Origin: Mycobacterium sherrisii
Lineage (GTDB): Bacteria; Actinomycetota; Actinomycetes; Mycobacteriales; Mycobacteriaceae
Reading direction: 5' to 3'
Length of the DNA: 64,000 nucleotides
Assembly: GCF_002102355.1 (NCBI RefSeq)
Contig: NZ_LQPT01000084.1
Span: 91,618-155,617, forward strand
In this document: positions 1-64,000 of the stretch, piece by piece
Layout: each line of letters starts with the position of its first letter
How positions within the stretch are numbered: the first letter of the stretch is position 1
Position numbers and translations under genes: made by a program
Notes under the pieces: model-generated
The model's input: only the letters and a program-made list of their open reading frames with translations
What the model was told of the DNA's origin: nothing
The model's database searches: none

Positions 1-655
1 CGTGCAGGGCGTCCATCGCGGCGACGACGTCGGCATCCGAGCCGGTGCCGCGGAGCCGGGACGCTAACGCGACGCAGGCACGGGCGGCGTGATCGCGTAG
101 CCGTCCGCGGTGACGCGCGGGCAGCAGAAACAGGGCGGCAGGCACGCAGGTCGCCAGTGCGATCGCCCACCCCAGCAGTCGCTGATCGACGGGCCCGGAC
201 GGAGTGGAGGCCGGCCACAGATAGAGCAGCAGGGTGGCGCGCTGTCCGGCGGACATCGTCTCGCTCACCACGCCAGCCAGGGTGACCGCCGCACCGAGCA
301 CGAACGTCAAGGCCACGGCGAACCACAGACGCGACGAGACGGCCGTGCCCGCGGCGATCAAGACGAACCCGTTGACGCCGAGCCCGAGGTATCCGACCGC
401 GCGGTTTTGTCGGTTGCCCGGAAAGTCGGTGAAAATCATCAGCCAAAACGCGCCGAGCAGCGCATACAGTGGCGCCTCGGTGCCGCCCGCGGTGACCAGG
501 CCCAGCGCCGCCGCGACGGGCACCGTGATGCCCGCGCGGGCAGCGCGTCGCAGCGTATCTTGCCGCGAGCCCGGTTCGCGCCGTCGCCGGTCCGGTGACT
601 GGATCGGGCGCAGTGGCGAACGCGCCGTCGCGTCGGTGGGGCCGATTCGTGGCAT
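1..655 (-). CDS. FUSC-like integral membrane protein, 5' part only
   Basis: This reading frame begins with ATG at 655 and runs off the left edge of the window, so only about 218 residues are visible. It starts with a basic cytoplasmic stretch of about 35 residues and continues with alternating hydrophobic segments (for example ALGLVTAGG, YALLGAFWLMIF, LGVNGFVLIAAGTAV, FAVALTFVLGAAVTL, AIALATCVPAALFLLP). After these comes an Arg-rich cytoplasmic helix. This arrangement is typical of the N-terminal half of FUSC/aromatic-acid-exporter-type proteins. The ATG lies 8 bases after the fdhD stop, and the ribosome site TAGGAG overlaps that stop, so the gene is probably co-transcribed with fdhD. Substrate is unknown, and the family call rests on topology only. 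Confidence 0.55.
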   Translation of the reverse strand, partial: MPRIGPTDATARSPLRPIQSPDRRRREPGSRQDTLRRAARAGITVPVAAALGLVTAGGTEAPLYALLGAFWLMIFTDFPGNRQNRAVGYLGLGVNGFVLIAAGTAVSSRLWFAVALTFVLGAAVTLAGVVSETMSAGQRATLLLYLWPASTPSGPVDQRLLGWAIALATCVPAALFLLPARHRGRLRDHAARACVALASRLRGTGSDADVVAAMDALH

Positions 656-663
656 GGCCGCTC

Positions 664-1491
664 CTATCCGATGATCCGGTCGGGGCGCGTGTAGACGTTC
701 ATGGATTCGCCGCGCAGGAACGCGACCAGGGTGACTTGCGATTCGGCGGCAAGATCGACCGCCAGCGAGGATGGCGCGGACACCGCCGCCAATACGGGAA
801 TGCCGGCCATGACGCATTTCTGGGTCAATTCGAACGACGCGCGCCCACTCACCAGTAACACCGCACCCGAGAGGGGAATCCGCTCGCGTTCGACCGCCCA
901 ACCGATCACCTTGTCCACCGCATTGTGACGGCCGATATCCTCCCGGGCCACCAGCATGGTGCCGTCGGGCTCGAACAACGCTGCCCCGTGCAATCCACCG
1001 GTGGCGGTGAAAATCTTTTGCGCCGAACGCAATTGGCGGGGCATATCGGTCAGGGTCGCTGCGGCTACGCGGGGGCCGCGGCCGGTGACCGGATGGCGGG
1101 TCGTGACCCGCACCGCCTCGAGGGAGGCCTTGCCGCATACGCCGCATGACGACGTCGTGTAGAAGTTGCGACCGATATCGACAACGGGTGCCGGGACGTT
1201 CGGGTTCAGTGTCACGTCAAGCACGTTGTACGTGTTGGTACCGTCACCGGCTCGCCCTCCGGCGCAGTAGCGCATGGCCAGCACGTCGTCGCGGTGCGCG
1301 ACGATTCCCTCTGTCAGCAAAAACCCTTGCGCCAGTTCCATGTCCACTCCCGGGGTCCGCATCGTCACCGTGATGGCACGGCCGCCGATGCGGATTTCGA
1401 GCGGCTCCTCGACGACAAGCGTCTCCCGGCGAATAGTGCTGGCCTCCGTGGTGAGCCGCCGCGCCACGCAACGCGTCGTTATCCGACCCAT
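664..1491 (-). CDS. fdhD: FdhD, formate dehydrogenase sulfurtransferase
   Basis: The 275-residue product is FdhD, which passes sulfur from a cysteine desulfurase to the molybdenum cofactor and is needed for formate dehydrogenase activity. The two-cysteine loop CGVCGK is at residues 116-121 (Cys116 and Cys119), the conserved catalytic site. The N-terminal [10 protein letters not shown] and the later [14 protein letters not shown] are also family hallmarks. Length is normal. It lies 58 bases downstream of the universal-stress gene and in the same direction as the FdhF-type oxidoreductase four genes upstream, its likely client. The start is the ATG at 1491. Confidence 0.95.
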
Positions 1492-1549
1492 TAGCCCACC
1501 TTCCCGAAGGCGTAACGTGGGGCGCTGCGTCGACGCGAATTCGGCATTC

Positions 1550-2395
1550 TCACGCCTGCCGGGTGTGGACGTGAGCCCGGCGGGCCACCAACACCGGTGC
1601 CCGCACGGAACCGAGCACCGTACATGTCAACGGCCCCAACCGAAGCCCCGAAAACCCTTGAGCCGCACGGTCACAGATCACAATCAGTTGCGTCGCCCGG
1701 GAAACCTCGCGCAGTGGAACGTCGCTGCACGCATAGCTCTGCACGGAACGCACGGTGACGTCGGGATAGCGGCCGCGGTGCGGCTGCAGGTATTCGTCAG
1801 CCAGCTCTCCGATCGGTGCCAGTACCCCGGCCACCGGGAACCGCTCGCGCTGGATCGCTCGGTTCGGGCTGTAGACCGTGACCAGATCAACACCGCGACG
1901 GGAGGCTTCCTGAAACCCGACGTCGACCGCTACCTCGCAACTCGGGCAGGACTCAACGGGCACCAGCACGGGCAGATTCGGGTGCCATCGGTCGACGTCG
2001 TGGATCACCAGCACGGGGCAGCGCGCATGCTGCACCAACCGGGCGGGTGCCGAACGCATCAGGTTGTCGGCGGCGTGGCGCTGGTAACCCGCGCCGAGGA
2101 TCAAAAGGTCGGCGTAATCCGAGAGACCGAGGAGCGCCCAGATCACCAGTCCATCAACGATTTCCAGCTCAATGGAGCTCGTGCATCGGGTCTCGATGGC
2201 GTCCGCGGCCGCCACCAATGCGGGCCACACCAGGTCCCGTCGCATACCGGGCTTCCTGATGGCGACCAGCGTGAGGGTGACCTCGCGCAGCGAGGCTTCG
2301 CGCGCCGCCCATTCGACAGCTGCGGGTGAGGACAGCGACCCGTTGACGACGACGACGACACCCCGAGGGTGGGCGGGTACGTTCACCTCGATCAC
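1550..2395 (-). CDS. Tandem universal stress protein
   Basis: The product has 281 residues with two Usp folds in tandem (about 10-145 and 150-275), the usual length for mycobacterial double-domain USPs. The first domain opens with [21 protein letters not shown], and both end in the PVLVI/PVLVA strand. The ATP loop G-x2-G-x9-G-S/T is not clean in either half: the first reads [10 protein letters not shown] and the second starts at CDRAAQG, so nucleotide binding is uncertain. The start codon overlaps the stop of the oxidase subunit II gene (ATGA). This context suggests a role in low-oxygen or stress physiology. That is inference, and no DosR box was seen nearby. Confidence 0.88.
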
Positions 2396-3402
2396 CTTTG
2401 TTGAGGGTCATCCACGGCACTGGGCACCGCGGCGAGCCGAAACAGCGCTAACAATGGTGGCAGCACCAAAACGACCGCGGCGCAAGCCACCGCGACGAGA
2501 ATGGCCAACGTGGCGCGGGGGGCGGCGGCCTCCCCGACGGTCAGGTGCGTCCCCAGCAGATTCGGATACTGCGAGACACCCCAGCCGGCTACCACGGCCG
2601 CGACCGCCGCAGCGGCCGTCTCCCGCACCCCGACAAAGCGTTGGCGCATCAGCATTCCGATGCTGGCCACACCGCCGAGGCCGGCGGCAGTGACCAGGGG
2701 CAGTCCCACATGCGTCAGGTCCGTGAAGAGCCGCGGCGCATCGGCACGCAGGATCGCGATGCCGACCAAACTCACCGCACCACTTGCCCCGCCCGCGGCC
2801 AGCGCCCGGCGGCGGAAGTAACCGGTCAACTTTTCGTCGCCAGCACGACTGGCCGCGACCGTCAGGTACGTGGCTGCCAGGAATGCGCATGCCAGAACCG
2901 CCAGCACACCACCGAGTGCGCTCGCCGGGTTCACCCAGCTGCGGACCGGGTCACCGTATCCGCCCGACGGCACCCGTCCGGATGCGACGGCGCCCGCAAT
3001 GGCGCCGAAGCAGTACGGCGTCAGGACCGACGATGCCGCGAACACAACTCCGTAGAACCGTCGCTCGGGGGTGACCATTGTTTCCTTGCGGAAGGCGAAG
3101 CCAGCCCCCCGCAACACAATTCCCAGCGCCGCCACCATCAGGGGTAGGTACAGCGTGGTGGTGATCGCGGCGAAGGCGGTAGGGAAGCCGCTCCACAGCA
3201 TAACGATGCTGTAGATCAACCAGATGTGATTGGCTTCCCACACCGGCGCTACACAGGAGTCGATGAGGGCCCGCGGCGCTTTGCCCCGCTGCGTCCCGCC
3301 GGCGGCGAGGTCCCAAAACCCGGCACCGAAGTCGGCACCGCCGAGCACGGCGTAGGAAACCACTCCGACGAACAGCAGCACCGCGACCAGTCCGGCCATC
3401 AT
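2392..3402 (-). CDS. cydB: Cytochrome bd-type quinol oxidase subunit II
   Basis: This is the second subunit of a cytochrome bd-family quinol oxidase, a multi-span membrane protein of 336 residues. It begins with a hydrophobic helix and the signature YAVLGGADFGAGFWDL, then EANHIWLIY, which matches the conserved subunit II N-terminus. About eight hydrophobic segments are visible. With CydA it would oxidise menaquinol and reduce oxygen at the cytoplasmic membrane. Its start overlaps the cydA stop by four bases, and its stop overlaps the usp start. No cydC or cydD transporter genes lie nearby, unlike a usual main mycobacterial cyd locus, so this may be a second, alternative bd oxidase. Confidence 0.9.
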   Translation of the reverse strand: MMAGLVAVLLFVGVVSYAVLGGADFGAGFWDLAAGGTQRGKAPRALIDSCVAPVWEANHIWLIYSIVMLWSGFPTAFAAITTTLYLPLMVAALGIVLRGAGFAFRKETMVTPERRFYGVVFAASSVLTPYCFGAIAGAVASGRVPSGGYGDPVRSWVNPASALGGVLAVLACAFLAATYLTVAASRAGDEKLTGYFRRRALAAGGASGAVSLVGIAILRADAPRLFTDLTHVGLPLVTAAGLGGVASIGMLMRQRFVGVRETAAAAVAAVVAGWGVSQYPNLLGTHLTVGEAAAPRATLAILVAVACAAVVLVLPPLLALFRLAAVPSAVDDPQQR

Positions 3403-4823
3403 GACACCAGCTCTTCAGAGCGGTTGCCGCCGAAGCGTTTTGGACCGTACGGCACGGCGACGGCGTCGTCACCGTCGTCTTGCCAGCGCCGCGCCATCGA
3501 TCGCAGCACCGCTATCGCGGCGGTCCCCACGGCGGCGTAAATGACCACCACCCCCGCGAACATCGGCCACAGATTGCCGTGCGTGGTGACCGCATCCCGC
3601 GTCAGGAGCAGACCCACGACCGTCCAGGGTTGACGCCCGACCTCGGTGACCACCCAGCCGCTTTCCATCGAGACAACGGAAATAGCCCCACAGATCGACG
3701 CCGCCCGGAGGAACCAGCGGTTGGTGGTGAGCGTCGTTCGGTGGCGCCACCACAGCCACGCGAACCACACCCCCGATCCCAACAGCAGGGCCGTCGTGCC
3801 GACCATGGTGTCGAACGCCAGGTGCACGATGTTGACCAGGTGGTCGGGGGGACGGACATCGACCGGAATCAGGTCCAGACCCCTGATGACGGTCGACGGT
3901 TTGAAACCGGCCAACTGCGAGGCCATATCGGGAATCGGCACTCCGCCTTGCACTTTGCCGTCGACCAGGACACCCCCCAACGTTTCCGGGACGTGACTTC
4001 CGGTGGTGGGCAGGAGCTCGATGGCCGCGAATTTGGCCGGTTCCTCCTTGTAGACGTGTCGGGCAATCAGGTCGCCCAACACCACCTGCACCGGGAGGCC
4101 GACGGCAGCCGTGGTGAACCCGATCACCAGGCCCAGCTGGTGATAGCGCGTCCGGCGGCCGCGCAGGATGCCGGTGGCGTAAACACCGGCGACGACGAAG
4201 CCGGCGACGATATAGGCGGCCGTGAGCATGTGGAGGAACTCCAGCCAGAACGCGTTGTTGAAGAACACCAGGGCGGGCTCGACCGCCACGAGTTTGCCGT
4301 CGCGCATGGTGATTCCGCCGGGTCGGTTCATCCAGCCGTTGGCGGCGACGACGGCGGCCGCGCCGCCCGCGCTGGCGATCGAGACGACGACGCCGGAGGC
4401 GAAGTGAAGGCGAGTGCCCAGCCGGTCCCAGCCGTAGATATAGATGGAGACGAAGATGGCCTCCAGGAAGAAGAACAGGCCCTCGATCGCGAACGGGAAC
4501 CCGAAGGCCGGACCGTATTGCTTCATCAGGCCGGGCCACAGAATGCCCATCTCGAACTGCAGCACGGTGCCCGAGACGGCCCCGACCGCAAACAATACGG
4601 CGGCGACCTTCGACCACCGCCGGGCCAGTAGTAGTGCCGCGCGGTCGTTGTGGCGCACACCTCGGTAGTGGGCGATGAGCATCAGTGTGGTCAGCGCGAC
4701 CCCGAAAGGCACCAGGATGATGTGGAATCCAAGGGTGAACGCCATCTGCTCTCGGGCGGGGAGCAGTTGCTGCGGGTCTCCAGCCGCGAGCCAAACGCGC
4801 GCGGCAAAACTGGGCGCTGTCAT
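3399..4823 (-). CDS. cydA: Cytochrome bd-type quinol oxidase subunit I
   Basis: The 474-residue product carries the haem and quinol sites of a bd-type oxidase. Expected ligands are present: His34 (in LGFHIILVPF), His198 (in LEFLHML) and Met386 (in VVSMESGW). The acidic pair Glu114 and Glu121 follows, and the diagnostic GWVVTEVGRQPW comes right after Met386. The quinol loop between the central helices is short, as in cyanide-insensitive or CioA-type enzymes, not the long E. coli CydA form. It overlaps fdhF and cydB by four bases on either side, which argues that the molybdoenzyme and the oxidase are made together. It could be the alternative bd oxidase described in some mycobacteria. Confidence 0.92.
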   Translation of the reverse strand: MTAPSFAARVWLAAGDPQQLLPAREQMAFTLGFHIILVPFGVALTTLMLIAHYRGVRHNDRAALLLARRWSKVAAVLFAVGAVSGTVLQFEMGILWPGLMKQYGPAFGFPFAIEGLFFFLEAIFVSIYIYGWDRLGTRLHFASGVVVSIASAGGAAAVVAANGWMNRPGGITMRDGKLVAVEPALVFFNNAFWLEFLHMLTAAYIVAGFVVAGVYATGILRGRRTRYHQLGLVIGFTTAAVGLPVQVVLGDLIARHVYKEEPAKFAAIELLPTTGSHVPETLGGVLVDGKVQGGVPIPDMASQLAGFKPSTVIRGLDLIPVDVRPPDHLVNIVHLAFDTMVGTTALLLGSGVWFAWLWWRHRTTLTTNRWFLRAASICGAISVVSMESGWVVTEVGRQPWTVVGLLLTRDAVTTHGNLWPMFAGVVVIYAAVGTAAIAVLRSMARRWQDDGDDAVAVPYGPKRFGGNRSEELVS

Positions 4824-7189
4824 GAGATGCCTGAATGCGTTGTCGGGGCGGGGCTGCGGCTCACACGCACCTTGATGTTCTTCATCAACGGTTGGTTGCT
4901 TTGGGTGCTGTAATCACCGGCTGCGATCAGAGCGTTCATCTCCGGCATGTAGCCGGCGGCACAGCCTCGCGGCAGGTCGTAGTCGACGGCCCGGTAGCGC
5001 TGTAACGTGCGCTGGCTACCGTCGCGGGCCGTGGCCACGATGTCGACCGGAGTTCCCGGTTCAATGTGGCGGGCCCGCATGTCGTCGCGGTTCATCAGGA
5101 TGAGGGTGCGCAGGTTGGCAATCCCGCGATAGCGGTCGTTGTCGGAATAGATCGTGGTGTTCCACTGGTCATGGCTGCGCATCGTCTGCAGGATCAGGAC
5201 GTCGTCATCCAGGGGTGCTTGGGGCAACGGAGCACTAGAGAATTCCGCCCGGCCGGAGGGTGTCAAGAAGACCAACTCGCGCGCGGGCTGACGGATCCGG
5301 AAACCCAGCGGCAGGCGCACACGGCGGTTGAAATCCTCGAACCCGTCGAGCACCTGGGCCATCGTGTCGCGGATGCGGTCGTAGTCTTCGATGTAGGACT
5401 CCCACGGTGTCTTGCTGCCGGGCAGCGTGGCGCGGGCGATGCCGGCAATGATGGCCGGTTCGGATAAAAGGTGCGGCGAGGCAGGCTTTTTCATCCCCAC
5501 CGACAGGTGCACCATGCTCATGGAGTCCTCCACGGAGGTGGCTTGCAGGCCGCGTTTTTGGTGGTCCTTCTCGGTGCGGCCCAGACAAGGCAGGATCAGC
5601 GCCTGCTGCCCGTGTACCAGGTGGCTGCGGTTGAGCTTGGTGCTGACGTGCACGGTCAGCGTGCAGCGCCGCAGGCCCCGAAAGGTGTAATCGGTGTCGG
5701 GGGCGGCCAGCGCGAAATTGCCGCCCATGCCGACGAATACCTTGACGCGCTCGTCGTTCATCGCGGCGATGGTGTCGACCGTGTCCATCCCGTGTTCGCG
5801 AGGGGGTTCGATGTGACAGACGGTCGCAAGCCGGTCCAGAAATTCCGGGGCCGGACGGTGGTCGATGCCGCAGGTGCGGTTGCCTTGCACGTTGCTGTGC
5901 CCGCGCACCGGCGACGGGCCGGCACCCTCGCGGCCTAGATTCCCCCGCAGCAGAAGGACATTGATGATCTCGCGGATGGCGTCGACGCCGTGCTCATGCT
6001 GGGTGACCCCCAGACACCAACTGATCAGGGTGCGGTCCGACCGGGAGTACACCTCCGCGGCTTTCAAGATGTCGGCGCGGCTCAGCCCAGATTGCAGTTC
6101 GAGTTCTGTCCAACTGGTGGACTCGCAGACAGCGCGGTACTCCTCGAATCCTTCGGTGTAGCGGGCGATGAACTCGTGATCGAGTGCCTTGGGATTGCGC
6201 CGGCCTTCCTCCAGCACCGCCTTGGCGATCCCGCGCATCAGCGCCATGTCTCCCCCGGCCCGCACCTGCAGGTTCAGCGTGCTGGTCCGGGTGGCCTTGA
6301 ACATCGCCATCTGCCCGATCTCATGAGGGACGATGGTCCGCGTTGCCGCGGCCTCGACGAGCGGATTGACGTGCACGATCTGTGCGCCCCGGCGATACGC
6401 TTCGGCCAGCGCGGTCAGCATGCGCGGAGCGTTGGACGCCGCGTTGACGCCCATGATGAACAGGGCATCGGCCGTCTGCCAGTCCTTGAGGTCGGCCGTT
6501 CCCTTGCCGGTCCCGATCGCGGCCTGCAGCGCGCGCCCGGAAGCTTCGTGGCACATGTTGGAGCAGTCGGGCAGGTTGTTGGTGCCGAACTCGCGGGCGA
6601 ACAGTTGATAGAGGAACGTGGCCTCGTTGCCCAGCCGGCCCGAGGTGTAGAACGCCGCCTGGTTGGGATTGTCGAGGGCACGCAGTTCCCGACCAACCAG
6701 GTCGAAGGCGTCCCGCCAGCTGATCGGGCGGTAGCGGTCGCTCGAGGCGTCGTAGACCAGGGGTTCGGTGAGCCGACCCTGGTCTTCCAGAGCGAAATCC
6801 GACCACCCAGACAACTCCGTGACGGTGTGCTGCGCGAAGAACTCCGCGGTCACCCGCTTGGAGGTCATCTCCCAGGTGACGTGTTTGATGCCGTTTTCGC
6901 AGATGTCGAGGCGTAGGCCCTTGGTGTCGTCCGGCCATGCGCAGCCGGGACAGTCAAATCCGCCGTTCTCGTGGTTCATCCGGTGGATGGCTCGCGCTCC
7001 GTCGACCACAGCGTGTTCCCGAAGCAGGAACTGGGTCACGCTCTTGGCCGCCCCCCAGCCGGCGGCCGGATGGTGGTAGGGGTGGTGGCTTGGCGTTTTG
7101 CCGGGAGCCGGGCCGTCACCACCGAGAGATGTTGGCGCCGTGTCCAATTCGTCATCGCGAGCGGACCGTCCGTCCACTGGTGCAGCCAT
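4820..7189 (-). CDS. FdhF/YdeP-family molybdopterin oxidoreductase
   Basis: This is a large molybdopterin enzyme related to formate dehydrogenase alpha chains, of the YdeP type. I place the start at the ATG at 7189, because AAGGAG sits 8 bases upstream; this gives 789 residues, although the frame stays open to 7318. The N-terminal FDCPGCAWPD and LDICENG give only Cys80, Cys83 and Cys97, fewer than the usual four cluster ligands. The active-site loop DCSNMCHEAS puts Cys213 and a following His where formate dehydrogenase H has Sec-His. A C-terminal molydop-binding region is present (MRSHDQWNT, TPVDIVATA). No beta or gamma subunit is encoded nearby. The substrate is not proven; formate is suggested by family and by fdhD. 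Confidence 0.88.
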   Translation of the reverse strand: MAAPVDGRSARDDELDTAPTSLGGDGPAPGKTPSHHPYHHPAAGWGAAKSVTQFLLREHAVVDGARAIHRMNHENGGFDCPGCAWPDDTKGLRLDICENGIKHVTWEMTSKRVTAEFFAQHTVTELSGWSDFALEDQGRLTEPLVYDASSDRYRPISWRDAFDLVGRELRALDNPNQAAFYTSGRLGNEATFLYQLFAREFGTNNLPDCSNMCHEASGRALQAAIGTGKGTADLKDWQTADALFIMGVNAASNAPRMLTALAEAYRRGAQIVHVNPLVEAAATRTIVPHEIGQMAMFKATRTSTLNLQVRAGGDMALMRGIAKAVLEEGRRNPKALDHEFIARYTEGFEEYRAVCESTSWTELELQSGLSRADILKAAEVYSRSDRTLISWCLGVTQHEHGVDAIREIINVLLLRGNLGREGAGPSPVRGHSNVQGNRTCGIDHRPAPEFLDRLATVCHIEPPREHGMDTVDTIAAMNDERVKVFVGMGGNFALAAPDTDYTFRGLRRCTLTVHVSTKLNRSHLVHGQQALILPCLGRTEKDHQKRGLQATSVEDSMSMVHLSVGMKKPASPHLLSEPAIIAGIARATLPGSKTPWESYIEDYDRIRDTMAQVLDGFEDFNRRVRLPLGFRIRQPARELVFLTPSGRAEFSSAPLPQAPLDDDVLILQTMRSHDQWNTTIYSDNDRYRGIANLRTLILMNRDDMRARHIEPGTPVDIVATARDGSQRTLQRYRAVDYDLPRGCAAGYMPEMNALIAAGDYSTQSNQPLMKNIKVRVSRSPAPTTHSGIS

Positions 7190-7412
7190 CGCCACCGCTC
7201 CTTCCCGCGGTTCCGCACGGTCGACACGGCGGCGACGGGGCCGAGATGTCGGGAACCGCGCCGCCAATGCTTCAGCAAACGCGGGGGTGGTGAATAGAGT
7301 CGTTTGACTCAGCCGCAAGCAGGCCCCGGCGCGAGGTAGCGATCCGCCGGCGCTCGTTCACCCCGGCGTTGAGCCAGAAACGCCCCGCGTGAAGCAACCA
7401 ACGTCGCCCCGA

Positions 7413-7679
7413 TCACTCGTCGACGATGGCCAACTCCCCGCGCCGTACCGCCTCGATGATCGATTCACGCAGCGCCGAACACACCAGGAACACACCGCGA
7501 TTCGCATGCGGAGCGACCTGTTGAGCGGCCACGCGTTCGGCGCACCGCTCGGCCGCCTCGGCGTTCCACTGCACACTGGTCTGATTCCAGGTGCTCTTGC
7601 GGACCAGCACCCTGGCTGCGCAGCGACCGCACGTCACCGGCACCATCGGCATCTCGTCGAGCCGATTGTCCGTTCTCAC
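7413..7679 (-). CDS. Small Cys-containing protein coupled to Rieske oxygenase
   Basis: The likely gene starts at GTG 7679, which overlaps the oxygenase stop as GTGA, and encodes 88 residues. The longer open frame reaching 7811 only shadows the oxygenase gene. The N-terminal half has VTCGRCAARVLVRK, a possible half zinc ribbon (Cys17 and Cys20), with further cysteines at 46 and 67. The middle reads STWNQTSVQWNAEAAERC. I do not recognise a named domain. Four-base overlap implies translational coupling and a shared job with the oxygenase, perhaps as a small metal or electron-transfer accessory. That function is conjecture. Confidence 0.65.
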   Translation of the reverse strand: MRTDNRLDEMPMVPVTCGRCAARVLVRKSTWNQTSVQWNAEAAERCAERVAAQQVAPHANRGVFLVCSALRESIIEAVRRGELAIVDE

Positions 7680-8788
7680 CTGACCGCCAGGTTGGCTTCG
7701 ACCTCTTTCATCCAGGCCTGGTAGGGCCGGGTGGTGTCGAGTTCGAACTCGAAGCGGTCCACCATATCCGGCTCCACGTCCGCGACGTCGACATAGAACT
7801 GCTGATACCACCGCCGCAACTGGTAGACCGGGCCATCCTCCTCGACCAGCAGCGGGTTGTCGATGCGCGCCTTGTGCCGCCAGATCGCGACGTCCTGCTC
7901 GAAACCCAATTTGATGTAGTCGCCCAACGTGATCGCGGTCTGCATGGCCTGATCGCCGGGCAGCGCCTCGGACTTCTTGACGATGATGCCGTATTGCAGC
8001 ACAAAAGAATTCGAGTCAATCGGGTAGTGACAGTTGATGAGAATCGATTCAGCGTCGCCGTGCTCGTAGTGATAGGTCAGGTCGTCGATCATGAAAGACG
8101 GGCCATAGTAGGATGCGACCGAGGTGTTGCCCAGCATGCGGGAACCCTCTGCACCGGCCAGGTCGGGTCGGCCTTCGCCGTTCATATATTGCGTCGCGAC
8201 GTGTCCCTCGAAGATGTTCTTGAAATAGGTCGGCAGCGCGCCGTGGATGTAGTAGAAGTGCGCCATATCGACGACGTTGTCGATGATTTCGCGACAGTTG
8301 CTGTGCACCACGGTGGTGTACCAATGCCAGTCCGTCCAGCCGTCGCTGGTGGCCCCTTCGATGCGCGGAATGGTGACCTCCGGCGGCGGCGGGTTGCGCT
8401 CCGGGTCATTCCAGACGAAGAGCATGCCGTCCTGTTCCAGAGTGGTCCAGGTTGCGGTGCGGGCTGACCGGGGGGCGCGCCGCGCGTAGGGCACCCGCTT
8501 GCAGCGGCCGTCGCCGCCCCATCGCCAGTCGTGAAACGGACAGGCGATCTCGTCGCCCTTGACCTCGCCCTGGGAGAGGTCGCCGCCCATGTGCCGGCAG
8601 TAGCTGTCCAGCACATTGAGCTTGTCGTCGCCGCCGCGGAACACGACGAGTTTCTGGCCGAAGGCGTTGACGGCGTGCGGCTTTCCGTCACCGAACTGTT
8701 TGATCAGGCCCAGGCAATGCCAGCCCCGGGCGAACCGCGTCGGTACGGCTTGGGCTTCGATGAGCCGGACTTCGTCGGTGTCCTGCAT
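7676..8788 (-). CDS. KshA-like Rieske non-haem iron oxygenase
   Basis: This is the oxygenase component of a two-component Rieske hydroxylase (370 residues), closest in pattern to 3-ketosteroid 9-alpha-hydroxylase KshA. The Rieske cluster ligands are Cys64, His66, Cys83 and His86 (CRHMGG and CPFHDW). The catalytic domain has the bridging NVVDMAHFYYIHG, giving Asn171, Asp174, His177 and His182 as mononuclear-iron ligands or neighbours. No reductase (KshB type) is encoded in the window. It faces a KstD-like flavoprotein across about 100 bases. The steroid substrate is inferred from this pairing; other polycyclic or sterol-like substrates are possible. Confidence 0.88.
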   Translation of the reverse strand: MQDTDEVRLIEAQAVPTRFARGWHCLGLIKQFGDGKPHAVNAFGQKLVVFRGGDDKLNVLDSYCRHMGGDLSQGEVKGDEIACPFHDWRWGGDGRCKRVPYARRAPRSARTATWTTLEQDGMLFVWNDPERNPPPPEVTIPRIEGATSDGWTDWHWYTTVVHSNCREIIDNVVDMAHFYYIHGALPTYFKNIFEGHVATQYMNGEGRPDLAGAEGSRMLGNTSVASYYGPSFMIDDLTYHYEHGDAESILINCHYPIDSNSFVLQYGIIVKKSEALPGDQAMQTAITLGDYIKLGFEQDVAIWRHKARIDNPLLVEEDGPVYQLRRWYQQFYVDVADVEPDMVDRFEFELDTTRPYQAWMKEVEANLAVR

Positions 8789-8801
8789 CCAACCGATTCA
8801 A

Positions 8802-8827
8802 CTCTCCCGGCGCCCCGTGCGGGAGAG
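8802..8827. promoter_or_regulatory. Inverted repeat in divergent oxygenase/flavoprotein promoter
   Basis: Perfect 8-base arms CTCTCCCG and CGGGAGAG are separated by 10 bases. They lie just upstream of the oxygenase start (8788) and before the flavoprotein start (8888). It could be an operator for the nearby PadR regulator or a transcript hairpin. It does not match the KstR consensus. Confidence 0.35.
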
Positions 8828-8887
8828 CTGTTCCACTCATCAGGACGGCTATTCCTGCACTGCTGCGCCCGGGCCTACGGTTTCGGC

Positions 8888-10585
8888 GTGACCCCGGATG
8901 GCGCGACGATCCCGCCCGGGCTGGCCGTCGCCGACACCACCGTTGACCTGCTGATCGTCGGCTCGGGCACCGGAATGGCGGCGGCGCTGTCCGCGCACGA
9001 ACTCGGGCTGTCGGTGCTGATCGTGGAGAAGGCGGCGCACGTGGGCGGATCGACCGCCAGATCCGGTGGAGCGCTGTGGCTGCCCGCCGGTCCGATGCTG
9101 CGGGCCGCCGGCGACACCGAGGAGGACGCCGCGACCTACCTCGACGCGGTCGTCGCGGGCTCGGCACCCCGGGCGCGTTGGGAGGCGTTCCTGTCCCATG
9201 TTTGCCCGGCGGTTGCGATGCTGGGGCGGCAGACGACCCTGCGGTTCTTCTGGGCTCGCGACTACTCCGACTATCACCCCGAGGAACCCGGGGGCAGCGC
9301 CGCGGGGCGCACCTGTGAATGCCACCCCTTCGACACGTCGCTGCTCGGCGCGTACCGCACTCGCTTGGAGCCGGGCCTGATGGAGGCGGCGGTCCCGATC
9401 CCGACGACGGGTGCCGACTATCGCTGGATGAATCTCGTCGCGCGCGTCCCGGGCAAGGGCATTCCGACGTTCGCCAAGCGGCTGGCGCAGGGCGTGGGCG
9501 GCCGGTTGCTGGGCCGCCACTACGCCGCGGGCGGCCAGGGTCTGGCGGCCGGCCTGTTCGCCGGTGTGCTACGGGCGGGCATCCCGGTGTGGACCGATGC
9601 TCCCCTGCTGCGCCTGCACGGCGACGGCGACCGCGTCCGGGGCGCGGTCGTGCAGCACGGTGGCCGGGAGGTGCTGATCACCGCACGCCGCGGTGTCGTG
9701 CTGGCCACCGGCGGGTTCGACCACAGCATGGACATGCGGTGGAAATTTCAGTCCGAGTCGCTGGGCGCGCACCTGAGCCTGGGGGCGGCGGCCAACACCG
9801 GTGACGGGATCCGCGCCGGGCAGGAACGCGGCGGCGGCATCGGTCTGATGGACCAGGCCTGGTGGTTCCCGGCGGTCGCGCCGCTGCCCGGCGCGGCCCC
9901 CGCGGTCATGCTGGCCGAACGGTCACTTCCGGGCAGCCTGATCGTGGACCAGCACGGCCGTCGCTTCGCCAACGAATCGTCGGACTACATGTCCTTCGGT
10001 CAACGGCTGCTCGGGCTGGAGCGGTCCGGCAGCCCCGTCGAAACCATGTGGATCATCTTCGACCAGCACTACCGCAACAGTTATGTCTTTGGGGCGCAAG
10101 TATTTCCCCGCATGCGCATCCCGCGCGCGTGGTACGACGCCGGCATTGCCGCTCGGGGCGACGACTTCGCGCAACTGGCGGCCCGGATCGGATTGCCGGT
10201 ACCGGAGTTCACCGCCACCATCAACCGCTTCAACCGCAATGCTGCCGCCGGTGAAGATCCCGACTTCGGCCGCGGCCGCAGTGCCTACGACCGGTACTAC
10301 GGCGACCCGACGATATCGCCCAACCCCAACCTGCGTGCGCTGACCAAGGGTCCGTTCTACGCGGTGCGGATGGTGTTGAGCGACCTGGGCACGTGCGGCG
10401 GGTTGACCGTCGATCACCGGGGACGGGTGCTGCGCGAGGACGGCGCCGTCATCGACGGGCTGTGGGCCGTCGGCAACACCGCCACCAACGTGTTCGGCAC
10501 GACGTACCCGGGCGCGGGTGCGACCATCGCGCAGGGACTGGTCTACGGCTACATCGCGGCCCGTGACGCCGCGGGCACCGGTTAA
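8888..10585 (+). CDS. KstD-like FAD-dependent dehydrogenase
   Basis: The product is a flavoprotein of the 3-ketosteroid-delta1-dehydrogenase/fumarate-reductase type. The GTG at 8888 gives 565 residues and places the FAD dinucleotide motif VGSGTGMAAALSAHE close to the N-terminus. The open frame continues upstream to 8531, but only over the opposite-strand oxygenase. The C-terminal FAD-binding segment reads LWAVGNTATNVFGTTYPGAG, followed by ATIAQGLVYGYIAA, typical of KstD-like enzymes. Together with the divergent oxygenase it could act on a steroid ring A/B system, but the exact substrate is unknown. Its stop overlaps the end of the convergent PadR gene by four bases. No clear ribosome site precedes the GTG, so the start is provisional. 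Confidence 0.82.
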   Translation: MTPDGATIPPGLAVADTTVDLLIVGSGTGMAAALSAHELGLSVLIVEKAAHVGGSTARSGGALWLPAGPMLRAAGDTEEDAATYLDAVVAGSAPRARWEAFLSHVCPAVAMLGRQTTLRFFWARDYSDYHPEEPGGSAAGRTCECHPFDTSLLGAYRTRLEPGLMEAAVPIPTTGADYRWMNLVARVPGKGIPTFAKRLAQGVGGRLLGRHYAAGGQGLAAGLFAGVLRAGIPVWTDAPLLRLHGDGDRVRGAVVQHGGREVLITARRGVVLATGGFDHSMDMRWKFQSESLGAHLSLGAAANTGDGIRAGQERGGGIGLMDQAWWFPAVAPLPGAAPAVMLAERSLPGSLIVDQHGRRFANESSDYMSFGQRLLGLERSGSPVETMWIIFDQHYRNSYVFGAQVFPRMRIPRAWYDAGIAARGDDFAQLAARIGLPVPEFTATINRFNRNAAAGEDPDFGRGRSAYDRYYGDPTISPNPNLRALTKGPFYAVRMVLSDLGTCGGLTVDHRGRVLREDGAVIDGLWAVGNTATNVFGTTYPGAGATIAQGLVYGYIAARDAAGTG

Positions 10586-11259
10586 TCGGCTTCGCGCCTG
10601 GCCTTGACCTGCCGTTCCACCTCGCGCCAGTAACCCGGCGTGGTCCGGGGCTTACCGTAGCCACCCTTGGGTGCGGTCTGCAGGATGCCGTCGGCCTCGT
10701 CGATCTCCTTCATCAACTCCAGCGCGAACTCGCGCTCAGCCGCGTAGTACTTGGCCGCCCAGCGCAGCGCGAGCACCGAATACGCCCATGCCGGTTCGGC
10801 CTCGGCGCCCTCGGCGTCCTCGACTGCCTTACGATGCCTGGCCTCGGCGTAGGCCACGTGTTCTTGCAGCAGTTCCTTGAGCCGCGCCGGGTTGCTCAGA
10901 TGGCCGAACGTGATGCGCAGCAGCACACCGTGTTTGAGGACCGGCGCATCCACCGGCGCATGATTGGTCCATGCGGTGACGGCGTCCATGCCCGCCGGGG
11001 TGATCTTGTAGAGGCGGCGGCTGCGGATCCCCTCGTCACGTTCGACGCGCGACGTGACCAGCCCCAGCCCTTCGAGTTTCTTGAGCTCGGTGTAGATCTG
11101 GCTGAACGACGGGCTCCAGTAGTAGAGGTCGACGCTCCAGTCGATCCACTTCTTCAGGTCGTAACCCGATACTTCCTCTTCGTAGGACATCATGCCCAGC
11201 AGCGCCCAGCTCGTGCCCGCCAGCATCGCCTTCCCCGGCTTTCCGCTGGTCTCCGCCAT
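10582..11259 (-). CDS. PadR-family transcriptional regulator
   Basis: The 225-residue product has an N-terminal winged helix (about 15-100) with the PadR-like order SWALLGMMSYEEEVSGYDLKK, YWSPSFSQIYTELKKLEGLG and SRRLYKITPAGMDAV. A helical C-terminal half (Vir-like, about 110-200) for dimerisation follows. It is convergent with the KstD-like gene and divergent from the old-yellow-enzyme gene at 11495. It may control either the oxygenase module or the reductase-CAR operon. Palindromes in the shared upstream region (11342-11373) are candidate sites. Confidence 0.88.
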   Translation of the reverse strand: MAETSGKPGKAMLAGTSWALLGMMSYEEEVSGYDLKKWIDWSVDLYYWSPSFSQIYTELKKLEGLGLVTSRVERDEGIRSRRLYKITPAGMDAVTAWTNHAPVDAPVLKHGVLLRITFGHLSNPARLKELLQEHVAYAEARHRKAVEDAEGAEAEPAWAYSVLALRWAAKYYAAEREFALELMKEIDEADGILQTAPKGGYGKPRTTPGYWREVERQVKARREAD

Positions 11260-11341
11260 GGCGCCAGGTTAACAACGGCGCGAGTGTGGGAACGGCACAC
11301 TGACCGCTGGCCGGGACAGGGCCGCCGCGCCGATGCCCCGG

Positions 11342-11373
11342 GCGTCCTAGGACGCTCCTCCTAGGCGATAGGA
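11342..11373. promoter_or_regulatory. Palindromes upstream of the OYE-CAR operon and padR
   Basis: A perfect 14-base palindrome, GCGTCCTAGGACGC, lies at 11342-11355. Just beyond it TCCTA (11359-11363) and TAGGA (11369-11373) form a second inverted repeat with the same TCCTA core. Both lie in the 235-base gap between the PadR gene and the flavin reductase gene, where a PadR operator would be expected. The function is inferred from position and symmetry. Confidence 0.45.
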
Positions 11374-11494
11374 CATGTGTCGTAGCCGGGACGGTCGGCC
11401 GACTACACCATAGAGGTCGTCCGCACGTTTAACGGGGCAGTCGGGCGTCCGTATCTCGTGGCAGGGCAAAACCCGACGAAAGGTACGGACAATC

Positions 11495-12646
11495 GTGGCT
11501 CGAAGATTCGCTGTTGCCGGTCTCAGACAACCCTTCTTCCTGGCCCTCGCGGCCGATGACGCAACAGAGCCGCGGTTGCTGCGTCCCGGCCATCCTTTAC
11601 TGGCCCCGCTCCAGCTCGGTGCGCTGTACGCGCCCAACCGAATCCTGATGGCCCCGATACCGCGGACCCGTGCAACCGACGACGGCGTCCCCACCCGGCT
11701 GATGGCCGAGTACTATGCCCAGCGCGCCAGTGCCGGCCTGATCATCACCGAGGGTGCCTTTCCGTCGGCGCGCGGCCAGGCGTATCCCAACCAGCCCGGA
11801 TTGCATACCGCCGCGCAGCAAGCAGGATGGGAGCGCGTCGCCGAAGCCGTTCATGCGTCCGGCGGTCGAATCGTCATGCAGCTCATGCACTCTGGGCGGA
11901 TCTCGCACCCGGAGATTTTGGGCGGCGAGCGTCCCGTGGCGCCCTCGGCGGTCAAACCGCCCGGCGGCGTGCACACCGCCACCGGCAACCGGCCCTTCGT
12001 GATTCCTGATGAACTCACGTTCGGCGAAATACAGGACGTGATCGCCGATTTCGTCGCGGCCGCACGCCGCGCCCGGGCCGCCGGAGCCGACGGCGTGGAG
12101 ATCGATGCGGCAAACGGCTACCTGCTCAGCCAATTCCTGAGCTATGACGCGAACTATCGGCGCGACGCCTACGGCGGGTCCGCACAGGACCGCGCACGGC
12201 TGCCCAGCGAGGTGATTCGCGAAGTCGCGAACGCGATCGGACCGGGCCGGGTCGGCTTGCGCATCTCCCCCGGCAACCCCGAGAACGACATCCACGAGCC
12301 CGACCTCGAGGCCCACCTGATCCTGGCCAAGAACGCCCGCGATCTGGGATTGGCGTACCTGCACGTGCGGGTGGCCCCCGAAAGCCCGATCTTCTCCTGG
12401 TTGCGTCGCCGCTGGCCGGATCGCCTCCTGCTCAACCGCGCGTTCCAGACCACGACGACCCGCGAGCAGGCGGTCGACGTCGTCACCGACGGCACCGCCG
12501 ACGCGGTGACCATCGGGCGTGCCTACGTCGCCAATCCCGATCTGGTGCGCCGCTGGACGGACGGCGCCGAACTCAACGTGCCGCGCATGCAATTCCTCTA
12601 CACCGGTGGCGCGACGGGTTATACGGACTATCCGTCCATGTCCTGA
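11495..12646 (+). CDS. Old-yellow-enzyme family alkene reductase
   Basis: This FMN-dependent NAD(P)H reductase (383 residues) belongs to the OYE/NemA family, which reduces activated C=C bonds or nitro compounds. Family features are APNRILMAPIPRTRA (FMN and Thr region), QLMHSGRISHPE (His active-site pair), NGYLLSQFLSYDANYR, and ADAVTIGRAYVANPDLV near the end. The GTG at 11495 has GAAAGG upstream but adds about 35 residues before the typical start LLAPLQLGAL, so a shorter start is possible. The CAR gene begins 93 bases after its stop. The pair might saturate an enoate and then reduce the acid to an aldehyde; this is inference. Confidence 0.87.
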   Translation: MARRFAVAGLRQPFFLALAADDATEPRLLRPGHPLLAPLQLGALYAPNRILMAPIPRTRATDDGVPTRLMAEYYAQRASAGLIITEGAFPSARGQAYPNQPGLHTAAQQAGWERVAEAVHASGGRIVMQLMHSGRISHPEILGGERPVAPSAVKPPGGVHTATGNRPFVIPDELTFGEIQDVIADFVAAARRARAAGADGVEIDAANGYLLSQFLSYDANYRRDAYGGSAQDRARLPSEVIREVANAIGPGRVGLRISPGNPENDIHEPDLEAHLILAKNARDLGLAYLHVRVAPESPIFSWLRRRWPDRLLLNRAFQTTTTREQAVDVVTDGTADAVTIGRAYVANPDLVRRWTDGAELNVPRMQFLYTGGATGYTDYPSMS

Positions 12647-12739
12647 GGAGTAACCAAGGTCACACCCGAGGGCGTACACCCCAACTCGTCCGGCCGGAGT
12701 TCTGCCTCGAAGAACAGATAAAGACGGAAGGACACCCCC

Positions 12740-15700
12740 ATGACGAGCGGTCCGCTTCACGACCTGTCCATCTCCGACATCCGGGACGACCAGGCCGAGC
12801 AACTGGCCCGGCGAGCGGGCGAACTGTTCCACACCGACCCGCAGTTCCGCGCCGCCACCCCGCTGCCCGCGGTTACCGGGGCGGCGTGTGCGCCGGATCT
12901 TCGGCTCACCGAAATTCTGCAGACGATCGTCGAAGGCTACGCCGACCGGCCGGCATTGGGCGAACGTGCCCGCGAATTGGTCACCGATACAACGGGCCGG
13001 ACCAAGGTCCGGCTGCGGCCACGCTTCGACACGGTCAGCTACCGCGAGCTATGGGACCGGGTACGCGCGATAGCCGCCGCCTGGCGGCACGACACCGAGA
13101 ACCCGGTCCTCCCAGGCGATGTCGTGGCGACGGTCGGGTTCTCCAGCGCCGATTACCTGGTCGTCGACATGGTATGCGCCTACCTCGGCCTGGTCACCGT
13201 GCCGCTGCAACACAACGCGCCGGTGTCCAGACTGCGGCCGATCATGGCGGAATGTGAACCGAAAATTCTCGCGGTCAGCGCCGAATACCTCGATCTGGCA
13301 GCCGAATCCGCGTTGACCAGTTCGTCATTGCGGCAGCTGATGGTGTTCAACTATCGACCCGATGTCGACCAACAGCGGGAAGACTTCGAGAAGGCATGTA
13401 TTCGTTTGCAGGGCAACGGGGCTCGCGTGGCCGTCACGACCGTCGATGACACCGTTGAGCGCGGCAGCGGCCTGCCGGCGGGCCCGGCGTTCACCGACGA
13501 CACCGACGAACGTCTGGCAATGATCATGTACACCTCGGGTAGCACCGGGACACCCAAGGGCGCCATGTACACCGAACGGATGGTCGCCAAGATCTGGACA
13601 TCCGGATCGTTCTTGCCGGGCGACCTGCCGGTGATCAACGTCAACTTCATGCCGCTCAACCACATCGGCGGTCGGCTGCCGCTCGCGTCGGCGTTCCTCA
13701 CCGGGGGCACCAGCTACTTCGTCCCGGAAACCGACCTTTCCAGCCTCTTCGACGATTGGGCATTGGTGCGGCCGACCGAGCTGGGGATGGTGCCACGGGT
13801 GGCCGAAATGCTGTACCAGCATTACCGCAACACCATCGACCGCGGGATCGCCGACGGCGCCGATTCCGCCACCGCGGAGCGAGACGCCGCGGACGAGCTG
13901 CGGGAGCGGGTGTTGGGCGGCCGGGTGCTGGGCGGCTTTGTCGGCAGCGCGCCGCTGTCCGGCGAGATGAAGTCGTTCTTGGATCGGGTACTTCAAACCC
14001 ACATCACGGACGGGTACGGCCTGACCGAGACCGGCATCGTCGCCCGTGACGGCATGATCAATCGCAAGCGGGTGATCGACTACAAGCTCGTCGACGTCCC
14101 CGAACTCGGCTATTTCGGCACCGATCGGCCGTACCCGCGGGGCGAATTGCTGGTCAAGACGGACACAATGACGCCCGGCTATTTCAAACGCCCCGAACTC
14201 ACCACGCAGGTCTTCGACGAGGATGGCTTCTACCGGACCGGCGACGTCGTCGCCGAGATCGAACCCGACCGCGTGACCTACGTCGATCGCCGCAACAACG
14301 TCCTCAAGCTGTCCCAGGGCGAATTCGTTGCGGTGGCGACGCTGGAATCGGTGTACGCCGCCGCCGCGTTGGTGCGACAGATCTTCATCTACGGCAACAG
14401 CGAACGGCCGAGTCTGCTGGCGGTGATCGTGCCGACGCCCGAGGCGCTGGCCGAGTACGGCAACAGCGCGGCGCTGAAAACCGCGCTACACCAGTCACTT
14501 CAGCAAAGCGGATCCGCCGCGCAGCTGCAGTCCTACGAGGTGCCCGTCGACTTCATCCTCGAAACCGAGCCCTTCACCGCCGACAACGGATTGCTGTCCG
14601 GCTTGGGCAAGCAGCTTCGCCACCGGCTCAAAGACCGCTACGGCCAGGAACTCGAGCGACTTTACACCGACATCGCGGCCGCGCAGGTCGACGAGATCCG
14701 GGCGCTGCGCGAAAGCGCCGAGCACCGTCCGGTGGTGGAAACCCTCTCGGGGGCCTGCCGTGCTCTGCTCGGCACGTCCGGCGCCACCGCCGACGTCCAT
14801 TTCACCGACCTCGGTGGAGACTCCTTGTCGGCGTTGAGCTTTTCGCATCTGCTCGAGGGAATCTTCGACGTCGAGGTTCCGGTTTCGGTGATCACCAGCC
14901 CCGCCAACAACATCGGCAAGATCGCGGATTACATCGAGGCGCGACGCGGCGCGGTCAGCCAGCGCCCGACCGCGGTGGCGGTGCATGGCCGCGGCGCGAC
15001 CGCGATTGCCGCCGCCGACTTGACGTTGGACAAGTTCCTCGACGCCCAAACTCTGGACGCCGCACCGTCATTGCCGCGGGCCACGAGCACGCCGCAGACG
15101 GTCCTGCTGACCGGTGCCAACGGGTGGTTGGGACGGTTCCTGACGCTGGAGTGGCTGCAGCGGCTCTCCGTGCCGGGCGGCAAACTGATCACGATCGTGC
15201 GCGGCCGAAACGCCGACGAGGCCCGAACCCGGTTGGCGGACGCTTTCGACAGCGGCGATCCGGCGCTGATGCACCGCTTCCGCGAGCTTACCGCGCACCT
15301 CGAGGTGGTGGCCGGTGATATCGCGGAGCAGGATCTGGGCCTGGACGGCGCCGCCTGGCAACGGTTGGCCGACACCGTCGACCTGATCGTGCATCCGGCG
15401 GCCCTGGTCAACCATGTGCTGCCATACGACCAGTTGTTTGGACCCAATGTTGTTGGTACAGCAGAGGTTATTCGCCTCGCTCTTACCACCCGGATCAAAC
15501 CGGTCAGCTATCTGTCCACGATTGCGGTGGCGATGAGCGCGGCGCCCGGTGAGTTTGTCGAGGATGGCGACATCCGCGTGATCAGCCCTACCCGGGCGAT
15601 CAACGACGACTACGCCAACGGCTATGCCAACAGCAAGTTGGCCGGCGAGGTGCTGCTTCGAGAGGCCCACGACTTGTGCGGCCTGCCGGTCGCGGTGTTC

Positions 15701-16285
15701 CGCTCCGACATGCTGCTCGCCCATACCCGATACCACGGCCAGGTCAACGTCCCGGATATGTTCTCCCGATTGATCTTCAGCCTGCTCGTGACGGGCATCG
15801 CGCCGCATTCGTTCTACGAAGATGACGGACTCGGCAGCCGGGCCCGCGCCCACTACGACGGTCTCCCCGTCGACTTCGTCGCCGAGGCCATCACCGCCAT
15901 CGGCGCCGGGATCACCGATGGGTACCGGTCGTTCGACGTGATGAACCCCCACGACGACGGAGTGTCAGTGGATGTGTTCGTGGACTGGCTGATTCGCGCC
16001 GGCCACGACATTCAACGCATTCCCGATTACGGCGTGTGGCTGGACCGATTCCAGACCGCGCTGACGGGTCTGCCCGAACACCAACGCCAGCACTCGGTCC
16101 TGCCGCTGCTGCACGCATTTCGGAAGCCGGAGAAGCCGATCCGGGGCGCCGCCGCCCCGACCGATGCGTTCCGCGCGGCGGTGCGCGCGGGCAAGATCGG
16201 GCCCGACCACGACATCCCGCATATCTCGCCGGCACTGATCGGAAAGTACGCGGATGACCTGCGCCGGCTGTCGTTGCTCGGCTGA
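12740..16285 (+). CDS. car: Carboxylic acid reductase (A-PCP-reductase)
   Basis: This three-domain enzyme of 1,181 residues reduces carboxylic acids to aldehydes with ATP and NADPH. The adenylation domain carries MIMYTSGSTGTPKGAMY and ITDGYGLTETG. The carrier domain has DLGGDSLSALSF, with Ser695 as the phosphopantetheine site. The C-terminal thioester reductase begins with VLLTGANGWLGRF near residue 790 and has the SDR Tyr-Lys pair in YANGYANSKLAGE. Length and order match mycobacterial CAR/FadD9 proteins. A GGAAGGA ribosome site precedes the ATG. A phosphopantetheinyl transferase is needed but is not in the window. The F420-type oxidoreductase starts 26 bases downstream, so the two probably form an operon. 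Confidence 0.95.
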   Translation: MTSGPLHDLSISDIRDDQAEQLARRAGELFHTDPQFRAATPLPAVTGAACAPDLRLTEILQTIVEGYADRPALGERARELVTDTTGRTKVRLRPRFDTVSYRELWDRVRAIAAAWRHDTENPVLPGDVVATVGFSSADYLVVDMVCAYLGLVTVPLQHNAPVSRLRPIMAECEPKILAVSAEYLDLAAESALTSSSLRQLMVFNYRPDVDQQREDFEKACIRLQGNGARVAVTTVDDTVERGSGLPAGPAFTDDTDERLAMIMYTSGSTGTPKGAMYTERMVAKIWTSGSFLPGDLPVINVNFMPLNHIGGRLPLASAFLTGGTSYFVPETDLSSLFDDWALVRPTELGMVPRVAEMLYQHYRNTIDRGIADGADSATAERDAADELRERVLGGRVLGGFVGSAPLSGEMKSFLDRVLQTHITDGYGLTETGIVARDGMINRKRVIDYKLVDVPELGYFGTDRPYPRGELLVKTDTMTPGYFKRPELTTQVFDEDGFYRTGDVVAEIEPDRVTYVDRRNNVLKLSQGEFVAVATLESVYAAAALVRQIFIYGNSERPSLLAVIVPTPEALAEYGNSAALKTALHQSLQQSGSAAQLQSYEVPVDFILETEPFTADNGLLSGLGKQLRHRLKDRYGQELERLYTDIAAAQVDEIRALRESAEHRPVVETLSGACRALLGTSGATADVHFTDLGGDSLSALSFSHLLEGIFDVEVPVSVITSPANNIGKIADYIEARRGAVSQRPTAVAVHGRGATAIAAADLTLDKFLDAQTLDAAPSLPRATSTPQTVLLTGANGWLGRFLTLEWLQRLSVPGGKLITIVRGRNADEARTRLADAFDSGDPALMHRFRELTAHLEVVAGDIAEQDLGLDGAAWQRLADTVDLIVHPAALVNHVLPYDQLFGPNVVGTAEVIRLALTTRIKPVSYLSTIAVAMSAAPGEFVEDGDIRVISPTRAINDDYANGYANSKLAGEVLLREAHDLCGLPVAVFRSDMLLAHTRYHGQVNVPDMFSRLIFSLLVTGIAPHSFYEDDGLGSRARAHYDGLPVDFVAEAITAIGAGITDGYRSFDVMNPHDDGVSVDVFVDWLIRAGHDIQRIPDYGVWLDRFQTALTGLPEHQRQHSVLPLLHAFRKPEKPIRGAAAPTDAFRAAVRAGKIGPDHDIPHISPALIGKYADDLRRLSLLG

Positions 16286-16311
16286 GTTCACGACACAAGA
16301 AGGAGCACACG

Positions 16312-17237
16312 GTGCAGTTGTCAGTATTTGCCGCTCTCGGAGCGCGAACCGGACAATGGGACATCGATACCTACGTTCAGAGCATCGCGCGGTTCGCCGA
16401 CGCCGGTTTCACGCGGTATGGTCCGCCCAATTACCTTGGGACGCTGACTTATTCACTGCACAGGCCGTTGCGTTGCGCGAGGTTCCTGCCGTCGAGTTGG
16501 GTTCGGCGGTACTGCCCATCCAAGTCGCGCATCCGATGCTGACCGCACAACGGGCACTGACCCTGAACGCGATCGCCGGGGGGCGGTTCAAGCTCGGCCT
16601 CGGGGTTAATCACCCGGGCATTAGCACCCAGCTGTGGGGCATCCCATGGGACAAACCGGTGCGACGCATGAGCGAGTACCTGGACGGACTGCTGCCCTTG
16701 CTCGCAGGTCAAAAGGCCGACGCCGTCGGGGAACTGGTCACCACGCGCGGCGAGCTTGACATTGCGGGCGCCCCGGCACCAGAGGTTTACCTCGCCGCGA
16801 TGGGTCCACAAATGTTGCGGCTGGCGGGTCGGCGGTGCGCGGGAACGATCACGTGGATGACCGGCCCGAAGACCTTGGCCAACCACATCGGTCCGACGCT
16901 GCGCGACGCCGCGGCCGAGGCGGGCCGCCCCGAAGCAGTCCGAGTGGCCGCCGGGATACCGCTCTGTGTTACCGATGACGTGGCCGGCGCGCGGGCGCGT
17001 GCCGCCGAGCAGTTCCGGCTTTACGGCACGCTCCCGTCGTATCGGGCCATGCTGGACCGGGAAGGCTATGCCAGCCCCGAAGACGCGGTCGTGATCGGTG
17101 ATGAAGGCACCGTGTCCGACCGCATCGAGGAACTACGCTCCGCCGGTGTCGACGAGCTGATCGCATCCCCGTTCGGCGACGATGAGGAATCGATCGCGCG
17201 GTCGGTGGCGCTGCTGAAAGCGGTTGCCGGCGTCTGA
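16312..17237 (+). pseudogene. LLM/F420-dependent oxidoreductase with one-base frameshift
   Basis: A luciferase-like monooxygenase-family flavin/F420 oxidoreductase is encoded in two frames. GTG 16312 (with AAGGAG upstream) gives MQLSVFAALGARTGQWD and reads to DAGFTRY. The rest, from WSAQLPWDADLFTAQ to the end, continues in another frame. Adding one T at TATGG (16417-16421), to give TATTGG, would restore one continuous protein of about 308 residues. The C-terminal part has the family features GRFKLGLGVNHPG and PEVYLAAMGPQMLRLAG. It is either a recent pseudogene or a sequencing error. It sits 26 bases after the CAR gene and would share its transcript. Confidence 0.8.
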
Positions 17238-17240
17238 CCC

Positions 17241-18092
17241 TCACCGGATGTGCAAACCGCGCCGGTGCACCCACAGCACTGCCGCGGCACTTCCGACCAC
17301 CCAGACCGCCAGCGCGATAACAAGGTGCACAAAGCTTTTCGTGTCACGGCCGAGTACCGGCCAGATCATCGCGGGAAGCTGCGTCCACAACACCCGGTGC
17401 TCGACCCCGTTCATCGGGTCCGCGAAGTAGTAGACGACATAGGGCAACATCAACGCGGTGATCCAGCCGCGCACGCGGCGACCGTCATCCCGCTGTCGCC
17501 ACCGACGCAACAGCGGCTCGACACCGACCGGGTGCAACACCGACAACAGGTTACCCAGCCCGAGCCAGGACACGATGGGAACCGCGACCGTCGGAATCGT
17601 GATGGCCAGGCGCTGCGGGGACTCGATCCACAGCGTCAACAGCACCGCGGCCAGCAGGGTGGGCAATCCGACAATGACGAGCAGCGCGAGGTTCTTGATC
17701 AACAGCACCCGCCAGAACGGGACACCGTCGGACAAGGCCTGCTGCACGCGGTAGTGATCGGCACCGAGCAGGTTGGTAGTGGTGACATCGGCAAGGACCC
17801 ACGACGAGAAGTAGGTCCCGACCAAAATGACCCAGTCCTGGTGGCGGCCCGGCGTCAGCGGCTGCACCACCAGCCAGCCGACGGCGAAAACCAGATTGGC
17901 CAGCACACCCATCAGCCAGGTGCGTGGCGGCGTGAACGCCCAGCGGATCTCGGCGCACACGGCCGGCCCCAGGCGTAGCTGCAGATCTTGGGCGGCCCTC
18001 CTGGCCGCATCCGGACGCGGCGCAGACGCCCGCGCTGTCGCGCGCACCACGGCACGCAGTCGCGACTCGACCAGGTGCTCCTGCTTGACCAC
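17241..18092 (-). CDS. ABC-2-type membrane permease-like protein
   Basis: The open frame extends to 18515, but coding character starts at GTG 18092 (MVKQEHLVESRLRAVV), giving 283 residues. An N-terminal amphipathic region of about 60 residues is followed by about six hydrophobic segments, including LANLVFAVGWLVVQPLT, LLIKNLALLVIVGLPTLLAAVLLTL and LVIALAVWVVGSAAAVLWV. The pattern fits ABC-2-type permeases. No ATPase gene is adjacent, so the partner is unknown. A 56-residue gene ends 20 bases upstream. The gene converges on the LLM pseudogene with a 3-base gap. Confidence 0.6.
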   Translation of the reverse strand: MVKQEHLVESRLRAVVRATARASAPRPDAARRAAQDLQLRLGPAVCAEIRWAFTPPRTWLMGVLANLVFAVGWLVVQPLTPGRHQDWVILVGTYFSSWVLADVTTTNLLGADHYRVQQALSDGVPFWRVLLIKNLALLVIVGLPTLLAAVLLTLWIESPQRLAITIPTVAVPIVSWLGLGNLLSVLHPVGVEPLLRRWRQRDDGRRVRGWITALMLPYVVYYFADPMNGVEHRVLWTQLPAMIWPVLGRDTKSFVHLVIALAVWVVGSAAAVLWVHRRGLHIR

Positions 18093-18112
18093 GGCGTCTC
18101 GGCTTTTCTGGC

Positions 18113-18283
18113 TTACCCGCGATCTTTGATGGCCGCCGAAAGGAGGCGCCGGTGCAACTCCTCGGTGAGCAGGTGACTGAGCGCGGTGTTGGTCTTCGGC
18201 TCGCGGGCCGGCAAGTCGTGGTCGGCTCGCGCCTGCTGGAAGACCGCCTGCCGGTTCTGCCCGATGGTGACGAAGGTCGACAA
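18113..18283 (-). CDS. Small 56-residue protein upstream of permease
   Basis: A short frame starting at TTG 18283 encodes MSTFVTIGQN..., 56 residues ending AAIKDRG. AGAAAGGA sits 7 bases before the TTG. The predicted product is soluble and largely helical, with HLLTEELHRRLLSAA. It ends 20 bases before the permease start and could be its co-translated partner. I do not recognise a family. Support comes from the ribosome site and spacing only. Confidence 0.45.
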   Translation of the reverse strand: MSTFVTIGQNRQAVFQQARADHDLPAREPKTNTALSHLLTEELHRRLLSAAIKDRG

Positions 18284-18505
18284 GATCCGTTCCTTTCTGC
18301 CCGTCGTGGTGCGCGCCGCTGGCCCATATTAGTGGCCGACGGCTTCCTCCCCGGCAGGAATAGAACGTGTTACAGTGCTGCCGATCCGCGACCGAGGCGC
18401 CGGTCGTCCGGGCATTGCAGGCAAGGAGGCCCGCATGGATCTCGCCGCGGTCCACTCGTGGACCCCCCGCACGGAATTGCCTGCAGCGCAACGGAATTCG
18501 GGACG

Positions 18506-19633
18506 ATGACGGCACGTAAGCGCGTTGTGGTCGCCGGTCTTGGCGACGTTGGCCTGCTCACCGCGATCCGGTTGGCAAAGCACGCCGACGTCGTGGGAAT
18601 CTCCGTCAAGGACGCGTTGGTCAGCGGCCAGGAGCTCGGCGTGCGGCTGTCCCGCCCGGGTGACTGGGCCCGCGACTACTGGATACCGTTTGACCGATTC
18701 CGCGGTCTGGACCGGGTGCGCACGGTGCAGGCCGAGCTGACCGGGCTGGACCTGGCCGGCCGGACCGTGTTCGCCCGGGGCAGTGACGGGGCCGCAATCG
18801 CCGAAGGATTCGACGCGCTGGTGATCTCGACCGGCGTGACGAACGGCTTCTGGCGTCAACCCATCATCCAGTCAGGCGCCGATGTCGGCGCCGACCTGCA
18901 CGCCAAACACCAGCGCCTGGCCGTCGCCGGGTCGATCATCGTCATCGGCGGCGGCGCGGCCGCGGTCAGCAGCGCCGTCAACCTGGCCACCACCTGGCCG
19001 ACGAAACGGATTGACCTGTATTTTCCGGGAGCAGACGCGTTAATCGGGTATCACCCACGGATTTGGAAACGAATCCGGAACCGGCTCGCCGAACTCGAAG
19101 TGGGCGTGCACCCGGGACACCGCGCGATCATCGCGAACGGGTCCGCGGACCCGCACATCACGAGTGAACCCGTCCGGTGGAGCACCGGACAACCGCCGGC
19201 CGTGGCAGATGCCGTGCTGTGGGCGGTGGGCCGGGTGCGGCCGAACACCGACTGGCTACCGCCGGACATTCTCGACGAGCAGGGCTTTGTTCGCGTGACG
19301 CCGGAACTGGAAGTGCCGGGCCACCGCGGGGTGTTCGCCGTGGGTGACGTCGCGGCCAGCGATCCGCAGCGCAGCTCGGCGCGCAATCGCGGGGACGCTC
19401 TGGTCGCCCACAACATCCGTGCCGAATTCAGCGGCCGCCGGCTGCGGTCGTTTCGGCCGCCGGGACGCCGGTGGGGTTCGTTGGTGGGCATCCAGCCCAA
19501 TGGGCTGGAGGTGTTTTTGCCCAGTGGGCACGCGTTCCGCATTCCGCCGTGGCCGGTTCAGCGCATCGTGATGCCCGGCCTCGTTCGGTGGGGCATGTAC
19601 CGCGGGATCCGGACGAATAATCCGCTTCGATAA
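18506..19633 (+). CDS. FAD/NAD(P)-dependent oxidoreductase (NDH-2/AIF-like)
   Basis: The ATG at 18506 gives 375 residues, with the FAD motif VVVAGLGDVGLLTAIRLAKH at the very N-terminus. A second dinucleotide site, IIVIGGGAAAVSSAVNLA, lies near residue 150, and the late FAD contact GVFAVGDVAASD is near 280. This is the layout of pyridine-nucleotide-disulfide-fold enzymes without the redox-active cysteine pair, such as type II NADH dehydrogenases or AIF-like quinone reductases. The open frame upstream to 18152 is not coding. The start has no strong ribosome site, but the motif position supports it. The electron acceptor is unknown. Confidence 0.82.
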   Translation: MTARKRVVVAGLGDVGLLTAIRLAKHADVVGISVKDALVSGQELGVRLSRPGDWARDYWIPFDRFRGLDRVRTVQAELTGLDLAGRTVFARGSDGAAIAEGFDALVISTGVTNGFWRQPIIQSGADVGADLHAKHQRLAVAGSIIVIGGGAAAVSSAVNLATTWPTKRIDLYFPGADALIGYHPRIWKRIRNRLAELEVGVHPGHRAIIANGSADPHITSEPVRWSTGQPPAVADAVLWAVGRVRPNTDWLPPDILDEQGFVRVTPELEVPGHRGVFAVGDVAASDPQRSSARNRGDALVAHNIRAEFSGRRLRSFRPPGRRWGSLVGIQPNGLEVFLPSGHAFRIPPWPVQRIVMPGLVRWGMYRGIRTNNPLR

Positions 19634-19687
19634 ACGTTGCGGGGAATGGCTTTTCGTGGGCGCCCGCCGTAAGGGACGCATGGTCAC

Positions 19688-20386
19688 TCAGGTGTTGCGG
19701 GTGTCGATAACCCGTTGTGCGACGTCGACCAGGCGCACGTTGGATTCCTGCGACAAGCTGCGCAGCATTTCGAAGGCGCGCACGTCGTCCACGCCGTAAC
19801 GCTCCATGATGATGCCTTTGGCCTGACCGATGCGGTCGCGGGTCAGCAACGCCGACTGCAGGTTCTCTCCCTCACGGCTGGCCGCCAGCGCGGCGGCGGC
19901 GTGTGCGGCCAACACCATGCCGACCGTCTCGGCGTCCGCATCCCACACGTGGGGCCGGAAGCCGAAGACGTTGAGCGCCCCGGCGGTGCGATCCGCGGTG
20001 TACAGCTTGAACGACAGTCCGCTGAACACGCCGACCTCGGTCACCGCGGCACTGTATTTCGGCCAGCGCGTCTCTTCGCGGAAGTCGTCGGTGCGCACCA
20101 AGGTCTCCTTCAGCGCGGCTTGCATGCACGGCCCTTCGCCCAGGCTCCTTTGCAGCTCGTCCAGCTCGTGCGGCAGGCCCGTGGTGCCGGCGACGGATTC
20201 GAACTGGCCGCCCGGGCCGATCAGCAGCACCCCGGCGCTGTCAGCTCCGGGAATCAGCTCGACAACGGCGGTAGTGACCTCCGCCAACACGTCCTCGGTC
20301 CGCCGTGGTGCCGCGATGCTACGGGATAATTCGGCCATGCGTTGCGCCAGCAGATGTCGCTCCAATACCGGCTCGTCAGTTTGCAT
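19688..20386 (-). CDS. GAF-ANTAR RNA-binding regulator
   Basis: The ATG at 20386, preceded by CAGGAG, gives 232 residues. A GAF domain (about 25-165) is followed by an ANTAR RNA-binding domain (about 170-228). The ANTAR motif reads LLTRDRIGQAKGIIMERYGV and then AFEMLRSLSQESNVRLVDVA. ANTAR proteins act as antiterminators by binding paired hexaloop hairpins in nascent RNA; the GAF ligand here is unknown. The longer frame to 20581 overlaps the divergent flavin reductase gene region and is unlikely. It is the intact counterpart of the split GAF-ANTAR gene at 49084 and 54647. Confidence 0.9.
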   Translation of the reverse strand: MQTDEPVLERHLLAQRMAELSRSIAAPRRTEDVLAEVTTAVVELIPGADSAGVLLIGPGGQFESVAGTTGLPHELDELQRSLGEGPCMQAALKETLVRTDDFREETRWPKYSAAVTEVGVFSGLSFKLYTADRTAGALNVFGFRPHVWDADAETVGMVLAAHAAAALAASREGENLQSALLTRDRIGQAKGIIMERYGVDDVRAFEMLRSLSQESNVRLVDVAQRVIDTRNT

Positions 20387-20531
20387 TTCCGTCGCTCCTG
20401 GGTACTTGGCTTCACGCAGGGTTCCCAGATACGCGAATGTCGAACATGCCGGCCCGCACTGCCGCGGCGCAACGCCGCGGCCATAGCAGTCGGCGTGATT
20501 CCGATCCGGAACAAACGGGAATAGTGAGCGG

Positions 20532-21029
20532 GTGAGCGAGCCGGGGGTTAGTGCTTTTGAGAAATTGGTGGCGCTGCTCAACTATCCGATGTTCGTCGTC
20601 ACCACGCAGGCCAACGGCACCGCGGCCGGCTGCCTGGTGGGCTTCGCCTGCCAGGCGAGCATCCGTCCACCGCGATTCCTGGTCGGCCTGTCGACGCAAA
20701 ACCACACGTACCGGGTGGCCGCCCAGGCCACCCATTTGGCCGTACACGTGTTCGACGTCGAACACATCGATGTCGTCGAGTTCTTCGGCAGCCACACCGG
20801 TGACCGGACCGACAAGTTCGCCCGATGCCGCTGGCATGTCGGTCCCGCCCAGCTGCCCATCCTCGAGGACGCGGCCGCCTGGTTCGTCGGGAAAATCGTG
20901 GACCGGTTCTCCCTCGGTGATCACGTCGGGCACCTGCTCCAACCCCTGGACGGCGACCCGCCAGCAGAACTGGAGCAGTGGGTGTCCTTCGGTGATGTCC
21001 GCACCCTCGAACCGGGCCACGAGGCCTGA
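20532..21029 (+). CDS. Flavin reductase-like FMN-binding protein
   Basis: The 165-residue product has the split-barrel flavin-reductase fold. It opens with FEKLVALLNYPMFVVTTQ and contains SIRPPRFLVGLSTQNHT and LAVHVFDVEHIDVVEFF, as in the FMN-binding reductase family. It may supply reduced flavin or bind FMN/F420 directly. The GTG at 20532 is chosen because the fold begins soon after it; its ribosome site is weak. The RibD-like reductase starts 3 bases after its stop, so the two are co-transcribed. Confidence 0.82.
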   Translation: MSEPGVSAFEKLVALLNYPMFVVTTQANGTAAGCLVGFACQASIRPPRFLVGLSTQNHTYRVAAQATHLAVHVFDVEHIDVVEFFGSHTGDRTDKFARCRWHVGPAQLPILEDAAAWFVGKIVDRFSLGDHVGHLLQPLDGDPPAELEQWVSFGDVRTLEPGHEA

Positions 21030-21032
21030 CCG

Positions 21033-21779
21033 ATGACAACCTCTGATCGCTGCCACCAGCAGAACAGCATGGTCCGTGTGGGCACCGTCTCCGGCATCGA
21101 CGAGCTTGCGTCGTTCTACGCGGAGCCGCCGGAAGGGGTGCGCGCCAACATGATCTACAGCGCCGACGGCGCCGCCGCGTTCGGGGGCCGCACCGGGCCG
21201 CTGTCGTCGCAAACCGATCGCGAGCTGCTGCGGATCCTGCGAGGATTCGCCGACGTGGTTCTGGTCGGCGCCGCGACCGCGCGCGCCGAGAATTACGGGC
21301 CGGTGCAACTCAGCGACTCCCAACATGCCGCACGCCGGCGGGGCGGAAAGCTCAAGCCGCCGCCGGTCGCGGTGATCAGCCGGACAGCTGAGCTTCCCAC
21401 CAGGCTCGTCAGCGACCCGAGCCAACCGCCGCTATTGGTCACCAGCGCCGAGACCGCGGCGCGCCATGACCGCACCGGCAACCCACGCTGCGGCGTGCTG
21501 GTGGCCGGTGAGCGTTCCGTCGATGTCGCGACGGCCGTTGCGCTGCTGCGCAGCCACGGATTGTCACGCGTGCTCTGTGAGGGCGGTCCGACACTGCTCG
21601 ACGAACTGGTGGCTGCCGACGCGGTTCAGGAGGTGTGCGTGACGCTGGCGCCCAAGCTCGCCGCCAGTCAGCCGATCGGTCACCGGCAGCAGCCCTCGTC
21701 GCTGGCTTTACCGGCCACGCTGCGACTCGAACACGCGTTGGTCCACGACGACTATCTGTTCTTGAAGTACTGCCGCTGA
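21033..21779 (+). CDS. RibD C-terminal-domain reductase
   Basis: The 248-residue protein has the dihydrofolate-reductase-like fold of the RibD C-terminal domain. It reads VRANMIYSADGAAAFGGRTGPLSS near residue 38, then VVLVGAATARAENYGP, and later VLCEGGPTLLDELVAA, the NADPH and substrate-binding signatures. There is no deaminase domain, so it resembles the stand-alone mycobacterial RibD-like reductases, which may act in riboflavin or pterin reduction. Its gene follows the flavin reductase with a 3-base gap. Confidence 0.85.
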   Translation: MTTSDRCHQQNSMVRVGTVSGIDELASFYAEPPEGVRANMIYSADGAAAFGGRTGPLSSQTDRELLRILRGFADVVLVGAATARAENYGPVQLSDSQHAARRRGGKLKPPPVAVISRTAELPTRLVSDPSQPPLLVTSAETAARHDRTGNPRCGVLVAGERSVDVATAVALLRSHGLSRVLCEGGPTLLDELVAADAVQEVCVTLAPKLAASQPIGHRQQPSSLALPATLRLEHALVHDDYLFLKYCR

Positions 21780-21782
21780 CCG

Positions 21783-22268
21783 CTACACCCGCGGATAGCC
21801 GCGGCGAACGGTGCGATCGAAGATTCCGAGCGTCGCGCGCAGTGCGTTCTCGGACAGCACCGGGAAAATCTTGGCCTCCCGCCAGGCCGGGTCGATCTGC
21901 GACCAGTCGTAGAACGAGGTGACCACGCTGGCGGCGGGATCGTCGGTCGGCGTGAGCGCAAAGCCGTAGACGTGCCCGATCTGCGGGCGTAGCCGACCGA
22001 GCACCGTCCAGGCAATCAGCCGGTCCGGGTCGAACTCCGTGATCTGTACCGTGACGTCGTATTTACCCAGTTGCGGATAGTCGTTGAGTGCTTCGCGGTC
22101 CATGTGCACGACGAACTCGTCGCCGACGGCGGCGACCGGATCCCCGTCCGCATCCTGCAGCATGCCGGTGGAGTCGATGGCGACATGGCCTTGCGGGTCA
22201 CAGAGCAGCCGGAAAATGTCGTGCGCCGCGGCCGAGATCGTGCGCTGGGCTTCGATGCGTTCGCTCAT
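21783..22268 (-). CDS. SRPBCC/polyketide cyclase-like protein
   Basis: The ATG at 22268 with GGAGGAC immediately upstream gives 161 residues; the frame remains open to 22472 but that part looks non-coding. The sequence fits the START-like SRPBCC fold: ERIEAQRTISAAAHDIFRLLCDP at the start, then VTVQITEFDPDRLIAWTVLG and PAASVVTSFYDWSQIDPAW. Such proteins bind hydrophobic ligands, but no ligand can be read from sequence. It converges on the RibD-like gene with 3 bases between the stops. Confidence 0.83.
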   Translation of the reverse strand: MSERIEAQRTISAAAHDIFRLLCDPQGHVAIDSTGMLQDADGDPVAAVGDEFVVHMDREALNDYPQLGKYDVTVQITEFDPDRLIAWTVLGRLRPQIGHVYGFALTPTDDPAASVVTSFYDWSQIDPAWREAKIFPVLSENALRATLGIFDRTVRRGYPRV

Positions 22269-22553
22269 GTGTCCTCCAGTTGGGCTTACTGTATGACGTT
22301 CGCGCCGGCGGATGTCCGAAACCGGAAGGCTCGCAACGGTTGCCTGGGCGCAGCGGAGTCCGGGCGCGGGCCGGTTCAAATGGCGCCCCACACCGTGCTG
22401 TGCCACGGTGGAGTGATGCGGCAGTTTCCGGGCGAGGTCGGGGTGGCGACACGATGACCCTGGGTCGAACACCCGTCGAACCGGCTGTGCGCCATTGCCT
22501 TCAGGCCGCCGTCAGCCGCTTGCGCGTGCGTGGGGAGGAGGACCGTCGACCCG

Positions 22554-22895
22554 GTGAGCGATTCACATGACGATGAGAGCTACCGCAATATCGCGGTGAA
22601 CGGATTGCGGCCCAATGAACTTCGCTGGGCGCTCAACCATGATGCCGTGCATGGCATTGCATACGCTTTCAAAAATCCCGTCGCAGTGGCCAATTCCAGC
22701 GACGATCCCGACGACGACCGGCTGACTTATCTGGTGCGAATCAAACGCACGGATTTGGCCGCGGCGCTGAGCAACATCAGCGCATGGATTGGCCAAAACC
22801 CCGGCAAGACGGGCCTGCATGCCTACGGTTTCCTGCGAGCGCTATCCAGGGAGGGCCTGACCGAGCCCAGAACGGGCGACGAGGAACGCCGCTAA
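22554..22895 (+). CDS. Small hypothetical protein, 113 residues
   Basis: The GTG at 22554 lies 13 bases after GGAGGAGG and gives 113 residues; GTG 22530 would give 121. It is a soluble acidic-basic protein with NGLRPNELRWALNHDAVHGIAYAFKN and LTYLVRIKRTDLAAALSNISAWI. I do not recognise the family. It lies between the divergent SRPBCC gene and the kinase gene, with about 125 bases before the kinase start. Confidence 0.55.
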   Translation: MSDSHDDESYRNIAVNGLRPNELRWALNHDAVHGIAYAFKNPVAVANSSDDPDDDRLTYLVRIKRTDLAAALSNISAWIGQNPGKTGLHAYGFLRALSREGLTEPRTGDEERR

Positions 22896-23020
22896 CCGGA
22901 CGTTGCCGCCGCCCGAGGCATTTTTGGCCCGGGAATTGAATCATTCGGCATTCTTTCTTTTCACCATGCCCCTGGCTGGCCCAAACTATTAGCCTTATGC
23001 CTGGTACGGAGGAGTCGGCA

Positions 23021-24826
23021 ATGGGTGACACCGCGGGTTCGCGGGAGGGCTCACAATTCGGGCCCTACCTTTTGCGGCGGCTGATGGGCCGCGGCGGGAT
23101 GGGCGACGTCTACGAGGCCGAGGACACGGTACGGGAGCGCATCGTTGCGCTGAAGCTGATGTCGCAGGCGCTGTCCAGCGATCGCGTCTTCCGCACCCGC
23201 ATGCAGCGCGAGGCCCGCACCGCGGGGCGGCTGCAGGAGCCCCACGTCGTACCCATCCATGACTACGGGGAGATCGACGGGCAACTCTATGTCGACATGC
23301 GCCTGATCGACGGCCTGGATGCGGCCACCATCCTGAGTCGCTACGGGCCGCTGTCGCCGCCGCGGACGGTGGCCATCGTGCGCCAAATCGCCTCCGCGCT
23401 GGACGCCGCGCACGCTGCCGGCGTGACGCATCGCGACGTCAAACCGGAGAACATCCTGATCAGCAAGGACGATTTCGCGTACCTGGTGGACTTCGGCATC
23501 GCCAGCGCCACCTCCGACGAGAAGCTGACACAGTTCGGCACCACGGTGGGAACCTTCAAATACATGGCGCCGGAACGGTTCAGCGACGGTGACGTGACCT
23601 ACCGAGCCGACATCTACGCGCTGGCCTGCGTCCTGTACGAATGCCTGACCGGATCTCCGCCGTACCAGGGCGATCAGGTCAGCGTGATGAGCGCACACCT
23701 CCATCAGCCGATCCCCCGGTCCAGCGTGGCGCGGCCCGGCATCCCGGCCGCGTTCGACCGGGTGATCGCGCGCGGCATGGCCAAGGATCCGTTGGATCGT
23801 TATCCCACTTGCGGCGATCTCTCCGCGGCGGCGTACGCCGCGCTGGCCACTCCCGATCAAGACCGGGCCACGGACATATTGCAGCGCAGTCAGGCCGAGC
23901 TGCCGGCCGCCTACGCCGGGCAGTCCCCGGCCAATTTCGCCTCCGCGCCACCCGCCATGGCGGGTCCGTCGCCGGGCCCGGGGTGGCCCGCATCGCTCAC
24001 CGGGTCCCCCCTACCACCGAGTGGAGCCATCCCGCAGCCGACGGGCTGGCCCGGTACTCATGGCTGGGGCACCGCAGATGCGGCGAGCACCGTGACTCCC
24101 CCGTGGGGCCAGCCCGCACCCCGTCGGGTGCGTAACGCCTGGTTGTTCGTCGGCTTGGCGGCGTTCGTGGTCGTGGCGCTGGTCAGCGCCGTTCTCGTCG
24201 TCGCCCAGCCGTGGCGCTCGTCGGGACGGTCGGGGTCGACGACGGCACCACCGGCCGCGGACGCGGTCGAACTCCGCATCCTCGACGACGGTGTGATGGT
24301 GGGCAGCTCGACCGCGCCCGTCACTGTCGACATTTTCAACGAACCCATCTGCCCGCCGTGTGGCAGCTTCATCCGCTCCAACGCCGGTGACATCGAAACC
24401 GCGATCACCAACAAGAAACTCGCGGTGCGCTATCACCTGCTGAATTTTCTCGACGACAAGTCGCACAGCAAAAACTATTCGACCCGTGCCGTCGCCGCGA
24501 CGTACTGCGTCGCGGCGCAAAACGACCCGAAAATCTACCTCGCCTTCTATTCCGGCCTGTTCGCCAGCAACTTCCAGCCACAAGAGGGCGCGCCCGAGGA
24601 TCGCACCGACGGTGAATTGGCACAACTGGCCAAGACCACCGGCGCCGACGCCACCGTGATCAACTGCATCAAAGCGGGCGACGACGTCGCCACCGCCAAG
24701 GCGAAGGCCGAGGCCGGCGACACGTCGCTGGCGGGCCTCAACGCCACCGGCACACCGTTCGTCTGGGACGGCAGCAAAGCGGTGAACTACCAGGACGCGA
24801 CCTGGCTCACCAAGCTCCTCGGGTAG
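23021..24826 (+). CDS. PknE-like Ser/Thr kinase with thioredoxin domain
   Basis: A transmembrane eukaryotic-like kinase of 601 residues. The start at ATG 23021 is supported by GGAGGAG 6 bases upstream; ATG 22997 is also in frame. The kinase domain (about 12-275) has the glycine loop GRGGMG, Lys45, HRDVKPEN with catalytic Asp139, DFG, and APE. A Pro-rich linker follows, then a basic segment and one membrane helix near 374-400 (WLFVGLAAFVVVALVSAVLVV). The outer part (about 420-600) is a DsbA/DsbG-like thioredoxin fold with Cys-Pro-Pro-Cys at 444-447. This matches M. tuberculosis PknE architecture, where the outer domain is thought to sense redox stress. Confidence 0.92.
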   Translation: MGDTAGSREGSQFGPYLLRRLMGRGGMGDVYEAEDTVRERIVALKLMSQALSSDRVFRTRMQREARTAGRLQEPHVVPIHDYGEIDGQLYVDMRLIDGLDAATILSRYGPLSPPRTVAIVRQIASALDAAHAAGVTHRDVKPENILISKDDFAYLVDFGIASATSDEKLTQFGTTVGTFKYMAPERFSDGDVTYRADIYALACVLYECLTGSPPYQGDQVSVMSAHLHQPIPRSSVARPGIPAAFDRVIARGMAKDPLDRYPTCGDLSAAAYAALATPDQDRATDILQRSQAELPAAYAGQSPANFASAPPAMAGPSPGPGWPASLTGSPLPPSGAIPQPTGWPGTHGWGTADAASTVTPPWGQPAPRRVRNAWLFVGLAAFVVVALVSAVLVVAQPWRSSGRSGSTTAPPAADAVELRILDDGVMVGSSTAPVTVDIFNEPICPPCGSFIRSNAGDIETAITNKKLAVRYHLLNFLDDKSHSKNYSTRAVAATYCVAAQNDPKIYLAFYSGLFASNFQPQEGAPEDRTDGELAQLAKTTGADATVINCIKAGDDVATAKAKAEAGDTSLAGLNATGTPFVWDGSKAVNYQDATWLTKLLG

Positions 24827-24838
24827 CGTGGGCGGCGA

Positions 24839-25984
24839 TCACTGCGCCAACGACCGCACCGGTACGCACTCGGTCGGGTTCGGCGACATCCGGGCCGAAA
24901 GTCGTTGCAGGATCACGAACGGATCGCTGCTGGAGAGGTCCAGCGCGGCAAAGCCGCCCGCGTCGGCACGCACGCTGACCAGACATGGCCGCTGCGATTC
25001 GCCGGTGCTCGGGTCGATCGTTTCGATAACGCCGTCGAAGATCACCACATCGAAGCAACGCGTGTCGTCGACCGCGAATGCGGTGGCCAGGGCCAGCACA
25101 GTGAGCTGGGCAATGATGCTGGCGTACAACGCCTTTACCTGCCCAGCCGGTCGCGCGGTCGCAACGACGGTGTCGCGCGCCTTGACGTGCCGGTAGGCCT
25201 TGACCTTCGGGACGACATCGGCGCCCGGCAGCTGATATTCGACCGTCAACTGGCGCCGGGGCTGCGAATAGCTGACGGTCACGGCGGGAACGATGTTGGG
25301 CGGCAACGGGATTGCCGCCAGCGCGGTTTCTACCCGGCCCGCCACGTCGGCATTGTGCGCCGCGCCGCGGGGTATGGTCACGTCGCCCGCCAGCCACCCC
25401 AGTCCCGCGCGGAGCAGCTGGCGCAGCGCGGCCACCCGGGATGCGATGTTCGCGTTCTGCCGCTCCACCTGGGCGGCGATGCCGTCGAGGTCGTAAATTT
25501 CCCGGTCCAGGACAACGTCTTTGGGCCATCGGCTGCGTTGCCACTCACGCCGGCGCGTGGTCTCGGCGGCGCGTTCCCTCGCTTCGGCGAGCTGCATCGC
25601 CGTATAGAGCGCCTTTGTTGTCTCGAGCTCTTTGCGCCGCTGTTGGTCGCGCACCGGATGCCGGAGCCGGGCGAGCTGGTACTGATGGCGCACCTGAGCC
25701 AGCTGGTGCTGGGCGTCGGCCACCCCATAGTAGTGCGGCGGCGGCACGAAGTCCGCGAGTTGCGGCAACGGCTCGACGACCTGCAGGTAGTGGATGCGCA
25801 TTTCGCAGGCGGCACGGTCCTGGCGCGCCTTGGTGACGGTGTAGTAGGTCTGCAGCATCCGGCAGGCCGTTTTCCAGTTCTCAGTGGTCGGTGCCGAGCG
25901 CGACGGACACCGCCACAGATTCCAGAGCGCTTGGTAGGCCGCCAGCTCCGCGGCCCGTCGCTCGCGGTCGTCGAATGACGCCAT
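24839..25984 (-). CDS. Mrr-associated N-terminal module lacking nuclease domain
   Basis: The 381-residue protein has a helical, charged N-terminal half that is probably coiled coil (about 80-165: DAQHQLAQVRHQYQLARLRH, then LYTAMQLAEARERAAETTR). A conserved block near 245-340 reads LTVEYQLPGADVVPKVKAYR, DTVVATARPAGQVKALYASI and CFDVVIFDGVIETIDPSTGE. To my knowledge similar blocks precede an Mrr-type restriction endonuclease domain in actinomycete proteins. Here the protein ends at VRSLAQ, just where that domain would begin, and none is visible downstream. It converges on the kinase gene with a 12-base gap. The function is unknown; the homology is from recall and needs a search. Confidence 0.5.
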   Translation of the reverse strand: MASFDDRERRAAELAAYQALWNLWRCPSRSAPTTENWKTACRMLQTYYTVTKARQDRAACEMRIHYLQVVEPLPQLADFVPPPHYYGVADAQHQLAQVRHQYQLARLRHPVRDQQRRKELETTKALYTAMQLAEARERAAETTRRREWQRSRWPKDVVLDREIYDLDGIAAQVERQNANIASRVAALRQLLRAGLGWLAGDVTIPRGAAHNADVAGRVETALAAIPLPPNIVPAVTVSYSQPRRQLTVEYQLPGADVVPKVKAYRHVKARDTVVATARPAGQVKALYASIIAQLTVLALATAFAVDDTRCFDVVIFDGVIETIDPSTGESQRPCLVSVRADAGGFAALDLSSSDPFVILQRLSARMSPNPTECVPVRSLAQ

Positions 25985-26080
25985 GCTCTCCCCTGACCGG
26001 ACTACCTCCGTAATTGAAACCTAACCGGTCGGGGCGAGGCATGCAGCATGGCCGTTCCCACAGGAATATCCGCACCGGCT

Positions 26081-28258
26081 TCAGAGAATGTAAAGCATCT
26101 CCTGGTAGGTCGGTAGCGGCCACAAATCGTCGGCGACAACGGTTTCGAGCGCGTCCACGGCGGCGCGGACGGCGTCCATCGCTGGCAGCAGGGACTTCTG
26201 GGCATGGGTGGCCTCATCCAGTGCTGACTGCGCCGAGTGCTTGGACAGGGCCGCCGACAAGGTCGTTAGCGCCGCGGAGAGATCGTTCAGCGGCCCCGAA
26301 ACGGCTTCCAGGGCAGCTGTACTGGGCTCGATACCGGCCGCTTTCATGGTGGCAACATTCTGTGCGAGCTCGGTTTGATAGCGGATCGCGGCGGGCAGGA
26401 CGACCGTCGTCCCGATTTCCAGCGCCAACTTCGCCTCGACCCCGATGGTCAGCGCGTACTGCTCCAACCGGACTTCATAGCGGCTGTGCAGCTCACGTTC
26501 GTTGAACACGTCGTACTTGGTGAACAGCTCGACCGCCTCCGGCTTGATCAGCTCCGGAATGGCGTCCAGCGTCGTCTTCAGGTTCGGCAGGCCGCGCTCG
26601 GCCGCCTCGATCTGCCAGTTCTCCGAGTATCCGTCCCCGTTGAACACCACCGCGCCGTGTTCGGTGATGACCTCGGTGAGCAGCTTCTGCACCGCCTTGT
26701 CGAAGTCTTCGCCATCGGCGACGGCCTGCTCGAGAGCCGTGGCCATGTAGTCGAAGGAGTCGGCCATGATCGTGTTGAGCACGATCATCGGGACCGCTAC
26801 CGTCTGGCCCGAGCCCGGTGCACGGAACTCGAACCGGTTACCGGTGAAGGCGAAGGGGCTGGTCCGGTTGCGGTCGCCCGCGTCGGTCGGAAGCGGGGGC
26901 AGCGTGTCTACCCCGATGATCATGGTGCCCTTGCCCTTTGACGAGGTGGCTTGCCCCTTCGCGATTTGCTCGAATACGTCGGCGAGTTGTTCGCCGAGGA
27001 AGATCGAAATGATCGCGGGCGGCGCTTCGTTGGCGCCCAGCCGGTGGTCGTTGGTCGCCGACGCGACCGACACTCGAAGCAGCCCGGCGAACTTGTGTAC
27101 CGCCCGGATGACGGCCGCGCAGAACACCAAGAATTGTGCGTTCTCATGCGGGGTGTCGCCCGGGACCAGCAGCGAACCCAGCTCCGCGTTGCCCACCGAG
27201 AAGTTGACGTGCTTGCCCGATCCGTTCACGCCCGCAAACGGCTTCTCGTGGAACAGGCATTCCATGCCGTGCTTTTTGGCCACCGTTTTGAAGATCGTCA
27301 TCAGCAGTTGCTGGTGGTCGGAGGCGATGTTGGCCCGCTCGAACATCGGCGCGACCTCGAACTGACCGGGTGCGACCTCGTTGTGCCGGGTCTTGGCCGG
27401 GATGCCGAGCTTGAATAGCTCCCGCTCGGTGTCCATCATGAAGCCCAGGACACGTTCAGGCACCGCGCCGAAGTAGTGATCGTCGAACTCCTGGCCTTTC
27501 GGCGGCTTGGCGCCGAACACCGTGCGGCCGGCGTTGATCAGGTCCGGCCGCGCCAGAAAAAAGTGCCGGTCCACCAGGAAGTATTCCTGCTCCGGCCCGC
27601 AGAACGACACCACCTTGTTGAGGTCTTTGTGGCCGAACAGCGTCAGGATTCGCTCGGCGTGGATCCCCATGGCCTGCTGGCTGCGCAGCAAGGGGGTCTT
27701 GTAATCCAGCGCTTCCCCGGTCATCGACACGAAAACCGTTGGAATGCAGAGCGTGTTGCCGTTCGGGTTTTCCAAAACGTAGGCCGGGCTAGTGACATCC
27801 CAGCCGGTGTATCCGCGTGCCTCAAAGGTGCTCCGCAACCCGCCGGACGGAAAACTCGACGCGTCGGGCTCCCCCTGTATCAGGGTCTTGCCAGCGAACT
27901 CGGCCAGTGTCTGTCCGTCGGAGATGGGCTCGAGAAAACTGTCGTGCTTTTCGGCGGTCAAACCGGTCATCGGGTAGAACACGTGGGCGTAGTGGGTGGC
28001 GCCCTTCTCCAGCGCCCAGTCCTTCATAGCGACCGCGACCGTATCGGCGACCGCGGGGTCGAGTTTGGCGCCCTTCTCAATGGTGGCAATGACGGACTTG
28101 TACACGGATTTCGGCAGCCGCCGTTGCATTTCGGCTTTGGTGAAGACGTTCGAGCCGAAGACCTCGCCGGGTGTCTCTCCGGCCACGAAACTGACGGCCG
28201 GGGGGACGTATGATTCGACGTTGTTGATCGCCTGCAGGCGGACTGCGTTACCGCTCAA
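26081..28258 (-). CDS. glnN: Type III glutamine synthetase
   Basis: This is a GSIII enzyme that makes glutamine from glutamate, ammonia and ATP. I choose TTG 28258, because AGAGGA lies 6 bases upstream, giving 725 residues, the usual GSIII size. The longer frame to 28351 would add 31 residues. Family features include [33 protein letters not shown], and [20 protein letters not shown], followed by a long C-terminal helical domain. GSIII differs from the GSI type that mycobacteria use as the main enzyme, so it is probably an additional nitrogen-assimilation enzyme. No PII or adenylyltransferase gene is near. Confidence 0.93.
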
Positions 28259-28412
28259 TGGAGTTCCTCTCGCTGGGCACACGTTGCGGACATCAGGGGC
28301 CTTCGCGGGCGGAAGGCGGGACCGCCCCACCTTAGGAACTTTCGATGGCAAACTTGTTACATGCGCATCAACGGTGCGATTTTCGCGTTGCGAGCATGCA
28401 ACGGCCGGCTTG

Positions 28413-29120
28413 TCAGCTACGTCGTCGCAGCACGGCCCCCAGCAGGGCCGGGCTCAGCGGGCGAGCGGTGCGCCGTCGGGTCGCCGGGTAGAAGCAGAGC
28501 CCGACGAGGAGCGCGGTGAAGTGACCGATCGCCGTGAAGTTCAGCACGGTGAAGTTCATCGTCAACAGCGGGAATCCGAAGATGATCAGCAGCGCACCAA
28601 GATAGCCCCAACGCCACGGCGTAGCAATGTGGTACACCAGCACCGCCGCCACCCCGGCAAGGAAGTAACTCACCCCGATGTCACGCGCATGCACCAGACG
28701 CTCCGGCGCCTGATTCTGCTCGATCGCCAGGTACAGGATGCCTTCGCTGAGGTAGGTCGCCACCACATGGGCGGTCAGTCCAACTGCCAGCCAACGCACC
28801 CGGCCAAGCCAGTGTTCTGCGGGTGCGAGGATCAACGTAAAGAACACAAGGTAGGGCAGCAGGTTCTTGCCGTCGATCCACAACAGGCTCGAGACCAGGA
28901 CGCTGATCGGGTCCGTACTCAAGTGGTAGATATCGGTGGAGTGCCGCAGGAGTAGCCAATGCCGCTGCCGTCCGGTGAGTCCGTCCTGGATGATCGTCGT
29001 GATGAGCAGCACGGACAGCCAGCCGTAGGTGAGCGGCGCCGTCCTGATGAATCGCCATATCACCAGGGCTGTTGAAGATAGTTTCGCCTGTACCGATGAT
29101 TCAGCCATGAGCTCGATCAT
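28413..29120 (-). CDS. Rhomboid-like membrane protein
   Basis: With the ATG at 29120 the product has 235 residues; ATG 29108 or the longer start at 29177 are also possible. About six hydrophobic segments are visible, such as [42 protein letters not shown] and [26 protein letters not shown] resembles the rhomboid GxSG serine site, and [11 protein letters not shown] resembles the HxxxLLxG histidine helix. The final glycine of GxSG is replaced by Tyr, so protease activity is not certain. Its upstream region contains no clear promoter. Confidence 0.65.
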
Positions 29121-29403
29121 GGCAGTATTTCGGTTGCGGCCAAAGACAATTCGGCTTTTCGCAATGGGATTCGGCACGGTGAACCGCCGCTGCCACCTGG
29201 GGTGGACCGGCGGACAAGGGACAACGATTACCCAAACGGCTGCGCCCCCGCGGCGAGCGGGTCCGTCTCAAGACGGCAACATCTGTGCGTGTTACGCCGT
29301 GCTTCGCGCAAAGTTCGGCGTTTAATGCTCCCAAGAGGGCGACTCCCGACCCTTTTCTCAATACAGCAGCGTGCCGCCGCCGCGGCTCGAGAAAAGGATG
29401 CCC

Positions 29404-30069
29404 ATGAAGCGCACCACGACTGCCATCGTCGCGGTGGTGGTGCGCGGCGTCGCCGTCATTCTCGCGGCCGCCGCGTCCGCCTCGCTCATCCTGGCCACTG
29501 TGGTCCACGCCGCCCCCGGCCCGCCGGTCCCCGACGCCGACCACGAGGCGGGCATGTACGGGGACCCCGCGGCCGCCGCGCCCTTCTGGCGCCAACAACA
29601 TGCGTCGGACTGCGGAGAGATGGCCGTGGCCGATGTCGTCGGCGAAATCACCGGGCACCAGCCGGCTGAGCAGCAGATCACCCTGCTGGCCGGAAAACTG
29701 CCAAACGCAACGGGTTCCGGACCGATTTGGCACCCGCCGGGCAATACCGACATCAGGGACCTACCGCTGCTGCTGTGGCACTACTGGATCAGGGCCGACA
29801 ACATCCAAACGGACATCGCTGCGGTGCAAAGGGATCTGGCTCAGCGACGCAAGGTGATCGCCCTGGTGAACGCCGAGACCATCTGGAATCGGCCGGGCAA
29901 CCGCAACATCGGAAACCACTTTGTGGTCGTCACCGGCGTCGACACCAGGGCCGGGGTGGTGCATCTCAACGACAGCGGCATCTCGGCCGGCCGCGACGAG
30001 CAGGTTCCCCAAGCCGTGTTCGAGCAGGCCTGGGCGCCGAACTACCGGTCCGCCGTGGTGACGAGGTGA
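29404..30069 (+). CDS. Secreted C39-like cysteine peptidase
   Basis: The start is ATG 29404, with AAGGA 5 bases upstream, giving 221 residues. An N-terminal signal peptide (VAVVVRGVAVILAAAASASL) ends near HAAPGP. The mature domain has the C39-peptidase order: Cys70 in HASDCGEMAVADVVGEITG, and His172 in GNHFVVVTGVDTRAG followed by VHLNDSG. The catalytic Cys-His pair is therefore visible. The product is probably exported and acts in the cell envelope; the substrate is unknown. It converges on a small Cys-rich gene (gap 12 bases). Confidence 0.78.
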   Translation: MKRTTTAIVAVVVRGVAVILAAAASASLILATVVHAAPGPPVPDADHEAGMYGDPAAAAPFWRQQHASDCGEMAVADVVGEITGHQPAEQQITLLAGKLPNATGSGPIWHPPGNTDIRDLPLLLWHYWIRADNIQTDIAAVQRDLAQRRKVIALVNAETIWNRPGNRNIGNHFVVVTGVDTRAGVVHLNDSGISAGRDEQVPQAVFEQAWAPNYRSAVVTR

Positions 30070-30081
30070 CCGAAAGTCGGC

Positions 30082-30297
30082 TCAGGTCAGGGTTTTCGTC
30101 GCCGTCAGCTCCACGGGAGCCGATCCGCGACCGGTGGCAAGACTGCAGGACGGGGCCAGCGGCGGGCCGTAGGCAGCGGCGCCGCACTCACATTCCCAGC
30201 AGATGTGCCGGCCGCACGAACAGGGAATTGTCGCCACGATCATATGTCCCGGCAGCAGCCAGTGACCACGTGCACACCGTTGTGGTGGTCTGTCCAT
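30082..30297 (-). CDS. Small Cys-rich, probably zinc-binding protein
   Basis: The ATG at 30297 gives 71 residues; a longer start at 30354 adds 19. The protein has clustered Cys/His: CARGHWLLPGHMIV, then CSCGRHICWECECGAAAYG and a last Cys in SCSLATG. This spacing looks like a zinc-binding knuckle. I do not know its function. It lies between the C39-like peptidase and the CMAS gene, and no ribosome site is obvious. Confidence 0.5.
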   Translation of the reverse strand: MDRPPQRCARGHWLLPGHMIVATIPCSCGRHICWECECGAAAYGPPLAPSCSLATGRGSAPVELTATKTLT

Positions 30298-30443
30298 CCA
30301 TTGCGTGCGCGGGCGGCACGCCGGCGCGTCGACATGAACACTCACGAGCACCACCCTCCCATTGGCTGCCGGAGCCGACCAGGGTGATGGGCGAATCGTT
30401 ATGGACTCGTTGACCGTGTCGTTGTCCGCGGGTTCGCGGCCGG

Positions 30444-31202
30444 TCAGTCCTTTTCCAGGGTCACCTGGGTGACATCAATCTGGCCGGTGCGGAACGCGTT
30501 GGCCCGACCGGTCAGGAAGTGCAGGTATCGCTGGTAGACCTCTTCGGAATGCCTCGCGATGGCCTCGTCCTTGTGCGCCTCCAACGCCTCGGTCCACAGG
30601 TCGAGCGTCTTGGCGTAATGCGGCTGCAGCGTCTCGCGCAGGGTCAGGGTGAAACCCGCTTGTTCCGCCCGCTGTTCGACCGGAGCCGGGGTCGGCACTT
30701 CGGTGACGGTGTGCAGAAACATGACGCCGTCGTCGGGTAGCACGGCGTAGGCCATTTCGAAGAGGTCGTCGTAACGCCCGTGCTCGAACGCCCCGATCGA
30801 GACGATTCGGTCGACGGGCTCGGCGAACTGTTCCCAGCCCTGCAGCATCACCCACTTGCTGCGCTGGGTGTCCATCTCGTCGAATGACTGCTGTACGTAA
30901 GCGGCCTGGTCGCTGGACGATGTCAGCCCCACCACGTTGACGTCGTATTTCTCGATCGCGCGCCGCATCGTGGTTCCCCAGCCGCAGTCGACGTCGAGCA
31001 GCGTCATGCCCGGCTGTAGATCCAGCGACGCCAGCGCCAAATCGATCTTGGCGAGTTGGGCTTCTTCCAGCGTCATGTCGTCGCGCTCGAAATATGCGCA
31101 ACTGTAAATCTGAGTCCGATCGAGGAACAACCGGAAGAAATCGTCGGACAGGTCGTAACGAACTTGCGCGTCGTCAACCCTCGGAATCATCTCCTGAGTC
31201 AT
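30444..31202 (-). CDS. Cyclopropane mycolic acid synthase-like methyltransferase, short form
   Basis: A SAM-dependent CMAS/MmaA-family enzyme of 252 residues from ATG 31202; the usual length is about 287-300. It has YSCAYFERDDMTLEEAQ, the SAM motif LLDVDCGWGTTMRR (GCGWG replaced by DCGWG), GAFEH, FLHTV, and LQPHYAKTLDLW, so the usual bicarbonate-pocket residues appear present. After MFLHTVTEVPTPAP it jumps to VEQRAEQAGFTLTLRE. About 35 residues that normally contain the FEFARFVKFIVTEIFPGG region are missing. Because the frame is kept, it is not an obvious pseudogene, but the lipid-binding lid would be absent. Substrate class could differ or activity be lost. Confidence 0.82.
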   Translation of the reverse strand: MTQEMIPRVDDAQVRYDLSDDFFRLFLDRTQIYSCAYFERDDMTLEEAQLAKIDLALASLDLQPGMTLLDVDCGWGTTMRRAIEKYDVNVVGLTSSSDQAAYVQQSFDEMDTQRSKWVMLQGWEQFAEPVDRIVSIGAFEHGRYDDLFEMAYAVLPDDGVMFLHTVTEVPTPAPVEQRAEQAGFTLTLRETLQPHYAKTLDLWTEALEAHKDEAIARHSEEVYQRYLHFLTGRANAFRTGQIDVTQVTLEKD

Positions 31203-31387
31203 GAATTCTTGCCTTTCTGGACCCAGGGCCCCCCCGCATGACTTCTCAAGTCTGCACATAGTTGCCCGGGGCCGCATGCGGCAAACCCGATTCGAAGGAA
31301 GTTCTCAGCATCGGGCTAGTGTCCCGGCGATGAATTTCCGGCCGCCCGCGAGTCAGACCAGCAAGTCAACATTGAGGAGCGGATCTC

Positions 31388-32083
31388 ATGTCACCGAGTC
31401 CTGCGGCCCTGCCGCCGATCGTCGATCACCACACCTGGCGCACCCAACTCGACCAGTTGCGCACCCGAGAGAAGGCGGCGACGCGCGAACTCGATGCGAT
31501 CGCCGCGCAGCGGCGCCGCCTGCCGATGGTCGAGTTGCCCGATTACACGCTCGTCGGGCCCGACGGACCCATCCGCCTGGTGGAGGTGTTCGGCGGGCGA
31601 TCCCAGCTCATCACCTACCACCACATGTGGTCGGACGGCGCCGAGTGGCAGTGCGCCGGGTGCACCGGCTTCACGTCGCAGTTCACCCGGCTGGAGTTCC
31701 TCGAGAACTACGACGCCCGCTTCGTCATCGTGACCAACGGGCCGATTGAGGACGCGCTCGCCTACCGGCGCAAGGTCGGCAATCGGATGCAGTGGTATTC
31801 GTCGGCGCAGAGCCCGTTCGGGACGGACATGGACGCGCCACCGGGCGGCGGCTTTGCGGTCAACGTGTTCCTGCGCGACGGTGACACGGTGTATCGGACC
31901 TGGCACACCAACGGGCGGGGCACCGAGCAACTCAGTCACTCATTCGGGCTCATCGACGTGTTGCCGTGGGGTCGGCAAGAGCAGTGGTTGGACTCGCCCG
32001 AGGGCTGGCCGTCGCGGCCCACCTACTCGGGGTGGCTGGACTCCCCCGCCATCGCCCGCGCCTACGGAGTCGCGGAGGGCTGA
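31388..32083 (+). CDS. DUF899 thioredoxin-like family protein
   Basis: The 231-residue protein fits DUF899: a helical N-terminus (WRTQLDQLRTREKAATRELDAI), then MVELPDYTLVGPDGPIRLVE, LITYHHMWSDGAEWQCAGCT with a Cys-Ala-Gly-Cys pair, and later VNVFLRDGDTVYRTWHTNGRG. DUF899 proteins have a thioredoxin-like fold of unproven function. The ATG at 31388 is preceded by GAGCGGATC, a weak ribosome site. It is divergent from the CMAS-like gene, with a 185-base shared upstream region. Its end overlaps the end of the convergent Fe-S gene by 22 bases. Confidence 0.82.
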   Translation: MSPSPAALPPIVDHHTWRTQLDQLRTREKAATRELDAIAAQRRRLPMVELPDYTLVGPDGPIRLVEVFGGRSQLITYHHMWSDGAEWQCAGCTGFTSQFTRLEFLENYDARFVIVTNGPIEDALAYRRKVGNRMQWYSSAQSPFGTDMDAPPGGGFAVNVFLRDGDTVYRTWHTNGRGTEQLSHSFGLIDVLPWGRQEQWLDSPEGWPSRPTYSGWLDSPAIARAYGVAEG

Positions 32084-33105
32084 GGCCGTCCACCGTCGAC
32101 TACCCTGACCCGCTTGTGCGGATAGCGACGCTCCGCGTACTCCTTCGCTTTGGAGTTCGGCAACACGTAGAGCGTTTCCTTCTTGTCCTGCAACGGTTTG
32201 AGCACCAAGTCCAGGAAGCTTTTCCGGTTGTCCAAATAGGGCTCGATGACATCCTCGCCGGCGGGGCAGACGGCCAGACAGTAGGCGGCCTTGTAGTTCG
32301 GCTTGAACGACAGGCTCTGCCACATCGATGCATTTTCGGAATCGGTTACCCGCAAACGGAACTCGGCTGCGTCGGTACTATCGGCCACGGTCTGCACCCA
32401 GTCGGTGAAGCCGCCCATGAACTCGCGGTAGTTGTGTGTCGAACAGGCCAGCCAGTCGAAGCTGCCGTCCTTGCCGATCGCCCCGACCGGGCACGCCGCG
32501 ACGCACAGCTTGCACTCCAGACACGGACTGTAATCCAATGGCTGGCCGTAGCGACTGATCGGGGCGTCGACCAGGATGGTGCCGAGCAGGATGAAATTGC
32601 CGAACTTAGGGTGAATCACGTTGCGGTGGATTCCCATTACGCCGAGGCCGGCCGCCACGGCCACCGGCTTGTGCGCGACCACCCAGATACGGCCCGGGTA
32701 GTTGTCCATCTCCATCGGGAAGGTGGCAGACGGGTTCAGGGCTCGGTAACCGGCGTCTTGCAGTCGGCGAACGACGCGGTGGGCTGTCTCGTTGAGCAGC
32801 TCACCGCTGCGGTGGAACTCCTGGTTGGCGACGCTGCGGGCGGTAGATCGGATGTTGTCGCGGTTCATCTTGACCACCAGCGAGATGTAGCTCTTGGTTC
32901 CGGGCAACGCCGCCTCGACATGCTCGACCTCCGAGGCGAGTTCGGGGTCGTCCACCCGGGCGAACGCCACGTCGTCGGCGCCGGCGTCCAGGCAGATCTC
33001 GCGCAGCCAGTCGGCGTCGAGAATGCCGGGCCGGCGCGGTTGCCGTCCGCGCACCGTACGCACCGTCGGATGCTGCGCTAATCGGCCGGGAAGTTTGTCG
33101 CCCAT
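32062..33105 (-). CDS. 4Fe-4S dicluster protein, QueG/reductive-dehalogenase-like
   Basis: The ATG at 33105 gives 347 residues (TTG 33123 would give 353). The N-terminal half has the fold typical of epoxyqueuosine reductase/dehalogenase relatives: GADDVAFARVDDPEL, then PMEMDNYPGRIWVVAHKPVA and AAGLGVMGIHRNVIHPKFG. Two ferredoxin-type cluster sites follow: CLECKLCVAACPVG and, later, CLAVCPAGED. It is cytoplasmic, without a Tat signal, so a respiratory dehalogenase is unlikely. The substrate is unknown. It starts 21 bases after the TPR gene stop, so the two may share a transcript. Confidence 0.75.
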   Translation of the reverse strand: MGDKLPGRLAQHPTVRTVRGRQPRRPGILDADWLREICLDAGADDVAFARVDDPELASEVEHVEAALPGTKSYISLVVKMNRDNIRSTARSVANQEFHRSGELLNETAHRVVRRLQDAGYRALNPSATFPMEMDNYPGRIWVVAHKPVAVAAGLGVMGIHRNVIHPKFGNFILLGTILVDAPISRYGQPLDYSPCLECKLCVAACPVGAIGKDGSFDWLACSTHNYREFMGGFTDWVQTVADSTDAAEFRLRVTDSENASMWQSLSFKPNYKAAYCLAVCPAGEDVIEPYLDNRKSFLDLVLKPLQDKKETLYVLPNSKAKEYAERRYPHKRVRVVDGGRPQPSATP

Positions 33106-33126
33106 GCTGGGTATATTACACAATAC

Positions 33127-34800
33127 TTAGAGCACGGGGCCGAATCTGCAGGCACAGGACGCAGTGATGGGGACGTCGGCGCGCGCTTGCGCCAGCACCA
33201 GTTGCTGCTCGATGATCGCGGCTTCAGCGGTGCGGCCAAGGCGGCGCAAACATTCGTGGTAGCCGTGCAGGCTCCAGACGTTGCCGGGATGTTGACAGCT
33301 TCGCCGGACGGCCGGATCAAGACCCAGATCGGCCGCATAGACCTGGGCCGCTTCACTCACCCGCCCCTGTTCGAGCAGCAGCGCGCCGTAGGCGTGGCGG
33401 GTCGGCTGCATCCAGCCCCACGGCTCGTCGTACGGCAGGGCGTCGTCGAGTTCCACCGCGCGGGCCAAATGGTCGAATGCGGTGTCGAAATCTCCTCGGC
33501 GGTAGGCGATTTCACCGTCGATCATCGCTGCGGCGACCGCGAGGATGTCACGACTGGTGTTGTTGAACAAATACCGCGAGGCCGGGATGCGAGCATAAGC
33601 CTCGGCGAAGGCTTGCCGCTCGGCATCTGCGCGCGACAGTTGGCCCGAGGCCGCATAGGCGACGGCGCGGCCATAGTGCACCGTGGTCGCCGTGGTGCAG
33701 TACAGATCCGGGTCGGCGGGCAGCGGCGCGGCGATCAAATCAGCCCACCGCCCGAAGCGGATGAGAACATGCACCCGCAGCGGCACGAATGCTTCCAGCC
33801 AGTCGGCCATCGGGGGCGAATCGATCAACAGCACCGCCGGCGTGAGTTGCGCGGCCAGCTCATCGGCGGCCGCGAGCGCGACTCGAGACTGTCCGGAAAA
33901 CATCGCCGCGTACACCACGAAGTGCAAGTCGTGTGCTCGGTAGGCGGAGTAAAAGTTCAGTGCCCCTTCGCGTTCCAGGAACTTGCGATCCGCGCGCACT
34001 GCCGCCAGGTTCGAGACCACCGCACTGCGGTAATCGCCGCACAGTACGTCGATATGGGTCGGCATGTGTTCGAGGTGACCGGCGTCCGGCACCAGCCCGC
34101 GAAGCAGATCGGCCGCGGGCAGCGCAACCTCGGGATGTGTCGATAACTCCATCGTGTGCAGATAGAGATGCAGGATGCCGGGGTGAGCTTGCCCGGCGGG
34201 AGTCGCTAGCGCGGTCTCGAGGAGCTGTTTGGCCTCGAGGACACGAGAGCCGGGAGCCGGCTCGCCGGTGTCGGTATCCCAAAGGGCCCAGGCCGTCACG
34301 TTGACCAGCGCATCCGCGGTCAAGGCCGCGACGTCCACGTCGTGCGGGTACGTCGAGGCCAACGTTGACATCGAGTCGGCGTACGCGGCTTGACCCGCGG
34401 CCAGCGCCGCGGTGTCCCCGGCGTCCGCGGTGGGAAACCGAGCGGCAAGTGCGTCGATCAGACCCCGTTCGAGGGCCGTGGCACGGCCTCGGCGGGCGAG
34501 CCGAAGTTCCGCGCGAGCCCGGGTCAGCGATGCGGCAAGGTCGGCGGGATCAAAGGCATCCCAGGCCTTGTTGTAATTCGGCCCGACCGAATACGCGATG
34601 CCCCAGCGTGCGATGGCCAGATCGGGGTCCAGCTGGAGCGCCTTGTCAAAGCAGCGCACCGCCTCTTCATGATTGAACGCGTACGCCCACACCATGCCTC
34701 GGTCGAACCATATTTGGGCGTGCGCCGAAGGTGTGTCGACGGCCCGATGGTAAGCCCCAAGGTTGTAATACGAGTCGACGTCGCCCAGCGGTAGCGTCAC
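33127..34800 (-). CDS. TPR-repeat protein
   Basis: The 557-residue protein consists of helical repeats of the tetratricopeptide type across most of its length. Clear examples are WAYAFNHEEAVRCFDKALQLDPDL near 40, AYRRGDFDTAFDHLARAVEL near 445, and HAYGALLLEQGRVSEAAQVY near 480. No signal peptide or membrane helix is visible. The middle part has DAGHLEHMPTHIDVLCGDYR, which gives HxxHMPTH-like spacing that might bind metal. The function is likely protein-protein interaction. The Fe-S protein gene follows after 21 bases. Confidence 0.82.
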   Translation of the reverse strand: MTLPLGDVDSYYNLGAYHRAVDTPSAHAQIWFDRGMVWAYAFNHEEAVRCFDKALQLDPDLAIARWGIAYSVGPNYNKAWDAFDPADLAASLTRARAELRLARRGRATALERGLIDALAARFPTADAGDTAALAAGQAAYADSMSTLASTYPHDVDVAALTADALVNVTAWALWDTDTGEPAPGSRVLEAKQLLETALATPAGQAHPGILHLYLHTMELSTHPEVALPAADLLRGLVPDAGHLEHMPTHIDVLCGDYRSAVVSNLAAVRADRKFLEREGALNFYSAYRAHDLHFVVYAAMFSGQSRVALAAADELAAQLTPAVLLIDSPPMADWLEAFVPLRVHVLIRFGRWADLIAAPLPADPDLYCTTATTVHYGRAVAYAASGQLSRADAERQAFAEAYARIPASRYLFNNTSRDILAVAAAMIDGEIAYRRGDFDTAFDHLARAVELDDALPYDEPWGWMQPTRHAYGALLLEQGRVSEAAQVYAADLGLDPAVRRSCQHPGNVWSLHGYHECLRRLGRTAEAAIIEQQLVLAQARADVPITASCACRFGPVL

Positions 34801-34824
34801 GCCGCCGACGATAGTCCCAACCAG

Positions 34825-36288
34825 CTAGCCGTCGTTGTCGGCGTCGGCCACCGTCAACGGCAGTGCCAGATCCTCCAGGGCGCGTTGCTCGGCGGCGATG
34901 CCGAGCCACAGTTCGACTAGGCCCGCGACCGCCATCACGATCGCCCCGATCAAAAACGACCACAACACCTGGCCACGTTCGCCGGAATTGATCAGCTCGC
35001 CGAACAGGACGGGCCCGGTGATACCGCCGATCGCCGTGCCCACCGCGTAGAAGAACGCGATCGCCAGCGCCCGGGTCTCCATCGGGAAGATCTCGCTGAC
35101 GGTCAGGTAGGCCGCGCTCGCGCCCGCCGACGCCAGAAAGAACGCCGCCGCCAACACGACGATGAACGTCCACACACCGCCGGTCTGGTTCACGAACAAC
35201 ACACCAAGCACGACCGCAATGGCCGCGGAGCCGAGGTAGGTCATCGTGATCATCGGTTTGCGACCGACGGTGTCGAAGAGCCTCCCGAGGACCAGCGGGC
35301 CGAAGAAATTGCTCAACGCCCACAGAATGAAAAAGACCGGCACCGTTCCCGAAGCGACGCCGTAAAACCTGCTCAACAGGGTGCCCAGATTGAACGTCAC
35401 GCCGTTGTAGAGGAACGCCTGGCCGATGAACAAAGCGAGCCCGAGAATTGCGCGCTTCGGATAAAGCTTGAATGCCACCTGAGCGATCTCTACGAACGAA
35501 ATCGTTTCGCGCTGACGAATTTTCAGCGGTTGTCCGTGCGGCTCAGGCAGCGACTGACCGGTCTCCCGCTCGACGTCGCCTTCGATGTCCGCGACGATCT
35601 GCTCGGCTTCCTGGTCACGACCGTGAATGAACAGCCACCGTGGGCTTTCCGGGACGTTACGTCGGACCAGCAACAGGAAGATGCCGAAGATGGCACCGAT
35701 GCCGAACGCTAGGCGCCACCCGATGTTCGGAGGGAAATTCGAGGTGTCCAGCAGCACCAACGCGCCAGCCGCTCCCGCGGCCGAGCCGAGCCAGTAGGTG
35801 CCGTTGATGATCAGGTCGACGCGTCCGCGCACCCGCGCCGGAATCAACTCGTCGATCGCGGAATTGATGGCGGCGTATTCGCCCCCGATGCCGGCGCCGG
35901 TGAAAAACCGGGCGACGAAGAAATACCAGGGCGCGAAGGCGAATGCGGTCGCCACGGTGGCGACTAGGTAGACCGCCAGGGTCAGGATGAACAAGTTGCG
36001 TCGCCCGAACCGATCCGTGAGGTGACCGAAAACCAACGCACCCAGGCAGGCGCCGGTGATGTAGATCGCCGCGGCATAGCCGATCTGCGCGGGATCGAGT
36101 TCGATGCCGCTGCCCTGCTCAGTAAGGCGTGCCGAGACGTTGCCGACCATGGTGACCTCGAGTCCGTCGAGAACCCACACACCGCCGAGACCCACGACGA
36201 CGCGCCAGTGGAACCGCGACCAGGGCAGCCGGTCCAGCCGCGCCGGTACGTGCGTCGTGATGGTCTTCGTGTGTGCGCGTGAGCTCAT
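34825..36288 (-). CDS. MFS transporter, metabolite:proton symporter type
   Basis: A 487-residue major facilitator protein with about 12 membrane segments. The family loop between helices 2 and 3 reads FGHLTDRFGRRNLF, and the corresponding loop in the second half is LGRLFDTVGRKPM. After helix 6 it has VPESPRWLFIHGRDQEAEQIV, the sugar/acid-porter signature. The central cytoplasmic loop (about 225-265) is long and charged. The C-terminal tail is acidic. The transported substrate cannot be told; aromatic acids or sugars are common in this subfamily. It is divergent from a decayed GGDEF gene. Confidence 0.9.
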   Translation of the reverse strand: MSSRAHTKTITTHVPARLDRLPWSRFHWRVVVGLGGVWVLDGLEVTMVGNVSARLTEQGSGIELDPAQIGYAAAIYITGACLGALVFGHLTDRFGRRNLFILTLAVYLVATVATAFAFAPWYFFVARFFTGAGIGGEYAAINSAIDELIPARVRGRVDLIINGTYWLGSAAGAAGALVLLDTSNFPPNIGWRLAFGIGAIFGIFLLLVRRNVPESPRWLFIHGRDQEAEQIVADIEGDVERETGQSLPEPHGQPLKIRQRETISFVEIAQVAFKLYPKRAILGLALFIGQAFLYNGVTFNLGTLLSRFYGVASGTVPVFFILWALSNFFGPLVLGRLFDTVGRKPMITMTYLGSAAIAVVLGVLFVNQTGGVWTFIVVLAAAFFLASAGASAAYLTVSEIFPMETRALAIAFFYAVGTAIGGITGPVLFGELINSGERGQVLWSFLIGAIVMAVAGLVELWLGIAAEQRALEDLALPLTVADADNDG

Positions 36289-36394
36289 GCCGTCTCCTCC
36301 TCGGTGGGTACAGAGTTACCCGCCGCCCGGTTTCAGCAAGCCTCGAAAATATTCGGCGGCGAGCAGGCGGACCCTACCCCACCAGCCGCAGGCT

Positions 36395-36816
36395 GCACCC
36401 GATCGGCGCGATCGGAAATTACCGGGCAGATGAGCGTCAGCGATCCGAGCAAGAGGTCCGCTTACTGCAAGCGCTGGCGGATTCGACGTCGATCGCCATG
36501 GAGAACGTCCACGTGTACGCCGAATTGGAACACCGGGTGCGCGACCGCACCGCGGCGCCGCAGCAGGCAAACGAGGAGATTCGTCAGCTCGCCGTGACCG
36601 ACGCGATGACCGGGCTGACGGACCGGCGCTGCTTCTATCTGCTGCCGAGCAAAAGCTACGGGGGGCACATCACAACGGCCCTATCGGCTTGCCGCCAGCC
36701 ATCGGCGTGGTGCGGCGCCGGCGCACGGAGCGGGCGCAACCGTGGACGAATTGCTCACCCGGGCCGACGAGTTGATGTACGACGAAAACAAGACCAGCGG
36801 CAATACCCGTGCATGA
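36395..36816 (+). pseudogene. Decayed GAF-GGDEF diguanylate cyclase
   Basis: Remnants of a c-di-GMP synthase. The first part reads IGAIGNYRADERQRSEQEVRLLQ..., the end of a GAF domain, then LEHRVRDRT and LAVTDAMTGLTDRRCF, the start of a GGDEF domain. The core with the GGDEF motif itself is missing. Its last helix reappears in a different frame at 36740-36816 as TVDELLTRADELMYDENK. So an internal deletion and a frameshift have destroyed it. It cannot make c-di-GMP. Confidence 0.7.
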
Positions 36817-36853
36817 ACCGGCGTTACGCCAATCCCCGTGCAGCACAATAGTT

Positions 36854-37594
36854 TCAGCCGGCACCCTTGCCATTGTCGACTCGGTAGACGGCGCCGTGGA
36901 TGGCAGACGCCGCATCGCTGGCAAGGAACGCGACCACGTCGGCGACTTCGCGGGGCTGCATCATGCCGCGCGGCGCGGCTGTCCGCATGATCAGGTCGTA
37001 ATTGGGATCTTCGGGTGGGCGGAACCCTTCGAGTTGTGGCGTGAGCATGCCGCCGGGACATACGACGTTGACGCGCAACCGATCCGCGGTGTATTCCACT
37101 GCCAGCGCGCGGGTCAGCCCGATGAGCCCGTGCTTGGCGGCGCAGTATCCGGCCGAGTACGCCTGGCCTTCCACACCGGCGATGGAGCTGACGTTGATGA
37201 TGTTGCCCCCGCGCTCGAGTAGGTGTGGCAATGCGGCCCGGCATAGATAAAACGGGCCGCTCAGGTTGACCGCGAGATCTTGTGTCCAGTCGTCGTCCGT
37301 CATCGATTCGGTGCGACGCATCTGATGTTTCCCGGCGATGTTGACCAAGACATCCAGGCCGCCGAACTCCTCGACGCACCGCTGCACCGCGTCCTGACAT
37401 TCCCGCGGCGAGGCTATGTCCACCGACGCGTGCGCACCCGACCGCACATCGGCGAACACCTCGGCCAACCGTGCAGTATCGCGGGCAATCCCGAAAACGG
37501 TTGCACCGTGGCGAGAAAACAGCCTGGCTGTTTCGGCGCCAAGGCCCGAAGACGCACCCGTCACCAACGCGACCTTGCCCTCTAGCGAAGTCAT
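36854..37594 (-). CDS. SDR-family NAD(P) oxidoreductase
   Basis: The ATG at 37594 with GAGGA 6 bases upstream gives 246 residues, the classical SDR length. It has VALVTGASSGLGAETARLF (cofactor site), LVNIAGKHQM (NNAG-like), NVSSIAG with the catalytic Ser, and YCAAKHG with the catalytic Tyr-Lys pair. The C-terminal part is typical of FabG-like reductases (VVCPGGMLTP). The substrate is unknown. A small membrane protein gene ends just upstream at 37615, so the two may share an mRNA. Confidence 0.9.
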   Translation of the reverse strand: MTSLEGKVALVTGASSGLGAETARLFSRHGATVFGIARDTARLAEVFADVRSGAHASVDIASPRECQDAVQRCVEEFGGLDVLVNIAGKHQMRRTESMTDDDWTQDLAVNLSGPFYLCRAALPHLLERGGNIINVSSIAGVEGQAYSAGYCAAKHGLIGLTRALAVEYTADRLRVNVVCPGGMLTPQLEGFRPPEDPNYDLIMRTAAPRGMMQPREVADVVAFLASDAASAIHGAVYRVDNGKGAG

Positions 37595-37614
37595 AGCAGT
37601 CCTCACCCATCTCG

Positions 37615-37896
37615 TCACGACCGCATCCGTGCGACACCCACTCGCAAAAACTCAAGCGGCACAACGGCTCTCGGCCCCATGCTGGTTACCACGTAGCGAA
37701 GTACGCGCTCTGCCCGGAGGCGCTGCCGAACCCGCCGTGCGGTGAGCAGCACGAGCAAGCTAAACACAAGCCGGCCCAGTGCGACACGACTCGTGCGCTG
37801 CTGCCAGCTCAGCGCCGGCGAGCTGGCCCGTCGGCCGGCGTAGTAGCCCAGGCACGCCGCGGCGGCCAGTGCGCAGATCACCGCAAGTACTGCCAT
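37615..37896 (-). CDS. Small membrane protein, 93 residues
   Basis: From ATG 37896 the product is MAVLAVICALAAAACLGYYAG..., a transmembrane segment followed by a short basic loop (RRASSPALSWQQRTSRVALG), a second hydrophobic stretch (RLVFSLLVLLTA) and an Arg-rich tail. An AGGA lies 11 bases before the ATG; the open frame continues to 37935. I do not recognise a family. It ends 20 bases before the SDR start. Confidence 0.5.
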   Translation of the reverse strand: MAVLAVICALAAAACLGYYAGRRASSPALSWQQRTSRVALGRLVFSLLVLLTARRVRQRLRAERVLRYVVTSMGPRAVVPLEFLRVGVARMRS

Positions 37897-38014
37897 GGTG
37901 ATGAGCGTCCTGTCCCACTGTCGCGGGCAGGTCACGAACCAGATACACCTCAGCTAAGTCGGCCGGGTTGTCTCGGGGGATGTCCGGGAACATCTGAGCC
38001 CCGAATGTCGGGTG

Positions 38015-38344
38015 TCAGTCCTGTGTCGGCGCCGGCGCGGGTTCGACGGTGACCAATTCGGCTAGGCCGCTGACGGTGAGGCTGGTCATCAACAGGCGGT
38101 GAGCGATGACCCGAATGTGGTCCGCACGGTTGAACAGGGCGTTGATTGCCGCGCTGTCCAGGTACTCCACCCCGCTGAGATCTACCACGAGCGTCTCCCC
38201 GCTACTCGCGGCCGCAGCCGTGGCGGCACCAAGCGCCTGGTCGAAAGCGTCGATGTTGCTCAGGTCGATTTCTCCCGCCGCCACCAGCGTGAGATTGCCA
38301 TCGTCGGAGCGCACAGTGTCCAGGGTGAGCGATGTCGCCATCAT
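38015..38344 (-). CDS. STAS-domain anti-sigma factor antagonist
   Basis: The 109-residue STAS protein has VAAGEIDLSNIDAFDQAL and LVVDLSGVEYLDSAAINAL. The phosphorylatable serine is Ser64 in YLDSAAIN, as in SpoIIAA/RsbV-type antagonists, which bind an anti-sigma kinase when dephosphorylated. Its start overlaps the SpoIIE-kinase gene stop by four bases (ATGA). The two therefore form a self-contained partner-switch pair. The sigma factor they control is not in the window. Confidence 0.92.
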   Translation of the reverse strand: MMATSLTLDTVRSDDGNLTLVAAGEIDLSNIDAFDQALGAATAAAASSGETLVVDLSGVEYLDSAAINALFNRADHIRVIAHRLLMTSLTVSGLAELVTVEPAPAPTQD

Positions 38345-40911
38345 GCGATCCTCACCGATAGCTGAACCTTGGTGCCCTCAGGGTCCGGGTTAATGGTGAC
38401 GTCGTGCATGAGGCCGCGCATCAAAGCGATGCCGCGGCCGCGGTGCGGATTGGCGGCGGGTTGCGGAGTTTTCCACGAACCCGTGTCGGTGATGGTCAGC
38501 TGCACCTCGTCGACCAAAGCGGTGGCGTCCAGAGCGATGGTGCCCCCTGGTGTGTGCCGGTGGCCGTGCTCGATGGCATTGGCGACGGCTTCACCGGCGG
38601 CGATGAGCACGTTCATGGTCTGATCGGGATCCAGTCGGGCGCGGCTCAGCCAACTGCGCAGCGCACGACGAACCGGGGCGAGATGGCTGACGTCGGCCGG
38701 GAAGGTGAGTTCCAGCGGAGCCGGATGCCGATAAAGCAGCAGCGCGACGTCGTCCTGGTAGCCGCTGCTGGGCGCGAGCCGGGACATGATCTGGTCGGCC
38801 AGTTCGTTCAGCGGCGACACCCTACCGTCCTGCACCAGCGCCGCGGCCCGATCGATGCCTTCGTCGAGTGACTTGCGGCGACGTTCGACCAGACCGTCGG
38901 TGTAAAGCAGCAGTGTCGAGCGGGCCGGCACGATCAGCCGGGCCTCGGTACGGGCGCGATGGGGGCGTATCCCCAACGCGACGGAGTGGCCGTCCTCGAG
39001 CATGCGGGTGCTGCCGTCGGCATCGACCAGGATGGGCGGTGGGTGCCCGGCACTGGAATACACCAGCTCACCGGTGTCGGGATTGAGCACGGCGCACACC
39101 GCGGTGGTGCATTGGGCGCCGGGTAGCCGGGCGGCGAAGCGGTCGAGGCCCTCGAGGGCGGCCGCCGGGCTGGGGTTGTCGAACAGCAGTGCGCGGCAGG
39201 CGCTGCGCACCTGGCCCATCACCGTGGCAGCGGCCAGACCGTGGCCGACGCAGTCGCCGACGATCAGCGCAATGCGTCCGTCGTCGAGGTCGACGACGTC
39301 GTACCAGTCACCGCCGACTTGCAGCGGGCGGGTCGCGGCCTGGTAGCGCACCGCGAAGCCGTGGGGCAGCTCGGCCGGACCGAGGATCGCGTGTTGCAAT
39401 GCCAGGGCGGTCTCGCGCTGCTGGTCGACCTGATAGACGCGTTGCAGACCCTGTCCGAGGCGGCCGGCCAGCACGGTGAGCAAGGTCTGGTCTTCGAGGG
39501 TGAACGGCCGCTTGTCGGCCAGTTCGATCCAGACGACCAGGACGCCCTCGGGGTGCTGCAGCGCAATGGCCGCCGTCCCGGGCGTGCTGATGTTCGGGGT
39601 CAGCAGGTCCCCGTCGCGCAATGCGGCGAGCATCCGCCGCGTTTCGTCCGGCAGGTCGGTCCACCGTGTGGGCTCACCCACGGCCACGAGTCCTGGTGCG
39701 CCAGAGTCGGTTTCGGTTGGCGAACCAAGGCCGGCCCTGCGGGTAGGGAACGTCAGCGCCAGCACGCGGCGGGCCCGCCACAGCCGACGCAGCTCCTCGG
39801 CCGCGGCCGATACCGCGTCCTCGACGGTGTCCGCCTGCGCGAGCTCCTGGTTGAGCGCGTGTTCTCGGCCCGCCGCCAGCGCCAGGGCGATCGCGGCGTG
39901 TCGGGCGAAATCACTGACCAGCTCTAGGTAGTCACTGCTGAACCTCGGCTGTTGCGGGTCTCGTGCCACCGCGATCACTCCGAGCACTGCACCGTCGGCT
40001 ACCAGCGGCATGACGATGGCCGGGCGCTCACCCACATCGGTGAAGCCCTCGATGGGGTACTGGAAGGAATCGGTGATCAGCGGTTCACCGCGCCGAGCCA
40101 CCCCGCCGGTGGTCGAACCGTCCATCGGGACCTGGCGACCGATCACTTGCGACGCGTAGCGCCCCGCGGTCGCCGCCACGATGAGGGAGGCCACCTTGTC
40201 GGTCGGCAGATCGGGCTCGCTGGGAACCAATAGGATGGCCTGCTCGGCACCGGCCAGTTCGAGCGCCAGATTCACGATCAGCTGCAGTGGACCGGTCTGC
40301 GGGTCACCCGACAGCAGCGCGGTCGTGATCTCCCGGCTGGCCTTCGTCCAGCGCGCCGACTCGCGTTCACGTTCAAACAACCGCGCGTTGTCGATAGCGG
40401 CCGCGGCCGCCGTCGCCAGCGCCCGCACGGCGTTCTCCTGATAGTCGGTGAACACCCGGTCCGGCCGGTCGTCCGCGAGGTACAGGCTGCCGAAATCGGC
40501 CGCTCGCACGGTGATCGGAATTCCGAGCAACGCCCGGACGGAGGGTACGTGCACATGCAGTCCAGTGGCCTGCGGATGGGCACTCACATCGTCGAGGCGG
40601 ATGCCCTCGCCCACTGGCAAGTCGCCCAGCCGCTGTGCCGCGTCGTCGTCGATGCCGGTATGGACGAAGGAGGCCAGGGTGCCGTCCGCCGCCCGGATGC
40701 CCAGCGCCCCGTACGGAGCGCCGGTCAGCTCCATGGCTGCGCTGACGACACGGCGCAAGGTGACCTCGAGGTCCAGGTCAGAACCGATCTCGACGATGAC
40801 GCGCACCAGGTGAGCCATCTGATCGCGAGCCGCCACCAGCTCGTCGACTCGTTGTTCGGATTGGCTCACCGGCTCGCGCTGTCCGTCGTCCGGATCGTTG
40901 ACCACAGACAT
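38341..40911 (-). CDS. GAF-SpoIIE phosphatase with C-terminal anti-sigma kinase domain
   Basis: An 856-residue regulator with two tandem GAF-type sensor domains (about 30-190 and 200-350), a linker helix, a PP2C/SpoIIE phosphatase (about 520-715) and a C-terminal HATPase anti-sigma-kinase-like domain (about 730-855). The phosphatase has PLQVGGDWYDVV and IVGDCVGHGLAAATVM with the metal-binding Asp residues. The ATPase has AVANAIEHGHRHTPGG and RGRGIALMRGLMHDV. It thus combines the two opposing activities, dephosphorylating and phosphorylating a STAS protein. The STAS gene overlaps its stop. The signal for the GAF domains is unknown. Confidence 0.92.
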   Translation of the reverse strand: MSVVNDPDDGQREPVSQSEQRVDELVAARDQMAHLVRVIVEIGSDLDLEVTLRRVVSAAMELTGAPYGALGIRAADGTLASFVHTGIDDDAAQRLGDLPVGEGIRLDDVSAHPQATGLHVHVPSVRALLGIPITVRAADFGSLYLADDRPDRVFTDYQENAVRALATAAAAAIDNARLFERERESARWTKASREITTALLSGDPQTGPLQLIVNLALELAGAEQAILLVPSEPDLPTDKVASLIVAATAGRYASQVIGRQVPMDGSTTGGVARRGEPLITDSFQYPIEGFTDVGERPAIVMPLVADGAVLGVIAVARDPQQPRFSSDYLELVSDFARHAAIALALAAGREHALNQELAQADTVEDAVSAAAEELRRLWRARRVLALTFPTRRAGLGSPTETDSGAPGLVAVGEPTRWTDLPDETRRMLAALRDGDLLTPNISTPGTAAIALQHPEGVLVVWIELADKRPFTLEDQTLLTVLAGRLGQGLQRVYQVDQQRETALALQHAILGPAELPHGFAVRYQAATRPLQVGGDWYDVVDLDDGRIALIVGDCVGHGLAAATVMGQVRSACRALLFDNPSPAAALEGLDRFAARLPGAQCTTAVCAVLNPDTGELVYSSAGHPPPILVDADGSTRMLEDGHSVALGIRPHRARTEARLIVPARSTLLLYTDGLVERRRKSLDEGIDRAAALVQDGRVSPLNELADQIMSRLAPSSGYQDDVALLLYRHPAPLELTFPADVSHLAPVRRALRSWLSRARLDPDQTMNVLIAAGEAVANAIEHGHRHTPGGTIALDATALVDEVQLTITDTGSWKTPQPAANPHRGRGIALMRGLMHDVTINPDPEGTKVQLSVRIA

Positions 40912-40973
40912 AAATGTAGTTGGTCGGGTTCACGGCGACCCCGGACGTTGCACGTGAGCACCCCGCGCGTCGG

Positions 40974-41084
40974 TCACTGGTTGCCGAGAAGGCGTTGCTT
41001 CTGCGCAACGAATTCCTTGTCGGTCAACACCCCACGGTCGCGCAGATACCCGAGTTTGTCCAGCAGGTCGGTGATCTCGTGCAT
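40974..41084 (-). CDS. SHOCT-domain tail, probably truncated
   Basis: The stretch MHEITDLLDKLGYLRDRG, then VLTDKEFVAQKQRLLGNQ, is a SHOCT domain, a short C-terminal helical motif in actinobacterial proteins. The open frame continues upstream on the same strand to 41363, but that stretch is unconvincing (Pro/Gly-rich) and runs into an IS21 fragment. I read this as the end of a gene interrupted by the mobile-element remnant at 41294. It sits just upstream of the SpoIIE gene on the same strand. Confidence 0.45.
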   Translation of the reverse strand: MHEITDLLDKLGYLRDRGVLTDKEFVAQKQRLLGNQ

Positions 41085-41293
41085 GTCGACGGCCCTGCGG
41101 CACGGCCGTCCGGACGACCATTCGCCCTGGTCAACGGCTGTGCCCCCGGCGGGTGCCAGTACGCCGGGGTGCCGGGGCGCAGCCTCCGGCGCGCCGCGGC
41201 CCGGCAGCGCCAGCAGCGGGCCGTTGCCCAGCACGGGCGTGCCGCCAAAACGGCCGGAACTCGGCGCACCGGGCGGGGCGGAGCCGTTGCCCG

Positions 41294-41920
41294 GGGTGGA
41301 TTGGATCCACAAATGCAGCTTCAGGCCTGGGATGACACCGCCTCGGTCAGCTACGACCGCCAACTATGGACCGAGCTGACCTCGCTGCGGTTTCTGGCCG
41401 ACGCCTACAACGTGCTCATCATGGGACCGGTCGGAGTCGGAAAAACGTTCCTGGCCAACGCATTAGGCCACATCGCCGTGCGGCGTCACCACAGCGTCCA
41501 TACCGAACGCGCCGACAAACTGTTCAAACGCCTGCGCGCAGCACGGCTAGACGGCAGCTACGAAGACGAGATGCGCCAACTGCACCGCGTCGAGCTGCTT
41601 ATCATCGATGACCTCGCGTTGCACCGGCTTGAGGCCACCGAGACCAACGACTTCTACGAACTCGTCGTGGAACGCCACCGCAGCGCATCAACAGTCATCA
41701 CCAGCAACCGCGAACCACCGGAGATCCTCACCATGATGGCCGACCCGCTCCTAGCCCAGTCGGCGATGGACCGGCTCCAATCCGCGGCCTACGAACTCGT
41801 CGTCGAGGGCGAGTCCTACCGGCAACGCCAGAAACCCCGTCCTCGAAAGCCGGTCAATTCGGACCAGCCGAATCGACCAGCAGCCAGGTCATCAGTCACC
41901 ACCACCCCAACGGCCAGCAA
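41294..41920 (+). pseudogene. IS21-type istB, 5' truncated
   Basis: An IstB ATP-binding transposition helper lacking its first roughly 70 residues. It reads from YDRQLWTELTSLRFL and has the Walker A motif MGPVGVGKTFL, the Walker B LLIIDDLAL, and the sensor VITSNREPPE. The C-terminal side is LVVEGESYRQRQK. The upstream frame, which seems to extend it to 40920, is coincidental fusion with unrelated sequence. No istA or terminal repeats were found beside it. It differs from the istB at 47846 (Walker A IGRPGTGKTHL), so it comes from another IS21 lineage. Confidence 0.75.
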
Positions 41921-41984
41921 CCGGAAACAACCGGTCCCATGCCCATGGCAAAACGGTGGTCCCATCACCCTGGCAAGCGACAGC

Positions 41985-42218
41985 AAACACCCCCGCCGCC
42001 GCATCCGCCGTCTGACCCGTCAACGACGACGACACCTGCGACTGCGCCTGCTGCAACGCCGCATCCGACAATTGCTTGACCGCACTGTTCCAATCGCCCG
42101 CAAGGGCAAACATCGCCGTCTCATCGCCCTTAGGCCACTGCTGCCCCGTCAAATAGGCAACCCGCTGCAACTCCGGCGGAATCTCAATACCCGGGTTTGA
42201 TGCACACCTCATTTCGTG
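41985..42218 (-). pseudogene. WXG100-like toxin N-terminal fragment
   Basis: On the minus strand NPGIEIPPELQRVAYLTGQQ, then WPKGDETAMFALAGDWNSAV, matches from recall the N-terminal helical WXG100-like domain of large actinobacterial polymorphic toxins exported by type VII-like routes. It starts near 42218 and loses similarity after TADAAAGVF near 41985, where the IS21 remnant begins. No toxin domain remains. It is a fragment, not a functional gene. Confidence 0.5.
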
Positions 42219-42270
42219 TGACCGGTGTGCTTCCCGATCTGGTGGTGAGCGTAGTACGCGGCCGTCGACG

Positions 42271-43284
42271 CTAGGTTCGGTTCGAGGAGTTGGTGTCGTA
42301 CCAAGCTGCCCAGATCTCGGGGCGGAGCCGGCCGCGGTCGGGTACCGGTAAGCCGGTGCTGCGAGCCCAGGCGCGGACTTCCGCGGTGGATGGTCTGGGG
42401 GCTGCGGGTGCCTGGTCGAGATGGGCGATGTCGACTCTGATCGCTGAGATGCGTTGCATGGCAGCTTGTTCGGAAGTCGCCCATGCGTTGGCGGCGGCGA
42501 GGAACCGGTAGGTCCATTCCTCGGCGAGCTGGCGGCTCTCGCAGAACACGACGGGCACGTTCGGCCAGCGGATCTGGAGCTCGGCGAGTCCGTCGGCGAC
42601 CATCGCGGGACGTACGCGGTCAAGCTTGAACAGCTGCGAGTAGCGATCCTCGATGACTACCGCCGCCCGCGGGAGCGCGGCTAGGTCGCCGACCTGGTAG
42701 CGCAGCTTGCCGCCGGTGAGGCTGGCTACCAGATCGACCAGTGACTTGCGTTCCACGCTGGCGACCAGCTGACCATCGACGACGATCCCGTAGTCCCCGC
42801 ACGGCAGCGCCCGCTTGACCGTGGTGACCTGCTGCGTTGCGAACCGGTAGGCGTACTGCTCGTGGCTGTCGACAACGATCTGCAGTTCCTCGATGCCGTG
42901 CGCGCGGGCGGTCGGGGTGCGTACGTTCGGGCGCGCCTGCTTGCGGGTGCGCGGCGACTGCCAAAACACCACGTCGCGGCCACGAGCCTGGGTGAACACG
43001 AGCTGGGAGCGGTTCTGCCGGGACCGGTCGGCGATCACATCGATCGCCGCGCCGCGCCGAATGCACGACCGAAGCGACACTCGTTCAACGATCACCGGAT
43101 CGTCGGGCCACTCGTCCAGCGGTACCGGGTAGGCGAACAAAGCCTTTTCCCGCGGCCAGGTCCCCGACGTGCGGAACAGCAGGTCACCGCCAGGGAGCGG
43201 GACCCTCAGCAGCAACCTCAGCCGGGATTCGTCGTCCGGGTTGACCGCGATCAACAACTCCGCCACAAGTCCCGAGTCTGCCAT
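42271..43284 (-). CDS. ERCC4-family nuclease with Lsr2-like C-terminal domain
   Basis: The ATG at 43284 gives 337 residues; upstream to 43398 is not convincing. The central ERCC4/XPF-type nuclease fold has IVVDSHEQYAYRF and the catalytic VERKSLVDLVASL (ERKxxxD), followed by AAVVIEDRYSQLF. The end, STAEVRAWARSTGLPVP then DRGRLRPEIWAAW, closely resembles the C-terminal DNA-binding domain of Lsr2, with its RGR AT-hook-like motif. So a structure-specific nuclease is joined to an AT-rich-DNA reader. All nearby genes on both sides are mobile-element fragments, which suggests it is mobile cargo or a defence gene. I do not know its target. Confidence 0.8.
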   Translation of the reverse strand: MADSGLVAELLIAVNPDDESRLRLLLRVPLPGGDLLFRTSGTWPREKALFAYPVPLDEWPDDPVIVERVSLRSCIRRGAAIDVIADRSRQNRSQLVFTQARGRDVVFWQSPRTRKQARPNVRTPTARAHGIEELQIVVDSHEQYAYRFATQQVTTVKRALPCGDYGIVVDGQLVASVERKSLVDLVASLTGGKLRYQVGDLAALPRAAVVIEDRYSQLFKLDRVRPAMVADGLAELQIRWPNVPVVFCESRQLAEEWTYRFLAAANAWATSEQAAMQRISAIRVDIAHLDQAPAAPRPSTAEVRAWARSTGLPVPDRGRLRPEIWAAWYDTNSSNRT

Positions 43285-43318
43285 CGGTGTTCGCTGACAC
43301 ACCCGTCGCGATCCGAGC

Positions 43319-43648
43319 CTACGGACGGCTGAGGGGGTCGCCGGCTTGCAGCCGGGCGTAGTACTCGGCCTCGGCTTCGGCTGGCGGGCGGCGGCCAAAG
43401 CGGTGCATAAGCCTGGTGGTGTTATACCAGTGCACCCACGCCGGGGTGATGTTCTCCAGGTCGGCGAGGGTGCGGATCGGTCCGGTGCGGAAACGGGAAC
43501 CCTCGCGCACGCACTCGGTTTTGTAGAGCCCGATCGCCGTTTCGGCCAACGCGTTATCGAGGGCGTCCCCTACGGTCCCGACCGACGGGACCAGTCCCTC
43601 CAGCATCAGAGTTTCGGTGAAATGCATTGCAGTGTATTGGGCGAGTTC
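43319..43648 (-). pseudogene. IS3-family transposase, C-terminal fragment
   Basis: This is the end of an integrase-core OrfB: AQYTAMHFTETLMLEGLVPS, VGTVGDALDNALAETAIGLY, and WYNTTRLMHRFGRRPPAEAE. The catalytic Glu region is present, but the first two acidic residues and the rest are missing. The left junction to IS30 sequence is at about 43645. The frame's further extension to 43699 belongs to IS30. Confidence 0.8.
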
Positions 43649-44127
43649 AATCGGTCGATGCAACACCGGGTTGTTGGAGCGAGTGTAGCTGCTGTGCAAA
43701 GACTTCGGCGGGAGTCTTCCAGTCGAGGACCTTGCGGGGTCTGTTGTTGAGCGTCAAAGCGACCGCCTCAAGATCTTCGGCAGACCATCGTGATAGGTCA
43801 GTTCCCTTCGGAAAGTACTGACGCAGAACACCATTGGTGTTCTCGTTTGTGGGCCGCTGCCACGGAGAGTGCGGGGTGCCAGAAAAACACCTTCGTCCCG
43901 GTATCGAACGTGAACTGAGCATGCGCGGCCAACTCTTTGCCGCGGTCCCATGTCAGGGTCTGACGCAACTGCCCGGGCAGCTGCGCGAGCGATGCGACCA
44001 GGGCGGCATTCATCGCCTCGGCGCCGTAGCCGCTCAACGCCGGCCCGTTCTTCACCGGCGGCGCCAGCCCCCACCCCTCGGTTGCGTCCACCAAGGTGGT
44101 GTACGAGTCGGGACCGCGAGTCTGCAC
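43647..44127 (-). pseudogene. IS30-family transposase fragment with frameshift
   Basis: The C-terminal half reads SPWQRPTNENTNGVLRQYFP, then DLSRWSAEDLEAVALTLNNR and PRKVLDWKTPAEVF, the conserved IS30 catalytic end. The preceding part, LPGQLRQTLTWDRGKELAAH, is in a different frame. A run of five A on the plus strand (43883-43887) at KVFF is the likely slip point: removing one base joins both. The N-terminal DNA-binding domain is absent. Confidence 0.8.
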
Positions 44128-44512
44128 GTCGCGACGCCCTCGGTTCTGAACGCCGCATCTCTAGGTGCAATCACGTCGAGGGGCTGGACCTCAAAGTCGA
44201 GAGCAGCGGTCGTCGAAAGTTCTCCCGTAGCATCGACAAACGCACCTAGACGTTGGGGGTGTAATCGAAGCCGGCTGTGCCCCGGCATATTTCACGGCCA
44301 CCACAGTCGATCGCCGTACCAGGCAAGGATATCGTCGGGGGTCGGTGCGTGACCATCTGCCCAATCGTCTCGACATGCGCCCAGGAGGCCTTTCCCACCG
44401 ACGCTGACGAAATACCCGTGCCCAAAACTGGGTGGTCGCGCACCCGAAATAAACAGCTCACGCGGCGACAGACAGTGAAGAAAGTCACCCGCAGGATAAG
44501 ACACAATTACGC
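44128..44512. other. Gene-poor remnant between IS30 and GMC genes
   Basis: No convincing gene is seen. A minus-strand frame, 44292-44504, reads FLHCLSPRELFISGARPP and later GACRDDWADGHAPTPDDILA. It might be the end of a decayed protein but has no start or family match that I recognise. No terminal inverted repeats were found. Confidence 0.4.
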
Positions 44513-46108
44513 TCAGCTTTTGGTGATGAGATCTGCTGCTTTGGCACCAATGAGGATACTCGCCGCGTTGGTATGGCCACGGATGATGGTGGGCATGACG
44601 GAGGCGTCAGCGACACGCAGTCCCCGCACACCTCGGACCTTGAGTTCGGGGGTGACGACACTGTTGGGATCGCTGCCCATTCGGCAGGTACCCACAGGGT
44701 GGTAAAGGCTGTGGGACTCGTTGTTCAGCGCCCTCTCGAGATTCGCTTCACTCGTATCGTCCGCACCGAGGGGACGGGCAATTTTGCCAAGCACACTGTT
44801 CAGTGACGGCGCATCGGCGACTTTCGCGCAAATCCGTAAGCCTTCCATGATGGCGGCGCGGTCCCTTCCACCGTTGTCGGAAAGATAGCGAGGGTCAATG
44901 ACGGGCTTGGCTTTCGGATCGGGCGAACGCAGCGTGATGCATCCGGTGCTGTGCGGCTTGGTCAGGATCGATCCCATGGTGACCGCATGCCCGTAGGGTT
45001 CGCCAAGTCCTGCGTCGAACAAGGGGCCAGGCCCAAACAATAACTCCAGGTCAGGCAGAGCCATTCCGGCATTGCTGCGGACAAACCCGTAGGCTTCGGC
45101 AGCCGGTGAAGACAGCATGCCGCGACGTCGAACCAGATAGTTGAGGATCTGACGGGGCTTCCCCGCCCCAAACAATGTGTCGGCGTCTACTTCGAAGCCG
45201 AGAACCGCCACTAGGTGATCGCGCAAATTCTTCCCAACCTGCGGTGCATGATAGACAATATCAATACCGTGGCGAGCAAGTTCTTTACCGTTGCCGATGC
45301 CCGAAAGCATAAGCAGCTGTGGAGAATTGATTACCCCTGCCGATAGGATTACCTCGCGCGTGGCGCGAACGAACTGGATTCGGCCGTCGATTTCGCATTC
45401 CACGCCAACCGCCGCGTTGTCGAGGACACGCACTCGAGTTGCGGTCGCATTGAGGACCAGGGTGAGGTTGCGCCGCTTTAGGGCGGGCCGTAGGTAGGCA
45501 TCGGCTGTACTCCATCGACGGCCCCGAAGCTGAGTAACCACTGCTTGACTAAATCCGTCAGGCTGCGCAAGATTGGGGCGCTCTACCGAAAAACCGCACT
45601 CCTGCACCGCTTTCAGCCAGGCCGCCGTTAGGCGATTGGGGCTGCGCTGTTCGGAGACGTACACAGGCCCGCCCGCGCCTTCATCCGGTTCGCGCGCGCC
45701 TTGGACGCTCTCGATACGCCGGAAGTATTCGACGACTCGATTGAACGACCATTGCTCCCCGGCGCACTGCGCCCATTCATCGTAGTCAGCCGCGAACCCA
45801 CGCACCCACATCGTGGCGTTGGTCGACGACGATCCGCCCAGGGTCTTGCCGCGCGGCCAATGGATGCACCGACCGTTGAGCCCAGACTGGGGCTCAGTCA
45901 AGTAATCCCAGTCGATTTCGCTGCGGAACAGCTGAAGCCAAGTCACCGGCGTGTGGATACGCCGATCGGTGTCTTTGGGTCCGGCCTCGAGCACCACCAC
46001 GCGATTACGCGGATCGGCGCTAAGCCGTTCCGCGATCACCGAGCCGGCCGATCCCGTACCCACCACAACGTAGTCGGCCGCGATGAGGCTGGAAATGTGG
46101 TTATTCAT
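44513..46108 (-). CDS. GMC-family flavin oxidoreductase
   Basis: The ATG at 46108 gives 531 residues; GAAGAG and a more distant GGAG lie upstream. The FAD motif [18 protein letters not shown] is at the N-terminus, then [18 protein letters not shown] and, near the end, [10 protein letters not shown] with the proposed catalytic His and [17 protein letters not shown]. This is the choline-dehydrogenase-like GMC layout. The likely substrate is an alcohol. The upstream frame reaching 46375 continues into IS21 sequence and is not used. Its neighbours are mobile elements. Confidence 0.88.
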
Positions 46109-46486
46109 CTCTTCACCAACTCCAATGCTTGCTGCTGGTTGCCACGAGTCATCAGGCGGGTCTAACATCGGCTTTTCCGATACAACGTCTCTGGTTGTGA
46201 ATGCCGCGGCGGTCTGATCACCACTGTGGACCCGACCGAGCGGCTTCGCTTGTTCACGCGCGTACGGAATTTGCATTCTTGCGACCACGTATCGGACTGT
46301 GACAACACCGCCCGCAAACCGCGGTGCGTAGGCAACCCTCAAGGAGTACTGACCGCGCTCGCTGAAATTCCCCACTGACGCTCATCGAAATTCCCCACCC
46401 GTGCGGCTGCGCCGAGAAGGGCGGGCCTCCCTCGAAGCTGCTGGTGTCTGACGCCAGCAGCTCCACCGAAGGAGGCCCGCTTTCTC

Positions 46487-47849
46487 ATGCTCACATGGGA
46501 GGACGATGTGGAAGTACATGCCCTACACAAACGTGGTTGGACGATCTCGGCGATCGCCCGCCACACCGGTCACGATCGCAAGACGGTCCGCAAGTATCTG
46601 GCCGGTGACGGCAAACCCGGGGTCCGCGCCCGGCCCGACCCGGACCCGTTTGATCCGTTCGTCAACTACGTCACCGCCAGGCTGAGCGAGGACCCACACC
46701 TGTGGGCCCGCACTCTGTTCGACGAACTCGAGGAGCTGGGATTCGGGCTGTCGTATCAGAGCCTGACCCGCAACATCCGGACCCGGAATCTGCGGCCGGC
46801 CTGTGAAGCCTGCCGGACCGCCACTCAGCGCCCGAACGCGGTGATCCCACACGCCCCGGGTGATGAAAACCCAGTGGGACTGGCTGGAATTGCCCGACCC
46901 ACCGCAATCGTGGGGGTGGGGCAAGACCGCTCACCTGTTGGTCGGCTCACTGGCGCATTCCGGGAAATGGCGCGGCTTCTTGGCGCCCTCGGAGGATCAG
47001 CCGCATCTGGTCGCCGGCCTCGACCGGGTGACCCGCGGACTCGGTGGACTGACCCGGGTGTGGCGGTTCGACCGGATGGCCACCGTGTGTGACCCCGGCA
47101 GCGGAACGGTGACCGCATCGTTCGCCGGGGCGGCCAAGCACTACGGAGTGTCGGTGGCGATCTGCCCGGCCCGGCGCGGCAACCGCAAGGGCGTGGTCGA
47201 GAAGGTCAACCACACCGCCGCGCAACGCTGGTGGCGCACCCTGGCCGACGACACCACCGTCGAGCAGGCGCAGGCCAGCGTGGATCGCTTCGCGGCGGTC
47301 CGCGGTGACACCCGGCTGCGGGCCACCGCTGATGGCCGCTCCTCAGTCGCCGTGGTGGCCAAAACGGAGCCCCTGCAACCGGTGCCGGCGGTGGCGTATC
47401 CGGTGATCGTCGCCGAGGCCCGCACCGCCTCGCGCCAAGCGATGGTGTCGTACCGCGGCAACCGCTACTCGGTACCCCCGGAACTGGCCGCCGCCCAGGT
47501 GGTCGTCAGCCATCCTGTCGGTGGACAGTTTTGCGACATCGCCACCATGAGCGGGATTGTGATCGCCCGGCACCGGATGGCTGCCGACGGGCTCGGGGTG
47601 ATGGTGCGTGACAGCGGCCATGTCATCGCCCTGGACACCGCCGCGACGGCCACCGCCACCACCGGACGCCCGCACCGCCGCAAGGAACGCATCCCACCCG
47701 GCACCGCGGCCAAAGCCGCTGCCGCACAACTCCTTCAAATCAAGCAGCCATCCACCACTGCCATTGAAACATCAACTCCGTCAACCAATTCCACCATCAT
47801 CGATCTGTCTGCCTACGAGCGGGCCGCCCAGAACAGGACCATCCAATGA
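46487..47849 (+). pseudogene. istA: istA transposase with one-base insertion
   Basis: The first frame (from 46487) has MLTWEDDVEVHALHKRGW and a homeodomain-like region, SAIARHTGHDRKTVRKYL. It runs to VIPHAPGDE near 46868. The rest, QWDWLELPDPPQSWGWGK to the C-terminal end, lies in the frame starting at GTG 46860. An AAAA run at 46866-46869 has one base more than needed for a continuous protein of about 450 residues. Other IstA features such as KGVVEKVNH and VSYRGNRYSVPPELA are intact. It is pseudogenised unless the extra base is a read error. Confidence 0.85.
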
Positions 47850-48500
47850 GCGCTGCCCACGGTGCTGGACCAAGCCACCGCCGAGAACCTGTCACTGGCC
47901 GTCGCGTTGGAGCGACTGCTGGCCGTCGAAGTCGAGGCCAGCACTGCCCGCCGACTGGCCGGCCGGCTGCGGTTCGCCTGCCTGCCCACCCCGGCCACGC
48001 TGGCCGACTTCGACGTCGATGCCGCCGCCGGGATCGACCGCAAACTCATCGACGAGCTGGGCACCTGCCGCTACCTGGAGTCAGCGACCAACATCTTGCT
48101 CATCGGGCGGCCGGGTACTGGAAAGACGCACTTGTCGGTCGGGCTGGCAAGGGCTGCAGCACATGCCGGCTACCGGACGTACTTCACCACCGCCGCCGAT
48201 CTGGCGGCCCGCTGCCACCGTGCCGCGATCGAGGGACGCTGGGCCACCACCATGCGCTTCTACGCCGGCCCAACGCTGCTGGTGATTGATGAACTGGGCT
48301 ACCTTCCGTTGCCCGCCGAAGCCGCATCAGCGTTGTTTCAGGTTGTCTCCCAACGGTATTTGAAAACCAGCATCGTCATCACCACCAACCGCGGCGTGGG
48401 CGCCTGGGGTGAGATCCTCGGCGACACCACCGTGGCCGCCGCCATGCTCGACCGCCTACTGCACCGTTCCGTGGTCATCAACCTCGACGGCGAGTCCTAA
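47846..48500 (+). pseudogene. istB: istB helper with frameshift and early stop
   Basis: IstB should start at ATG 47846, overlapping the istA stop as ATGA. Removing one C from CCC at 47856-47858 joins ATG-AGC-GCT-GCC to VLDQATAENLSLAVALERLL. The protein has the Walker A motif IGRPGTGKTHLSVGL, Walker B LLVIDELGYLPL and VITTNRGVGAW. It ends at LDGES followed by TAA (48498-48500), while RLRDHHAAAE continues in the same frame after the stop. So there is also a nonsense change, probably TAC to TAA, that removes about 25 residues. Confidence 0.8.
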
Positions 48501-48651
48501 CGCCTTCGCGACCACCACGCCGCCGCGGAAACCCTACACCGGACCGCCACCGGCACCCGCCAACAACTACCAACAACTACACTGACCGCTACTCACAGGT
48601 GAGGAATTTCAGCGAGCATAGCCGGGGATTTTCGATGAGCGCCGTCACAGG

Positions 48652-49086
48652 CGGGCGGCAGGGATGAACACGGCTGCGAGCCTGCACGCCAGGCTTCTCG
48701 TCGGCACTGAGCACGTAGTCGTTCTCACCCAACGGCTCGCCGTCGAAGACCCGCGCATAGAGATCGAGCACCCGTGCTGCTTTGATGGCAAAGTGCGGGT
48801 CACGCGGGGAGATCCAGGACCGATGTTGCCACGGCTTGAGCGCGTCAGCGCTCAAGCCAGCGACGCACTGTAGAGGCTGACACCGACTCGACCACGCCGC
48901 GCCGCGCGGCCTCAACCGCCAGGTCCGGACAGCTCCACTTGGCCAGTGGCACATCGCTTTGGTAGGCAGCTCGCAAGCCAGAGCCTTTACTTCGACCACC
49001 GCCGTCGCCGAGAACCGGCGGGGCCGACCGGGACTCGGGCGGTCCCGTAGACCATCGATGCCGTGTTGCCAAAACCGGCGCCGCCA
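48652..49086 (-). pseudogene. IS630-family transposase, C-terminal part
   Basis: Reading from 49086 downwards: WRRRFWQHGIDGLRDRPSPG, then AVVEVKALACELP, then in another frame DVPLAKWSCPDLAVEAARRG, back to LSADALKPWQHRSWISPRDP and VLSADEKPGVQARSRVHPC. This follows the order of an IS630 transposase from the second half of the HTH to the start of the catalytic core. Two compensating frame slips are present and the rest is cut by the IS21 right end. Its missing N-terminus is at 54500-54649. Confidence 0.8.
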
Positions 49087-49533
49087 TGCCTCAGCGCGCT
49101 GCGGGAACACCGCACGATCGTGATCAACGACATGGCCGTCGAAACACGATGGCCGGCGTTCTGTGCGGCAGCCACCGACTTGGGCGCCCGCACGCTGCTG
49201 TCGTTCCAGCTCTTCGTCGTCCAACAGAACTTGGGCGTGCTCAACCTGTACGGCGACCGCGGCGGCGCATTTTCCGAAGAATCCATTGTCATCGGCGGAT
49301 TGCTGGCTCAGCACGCGTCGGTGGCACTCATGGGCGCGACCGCCGAAGCGCAATTCAACGATGCCTTGAACACTCGTGACATCATCGGCCAAGCCAAAGG
49401 CATCATCATGGAAGGCTTCAACACCGATTCGGTGGCCGCCTTTCAGCTGCTCTGCAAGCTGTCCCAAGAGACCAACTTGAAGCTCGTCGAGGTCGCCCGC
49501 AAGCTCGTCGCGAGCCACGGCGACTCGAGCTGA
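49084..49533 (+). pseudogene. GAF-ANTAR regulator, C-terminal half
   Basis: This holds the later part of a GAF domain (CLSALREHRTIVINDMAVET, LLSFQLFVVQQNLGVLNLYG) and a complete ANTAR domain (ALNTRDIIGQAKGIIMEGFN and LLCKLSQETNLKLVEVARKL). The GAF N-terminus is missing; the sequence switches to IS630 transposase (opposite strand) at CCA 49084-49086. The N-terminal half lies at 54647-54889 on the minus strand and joins in frame at the shared Pro codon CCA. Confidence 0.88.
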
Positions 49534-49579
49534 TGGTAACGGCTTACCGGCATGATTGCCCGCTCGTGCGAGTCACCCA

Positions 49580-51133
49580 CTACATCCCATGCGCCGATTT
49601 GATGAATTGCGCTGCGCGCTCGCCGATTACAACGCAGGGCGCCATGGTGTTGGCGGTGGTGATGCGGGGCATGATCGAGGCGTCGGCAACGCGGAGGTTT
49701 TCGATGCCGTAGACGCGGAGCTGTCCGTCCACCACCGACATCGGGTCGCGACCCATCTTCACAGTTCCGCAGGCGTGCCAGTACGTGCAGACGGCGTCGC
49801 GCAAGTACGCTTCCAGTCCGTCGGCCGTCAGGTCGCCCGGCATGACCTCGCGCGCGACGAAGGGGCGTAGCTCGGCGGAATTGCCGATCTGCCGCAGGGT
49901 TTCGACACACGCGATCGCGGACTTGAGGTCGTCCGGATGCGCCAGAGCGTTGGCCTCGATCCGCACCGGGTCGGTGGGGTCGGGGCCCGACAGCGATACC
50001 TGCCCACGGCTTTTCGGATGCGTCGGTGCTCCGAATAACGTCCAACTGTTCTGTGGCAGCCCATATTTGGCGATGGCTTCCGGTGTTGCCTTGGGGAAGG
50101 GGCCCAAACACGCAAACAGGTCGGGTTCGTCGTCTTCGGCGAACCCGGAATCCCAGAACAGTGCGGCCTCGGCGCGAGCTTGGGCATGGATTCCTTGCGG
50201 GAACTCCCATACGCAGTCAATGCCGTAGTGGTCGTGGAAGTTTCGGCCCACACCGGGCAGGTGCTGGCGGACCCGGACCGCGATGCGGCGCAGTTCGTCT
50301 TGGTTTCCGATACCGGACAGCATCAGCACCTTGGGGGTGTGGACGGCGCCCAGGGAAAGGACGACCTCGGACCGGGCGGTCACGCGGCGCATCGCCCCAC
50401 CGTGAACGACCTCGACGCCGGTGGCGCGGTTGGCCTGGAAGGTCACGGCCGTCACGAGCGCGTGCGGCACCACCGTGAGGTTCGGTCTGGCGAGGAACGG
50501 GCCGAGGTAACTACGGAATATCGACTGGCGCTTACCGTCTCGGCAGCGCAGATCGATGAGGGCGGCGCCGCGGGTGTCTTCCATCAAACGGCCATTGGGA
50601 CTTGGGAAGGTCGGGATTCCCACTGCGCTGGCCGCCTGCACCGTCGCATGGGTCACGCCGTGTGGCTCCTGCACAGGTTCGACGAACAGCAACCCACCGG
50701 TACCGCGGTGATCCGGTTCCCCCGTACCGTGCCAATCCTCAATCCGTCGGTACAGCTGAAGGACCCGCTCGTAGCCCCAGGCCGGCTCACCGGACTCGGC
50801 TGCGAAATGGTCCCAGTCGCTGCGGTGTCCGCGGGCCCAGATCATCAGGTTGATGCTCGACCCACCACCCAGGACTTTGCCCATCGACAAGGCGATCGAG
50901 CGGTGGTTTAGTCGTGCGTCGGCTTCCGAGGCAAAGGCCCAGTCGCGTTCGCTGCCCAGGTTCGTCGGCCACTGGCTCGCCTCGGTGACGCTCGGTAGCT
51001 CGTCGCTACCGCCGGCTTCCAGCAGCAGAACCGTCACGTCGGGGTTTTCGGCCAACCGGCGAGCGATCACCGAACCCGACGACCCAGCCCCACACACGAC
51101 TAAGTCGTAAGAGACATCCCACCACGCACCCAC
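49580..51133 (-). CDS. GMC-family flavin oxidoreductase
   Basis: GTG 51133 is chosen because GAGGAG lies 7 bases upstream, giving 517 residues beginning MGAWWDVSYDLVVCGAGSSG. GMC features are the FAD motif VVCGAGSSGSVIARRLAE, GKVLGGGSSINLMIWARG, LSLGAVHTPKVLMLSGIG, and the C-terminal YWHACGTVKMG with the probable catalytic His, then ADASIMPRITTANTMAP. The frame upstream to 51289 overlaps the TetR gene and is not used. It is divergent from that TetR gene, with a perfect operator in between, so it is probably TetR-controlled. An alcohol substrate is expected but not known. It shares only family-level similarity with the GMC gene at 44513. Confidence 0.9.
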   Translation of the reverse strand: MGAWWDVSYDLVVCGAGSSGSVIARRLAENPDVTVLLLEAGGSDELPSVTEASQWPTNLGSERDWAFASEADARLNHRSIALSMGKVLGGGSSINLMIWARGHRSDWDHFAAESGEPAWGYERVLQLYRRIEDWHGTGEPDHRGTGGLLFVEPVQEPHGVTHATVQAASAVGIPTFPSPNGRLMEDTRGAALIDLRCRDGKRQSIFRSYLGPFLARPNLTVVPHALVTAVTFQANRATGVEVVHGGAMRRVTARSEVVLSLGAVHTPKVLMLSGIGNQDELRRIAVRVRQHLPGVGRNFHDHYGIDCVWEFPQGIHAQARAEAALFWDSGFAEDDEPDLFACLGPFPKATPEAIAKYGLPQNSWTLFGAPTHPKSRGQVSLSGPDPTDPVRIEANALAHPDDLKSAIACVETLRQIGNSAELRPFVAREVMPGDLTADGLEAYLRDAVCTYWHACGTVKMGRDPMSVVDGQLRVYGIENLRVADASIMPRITTANTMAPCVVIGERAAQFIKSAHGM

Positions 51134-51173
51134 GGTCGGTCTCCTCTTCTCGGTTGCTGTCACCCTAATAGGC

Positions 51174-51196
51174 CAACCGACATACTTAGTCGGTTG
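51174..51196. promoter_or_regulatory. Probable TetR operator
   Basis: CAACCGAC (51174-51181) and GTCGGTTG (51189-51196) form a perfect 8-base inverted repeat with a 7-base spacer, ATACTTA. It sits 40 bases upstream of the GMC start and about 55 bases before the TetR start, between the divergent genes. Size and place suit a TetR-dimer site controlling both. Confidence 0.7.
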
Positions 51197-51251
51197 TGGC
51201 CGAATGAAAACACGCATAACCAGGAGAAAGAAACTATGTAGGATGAGAGAC

Positions 51252-51839
51252 ATGGCCAGGCGAAGTGACAGCAAGGAGCGAATGATCACGGCGGCTCGCC
51301 GGCTGTTCCGGGCCCACGGCTATGCCGGTACGGCCTTGTCGGACGTCGTCGCCGAGAGCGGTGGTCCACGCGGTTCCCTGTACTTCCACTTCCCGGGCGG
51401 AAAGGAAGAGCTGGCAACCGAAGTGGCACTGCTACATGCGGCCGACGTCATCTCGCAGGCCAACCGCACCGCCGGTGCGACCCACACCGCCGCAGAATTC
51501 GTCGCCGGGTTCCTCGGGCACATCCGGGATAGCTTTGTCGCCAGCGATTACACCCAAGGCTGCGCCGTTGCGCCCATTGTTCTGGAGGCCACGCCCGTAT
51601 CACAGCCGCTGAGCGAGGTCACCCGACGCGGCTTCGGCGACCTCATCGCGACGGTCGCTGCGCGCCTGGAAGAGAAGGGCGTCGGGCATGAGCGCGCGCG
51701 CGAATTGGGCAGCCTGCTTTTCACAACGATGGAAGGGGCGCTCATCGTTGCCCGGGCATTGCGCAGCCCCGAACCGTTTGACTCGGCCATCGCATTGCTG
51801 ACCGGGTGCGCACAAGAGTCCGTCAACGCGCGCCAGTAG
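51252..51839 (+). CDS. TetR-family regulator
   Basis: The ATG at 51252 gives 195 residues; ATG 51243 is an alternative. The N-terminal helix-turn-helix reads RMITAARRLFRAHGYAGTAL, then SDVVAESGGPRGSLYFHFPG and GKEELATEVA, typical of TetR. The C-terminal part (about 70-190) has LEATPVSQPLSEVTRRGFGD and LLFTTMEGALIVARALRSPE, as in the LmrA/YxaF-like subgroup. It is divergent from the GMC gene and probably represses both through the 51174-51196 repeat. The ligand is unknown. Confidence 0.9.
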   Translation: MARRSDSKERMITAARRLFRAHGYAGTALSDVVAESGGPRGSLYFHFPGGKEELATEVALLHAADVISQANRTAGATHTAAEFVAGFLGHIRDSFVASDYTQGCAVAPIVLEATPVSQPLSEVTRRGFGDLIATVAARLEEKGVGHERARELGSLLFTTMEGALIVARALRSPEPFDSAIALLTGCAQESVNARQ

Positions 51840-51860
51840 GCTCGGACTGCCCCCGCGCCC

Positions 51861-52290
51861 GTGGCCGCCGACACGGCGGCAACGCAAAGTCTGACCCTTC
51901 GCGCCGGCTTGGATAACCTATCCGCAGACGATCGGGCCGTGGTCCTTGCCGAACAATGCGAAGGTTGCCTTGCGGAGAATGCGTGCGACGAGTGGCGGGC
52001 TCGCCGAGTGGCGGGGGAGGACCAGCAAATCGACGACCTAGTACCGGTGGGCACACCGATCGATTTGGACAACTGTGCCCGGGAACCGATTCACACCTGT
52101 GGGGCTTGATCGCCTGCCTCCACTACGCTGGCCTGCATCTGCCGCCGTTCGGTACCCGGGCTGCGGTCGAGTTCCTGGGGTCGACGTTGTCGATGCGCCT
52201 CGTCGATCGGTTCGAGGACGACCACTTGCACAACCGGCTGGCCGAGCAGGCGGTACTGGGCAAACTCTAAGAAGACGACAACACACTCGA
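51861..52290 (+). pseudogene. Decayed phytochrome-like (PAS2-GAF) gene
   Basis: One frame (51861-52109) ends in GTPIDLDNCAREPIHTCGA, the start of a phytochrome PAS-2 domain. A second frame continues with LWGLIACLHYAGLHLPPFGT, then AAVEFLGSTLSMRLVDRF, resembling the end of a phytochrome GAF domain. Between them about 250 residues of PAS and GAF are missing. It reads AVLGKL and then a stop at 52268. The gene has therefore lost the chromophore domain to an internal deletion. The original was perhaps a SpoIIE-type phosphatase or histidine kinase with a phytochrome sensor; this is a guess. Confidence 0.5.
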
Positions 52291-52295
52291 CGGGC

Positions 52296-52500
52296 TCAAG
52301 TCCTCGCCGAGGACTCCCGCAGGGACTGGTCCGACCGGAGGGATCGCATCAGCAGCGTAGACCCGTCGCAAATGTCGACAGCGACCGATCTCCGCGGCTT
52401 TATCTGCAGACCGCTCAGCTGGGTGCTGCCCTTGCGTCTCACGGGGCCTGTGATGAATGCCACCTTGCCTTCGAGTTGCACAGCAAAAACGCCGCGAGAA
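52296..52500 (-). pseudogene. Mycofactocin-type SDR, N-terminal remnant
   Basis: The frame has VQLEGKVAFITGPVRRKGST, and then SVAVDICDGST, matching the N-terminus of mycofactocin-associated SDRs (compare FDGKVAFITGAARGQGRSHA and IIAIDIC at 61494). About 10 residues are missing between the two motifs, and nothing recognisable follows. The frame's continuation upstream to 52682 shows no SDR features. Confidence 0.55.
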
Positions 52501-52616
52501 CTGGCGTCGTTATGCCAATTGAAGTAGTTCGTGCCGTCAGCTTTCAGTTGCGCACGGAGTCGGATGACCTGAACAGAGGGATAGTATTGAATACGTTCGC
52601 TTTGTCGGCCGCTAGT

Positions 52617-52871
52617 CATGGAGGTTGAGGCATGCCTCGAGGTGGGCCGACTGCTCTCTGGGTGGTTATGTATTGCGACCATAGCGCCGCATTAGTTATG
52701 GCGACGCCCCAGCGTTTATCCGCAGAGGCAGGGTTAAGGGCGTGAGGTGAAGGCCAACACACAGTCGCTGTCGACGGTCGCTGTGCAGCCGACGGCCAGG
52801 CCGAACGGGGGGCGGCGAAACGCCTATTCGATTGAGGCCGTGGATATCTGGGATATCCGGGAGGTCGGTTC
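52617..52871. other. Upstream region of AraC gene, no gene seen
   Basis: I see no coding sequence here. It probably holds the AraC promoter. GGGAGG lies just before the GTG start at 52872. Confidence 0.4.
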
Positions 52872-53867
52872 GTGACTTGCTGTGATTGCCTGGGCACGGA
52901 GCAGCTGGAAGCGCTTAATGAGTTCATTTCGCAGCGACTGGCCCCGATGGAGGTGTCGACTCCGCATATTGAGAGCTTTCGCGCTTGGGGGCGCGCCGCC
53001 GATCTCGGCGTCGTGCAATTGACCAATCTTTGGGTCCGCAATGCGTTCGTCGCGCGGCGCACCAGAAAGCTCGTCGCCAGCGGTCCGGACCACCTGAAGG
53101 TGATTGTGCAGCTGAACGGTACTTCCTGCGTTTCGCAGGGTGGCCGCGAGGCCGTTTTAGCGCCTGGCGACTTCGTTCTGTATGACACGAGCCGCCCGTA
53201 CCAGATAGTCAGCACCGGGTCCTCAAGGATGCGTGCCGTGACATTTTCGCGCGACGCGTTGCGGCTGGCCCCGTCACAACTGGAGCGCGTTGCAACTCAT
53301 CCGATAAGTGGTCGCCACGGCTTGGGACTGGTGGTGGCACAGTATCTTTCGAATATCACTCGACAGGTCGACGCCGGTGGACGTTCCTTCTCCTGCCATT
53401 TGGCCGATGCTACTTTGGATCTACTCGCAGCGTTGTTCACCGAGCGGCTGGATGGCAGCGGGGAAAGCAACATCAGTGACGGTAAAATCGGCTTGCTATT
53501 CCGTGTTCGGGCCTACATCGAGCGGCGACTTGGCGACCCACGCCTGGGTGTCGCCGAGATCGCTGCGGCGCACCATATTTCCATACGCTCCCTGCAGAAG
53601 CTGTTCGAAACCGACGGACAGACGGTAACTGGTTGGATACGTACCCGGCGGATCGAGCACTGCCGAAGGGATCTTGCCAACGCCTCGCTTGCAGGCCAGT
53701 CGGTTGGCTCGATCGCCGGCAAGTGGGGACTGGTGGATCCGGCACACTTCTCACGACTGTTCAAGTCGACGTATGGGTTACCTCCGCGTGAATACCGGGC
53801 CGGCGCACTGGGCTTGACATCGGCTGGGATCGGCTCGAACGCGCGGGCCCAGGTGCAGCAGTCATAG
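52872..53867 (+). CDS. AraC-family regulator
   Basis: The GTG at 52872 gives 331 residues. The N-terminal part is an AraC-binding-like cupin domain (AADLGVVQLTNLWVRNAFVA, then VIVQLNGTSCVSQGGREAVL and APGDFVLYDTSRPYQIV). The C-terminal (about 215-315) has two HTH motifs: IAAAHHISIRSLQKLFETDG and IAGKWGLVDPAHFSRLFKST, ending YGLPPREYRAG. It is a paralogue of the AraC protein at 62596: VARRTRKL, LAPGDF, DTxRPY, PISGR and HHISxR are shared. The adjacent divergent SDR is decayed, so its target may be lost. Confidence 0.88.
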   Translation: MTCCDCLGTEQLEALNEFISQRLAPMEVSTPHIESFRAWGRAADLGVVQLTNLWVRNAFVARRTRKLVASGPDHLKVIVQLNGTSCVSQGGREAVLAPGDFVLYDTSRPYQIVSTGSSRMRAVTFSRDALRLAPSQLERVATHPISGRHGLGLVVAQYLSNITRQVDAGGRSFSCHLADATLDLLAALFTERLDGSGESNISDGKIGLLFRVRAYIERRLGDPRLGVAEIAAAHHISIRSLQKLFETDGQTVTGWIRTRRIEHCRRDLANASLAGQSVGSIAGKWGLVDPAHFSRLFKSTYGLPPREYRAGALGLTSAGIGSNARAQVQQS

Positions 53868-54024
53868 CAGTAATGTGGCATCTTGTACAGTTCCGCATAT
53901 AATCGAATAAGGTCGTCGCTCCGGCGTAGTCGGTGGCGCTGAAAGTCACGGACGAAGGGCGACCCACCCAGGCGTCGGGGCCTCGTTTAAACCTACCCCC
54001 AACTTTGGGCCCAGAGACTAGTGG

Positions 54025-54324
54025 TCACGCCCGTTGGTTCGTCGGGGTTTGGGTCCAGGCGGTTGGCTCGTTGAGATAGAGGCCGCAGGCGCAGTCGAGG
54101 GCTTCTTCGGGGTATCCGCTGGGTAGGACGCTGTCTTGGTAGCCGTTGCGGCTGGCGAGATGGATCGCGAAGCCCCAGCTGTTGGCTGAACCGCCGTAGC
54201 GCAGGCGAAACAGCGGCAGTGTGGTGCCGTTGCGCAGCTGTCCGTTGACGTAGGCGAAGCCACCGTGGTGGCGGCCGGCCAGCTGCGGCCAGCGTTGGTT
54301 GGCCCTGGCTTTCGGGTCTGCCGC
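54025..54324 (-). pseudogene. Fragment of a mobile-element-associated hypothetical
   Basis: Minus-strand frame with KARANQRWPQLAGRHHGGFA, then YVNGQLRNGTTLPLFRLRYG, GSANSWGFAIHLASRNGYQD and EEALDCACGLYLNEPTAW. From recall, similar proteins of unknown function occur near mycobacterial mobile DNA. The N-terminus is missing at the IS3 remnant border near 54320, so it is partial. Confidence 0.45.
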
Positions 54325-54345
54325 ACGATCAGGTGACAGTTTCGA

Positions 54346-54455
54346 TCACGCGGCCTGACTGGCCGGTGTGGTCATGATGGCTTCGAATTCGATGGGGGTC
54401 AACCGGCCGAGCCCGGCTTGCCGGCAGCGGCCGGTGTCGAGCGACAAACGGTCTA
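54346..54455 (-). pseudogene. IS3-like transposase, last residues only
   Basis: Reads LDTGRCRQAGLGRLTPIEFE and then AIMTTPASQAA before a stop at 54346. LGRLTPIEFEA is the typical C-terminal end of IS3-family OrfB. Only about 35 residues remain. Confidence 0.45.
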
Positions 54456-54499
54456 TGTCGATATGAAGCTGTGATCGGATTGTTCTTTGTGATGGGTAG

Positions 54500-54649
54500 C
54501 GGCGGCTGCTGCTGGCCCGCGCCGGTCGAGTCAGCGGTGAGCACCGCGAGGTAGTGCGCGCGCGGATCGTGCTGGCCGCCGCTGACGGCGCGTCGAACGC
54601 CGCGATCAGCCGGACCCTGGGTGTCTGTGAGGACACCGTTCGTAAGTGG
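54500..54649 (+). pseudogene. IS630-family transposase, N-terminal half of HTH
   Basis: Reads RRLLLARAGRVSGEHREVVR, then ARIVLAAADGASNAAISRTL and GVCEDTVRKW, the first helix-turn-helix of an IS630 transposase. An in-frame stop precedes it at 54497-54499. It breaks at TGG 54647-54649 (the Trp codon), next to the GAF-ANTAR N-half. It continues in frame with the C-terminal part at 49086 downwards if the segment is inverted. Confidence 0.78.
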
Positions 54650-54889
54650 GCCCTCATTGAGTTCGGATTGCAGCGCGTCGAGTTTGCCCACCAGAGGATG
54701 GCTGGGAACTCGGGACTCCACTGCGCGGTCGTGAATCAGTGATATTCCGACCCAGCGGGCACCGGGCACGATCGCGACAGCACCGTCGACTATTGCCTGC
54801 AGCGTCGCCTCAGTGTCTTTCTGATTCTGCATCTCGATGGCAAGCGCGCCCAAGACTTGTGCAAGGCCGCCGCCGGACTCCGGGACCAC
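54647..54889 (-). pseudogene. GAF-ANTAR regulator, N-terminal half
   Basis: The GTG at 54889 gives VPESGGGLAQVLGALAIEMQ, then DTEATLQAIVDGAVAIVPGA and LDALQSELNEGP, the first part of a GAF domain. It stops at the Pro codon CCA (54649-54647), after which IS630 sequence follows. It lies 39 bases after the glycosyltransferase operon stop on the same strand, so the intact gene was the last gene of that transcript. The later half is at 49084-49533. Confidence 0.85.
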
Positions 54890-54928
54890 GTTCTTGACAA
54901 TAACCCGGCGACATCGGATCGGCCCGCG

Positions 54929-55774
54929 TCACGCCCTTCGTCGGTCAGCGTGCTGCGGACGTCCTTCGGCCCCGCGGACGATGAGACCGTCCGCCTCGAA
55001 CGCGGCAAGCCAGCCTTCCATGGGCCACCACCCCCATCGCTGGTGAAAAATTGCCGCGTTGCGCAGGATGTCGTCGAGGTGCTGAGTCGGCGGATCCGCC
55101 GTCGGGTGGAATTGGTGGAACGCATGAGCACCTCCCACCCAGCGCATCGGCACCTGCCGCGCGGCCGCGCACTGGCCGAAATCGGTGTCTTCGCCGCCAT
55201 ATCCGCGATATCGCTCACAGAACCCGCCGATCCTTTGCCAGGTGGTCGCGGTCAGTGCGAACGAGAGCGACCAAAACAGCGCATACTCGCGCGTGTCCAC
55301 GACCTGCCCGTCGGGCGGGTCCGGCCGGGCAGGATGCGGATTACGTTGCGTCTCAAGCTCGCTCATCGCGTAGCCCTGCGGTCCCGGCGGCGCCAGATAG
55401 GTGACCGGACCGCACAACAGAGCATCGGCGTGTTCGGGCTGGGCCGCGGCGCGGCGATAGCACTCGATCATCCGCGGACTCGGGATGCAGTCCACATCGA
55501 GAAACACCAGCAGTTCGGCCGATTCGCGCAGGGCGGCGGCGGCCCCCTGATTGCGGGCGGCGGCCATCGGTAGCGGCTCGCCGGCATCGAGTTCAACGAC
55601 CATCGCGCGCGTGTGTTCCGCGGCAACGATGTCGGGGACTCGCGGATCACCGAGTGCGACCACCACGTGCAGGTCGGGTGGCGGTCGGCTCGACGCCAAT
55701 CCGCGCAGCTGTCGACGCAGGTGGCTGCCCCGTCCGCGCACCGCGGTGATCACCGCGGTTTTCCGGGTTTTCAT
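54929..55774 (-). CDS. Glycosyltransferase family 2-like protein
   Basis: The ATG at 55774 overlaps the previous glycosyltransferase stop as ATGA and gives 281 residues. The N-terminal GT-A fold begins KTAVITAVRGRGSHLRRQLR, and the metal-binding motif is LVFLDVDCIPSPRM (DVD). Later it has RIGGFCERYRGYGGEDTDFG, the family's GGxDxD-like motif, and HQFHPTADPP. It may transfer sugars to a lipid or envelope acceptor. It is the last gene of four overlapping glycosyltransferases. Confidence 0.88.
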   Translation of the reverse strand: MKTRKTAVITAVRGRGSHLRRQLRGLASSRPPPDLHVVVALGDPRVPDIVAAEHTRAMVVELDAGEPLPMAAARNQGAAAALRESAELLVFLDVDCIPSPRMIECYRRAAAQPEHADALLCGPVTYLAPPGPQGYAMSELETQRNPHPARPDPPDGQVVDTREYALFWSLSFALTATTWQRIGGFCERYRGYGGEDTDFGQCAAARQVPMRWVGGAHAFHQFHPTADPPTQHLDDILRNAAIFHQRWGWWPMEGWLAAFEADGLIVRGAEGRPQHADRRRA

Positions 55775-56769
55775 ACCGCCGCCAACGTCGCGTGGTGCGC
55801 CGCGGTCGTCTCGATCGCCCGGGCGGCGCGCGCCGCCGCCCCCTGGACCTGCCAACGTTGCCAGTCGCGCGACTCACTGGACAGGGCGCGCAGCAGCACG
55901 TCGGGCCATTCCCGATCGTCGGGCCATCCCGGCAGCACGGTCGCGAGCCGGTGTCGTTGCAAGGCCGTTGCCGTGGCGTGTTGTTCATCGAATGGCCGGG
56001 GCTGGGGTATGACGACGGCGGGACGGCCGGCGGCCGCGATATCGGCGATGCAGCTTTGTCCCGCGTGCGTGACGACGAGGTCGGCAGCACAGATCTGGGG
56101 CCACGGGTCGGCAACCCAGCCGCTGGTGCCGCCGAGCACCGTCCACGTCGTTCCCGCGCAACGCGGCGCGCCGGCACTGGCCCCATCGAAATCCCCATCG
56201 GCCCCGCCCAGAACGAGGACGCGGAGCTGCTGGTCAGACCGGATGGCCGCGCGATCGCGTCCCTCGAAACGGCTGATGCCTCCGACATAACTCGTCTTGG
56301 CCGCGTGCGGGCGCAACCAGGACGGCTCGTCGACTTCGCGTGGCCAGGCGGCCACGATGTGATCGGCAATGCGATGGACGAGTTCGTGCGGGCCATCGGT
56401 ACGGTTGCCCGGCAGGGCCATCACGATCACCGGGACACCGAGCAGACGAACGAACAACGCGAGTTCCACGGAGACATCGCTCACGAATGCCCGCGGCTGT
56501 TCCGCCGCCACCCAACGAGCCACGGCATCCATGCGCGCCCCGTATCCGGCGTCGTGATGGGGCGCCCAGTGCAGGCCGCCGTGCGCCGTGGGATGACACA
56601 CTCGCTCTGACCGATCATCACGCGGTAAGTTCACCACCCCCGTGAACGGGTGTGGCGCAGCGACATTCAGCGAAGTCAGCACCGTCACCGGTTGGCGAAG
56701 GTGACGGCAGATGCTCGCCGCCCGCGCCAAGTGACCAAAACCGTGATGATGGACGTAGTAACCGATCAT
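55771..56769 (-). CDS. GT-B glycosyltransferase (MurG/MGT-like)
   Basis: With ATG 56769 (GCGAGG upstream) the product has 332 residues and starts MIGYYVHHHGFGHLARAASI, the HGxGHxxR acceptor-side motif of GT28/GT1-like enzymes. The nucleotide-sugar side has VLGGTSGWVADPW and DLVVTHAGQSCIADIAAAGR, then PRPFDEQHATA. The upstream glycosyltransferase frame overlaps its first roughly 150 bases in another frame, which is unusual. It overlaps the GT2 gene by four bases. The sugar is not known. Confidence 0.85.
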   Translation of the reverse strand: MIGYYVHHHGFGHLARAASICRHLRQPVTVLTSLNVAAPHPFTGVVNLPRDDRSERVCHPTAHGGLHWAPHHDAGYGARMDAVARWVAAEQPRAFVSDVSVELALFVRLLGVPVIVMALPGNRTDGPHELVHRIADHIVAAWPREVDEPSWLRPHAAKTSYVGGISRFEGRDRAAIRSDQQLRVLVLGGADGDFDGASAGAPRCAGTTWTVLGGTSGWVADPWPQICAADLVVTHAGQSCIADIAAAGRPAVVIPQPRPFDEQHATATALQRHRLATVLPGWPDDREWPDVLLRALSSESRDWQRWQVQGAAARAARAIETTAAHHATLAAV

Positions 56770-57856
56770 GTTTGGCCTCGCTAGGGTTGTCGACCATGCG
56801 GCGGTACACGTCCAGATAAGCGCCCAACATCGCTTCCAACGAGCAACGACCGATTGCGTATTCACGTACCCCGCTGCGGCGGAGACCGACCGCCGCGGGG
56901 ATGGCGTCCGCCATCTCGCCGACATCTTCGCCAGCGACGAGCCGGCCGGATTCGGGCCCGACGAGTTCGGGGATGCCGCCACGGGCGAAGGCGACGACCG
57001 GTGTGCCGCAGCACATCGCTTCGGCGACCACCAAGCCGTACGGCTCGTCCCACACGGGGGTCACCAACGCCGCTTCCGCGGCACCGACGACGCGTGCCAG
57101 CTGATCCTGGTCCAGGTGACCGGCATAGCGGACGTCCGCGCCCAACCTGGGCGCCACTTCGGTGGCGAAGTACTCGGTGTCGGAGATCGGACCGGCCAGC
57201 ACTAGTGGCTTACCGGCGCGTCGCGCCGCACTGATCGCCAAATGCGGCGCCTTCTCGGCGGTGATGCGGCCGAACCAGACCAGCGGCCCGCCACCCGGGC
57301 CCAGCGGCCACCGACGCGTGTCGATGCCGTTGGGAATCACCGTGATACGGCTGATGGATTGGCTCCACGAGCGTGCGGTGTGTTCGGAGACGGCAGCGAA
57401 CTGGGTGCCGACGCCGGCCGACGCGTCGATGGCCGACTCCAGCCACGGTGTCGGGGGCGTGTGCACCGTGGTGAGCATCGGAATCGACAGCATCGGGGCC
57501 ATCGCGACCGGCAGATAGTGCAGGCTGTGATTGTGGACGATGTCGAAATCGTCCCGCCCCGACTCGGCCAGTCGCAACATCAGCGTCAGGTACGCATGGT
57601 GATCCGCCATGAACCCTTCGGCCGGCATCGAGACGTCGGCACGTGCGATGCGCGATATGCCTAGCGGCCGCACCGCAAGAGTGCGGCAGTCCAGATCTCC
57701 GTCGGATCCTGCTGCGGCAAAAAGGGATACCCGGTGTCCGAGCTTGGCCAGCGCGCGTGCCAGATGCCAGACATGCGCCTCCAGACCGCCGGCGAACGGC
57801 TGGCTGACGGCAAACCGGCTGGAGGCGATCAGCGCGACCCGCAAGCTATCGTTCAT
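56618..57856 (-). CDS. GT4-family glycosyltransferase
   Basis: The ATG at 57856 overlaps the previous gene stop as ATGA; the product has 412 residues. It has the GT-B/GT4 features VSQPFAGGLEAHVWHLARAL, FDIVHNHSLHYLP, ITVIPNGIDTRRW, LVWFGRITAEKAPHLAI and the catalytic-side WDEPYGLVVAEAMCCGTPVV. The frame ends after YRRMVDNPSEA with 51 further residues (to LTA) that overlap the next gene by about 150 bases. The usual GT4 end is near DNPSEA, so a frameshift or unusual overlap at the 3' end is possible. Confidence 0.88.
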   Translation of the reverse strand: MNDSLRVALIASSRFAVSQPFAGGLEAHVWHLARALAKLGHRVSLFAAAGSDGDLDCRTLAVRPLGISRIARADVSMPAEGFMADHHAYLTLMLRLAESGRDDFDIVHNHSLHYLPVAMAPMLSIPMLTTVHTPPTPWLESAIDASAGVGTQFAAVSEHTARSWSQSISRITVIPNGIDTRRWPLGPGGGPLVWFGRITAEKAPHLAISAARRAGKPLVLAGPISDTEYFATEVAPRLGADVRYAGHLDQDQLARVVGAAEAALVTPVWDEPYGLVVAEAMCCGTPVVAFARGGIPELVGPESGRLVAGEDVGEMADAIPAAVGLRRSGVREYAIGRCSLEAMLGAYLDVYRRMVDNPSEAKHDRLLRPSSRFWSLGAGGEHLPSPSPTGDGADFAECRCATPVHGGGELTA

Positions 57857-58935
57857 GCCGAGACCGCTCGGTACACATCGCCGTGGGCGGCTGCGACTTC
57901 GACACGTTCGGCGCGACGCTGCGCCCAGGTCGCTCGTGGTGCCGAGGTCCCCGCTGCCCACCGTCGGTATGCATCATCGACTGCACGCCGCAGTGATTCG
58001 GGGTCGAAACGATTCTCACTGAAATCGAAGACCCCGCAGGGCCGTTGCTGACCGTAGAAACCGCAGCCCGGGGCAATGACGGCGGTGCCGAGATCGAAGC
58101 ATGCTTCCAGCCACCCGGAATGGCTGCCGAAGCGGTATGGCAGCACCGACACCGTCAGCGACGCCAGGTAGTCCCAGAATTCGCGGTCGGAGAAATACGG
58201 GTGTACCCGGACCCGAACATGATCGTATCGTCCGTATTCCAGCAGCGCCGCGCCGATTTGCGGTGCATACCAGTGATTTTGCGGGTCGAAGATTTCGTCG
58301 TGCACGTTGATCTGGAGCACCGCATGGGGCAGCGCTGACAGGATGTCGGTGAGGGCGTCCACGACCGGCAGGGGGTCCATGTTTGCCCGCAGGCTCTTCG
58401 CGTGGACTCCGACCACGAAGCGGTCACCGTTGTCGCGCGGCCGTAGGATACGGTCGCTTTCCAACACGTGCGGATGAGGAAGGACGCGGCATCGGCGTCC
58501 CCACCGATCCCAGATCGTCTGTGCCGCACCGGTCGTCAGTGTGATCAATTCGTCCGCGGCCGCAACGAGGACCTCCTGCTGACGGTCGTGGGCGGCCGAA
58601 TCGCGGTGATGCGGGTTGCGCAGGTCGTGCACCGTGTAGACCAGCGGTTTACCGTGCGCCTTCAGTTCCCGAACCACCCCGGCGAGCAGCTCCGGACCTA
58701 TGGCGTCGAACCCGAAATGGACATGGAACACATCGAAGCTGTCGTGGTTCTGGCTGACCCAACCCGGCTCGAGCATCAGCGGAGGCCACCAGCCGCCCGG
58801 AACGGTCCGGCCGTCGCGGGGCTCCGGATCAGGCAGGCGCACAATGCTTTCCGTGCTTTCCGTGCTTTCCGCTCCCGCGGGCACGGAAAGGTGACGCACG
58901 TAGACGTGCGAGGCGGGTACCGATGCAACACGCAC
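57853..58935 (-). CDS. Glycosyltransferase, GT4-like
   Basis: GTG 58935 with GGAGGA 9 bases upstream gives 360 residues. It has SFDVFHVHFGFDAIGPELLA, LVYTVHDLRNPHHRDSAAHD, and VSVLPYRFGSHSGWLEACFD, the core of a GT-B enzyme. Near residues 22-31 it carries STESTESIV, encoded by three direct 9-base repeats. Its stop overlaps the next gene's ATG. It is the first gene of the four-gene cluster, and no obvious promoter was identified by eye. Confidence 0.82.
   Translation of the reverse strand: MRVASVPASHVYVRHLSVPAGAESTESTESIVRLPDPEPRDGRTVPGGWWPPLMLEPGWVSQNHDSFDVFHVHFGFDAIGPELLAGVVRELKAHGKPLVYTVHDLRNPHHRDSAAHDRQQEVLVAAADELITLTTGAAQTIWDRWGRRCRVLPHPHVLESDRILRPRDNGDRFVVGVHAKSLRANMDPLPVVDALTDILSALPHAVLQINVHDEIFDPQNHWYAPQIGAALLEYGRYDHVRVRVHPYFSDREFWDYLASLTVSVLPYRFGSHSGWLEACFDLGTAVIAPGCGFYGQQRPCGVFDFSENRFDPESLRRAVDDAYRRWAAGTSAPRATWAQRRAERVEVAAAHGDVYRAVSA
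58845..58871. repeat. Three tandem 9-base repeats in glycosyltransferase gene
   Basis: TGCTTTCCG occurs three times in a row (58845-58853, 58854-58862, 58863-58871). On the coding strand each encodes a Ser-Thr-Glu-type triplet, so repeat gain or loss would keep the frame. Confidence 0.75.
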
Positions 58936-59125
58936 TTAGGTCTGTCCTCCCACGCACCCAGCATTCGATCGTGCCGGCGTAGCCTGCCGGTCTCTGGCTG
59001 GTGTCAGCCTTTGTAGGGCTACCCGGGCCACAGCGGACCAAACTGGGGCGCGTCGGAAAGAAACCCGGTGCTGTCGCCGCGACGACGTGCCATTGGCGGC
59101 GCCGGGCGGTTCCCCGCGACCTGGC

Positions 59126-59566
59126 TCAGGGCGAGAGTTGGACGTGACCGCCCGGCGGACGCGGTGGCGAAGGCTGCGCCGGCGGAGGCGGGGGCGCCGG
59201 CGCAGCGGGCGCGGGGGCCTGCGGTTGGGGGGCGGGTCCCTCCGGGGGTTGCGGTGCGGGCGCCTGCGGCTGCTGCGGGCGTGGTTGCTGGGCTCGCGGC
59301 GGCGCCGACGCTACCGGCGGTTCGAGGGGTTTCGCGGTCGGCGCCGGGATTGCCGGCGGATCGGGGGTGATCTCGCCACGCGGGGCCGGCCCGATCAGGT
59401 GCGCCGCGAGGGTGTGCGGGCCCACCGCCGACCGGGCCGTCCCCGCACCGAGGTCGGTCGCGCCGCAGCACAGCAGGACGATCACCGCCCACCTGGCACA
59501 TCGTCGTCGGCTGTGCACGGTCCGCGGATTCGACGGCGCGGCCTGTCGACGGGTCGGCGTGGTCAT
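59126..59566 (-). CDS. Proline-rich secreted protein
   Basis: The ATG at 59566 gives 146 residues; the frame continues to 59659. A hydrophobic signal-like segment WAVIVLLCCGATDLGAG follows a basic stretch. The second half is Pro/Ala/Gln-rich with PAP and PQ repeats, such as PRPQQPQAPAPQPPEG, and no Cys. It is probably exported or cell-wall-associated. No family is recognised, and such low-complexity frames can be coincidental in GC-rich DNA, so confidence is moderate. Confidence 0.5.
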   Translation of the reverse strand: MTTPTRRQAAPSNPRTVHSRRRCARWAVIVLLCCGATDLGAGTARSAVGPHTLAAHLIGPAPRGEITPDPPAIPAPTAKPLEPPVASAPPRAQQPRPQQPQAPAPQPPEGPAPQPQAPAPAAPAPPPPPAQPSPPRPPGGHVQLSP

Positions 59567-59722
59567 CGGCCCACGCAGACGTCGCGCGGCTGCGCCCATC
59601 CCCAGGTCCACGCGAAAGTCCAGTGGTGATACATGGTTCCAACCAGTTACGATGTCCATGATCGCAGGCGCTTTGTGCCTCCATTGTTACCAGTTGATGT
59701 CGATTCGTCAGATGTCAGCTGG

Positions 59723-60118
59723 ATGACACCGAAGAGACCGGATCCTGTCGTGCACACCCGCATCCCCCACCTCGCCGGGGCGGTGGTTGGCCTCGCGGCG
59801 GCGCTCACCGCGGCACTCGGATACGCCGGGGCGGCCAAGGCCGATGCACAGGAGGACCAGTTCGTCGCATTACTTGCCCAACTGCAGATACCGGTGATCG
59901 ACAATGTGCCGGGGCTGGTGTATCGGGCCCAGGAAATCTGCGGCGAGCTCGACCACGGTACCCCGTTCCAGTCGGTGGTGGATGAGGAAACAAACACGAC
60001 GTACGCGAGTAGTCCGTCCTTACACCTCGTGCCGGATCGCGTGACGCGGACGGCGGTCAAATTCGTCACGGCATCGGTGACCGTCTATTGCCCGCGCTAT
60101 CAAGGATTACTTCCTTAG
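59723..60118 (+). CDS. DUF732-like secreted protein
   Basis: The ATG at 59723 gives 131 residues. The signal peptide has HLAGAVVGLAAALTAALGYA and a likely cut near AKADA. The mature part is DUF732-like: EDQFVALLAQLQIPVIDNVP, then VYRAQEICGELDHGTPFQSV and, at the end, VKFVTASVTVYCPRYQGL, giving two Cys that could pair. These are small mycobacterial exported proteins of unknown function. Its end lies 6 bases from the convergent P450 gene. Confidence 0.78.
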   Translation: MTPKRPDPVVHTRIPHLAGAVVGLAAALTAALGYAGAAKADAQEDQFVALLAQLQIPVIDNVPGLVYRAQEICGELDHGTPFQSVVDEETNTTYASSPSLHLVPDRVTRTAVKFVTASVTVYCPRYQGLLP

Positions 60119-60124
60119 GTCTGG

Positions 60125-61177
60125 TTACCATTTCAGCGGCACCGACTCGGGAACCCACCCGTTGAATATGCCCTCGGAGAATACGCCGTATGGTCTGGGA
60201 TGCCAGGCCTTGGGAACGTTGCCGGCCTGCCAGTCGAACTCGAACTGCGGAATCCCGGCGAGCCACACCTCGAAGAACGCGCTCAGCAGATCCCGGGCCA
60301 GGTGCGAGGCCGGGCACCGGTGCGGGCCTCCCCCGAAACTCCAATGCCGGTGCGCCCCACCTAGTTTCATTTCCTGACCGGACAACGCGTCGGACTCGTC
60401 GCGGTGCACCAGACCGACGCACAACTCCACCGGGGACCCGGCCGGGATCGTGGTTTCACCGATAGTCACGTCACGGGTTGCGACGCGCGAAACCGTCTTC
60501 GCCCCGCCATCCAGCCGCAGCAACTCTTCGATGAAAGCCCCTTGACGGCTTGGGTTCTCGCGAAGTTCCTGCTGAAGTGCGGGCTTGCGGCCCAGCAATG
60601 CCAGCCCGGCCTTGATGGGGAACGAGGCGAACATGAAACCGCGGATCACCGTCGCCATGAGGCCCATGACCTCTTCGTTGCTGAGCGGTTCGGCGGCGAG
60701 GCGGGTGATGACATCGGGACCGCCCACGGGCGCGCGGCGGACCTGTCCGACCAGGTCGGCGGTAACGGCGTTGATCGGGATGTCCCTCGGCAGCCCGCAG
60801 ACCAATCCGGAGGCCGTGAAGCACACCACCTCGGCGACTTGCGCGGCATCGCAGCGGCGGAATTTTGCTACCACGCCCACGCCCTCCTCGATGAGCCCGC
60901 GTATCGATGTGAGCATTTCCCGCGAACTGCCCGGGTTGAACAACTCCACCAGGATCGCGTGGTAGGGGCCGAACGGCCGATTGCCGGGCATCAGTTCACC
61001 TTGGCGGCTGCCGAAAACCTCGCCATCGCGCATGGCGGCCAGGACATCGTCGCGCTGCCACAGCACGTACGCCCCCTGCGGCCCCGGCAGTACCCGCTGG
61101 CCCGCTTGCTCGGCGGCCGCGTGCCACTCACGAAAGGCCGCGGCCGCAGTCTCGTCGGACCGCATGACTTCCTGCAC
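60125..61177 (-). CDS. Cytochrome P450, short
   Basis: GTG 61177 with GGAGG 8 bases upstream gives 350 residues, shorter than the usual 390-410. The EExxR helix is AFIEELLRLDGGAKTVSRVA, and the haem site is HWSFGGGPHRCPASHLARDL with the axial Cys. The start of the fold is ALWQRDDVLAAMRDGEVFGS-like, and LFNPGSSREM follows. The oxygen-activating I-helix (A/G)GxDT is not seen; MGLMATVIRGFMFASF occupies its place. It may therefore be a peroxygenase-like or catalytically altered P450. No ferredoxin gene lies next to it. Confidence 0.85.
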   Translation of the reverse strand: MQEVMRSDETAAAAFREWHAAAEQAGQRVLPGPQGAYVLWQRDDVLAAMRDGEVFGSRQGELMPGNRPFGPYHAILVELFNPGSSREMLTSIRGLIEEGVGVVAKFRRCDAAQVAEVVCFTASGLVCGLPRDIPINAVTADLVGQVRRAPVGGPDVITRLAAEPLSNEEVMGLMATVIRGFMFASFPIKAGLALLGRKPALQQELRENPSRQGAFIEELLRLDGGAKTVSRVATRDVTIGETTIPAGSPVELCVGLVHRDESDALSGQEMKLGGAHRHWSFGGGPHRCPASHLARDLLSAFFEVWLAGIPQFEFDWQAGNVPKAWHPRPYGVFSEGIFNGWVPESVPLKW

Positions 61178-61493
61178 GCCTCTCGCCTCCGGACCAGGTC
61201 CTCGCGCACCTCCGACGGTGCCACCGGCAACTCCGATGCCGCAACTCTAGCGTCAAGGTTTGCTCCTCGCCGCCGCACGCGAGGCCGCCCGGCAGATCGG
61301 CGGACGCCATGGGTTATCTGACGCCATGCCCGACTGGTTGACGAGAGCCGAAGATCGGCACCTTTAGACAAGGACCGTGCACTGCAATCCAACGCCGTGC
61401 GGCCCGGGGGGCGGCACAGTTGAAAGAGATGTCGAAGGCTGCCTGGCTGCGATGTCTGCGACGTTGGGGCCGGGGGGAAACGATGGGGGCGAG

Positions 61494-62327
61494 ATGGCAG
61501 GACAGTTCGACGGCAAAGTTGCGTTCATTACCGGCGCCGCGCGCGGGCAGGGCCGCTCGCACGCCGTGCGGTTCGCCGAGGAAGGCGCCGACATCATCGC
61601 GATCGACATCTGCCAACAGCTCGACAGCGTGGCGTATCCGCTCGCAAGCCGCGAAGATCTCGACGAAACCGTCAACCTGGTAGAGAAAACGGGTCGTCGA
61701 ATTATCGCCGAACAATCCGACGTTCGAGACTTCGCGGGCCTCCAAGCTGTGCTGGATACTGCGGTGGCAGAACTCGGCCGCCTGGACTTCGTCCTAGCGA
61801 ACGCCGGGCTGGCGCCCGGCGCGGGTCTACCGCAGCCGAGCATGTCAGCGTATGTCGATGCGATCGACGTGATGCTCAACGGCGTCTACTTTACGATCGA
61901 AGCCGCCTTACCTGCCCTGCTCGATCGCGACGACGGCGGTGCGATAGTCATCACCAGCTCGGCGGCCGGGCTGAAATCGATCGGCCGGAGCTTCGATACC
62001 CGCGAACACGGCTTGGCCGGCTACACCGCCGCCAAACATGGGGTGGTTGGGTTGATGCGTTACTTCGCAACGATTCTCGCCGAAAAGAATATCCGGGTGA
62101 ATTCGGTCCATCCGACCGGTGTCGCGACTCCGATGATTCAAAACGACGCGGTCGAAGGTTACGCGCGCGAGCACCCGTCGTTCGCGGCGGCCTTCCAGAA
62201 CATGCTGCCCGTCGACGTGATCGAGCCCAAGGATGTCAGCGAAGCCATGATTTACCTGTGTAGCGAAGCCGGTCGCTATGTCACAGGAGTGACACTGGCT
62301 CTCGACGCCGGAATCCTCCTTAAATGA
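61494..62327 (+). CDS. Mycofactocin-coupled-type SDR dehydrogenase
   Basis: The ATG at 61494 gives 277 residues. The cofactor motif is FDGKVAFITGAARGQGRSHA, then EEGADIIAIDIC, and NAGLAPG. The insert DLDETVNLVEKTGRRIIAEQ is characteristic of SDRs that work with the mycofactocin cofactor and hold NAD tightly. The catalytic Ser is in VITSSAAGLK and the Tyr-Lys pair in YTAAKHG. The likely substrate is an alcohol. The mycofactocin genes are not in the window. An AraC gene follows after about 270 bases. Confidence 0.9.
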   Translation: MAGQFDGKVAFITGAARGQGRSHAVRFAEEGADIIAIDICQQLDSVAYPLASREDLDETVNLVEKTGRRIIAEQSDVRDFAGLQAVLDTAVAELGRLDFVLANAGLAPGAGLPQPSMSAYVDAIDVMLNGVYFTIEAALPALLDRDDGGAIVITSSAAGLKSIGRSFDTREHGLAGYTAAKHGVVGLMRYFATILAEKNIRVNSVHPTGVATPMIQNDAVEGYAREHPSFAAAFQNMLPVDVIEPKDVSEAMIYLCSEAGRYVTGVTLALDAGILLK

Positions 62328-62595
62328 ATGTGCCCGGCGTTTTTGCGAAATGCCCATCCGGTTGGCATATGGATTGAGCAGCGTGCCGCCGGACGAGCGC
62401 GTGGCATTCAGCGCGTTCTTTATCGATATGCCCTGCATTGCGTGGACCACGCGCCGCCTGGCGCATCGTCCACGCCAATTCCCTGTCGCGCCTGAGCAGA
62501 TCGGCACGACCCCCGCGAGCTGCGCGACCGGGAAGGTACCATGGGGCAACGCTATGCGGCATTTCCGTCGGCTACCCTTTCCGGCCTGACTCGTA
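62328..62595. other. Upstream region of second AraC gene
   Basis: A 268-base gap between the SDR and AraC genes. I see no gene here. It probably holds the AraC promoter. Confidence 0.4.
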
Positions 62596-63621
62596 ATGAA
62601 CGCTATGCCAATGTCAGTCCATACGTTAAGGGGAAGGTGTGCCGTTTTGCAGCTTGGTAGCAACGGCCAGACTCCGAATGCCGCGACCGACGTCCAGTTT
62701 GACGCATTTGAGGCGTTCTTGTCGGAGCAGTTGGGGCCGATGCAGCTGTTGCCGGACGACGTTAAGACTTTCCGCGGGCAGATCCGATCGGTGGATCTTG
62801 GCGTCGTCCAATTGTCCAAGGTGCAATGTGAAAACGCATTCGTTGCCCGGCGCACGCGAAAACTTATCGCCGCGAGCAGCTCGAAATGCCTTAAAGTAGC
62901 GATGCAACTCCGAGGCACTTGTGTCCTGTCCCAGGGCGGTCGACAAGCGGCCCTGGCGCCCGGTGATTTTGCGATCTATGACACAGCGCGTCCGTATGAG
63001 ATCAGCGGTGGTGCGTCATTCCATATGGAGGCAGTGATATTTCCGCGTGCGGCTCTGCAACTCCGCCAAGATCTTCTTGAACAACTGCTGATCCGGCCGA
63101 TAAGTGGGCGAGAAGGCGTTGGACAGCTGGTATCGGGGTATCTTCGGACGCTTGCCCGTCAAGCCGACGACGGCCTGAATTCGGACTCCTTTCATTTGGC
63201 CGACGCCACCCTTAACCTGCTCGCAGCATCGTTTGCAGAGCAGCTCGGTGATGGCATCACAACGCCTGACGACGGGAAAAAGGCCTTACTGCTGCGTATC
63301 CGAACCTATATCGAGTGCCGGCTTGGTGATCCACTACTCGACATCGGTAGCATTGCCGCCGCGCATCATATTTCAGTCCGTATGCTGCACAAGCTATTCG
63401 AGAGCGAAGATCTGACCGTGGCCGGGTGGATCCGGATGCGGCGACTCGGGCACTGTCGTCGCGACTTGGCAGACCCCACTCTCGCCCAGCGGCCGGTGAG
63501 TTCGATCGCCGCCAAGTGGGGGCTGACGGACCCGGGGTATTTCTCACGGCTTTTCAAAGCAACTTATGGCCTTTCGCCCACGGATTACCGGGCGGCGGTG
63601 CAGCGCACGACGAGTTCCTAA
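62596..63621 (+). CDS. AraC-family regulator
   Basis: From ATG 62596 the product has 341 residues (ATG 62605 is possible). It has the same layout as the paralogue at 52872: an N-terminal cupin-like domain with VKTFRGQIRSVDLGVVQLSK, VAMQLRGTCVLSQGGRQAAL and APGDFAIYDTARPYEI, and a C-terminal double HTH with IAAAHHISVRMLHKLFESED and IAAKWGLTDPGYFSRLFKAT. No ribosome site is obvious. Its neighbour is an intact mycofactocin-type SDR, which it may control; the ligand may be the SDR substrate. Confidence 0.88.
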   Translation: MNAMPMSVHTLRGRCAVLQLGSNGQTPNAATDVQFDAFEAFLSEQLGPMQLLPDDVKTFRGQIRSVDLGVVQLSKVQCENAFVARRTRKLIAASSSKCLKVAMQLRGTCVLSQGGRQAALAPGDFAIYDTARPYEISGGASFHMEAVIFPRAALQLRQDLLEQLLIRPISGREGVGQLVSGYLRTLARQADDGLNSDSFHLADATLNLLAASFAEQLGDGITTPDDGKKALLLRIRTYIECRLGDPLLDIGSIAAAHHISVRMLHKLFESEDLTVAGWIRMRRLGHCRRDLADPTLAQRPVSSIAAKWGLTDPGYFSRLFKATYGLSPTDYRAAVQRTTSS

Positions 63622-64000
63622 CCCCTGACGGTTCACGGCGGCGCGTCCGGACCGCGAGCACCGACTCCGGCCACCCAAGAGCACCAATATGATTCGCGTG
63701 CCACGCCTGCGGCTGTGACCCGAGATCGGCTGACGGGACAACGTTCCTGAAGGTCGTCGCACGATCTCGTGCACGCCAGGTCCAGTGCTGTGCGTGCATC
63801 TCCAGGCGCGCTGCCCCGGCGGTGGGTCTCGGGTCTCGGGTAAGTCCCCCCGTGTGGTGGGGTTTCGGAACCCATGGCGGCGGACGATGCCGGACCTACT
63901 GCGGGGTGTGTCGCTGAGGGTGTTGGGGTGGGCCATCGCGTAGTGGTCAGTGAGTTACCGACCAAAGTGACTCACGATAGGACACACGACGCGATGACCC
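63622..64000. other. Right edge, no reliable gene
   Basis: No convincing coding sequence is seen. Overlapping minus-strand frames (63544-63965) read as low-complexity shadows. A short inverted repeat, GTGAGT and ACTCAC with a 14-base spacer, lies near 63950-63976, just before an ATG at 63994 that runs off the end. This may be the left end of a further insertion sequence, but the edge is too close to judge. Confidence 0.35.

What the first reader, a model, noticed from the sequence alone, without database searches (positions are those of the whole stretch)
49087..54646. One 5.56-kb inversion explains two split genes at once
A GAF-ANTAR regulator is cut into halves at 49084 (+) and 54647 (-). 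An IS630 transposase is cut into halves at 49086 (-) and 54649 (+). The halves of each gene join in frame only if 49087-54646 is inverted: NEGP then CLSAL for the regulator, and VRKW then RRRFW for the transposase. Both borders share the triplet CCA/TGG. This is direct sequence evidence for one inversion that disabled an antiterminator belonging to the glycosyltransferase operon. If it is reversible, it would be an on/off switch. The 3-bp homology favours a one-time event or end-joining, but mixed orientations in the population are worth testing.
Basis: seen in the sequence. Interest (0 to 1): 0.8.

Follow-up and report, generated by a model that had tools for sequence, protein, structure and literature searches.

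The report
Small inversion splits two bacterial genes
A 5.56-kb piece of a mycobacterial chromosome appears to have flipped once, cutting a regulator gene and an already damaged jumping gene in half; it looks like an ordinary genome rearrangement, with no sign so far of being a switch.

Summary
The regulator pieces (49087-49533 +, 54647-54889 -) are halves of one GAF-ANTAR gene. Searched apart, they match homologues side by side with zero gap in 16 of 16 loci that I chose and zero net gap in 62 of 80 named loci (one off by 12 nt, 17 without N-half hit; the sets overlap). The IS630 pieces do so in 6 of 8 loci. One inversion of 49087-54646 explains both splits. In one relative (G031) the TetR-GMC pair from inside the segment lies the other way round relative to the CYP block outside it, as predicted.

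The borders share only CCA/TGG (6.8% of random pairs share 3 bp or more), show no inverted repeat, and are unique in the genome. Ku and LigD-type genes are present. Likeliest cause: a one-time event, probably end-joining of two breaks.

Not supported: an on/off switch, and "antiterminator of the glycosyltransferase operon": closest homologues do not lie beside such an operon, and mycobacterial ANTAR is reported to repress translation (PMC8164766, passages). Without reads, misassembly or mixed orientations cannot be excluded. Interest is low.

The parts
49087..54646 (.). segment inferred to have been inverted
   Evidence: both split genes are resolved by one inversion; G031 gene order
49087..49533 (+). 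C-terminal part of a GAF-ANTAR regulator (148 aa)
   Evidence: GAF_2 and ANTAR in Pfam; 69% identical to the G076 homologue
54647..54889 (-). N-terminal part of the same GAF-ANTAR regulator (81 aa)
   Evidence: 68-73% identical to the six best homologues other than G168, G206; no Pfam hit alone
48642..49086 (-). C-terminal part of an IS630 transposase, apparently truncated by the IS21-type element
   Evidence: 46-49% identical in eight IS630 loci, six of them annotated IS630 transposases; plasmid search
54500..54646 (+). N-terminal part of the IS630 transposase (HTH)
   Evidence: HTH_23; lies directly before the C-part match in 6 of 8 IS630 loci
49084..49086 (+). CCA at the left border (3-bp shared triplet)
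54647..54649 (+). TGG at the right border (same triplet inverted)
49580..51289 (-). GMC oxidoreductase inside the segment (homology begins at about residue 61 of this ORF)
   Evidence: GMC_oxred_N/C; 76% to G031
51204..51839 (+). TetR regulator inside the segment
   Evidence: TetR_N and TetR_C_13_2; 73% to G031
52872..53867 (+). AraC-type regulator inside the segment
   Evidence: AraC_binding_2 and HTH_18; 84% to G248
54929..58935 (-). four-gene glycosyltransferase operon outside the segment
   Evidence: GT1 by Pfam; the other three named from collinearity with it in relatives, not scanned by Pfam
59126..61177 (.). marker block outside the segment: proline-rich ORF, small exported protein, cytochrome P450-like ORF (names by eye)
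   Evidence: DNA match of about 59125-61216 in G031; tblastn finds the small protein (72%) and the P450-like ORF (73%) there, not the proline-rich ORF
46357..48641 (+). IS21-type element beside the IS630 remnant
   Evidence: IstB; inverted repeats I10 and I16

Best explanation
One inversion of 49087-54646 in an ancestor of this strain broke a GAF-ANTAR gene and an IS630 remnant at the same time; the ends swapped partners and left four gene pieces. Shown here: the pieces match as halves of two genes, the borders share 3 bp only, the borders are unique in the genome, and the gene order of one relative fits. Inferred: two double-strand breaks were rejoined the wrong way round by end-joining (Ku and LigD-type genes are present), once and not reversibly. 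Inferred effect: no full-length protein from this GAF-ANTAR gene; the C-half still has an open frame from GTG 49063 and might give an ANTAR domain with half a GAF domain.
For: Halves abut with zero gap in 16 of 16 chosen loci, zero net gap in 15 of 15 hand-picked pairs and 62 of 80 named loci, the sets overlapping; IS630 halves in 6 of 8. In G031 (L097) TetR(-)-GMC(+) precede the small protein(+)-P450(-), the order expected without the inversion. G035 and G152 have a GAF-ANTAR match after GT1 in the same direction, as the N-half lies here. The left border has one place in the genome and the right border one place plus a 22-base match; the IS630 C-part is single-copy; up to 40 candidates were scored in each of these. 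Border inverted-repeat score is within background. Ku, E 1.7e-54; LigD_N, E 1.7e-41, in a 754-aa open frame about 7 kb from Ku on the same contig, and a second match on C99. Mycobacteria are described as having Ku/LigD end-joining (PMC3519483, passages).
Against: The gene-order evidence rests on one relative, which shows no match to the glycosyltransferases or the GAF-ANTAR between the markers, and which has a second, less similar GMC gene nearby in the other orientation (L097 1775-3362). In G110 and G164 the listed GMC and P450-block matches are 400 kb or more apart, and in G076 on different contigs; those searches scored at most two candidates per genome. In G053 the GAF-ANTAR is convergent with the glycosyltransferase operon. 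Two of 8 IS630 loci do not abut, and 18 of 80 named loci do not show zero net gap (17 of them for want of an N-half hit). A 3-bp match is only weakly non-random. No strain or sister species with the other orientation was found.
Confidence: 0.88

Rival explanations
1. Assembly error: two misjoins in a 128-contig draft make an apparent inversion.
For: The genome is a draft and no reads were available. IS sequences lie close by: an IS21-type element and, at 54314-54436, a stretch with five other places at 84-87% identity.
Against: Both borders lie in sequence that is unique in this genome, share only 3 bp, and are exactly reciprocal in two genes; misjoins usually fall in long repeats (general knowledge).
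Confidence: 0.05
2. Reversible inversion that switches the regulator on and off.
For: Flipping the segment would alternately join and split the gene (anatomy).
Against: No inverted repeat beyond 3 bp at the borders (none of the 25 of 40 pairs shown), no site-specific recombinase among the ten proteins scanned, and one border lies in a decayed transposase gene.
Confidence: 0.02
3. Transposase-driven rearrangement, in which the IS630, the IS21-type element or the nearby IS remnant moved one end.
For: IS sequence lies within 450 bp of the left border and beside the right border.
Against: The breaks lie inside the IS630 coding sequence and not at the end of any IS recognised here, and this IS630 is probably defective.
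Confidence: 0.05

Closest known systems
Inversion by illegitimate recombination, such as bacterial Ku/LigD end-joining
   Same: reciprocal junctions with only a few shared bases; Ku and LigD-type genes present
   Different: that these enzymes made this inversion is not shown
Phase-variable invertible elements with inverted repeats and a site-specific invertase (recalled)
   Same: a kilobase-scale segment whose orientation affects a gene
   Different: no inverted repeats found at the ends, no invertase among the proteins scanned, breaks inside two unrelated genes
Mycobacterial GAF-ANTAR regulators
   Same: 15 homologues of 224-239 aa carry both halves in one open frame (L084 left out, as its match breaks frame)
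   Different: here the gene is split
IS630 family transposases
   Same: both parts match annotated IS630 transposases
   Different: split, apparently truncated, and probably frame-shifted

Membership tests
One-time inversion by illegitimate end-joining | reciprocal junctions in two interrupted genes | tested here: met
One-time inversion by illegitimate end-joining | no or only short homology at the breakpoints | tested here: met
   3 bp; 6.8% of random pairs share 3 or more
One-time inversion by illegitimate end-joining | end-joining machinery (Ku, LigD) in the genome | tested here: met
   Ku; LigD_N in a 754-aa open frame and a second match; other LigD domains not searched
One-time inversion by illegitimate end-joining | single fixed orientation | not testable with these tools
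   no reads available
Site-specific invertible switch | inverted repeats at both ends | tested here: not met
   none among the 25 of 40 pairs shown
Site-specific invertible switch | adjacent site-specific recombinase | tested here: inconclusive
   none among ten proteins scanned; other ORFs not scanned
Site-specific invertible switch | both orientations in a population | not testable with these tools
   no reads available
GAF-ANTAR regulator (as one working gene) | GAF and ANTAR in one open frame | tested here: not met
   split here; C-part alone holds ANTAR and part of GAF_2; one frame in 15 homologues
IS630 transposase (as one working gene) | whole transposase in one open frame | tested here: not met
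   split, apparently truncated near 48641 and out of frame in part

The most novel reading that the evidence does not exclude
The segment still flips in some cells without long repeats, alternately joining and splitting the GAF-ANTAR gene: a repeat-independent regulatory switch.
Probability: 0.02. Interest if true: 0.6.

Novelty: new member of a known kind. Interest (0 to 1): 0.18.

Why it matters
It is a clean natural example of a small inversion with both breakpoints placed to within 3 bp, in a genome that has Ku and LigD-type genes, and a reminder that annotated gene fragments kilobases apart can be halves of one gene. If it were reversible it would be an unusual switch, but the evidence points away from that.

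Tried and rejected
A first scan of named genomes with the C-half alone gave 76 pattern matches and no relative. A second, with an alignment of homologues, kept the best 80 of 550 loci; one of them is titled Vibrio cholerae (L142), which I take for contamination and left in the count. I looked for a relative with this locus in 396 genus genomes, 297 relatives and 396 relatives of G076; these samples overlap, searches scored at most two candidates per genome, and asked only for close C-half matches. None of the listed matches other than the window's own spans the segment, but a sister species could have been missed. A plasmid search with the IS630 N-part found nothing at E 1e-4. A distant DNA search of plasmids with 48560-54700 gave matches to single genes only among the 30 rows shown of 316. 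Rfam at gathering thresholds and ARAGORN found nothing in the window; I did not check whether Rfam holds a family for ANTAR-target RNAs, so a target RNA is not excluded.

A site-specific switch was considered and set aside for lack of repeats. Paper searches listed no title about this locus (7 of 7 listed; 15 of 19; 12 of 37; 10 of 10; 10 of 76). PMC8164766 and PMC3519483 were seen as passages only; the others as listings.

Full report
Setting. The window lies on a 155-kb contig of a 5.56-Mb, 128-contig draft genome. The species was not identified. So this is a mycobacterium in the broad sense. Because that genus holds a listed germ, I searched the pieces of broken genes apart and rebuilt nothing.

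Observation. The left border lies after 49086: the C-part of an IS630 transposase runs leftward on the minus strand and the C-part of a GAF-ANTAR gene runs rightward on the plus strand. The right border lies after 54646: the IS630 N-part runs into it on the plus strand, and the GAF N-part runs into it on the minus strand. Pfam finds part of GAF_2 and ANTAR in the 148-aa C-part, HTH domains in the two IS630 parts, and nothing in the 81-aa N-part.

Are they halves of one gene? I fetched 16 homologue loci, chosen among the best of the 51 other genomes with an N-half hit. In 16 of 16 the N-half match ends at residue 81 and the C-half match starts at residue 1 in the next base on the same strand; in L084 the C-half match later breaks into two frames. 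In 15 of 15 locus pairs picked by hand the net gap is zero after allowing for trimmed residues; 7 of those loci are also among the 16. In 80 named loci the tally is 62 with zero net gap, 1 off by 12 nt and 17 with no N-half hit at E 1e-5; some are the same genomes again. The six closest homologues (L071-L075, L077) are 65-74% identical over the two halves. For the IS630, 8 loci were examined: 4 abut exactly (L111, L112, L113, L118), 2 abut after allowing one trimmed residue (L110, with a weak N hit, and L114), and 2 do not (L115, L117). The IS630 seems to be cut near 48641 by an IS21-type element, and by eye part of its C-part resembles relatives better in another frame, so it was probably already inactive.

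Direction. In G031 (locus L097) the order is TetR(-) 7577-8191, GMC(+) 8318-9838, then 4.4 kb of other ORFs, then the small exported protein(+) and the P450-like gene(-). In the window the last two have the same orientation, but TetR and GMC are flipped. An inversion of 49087-54646 predicts this, with G031 showing the older order. It is one genome; it shows no match to the glycosyltransferases or the GAF-ANTAR between the markers, and it has a second, less similar GMC gene nearby (L097 1775-3362). In G110 and G164 the listed GMC and block matches lie 400 kb or more apart, and in G076 on different contigs (at most two candidates scored per genome). G035 and G152 carry a GAF-ANTAR C-half match of about 40% directly downstream of the glycosyltransferases in the same direction, which is the direction of the N-half here, but with no N-half hit at E 1e-8. 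G053 has the regulator convergent with the operon.

Mechanism. The borders share exactly 3 bp. Random position pairs in 40,000-60,000 share 3 or more in 6.8% of 200,000 draws. Local inverted similarity of 300-bp stretches around the borders is within background: 76% of random pairs score as high or higher. Sequence across the left border has one place in the genome, and across the right border one place plus a 22-base match; in each search 40 candidates were scored. This argues against homologous recombination and against a repeat-induced misjoin. The genome has a Ku gene (control: 1 of 14 genomes) and two LigD_N matches, one in a 754-aa open frame about 7 kb from Ku (control: 1 of 14). Mycobacteria are described as having Ku/LigD end-joining (PMC3519483, passages). 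End-joining is therefore the likeliest route, but it is an inference.

Function. A survey of actinobacterial ANTAR RNAs says that in M. tuberculosis and M. smegmatis ANTAR binding represses translation (PMC8164766, passages). The tie to the glycosyltransferase operon is weak: 1 of 16 fetched homologue loci and 1 of 80 named loci hold the operon. Looked at the other way, 4 of 9 fetched operon loci (L079, L099, L100, L102; not L088, a 5.9-kb contig, L098, L101, L104, L105) hold a GAF-ANTAR C-half match, but L079 and L099 were fetched because of one. The genome has two other matches along the C-half at E 1e-20 or better, with open frames of 237 and 297 aa, so this does not look like the loss of its only gene of the kind.

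Verdict. A real and probably one-time inversion that splits a regulator gene and a transposon remnant; ordinary in kind.

Noticed in passing
46357-48641: IS21-type element with inverted repeats at its ends, directly beside the IS630 remnant, which it seems to cut off.
   Followed up: partly
54314-54436: Stretch with five other places in the genome at 84-87% identity, on contigs 48, 61 (twice), 102 and 103; by eye the end of an IS3-type transposase gene.
   Followed up: no
52296-52682: Short open frame that by eye resembles the start of a short-chain dehydrogenase; perhaps a gene remnant.
   Followed up: no
19700-20128: A second match to the GAF-ANTAR C-half in the window, minus strand, 40% identical, in a 297-aa open frame.
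   Followed up: no
44513-46375: A second GMC oxidoreductase-like ORF on the minus strand, whose annotated start would lie inside the end of the IS21-type element; tblastn homology begins at about residue 101.
   Followed up: no
L142: A contig titled Vibrio cholerae 35D carries an actinobacterial-type GAF-ANTAR gene; perhaps contamination of that assembly.
   Followed up: no
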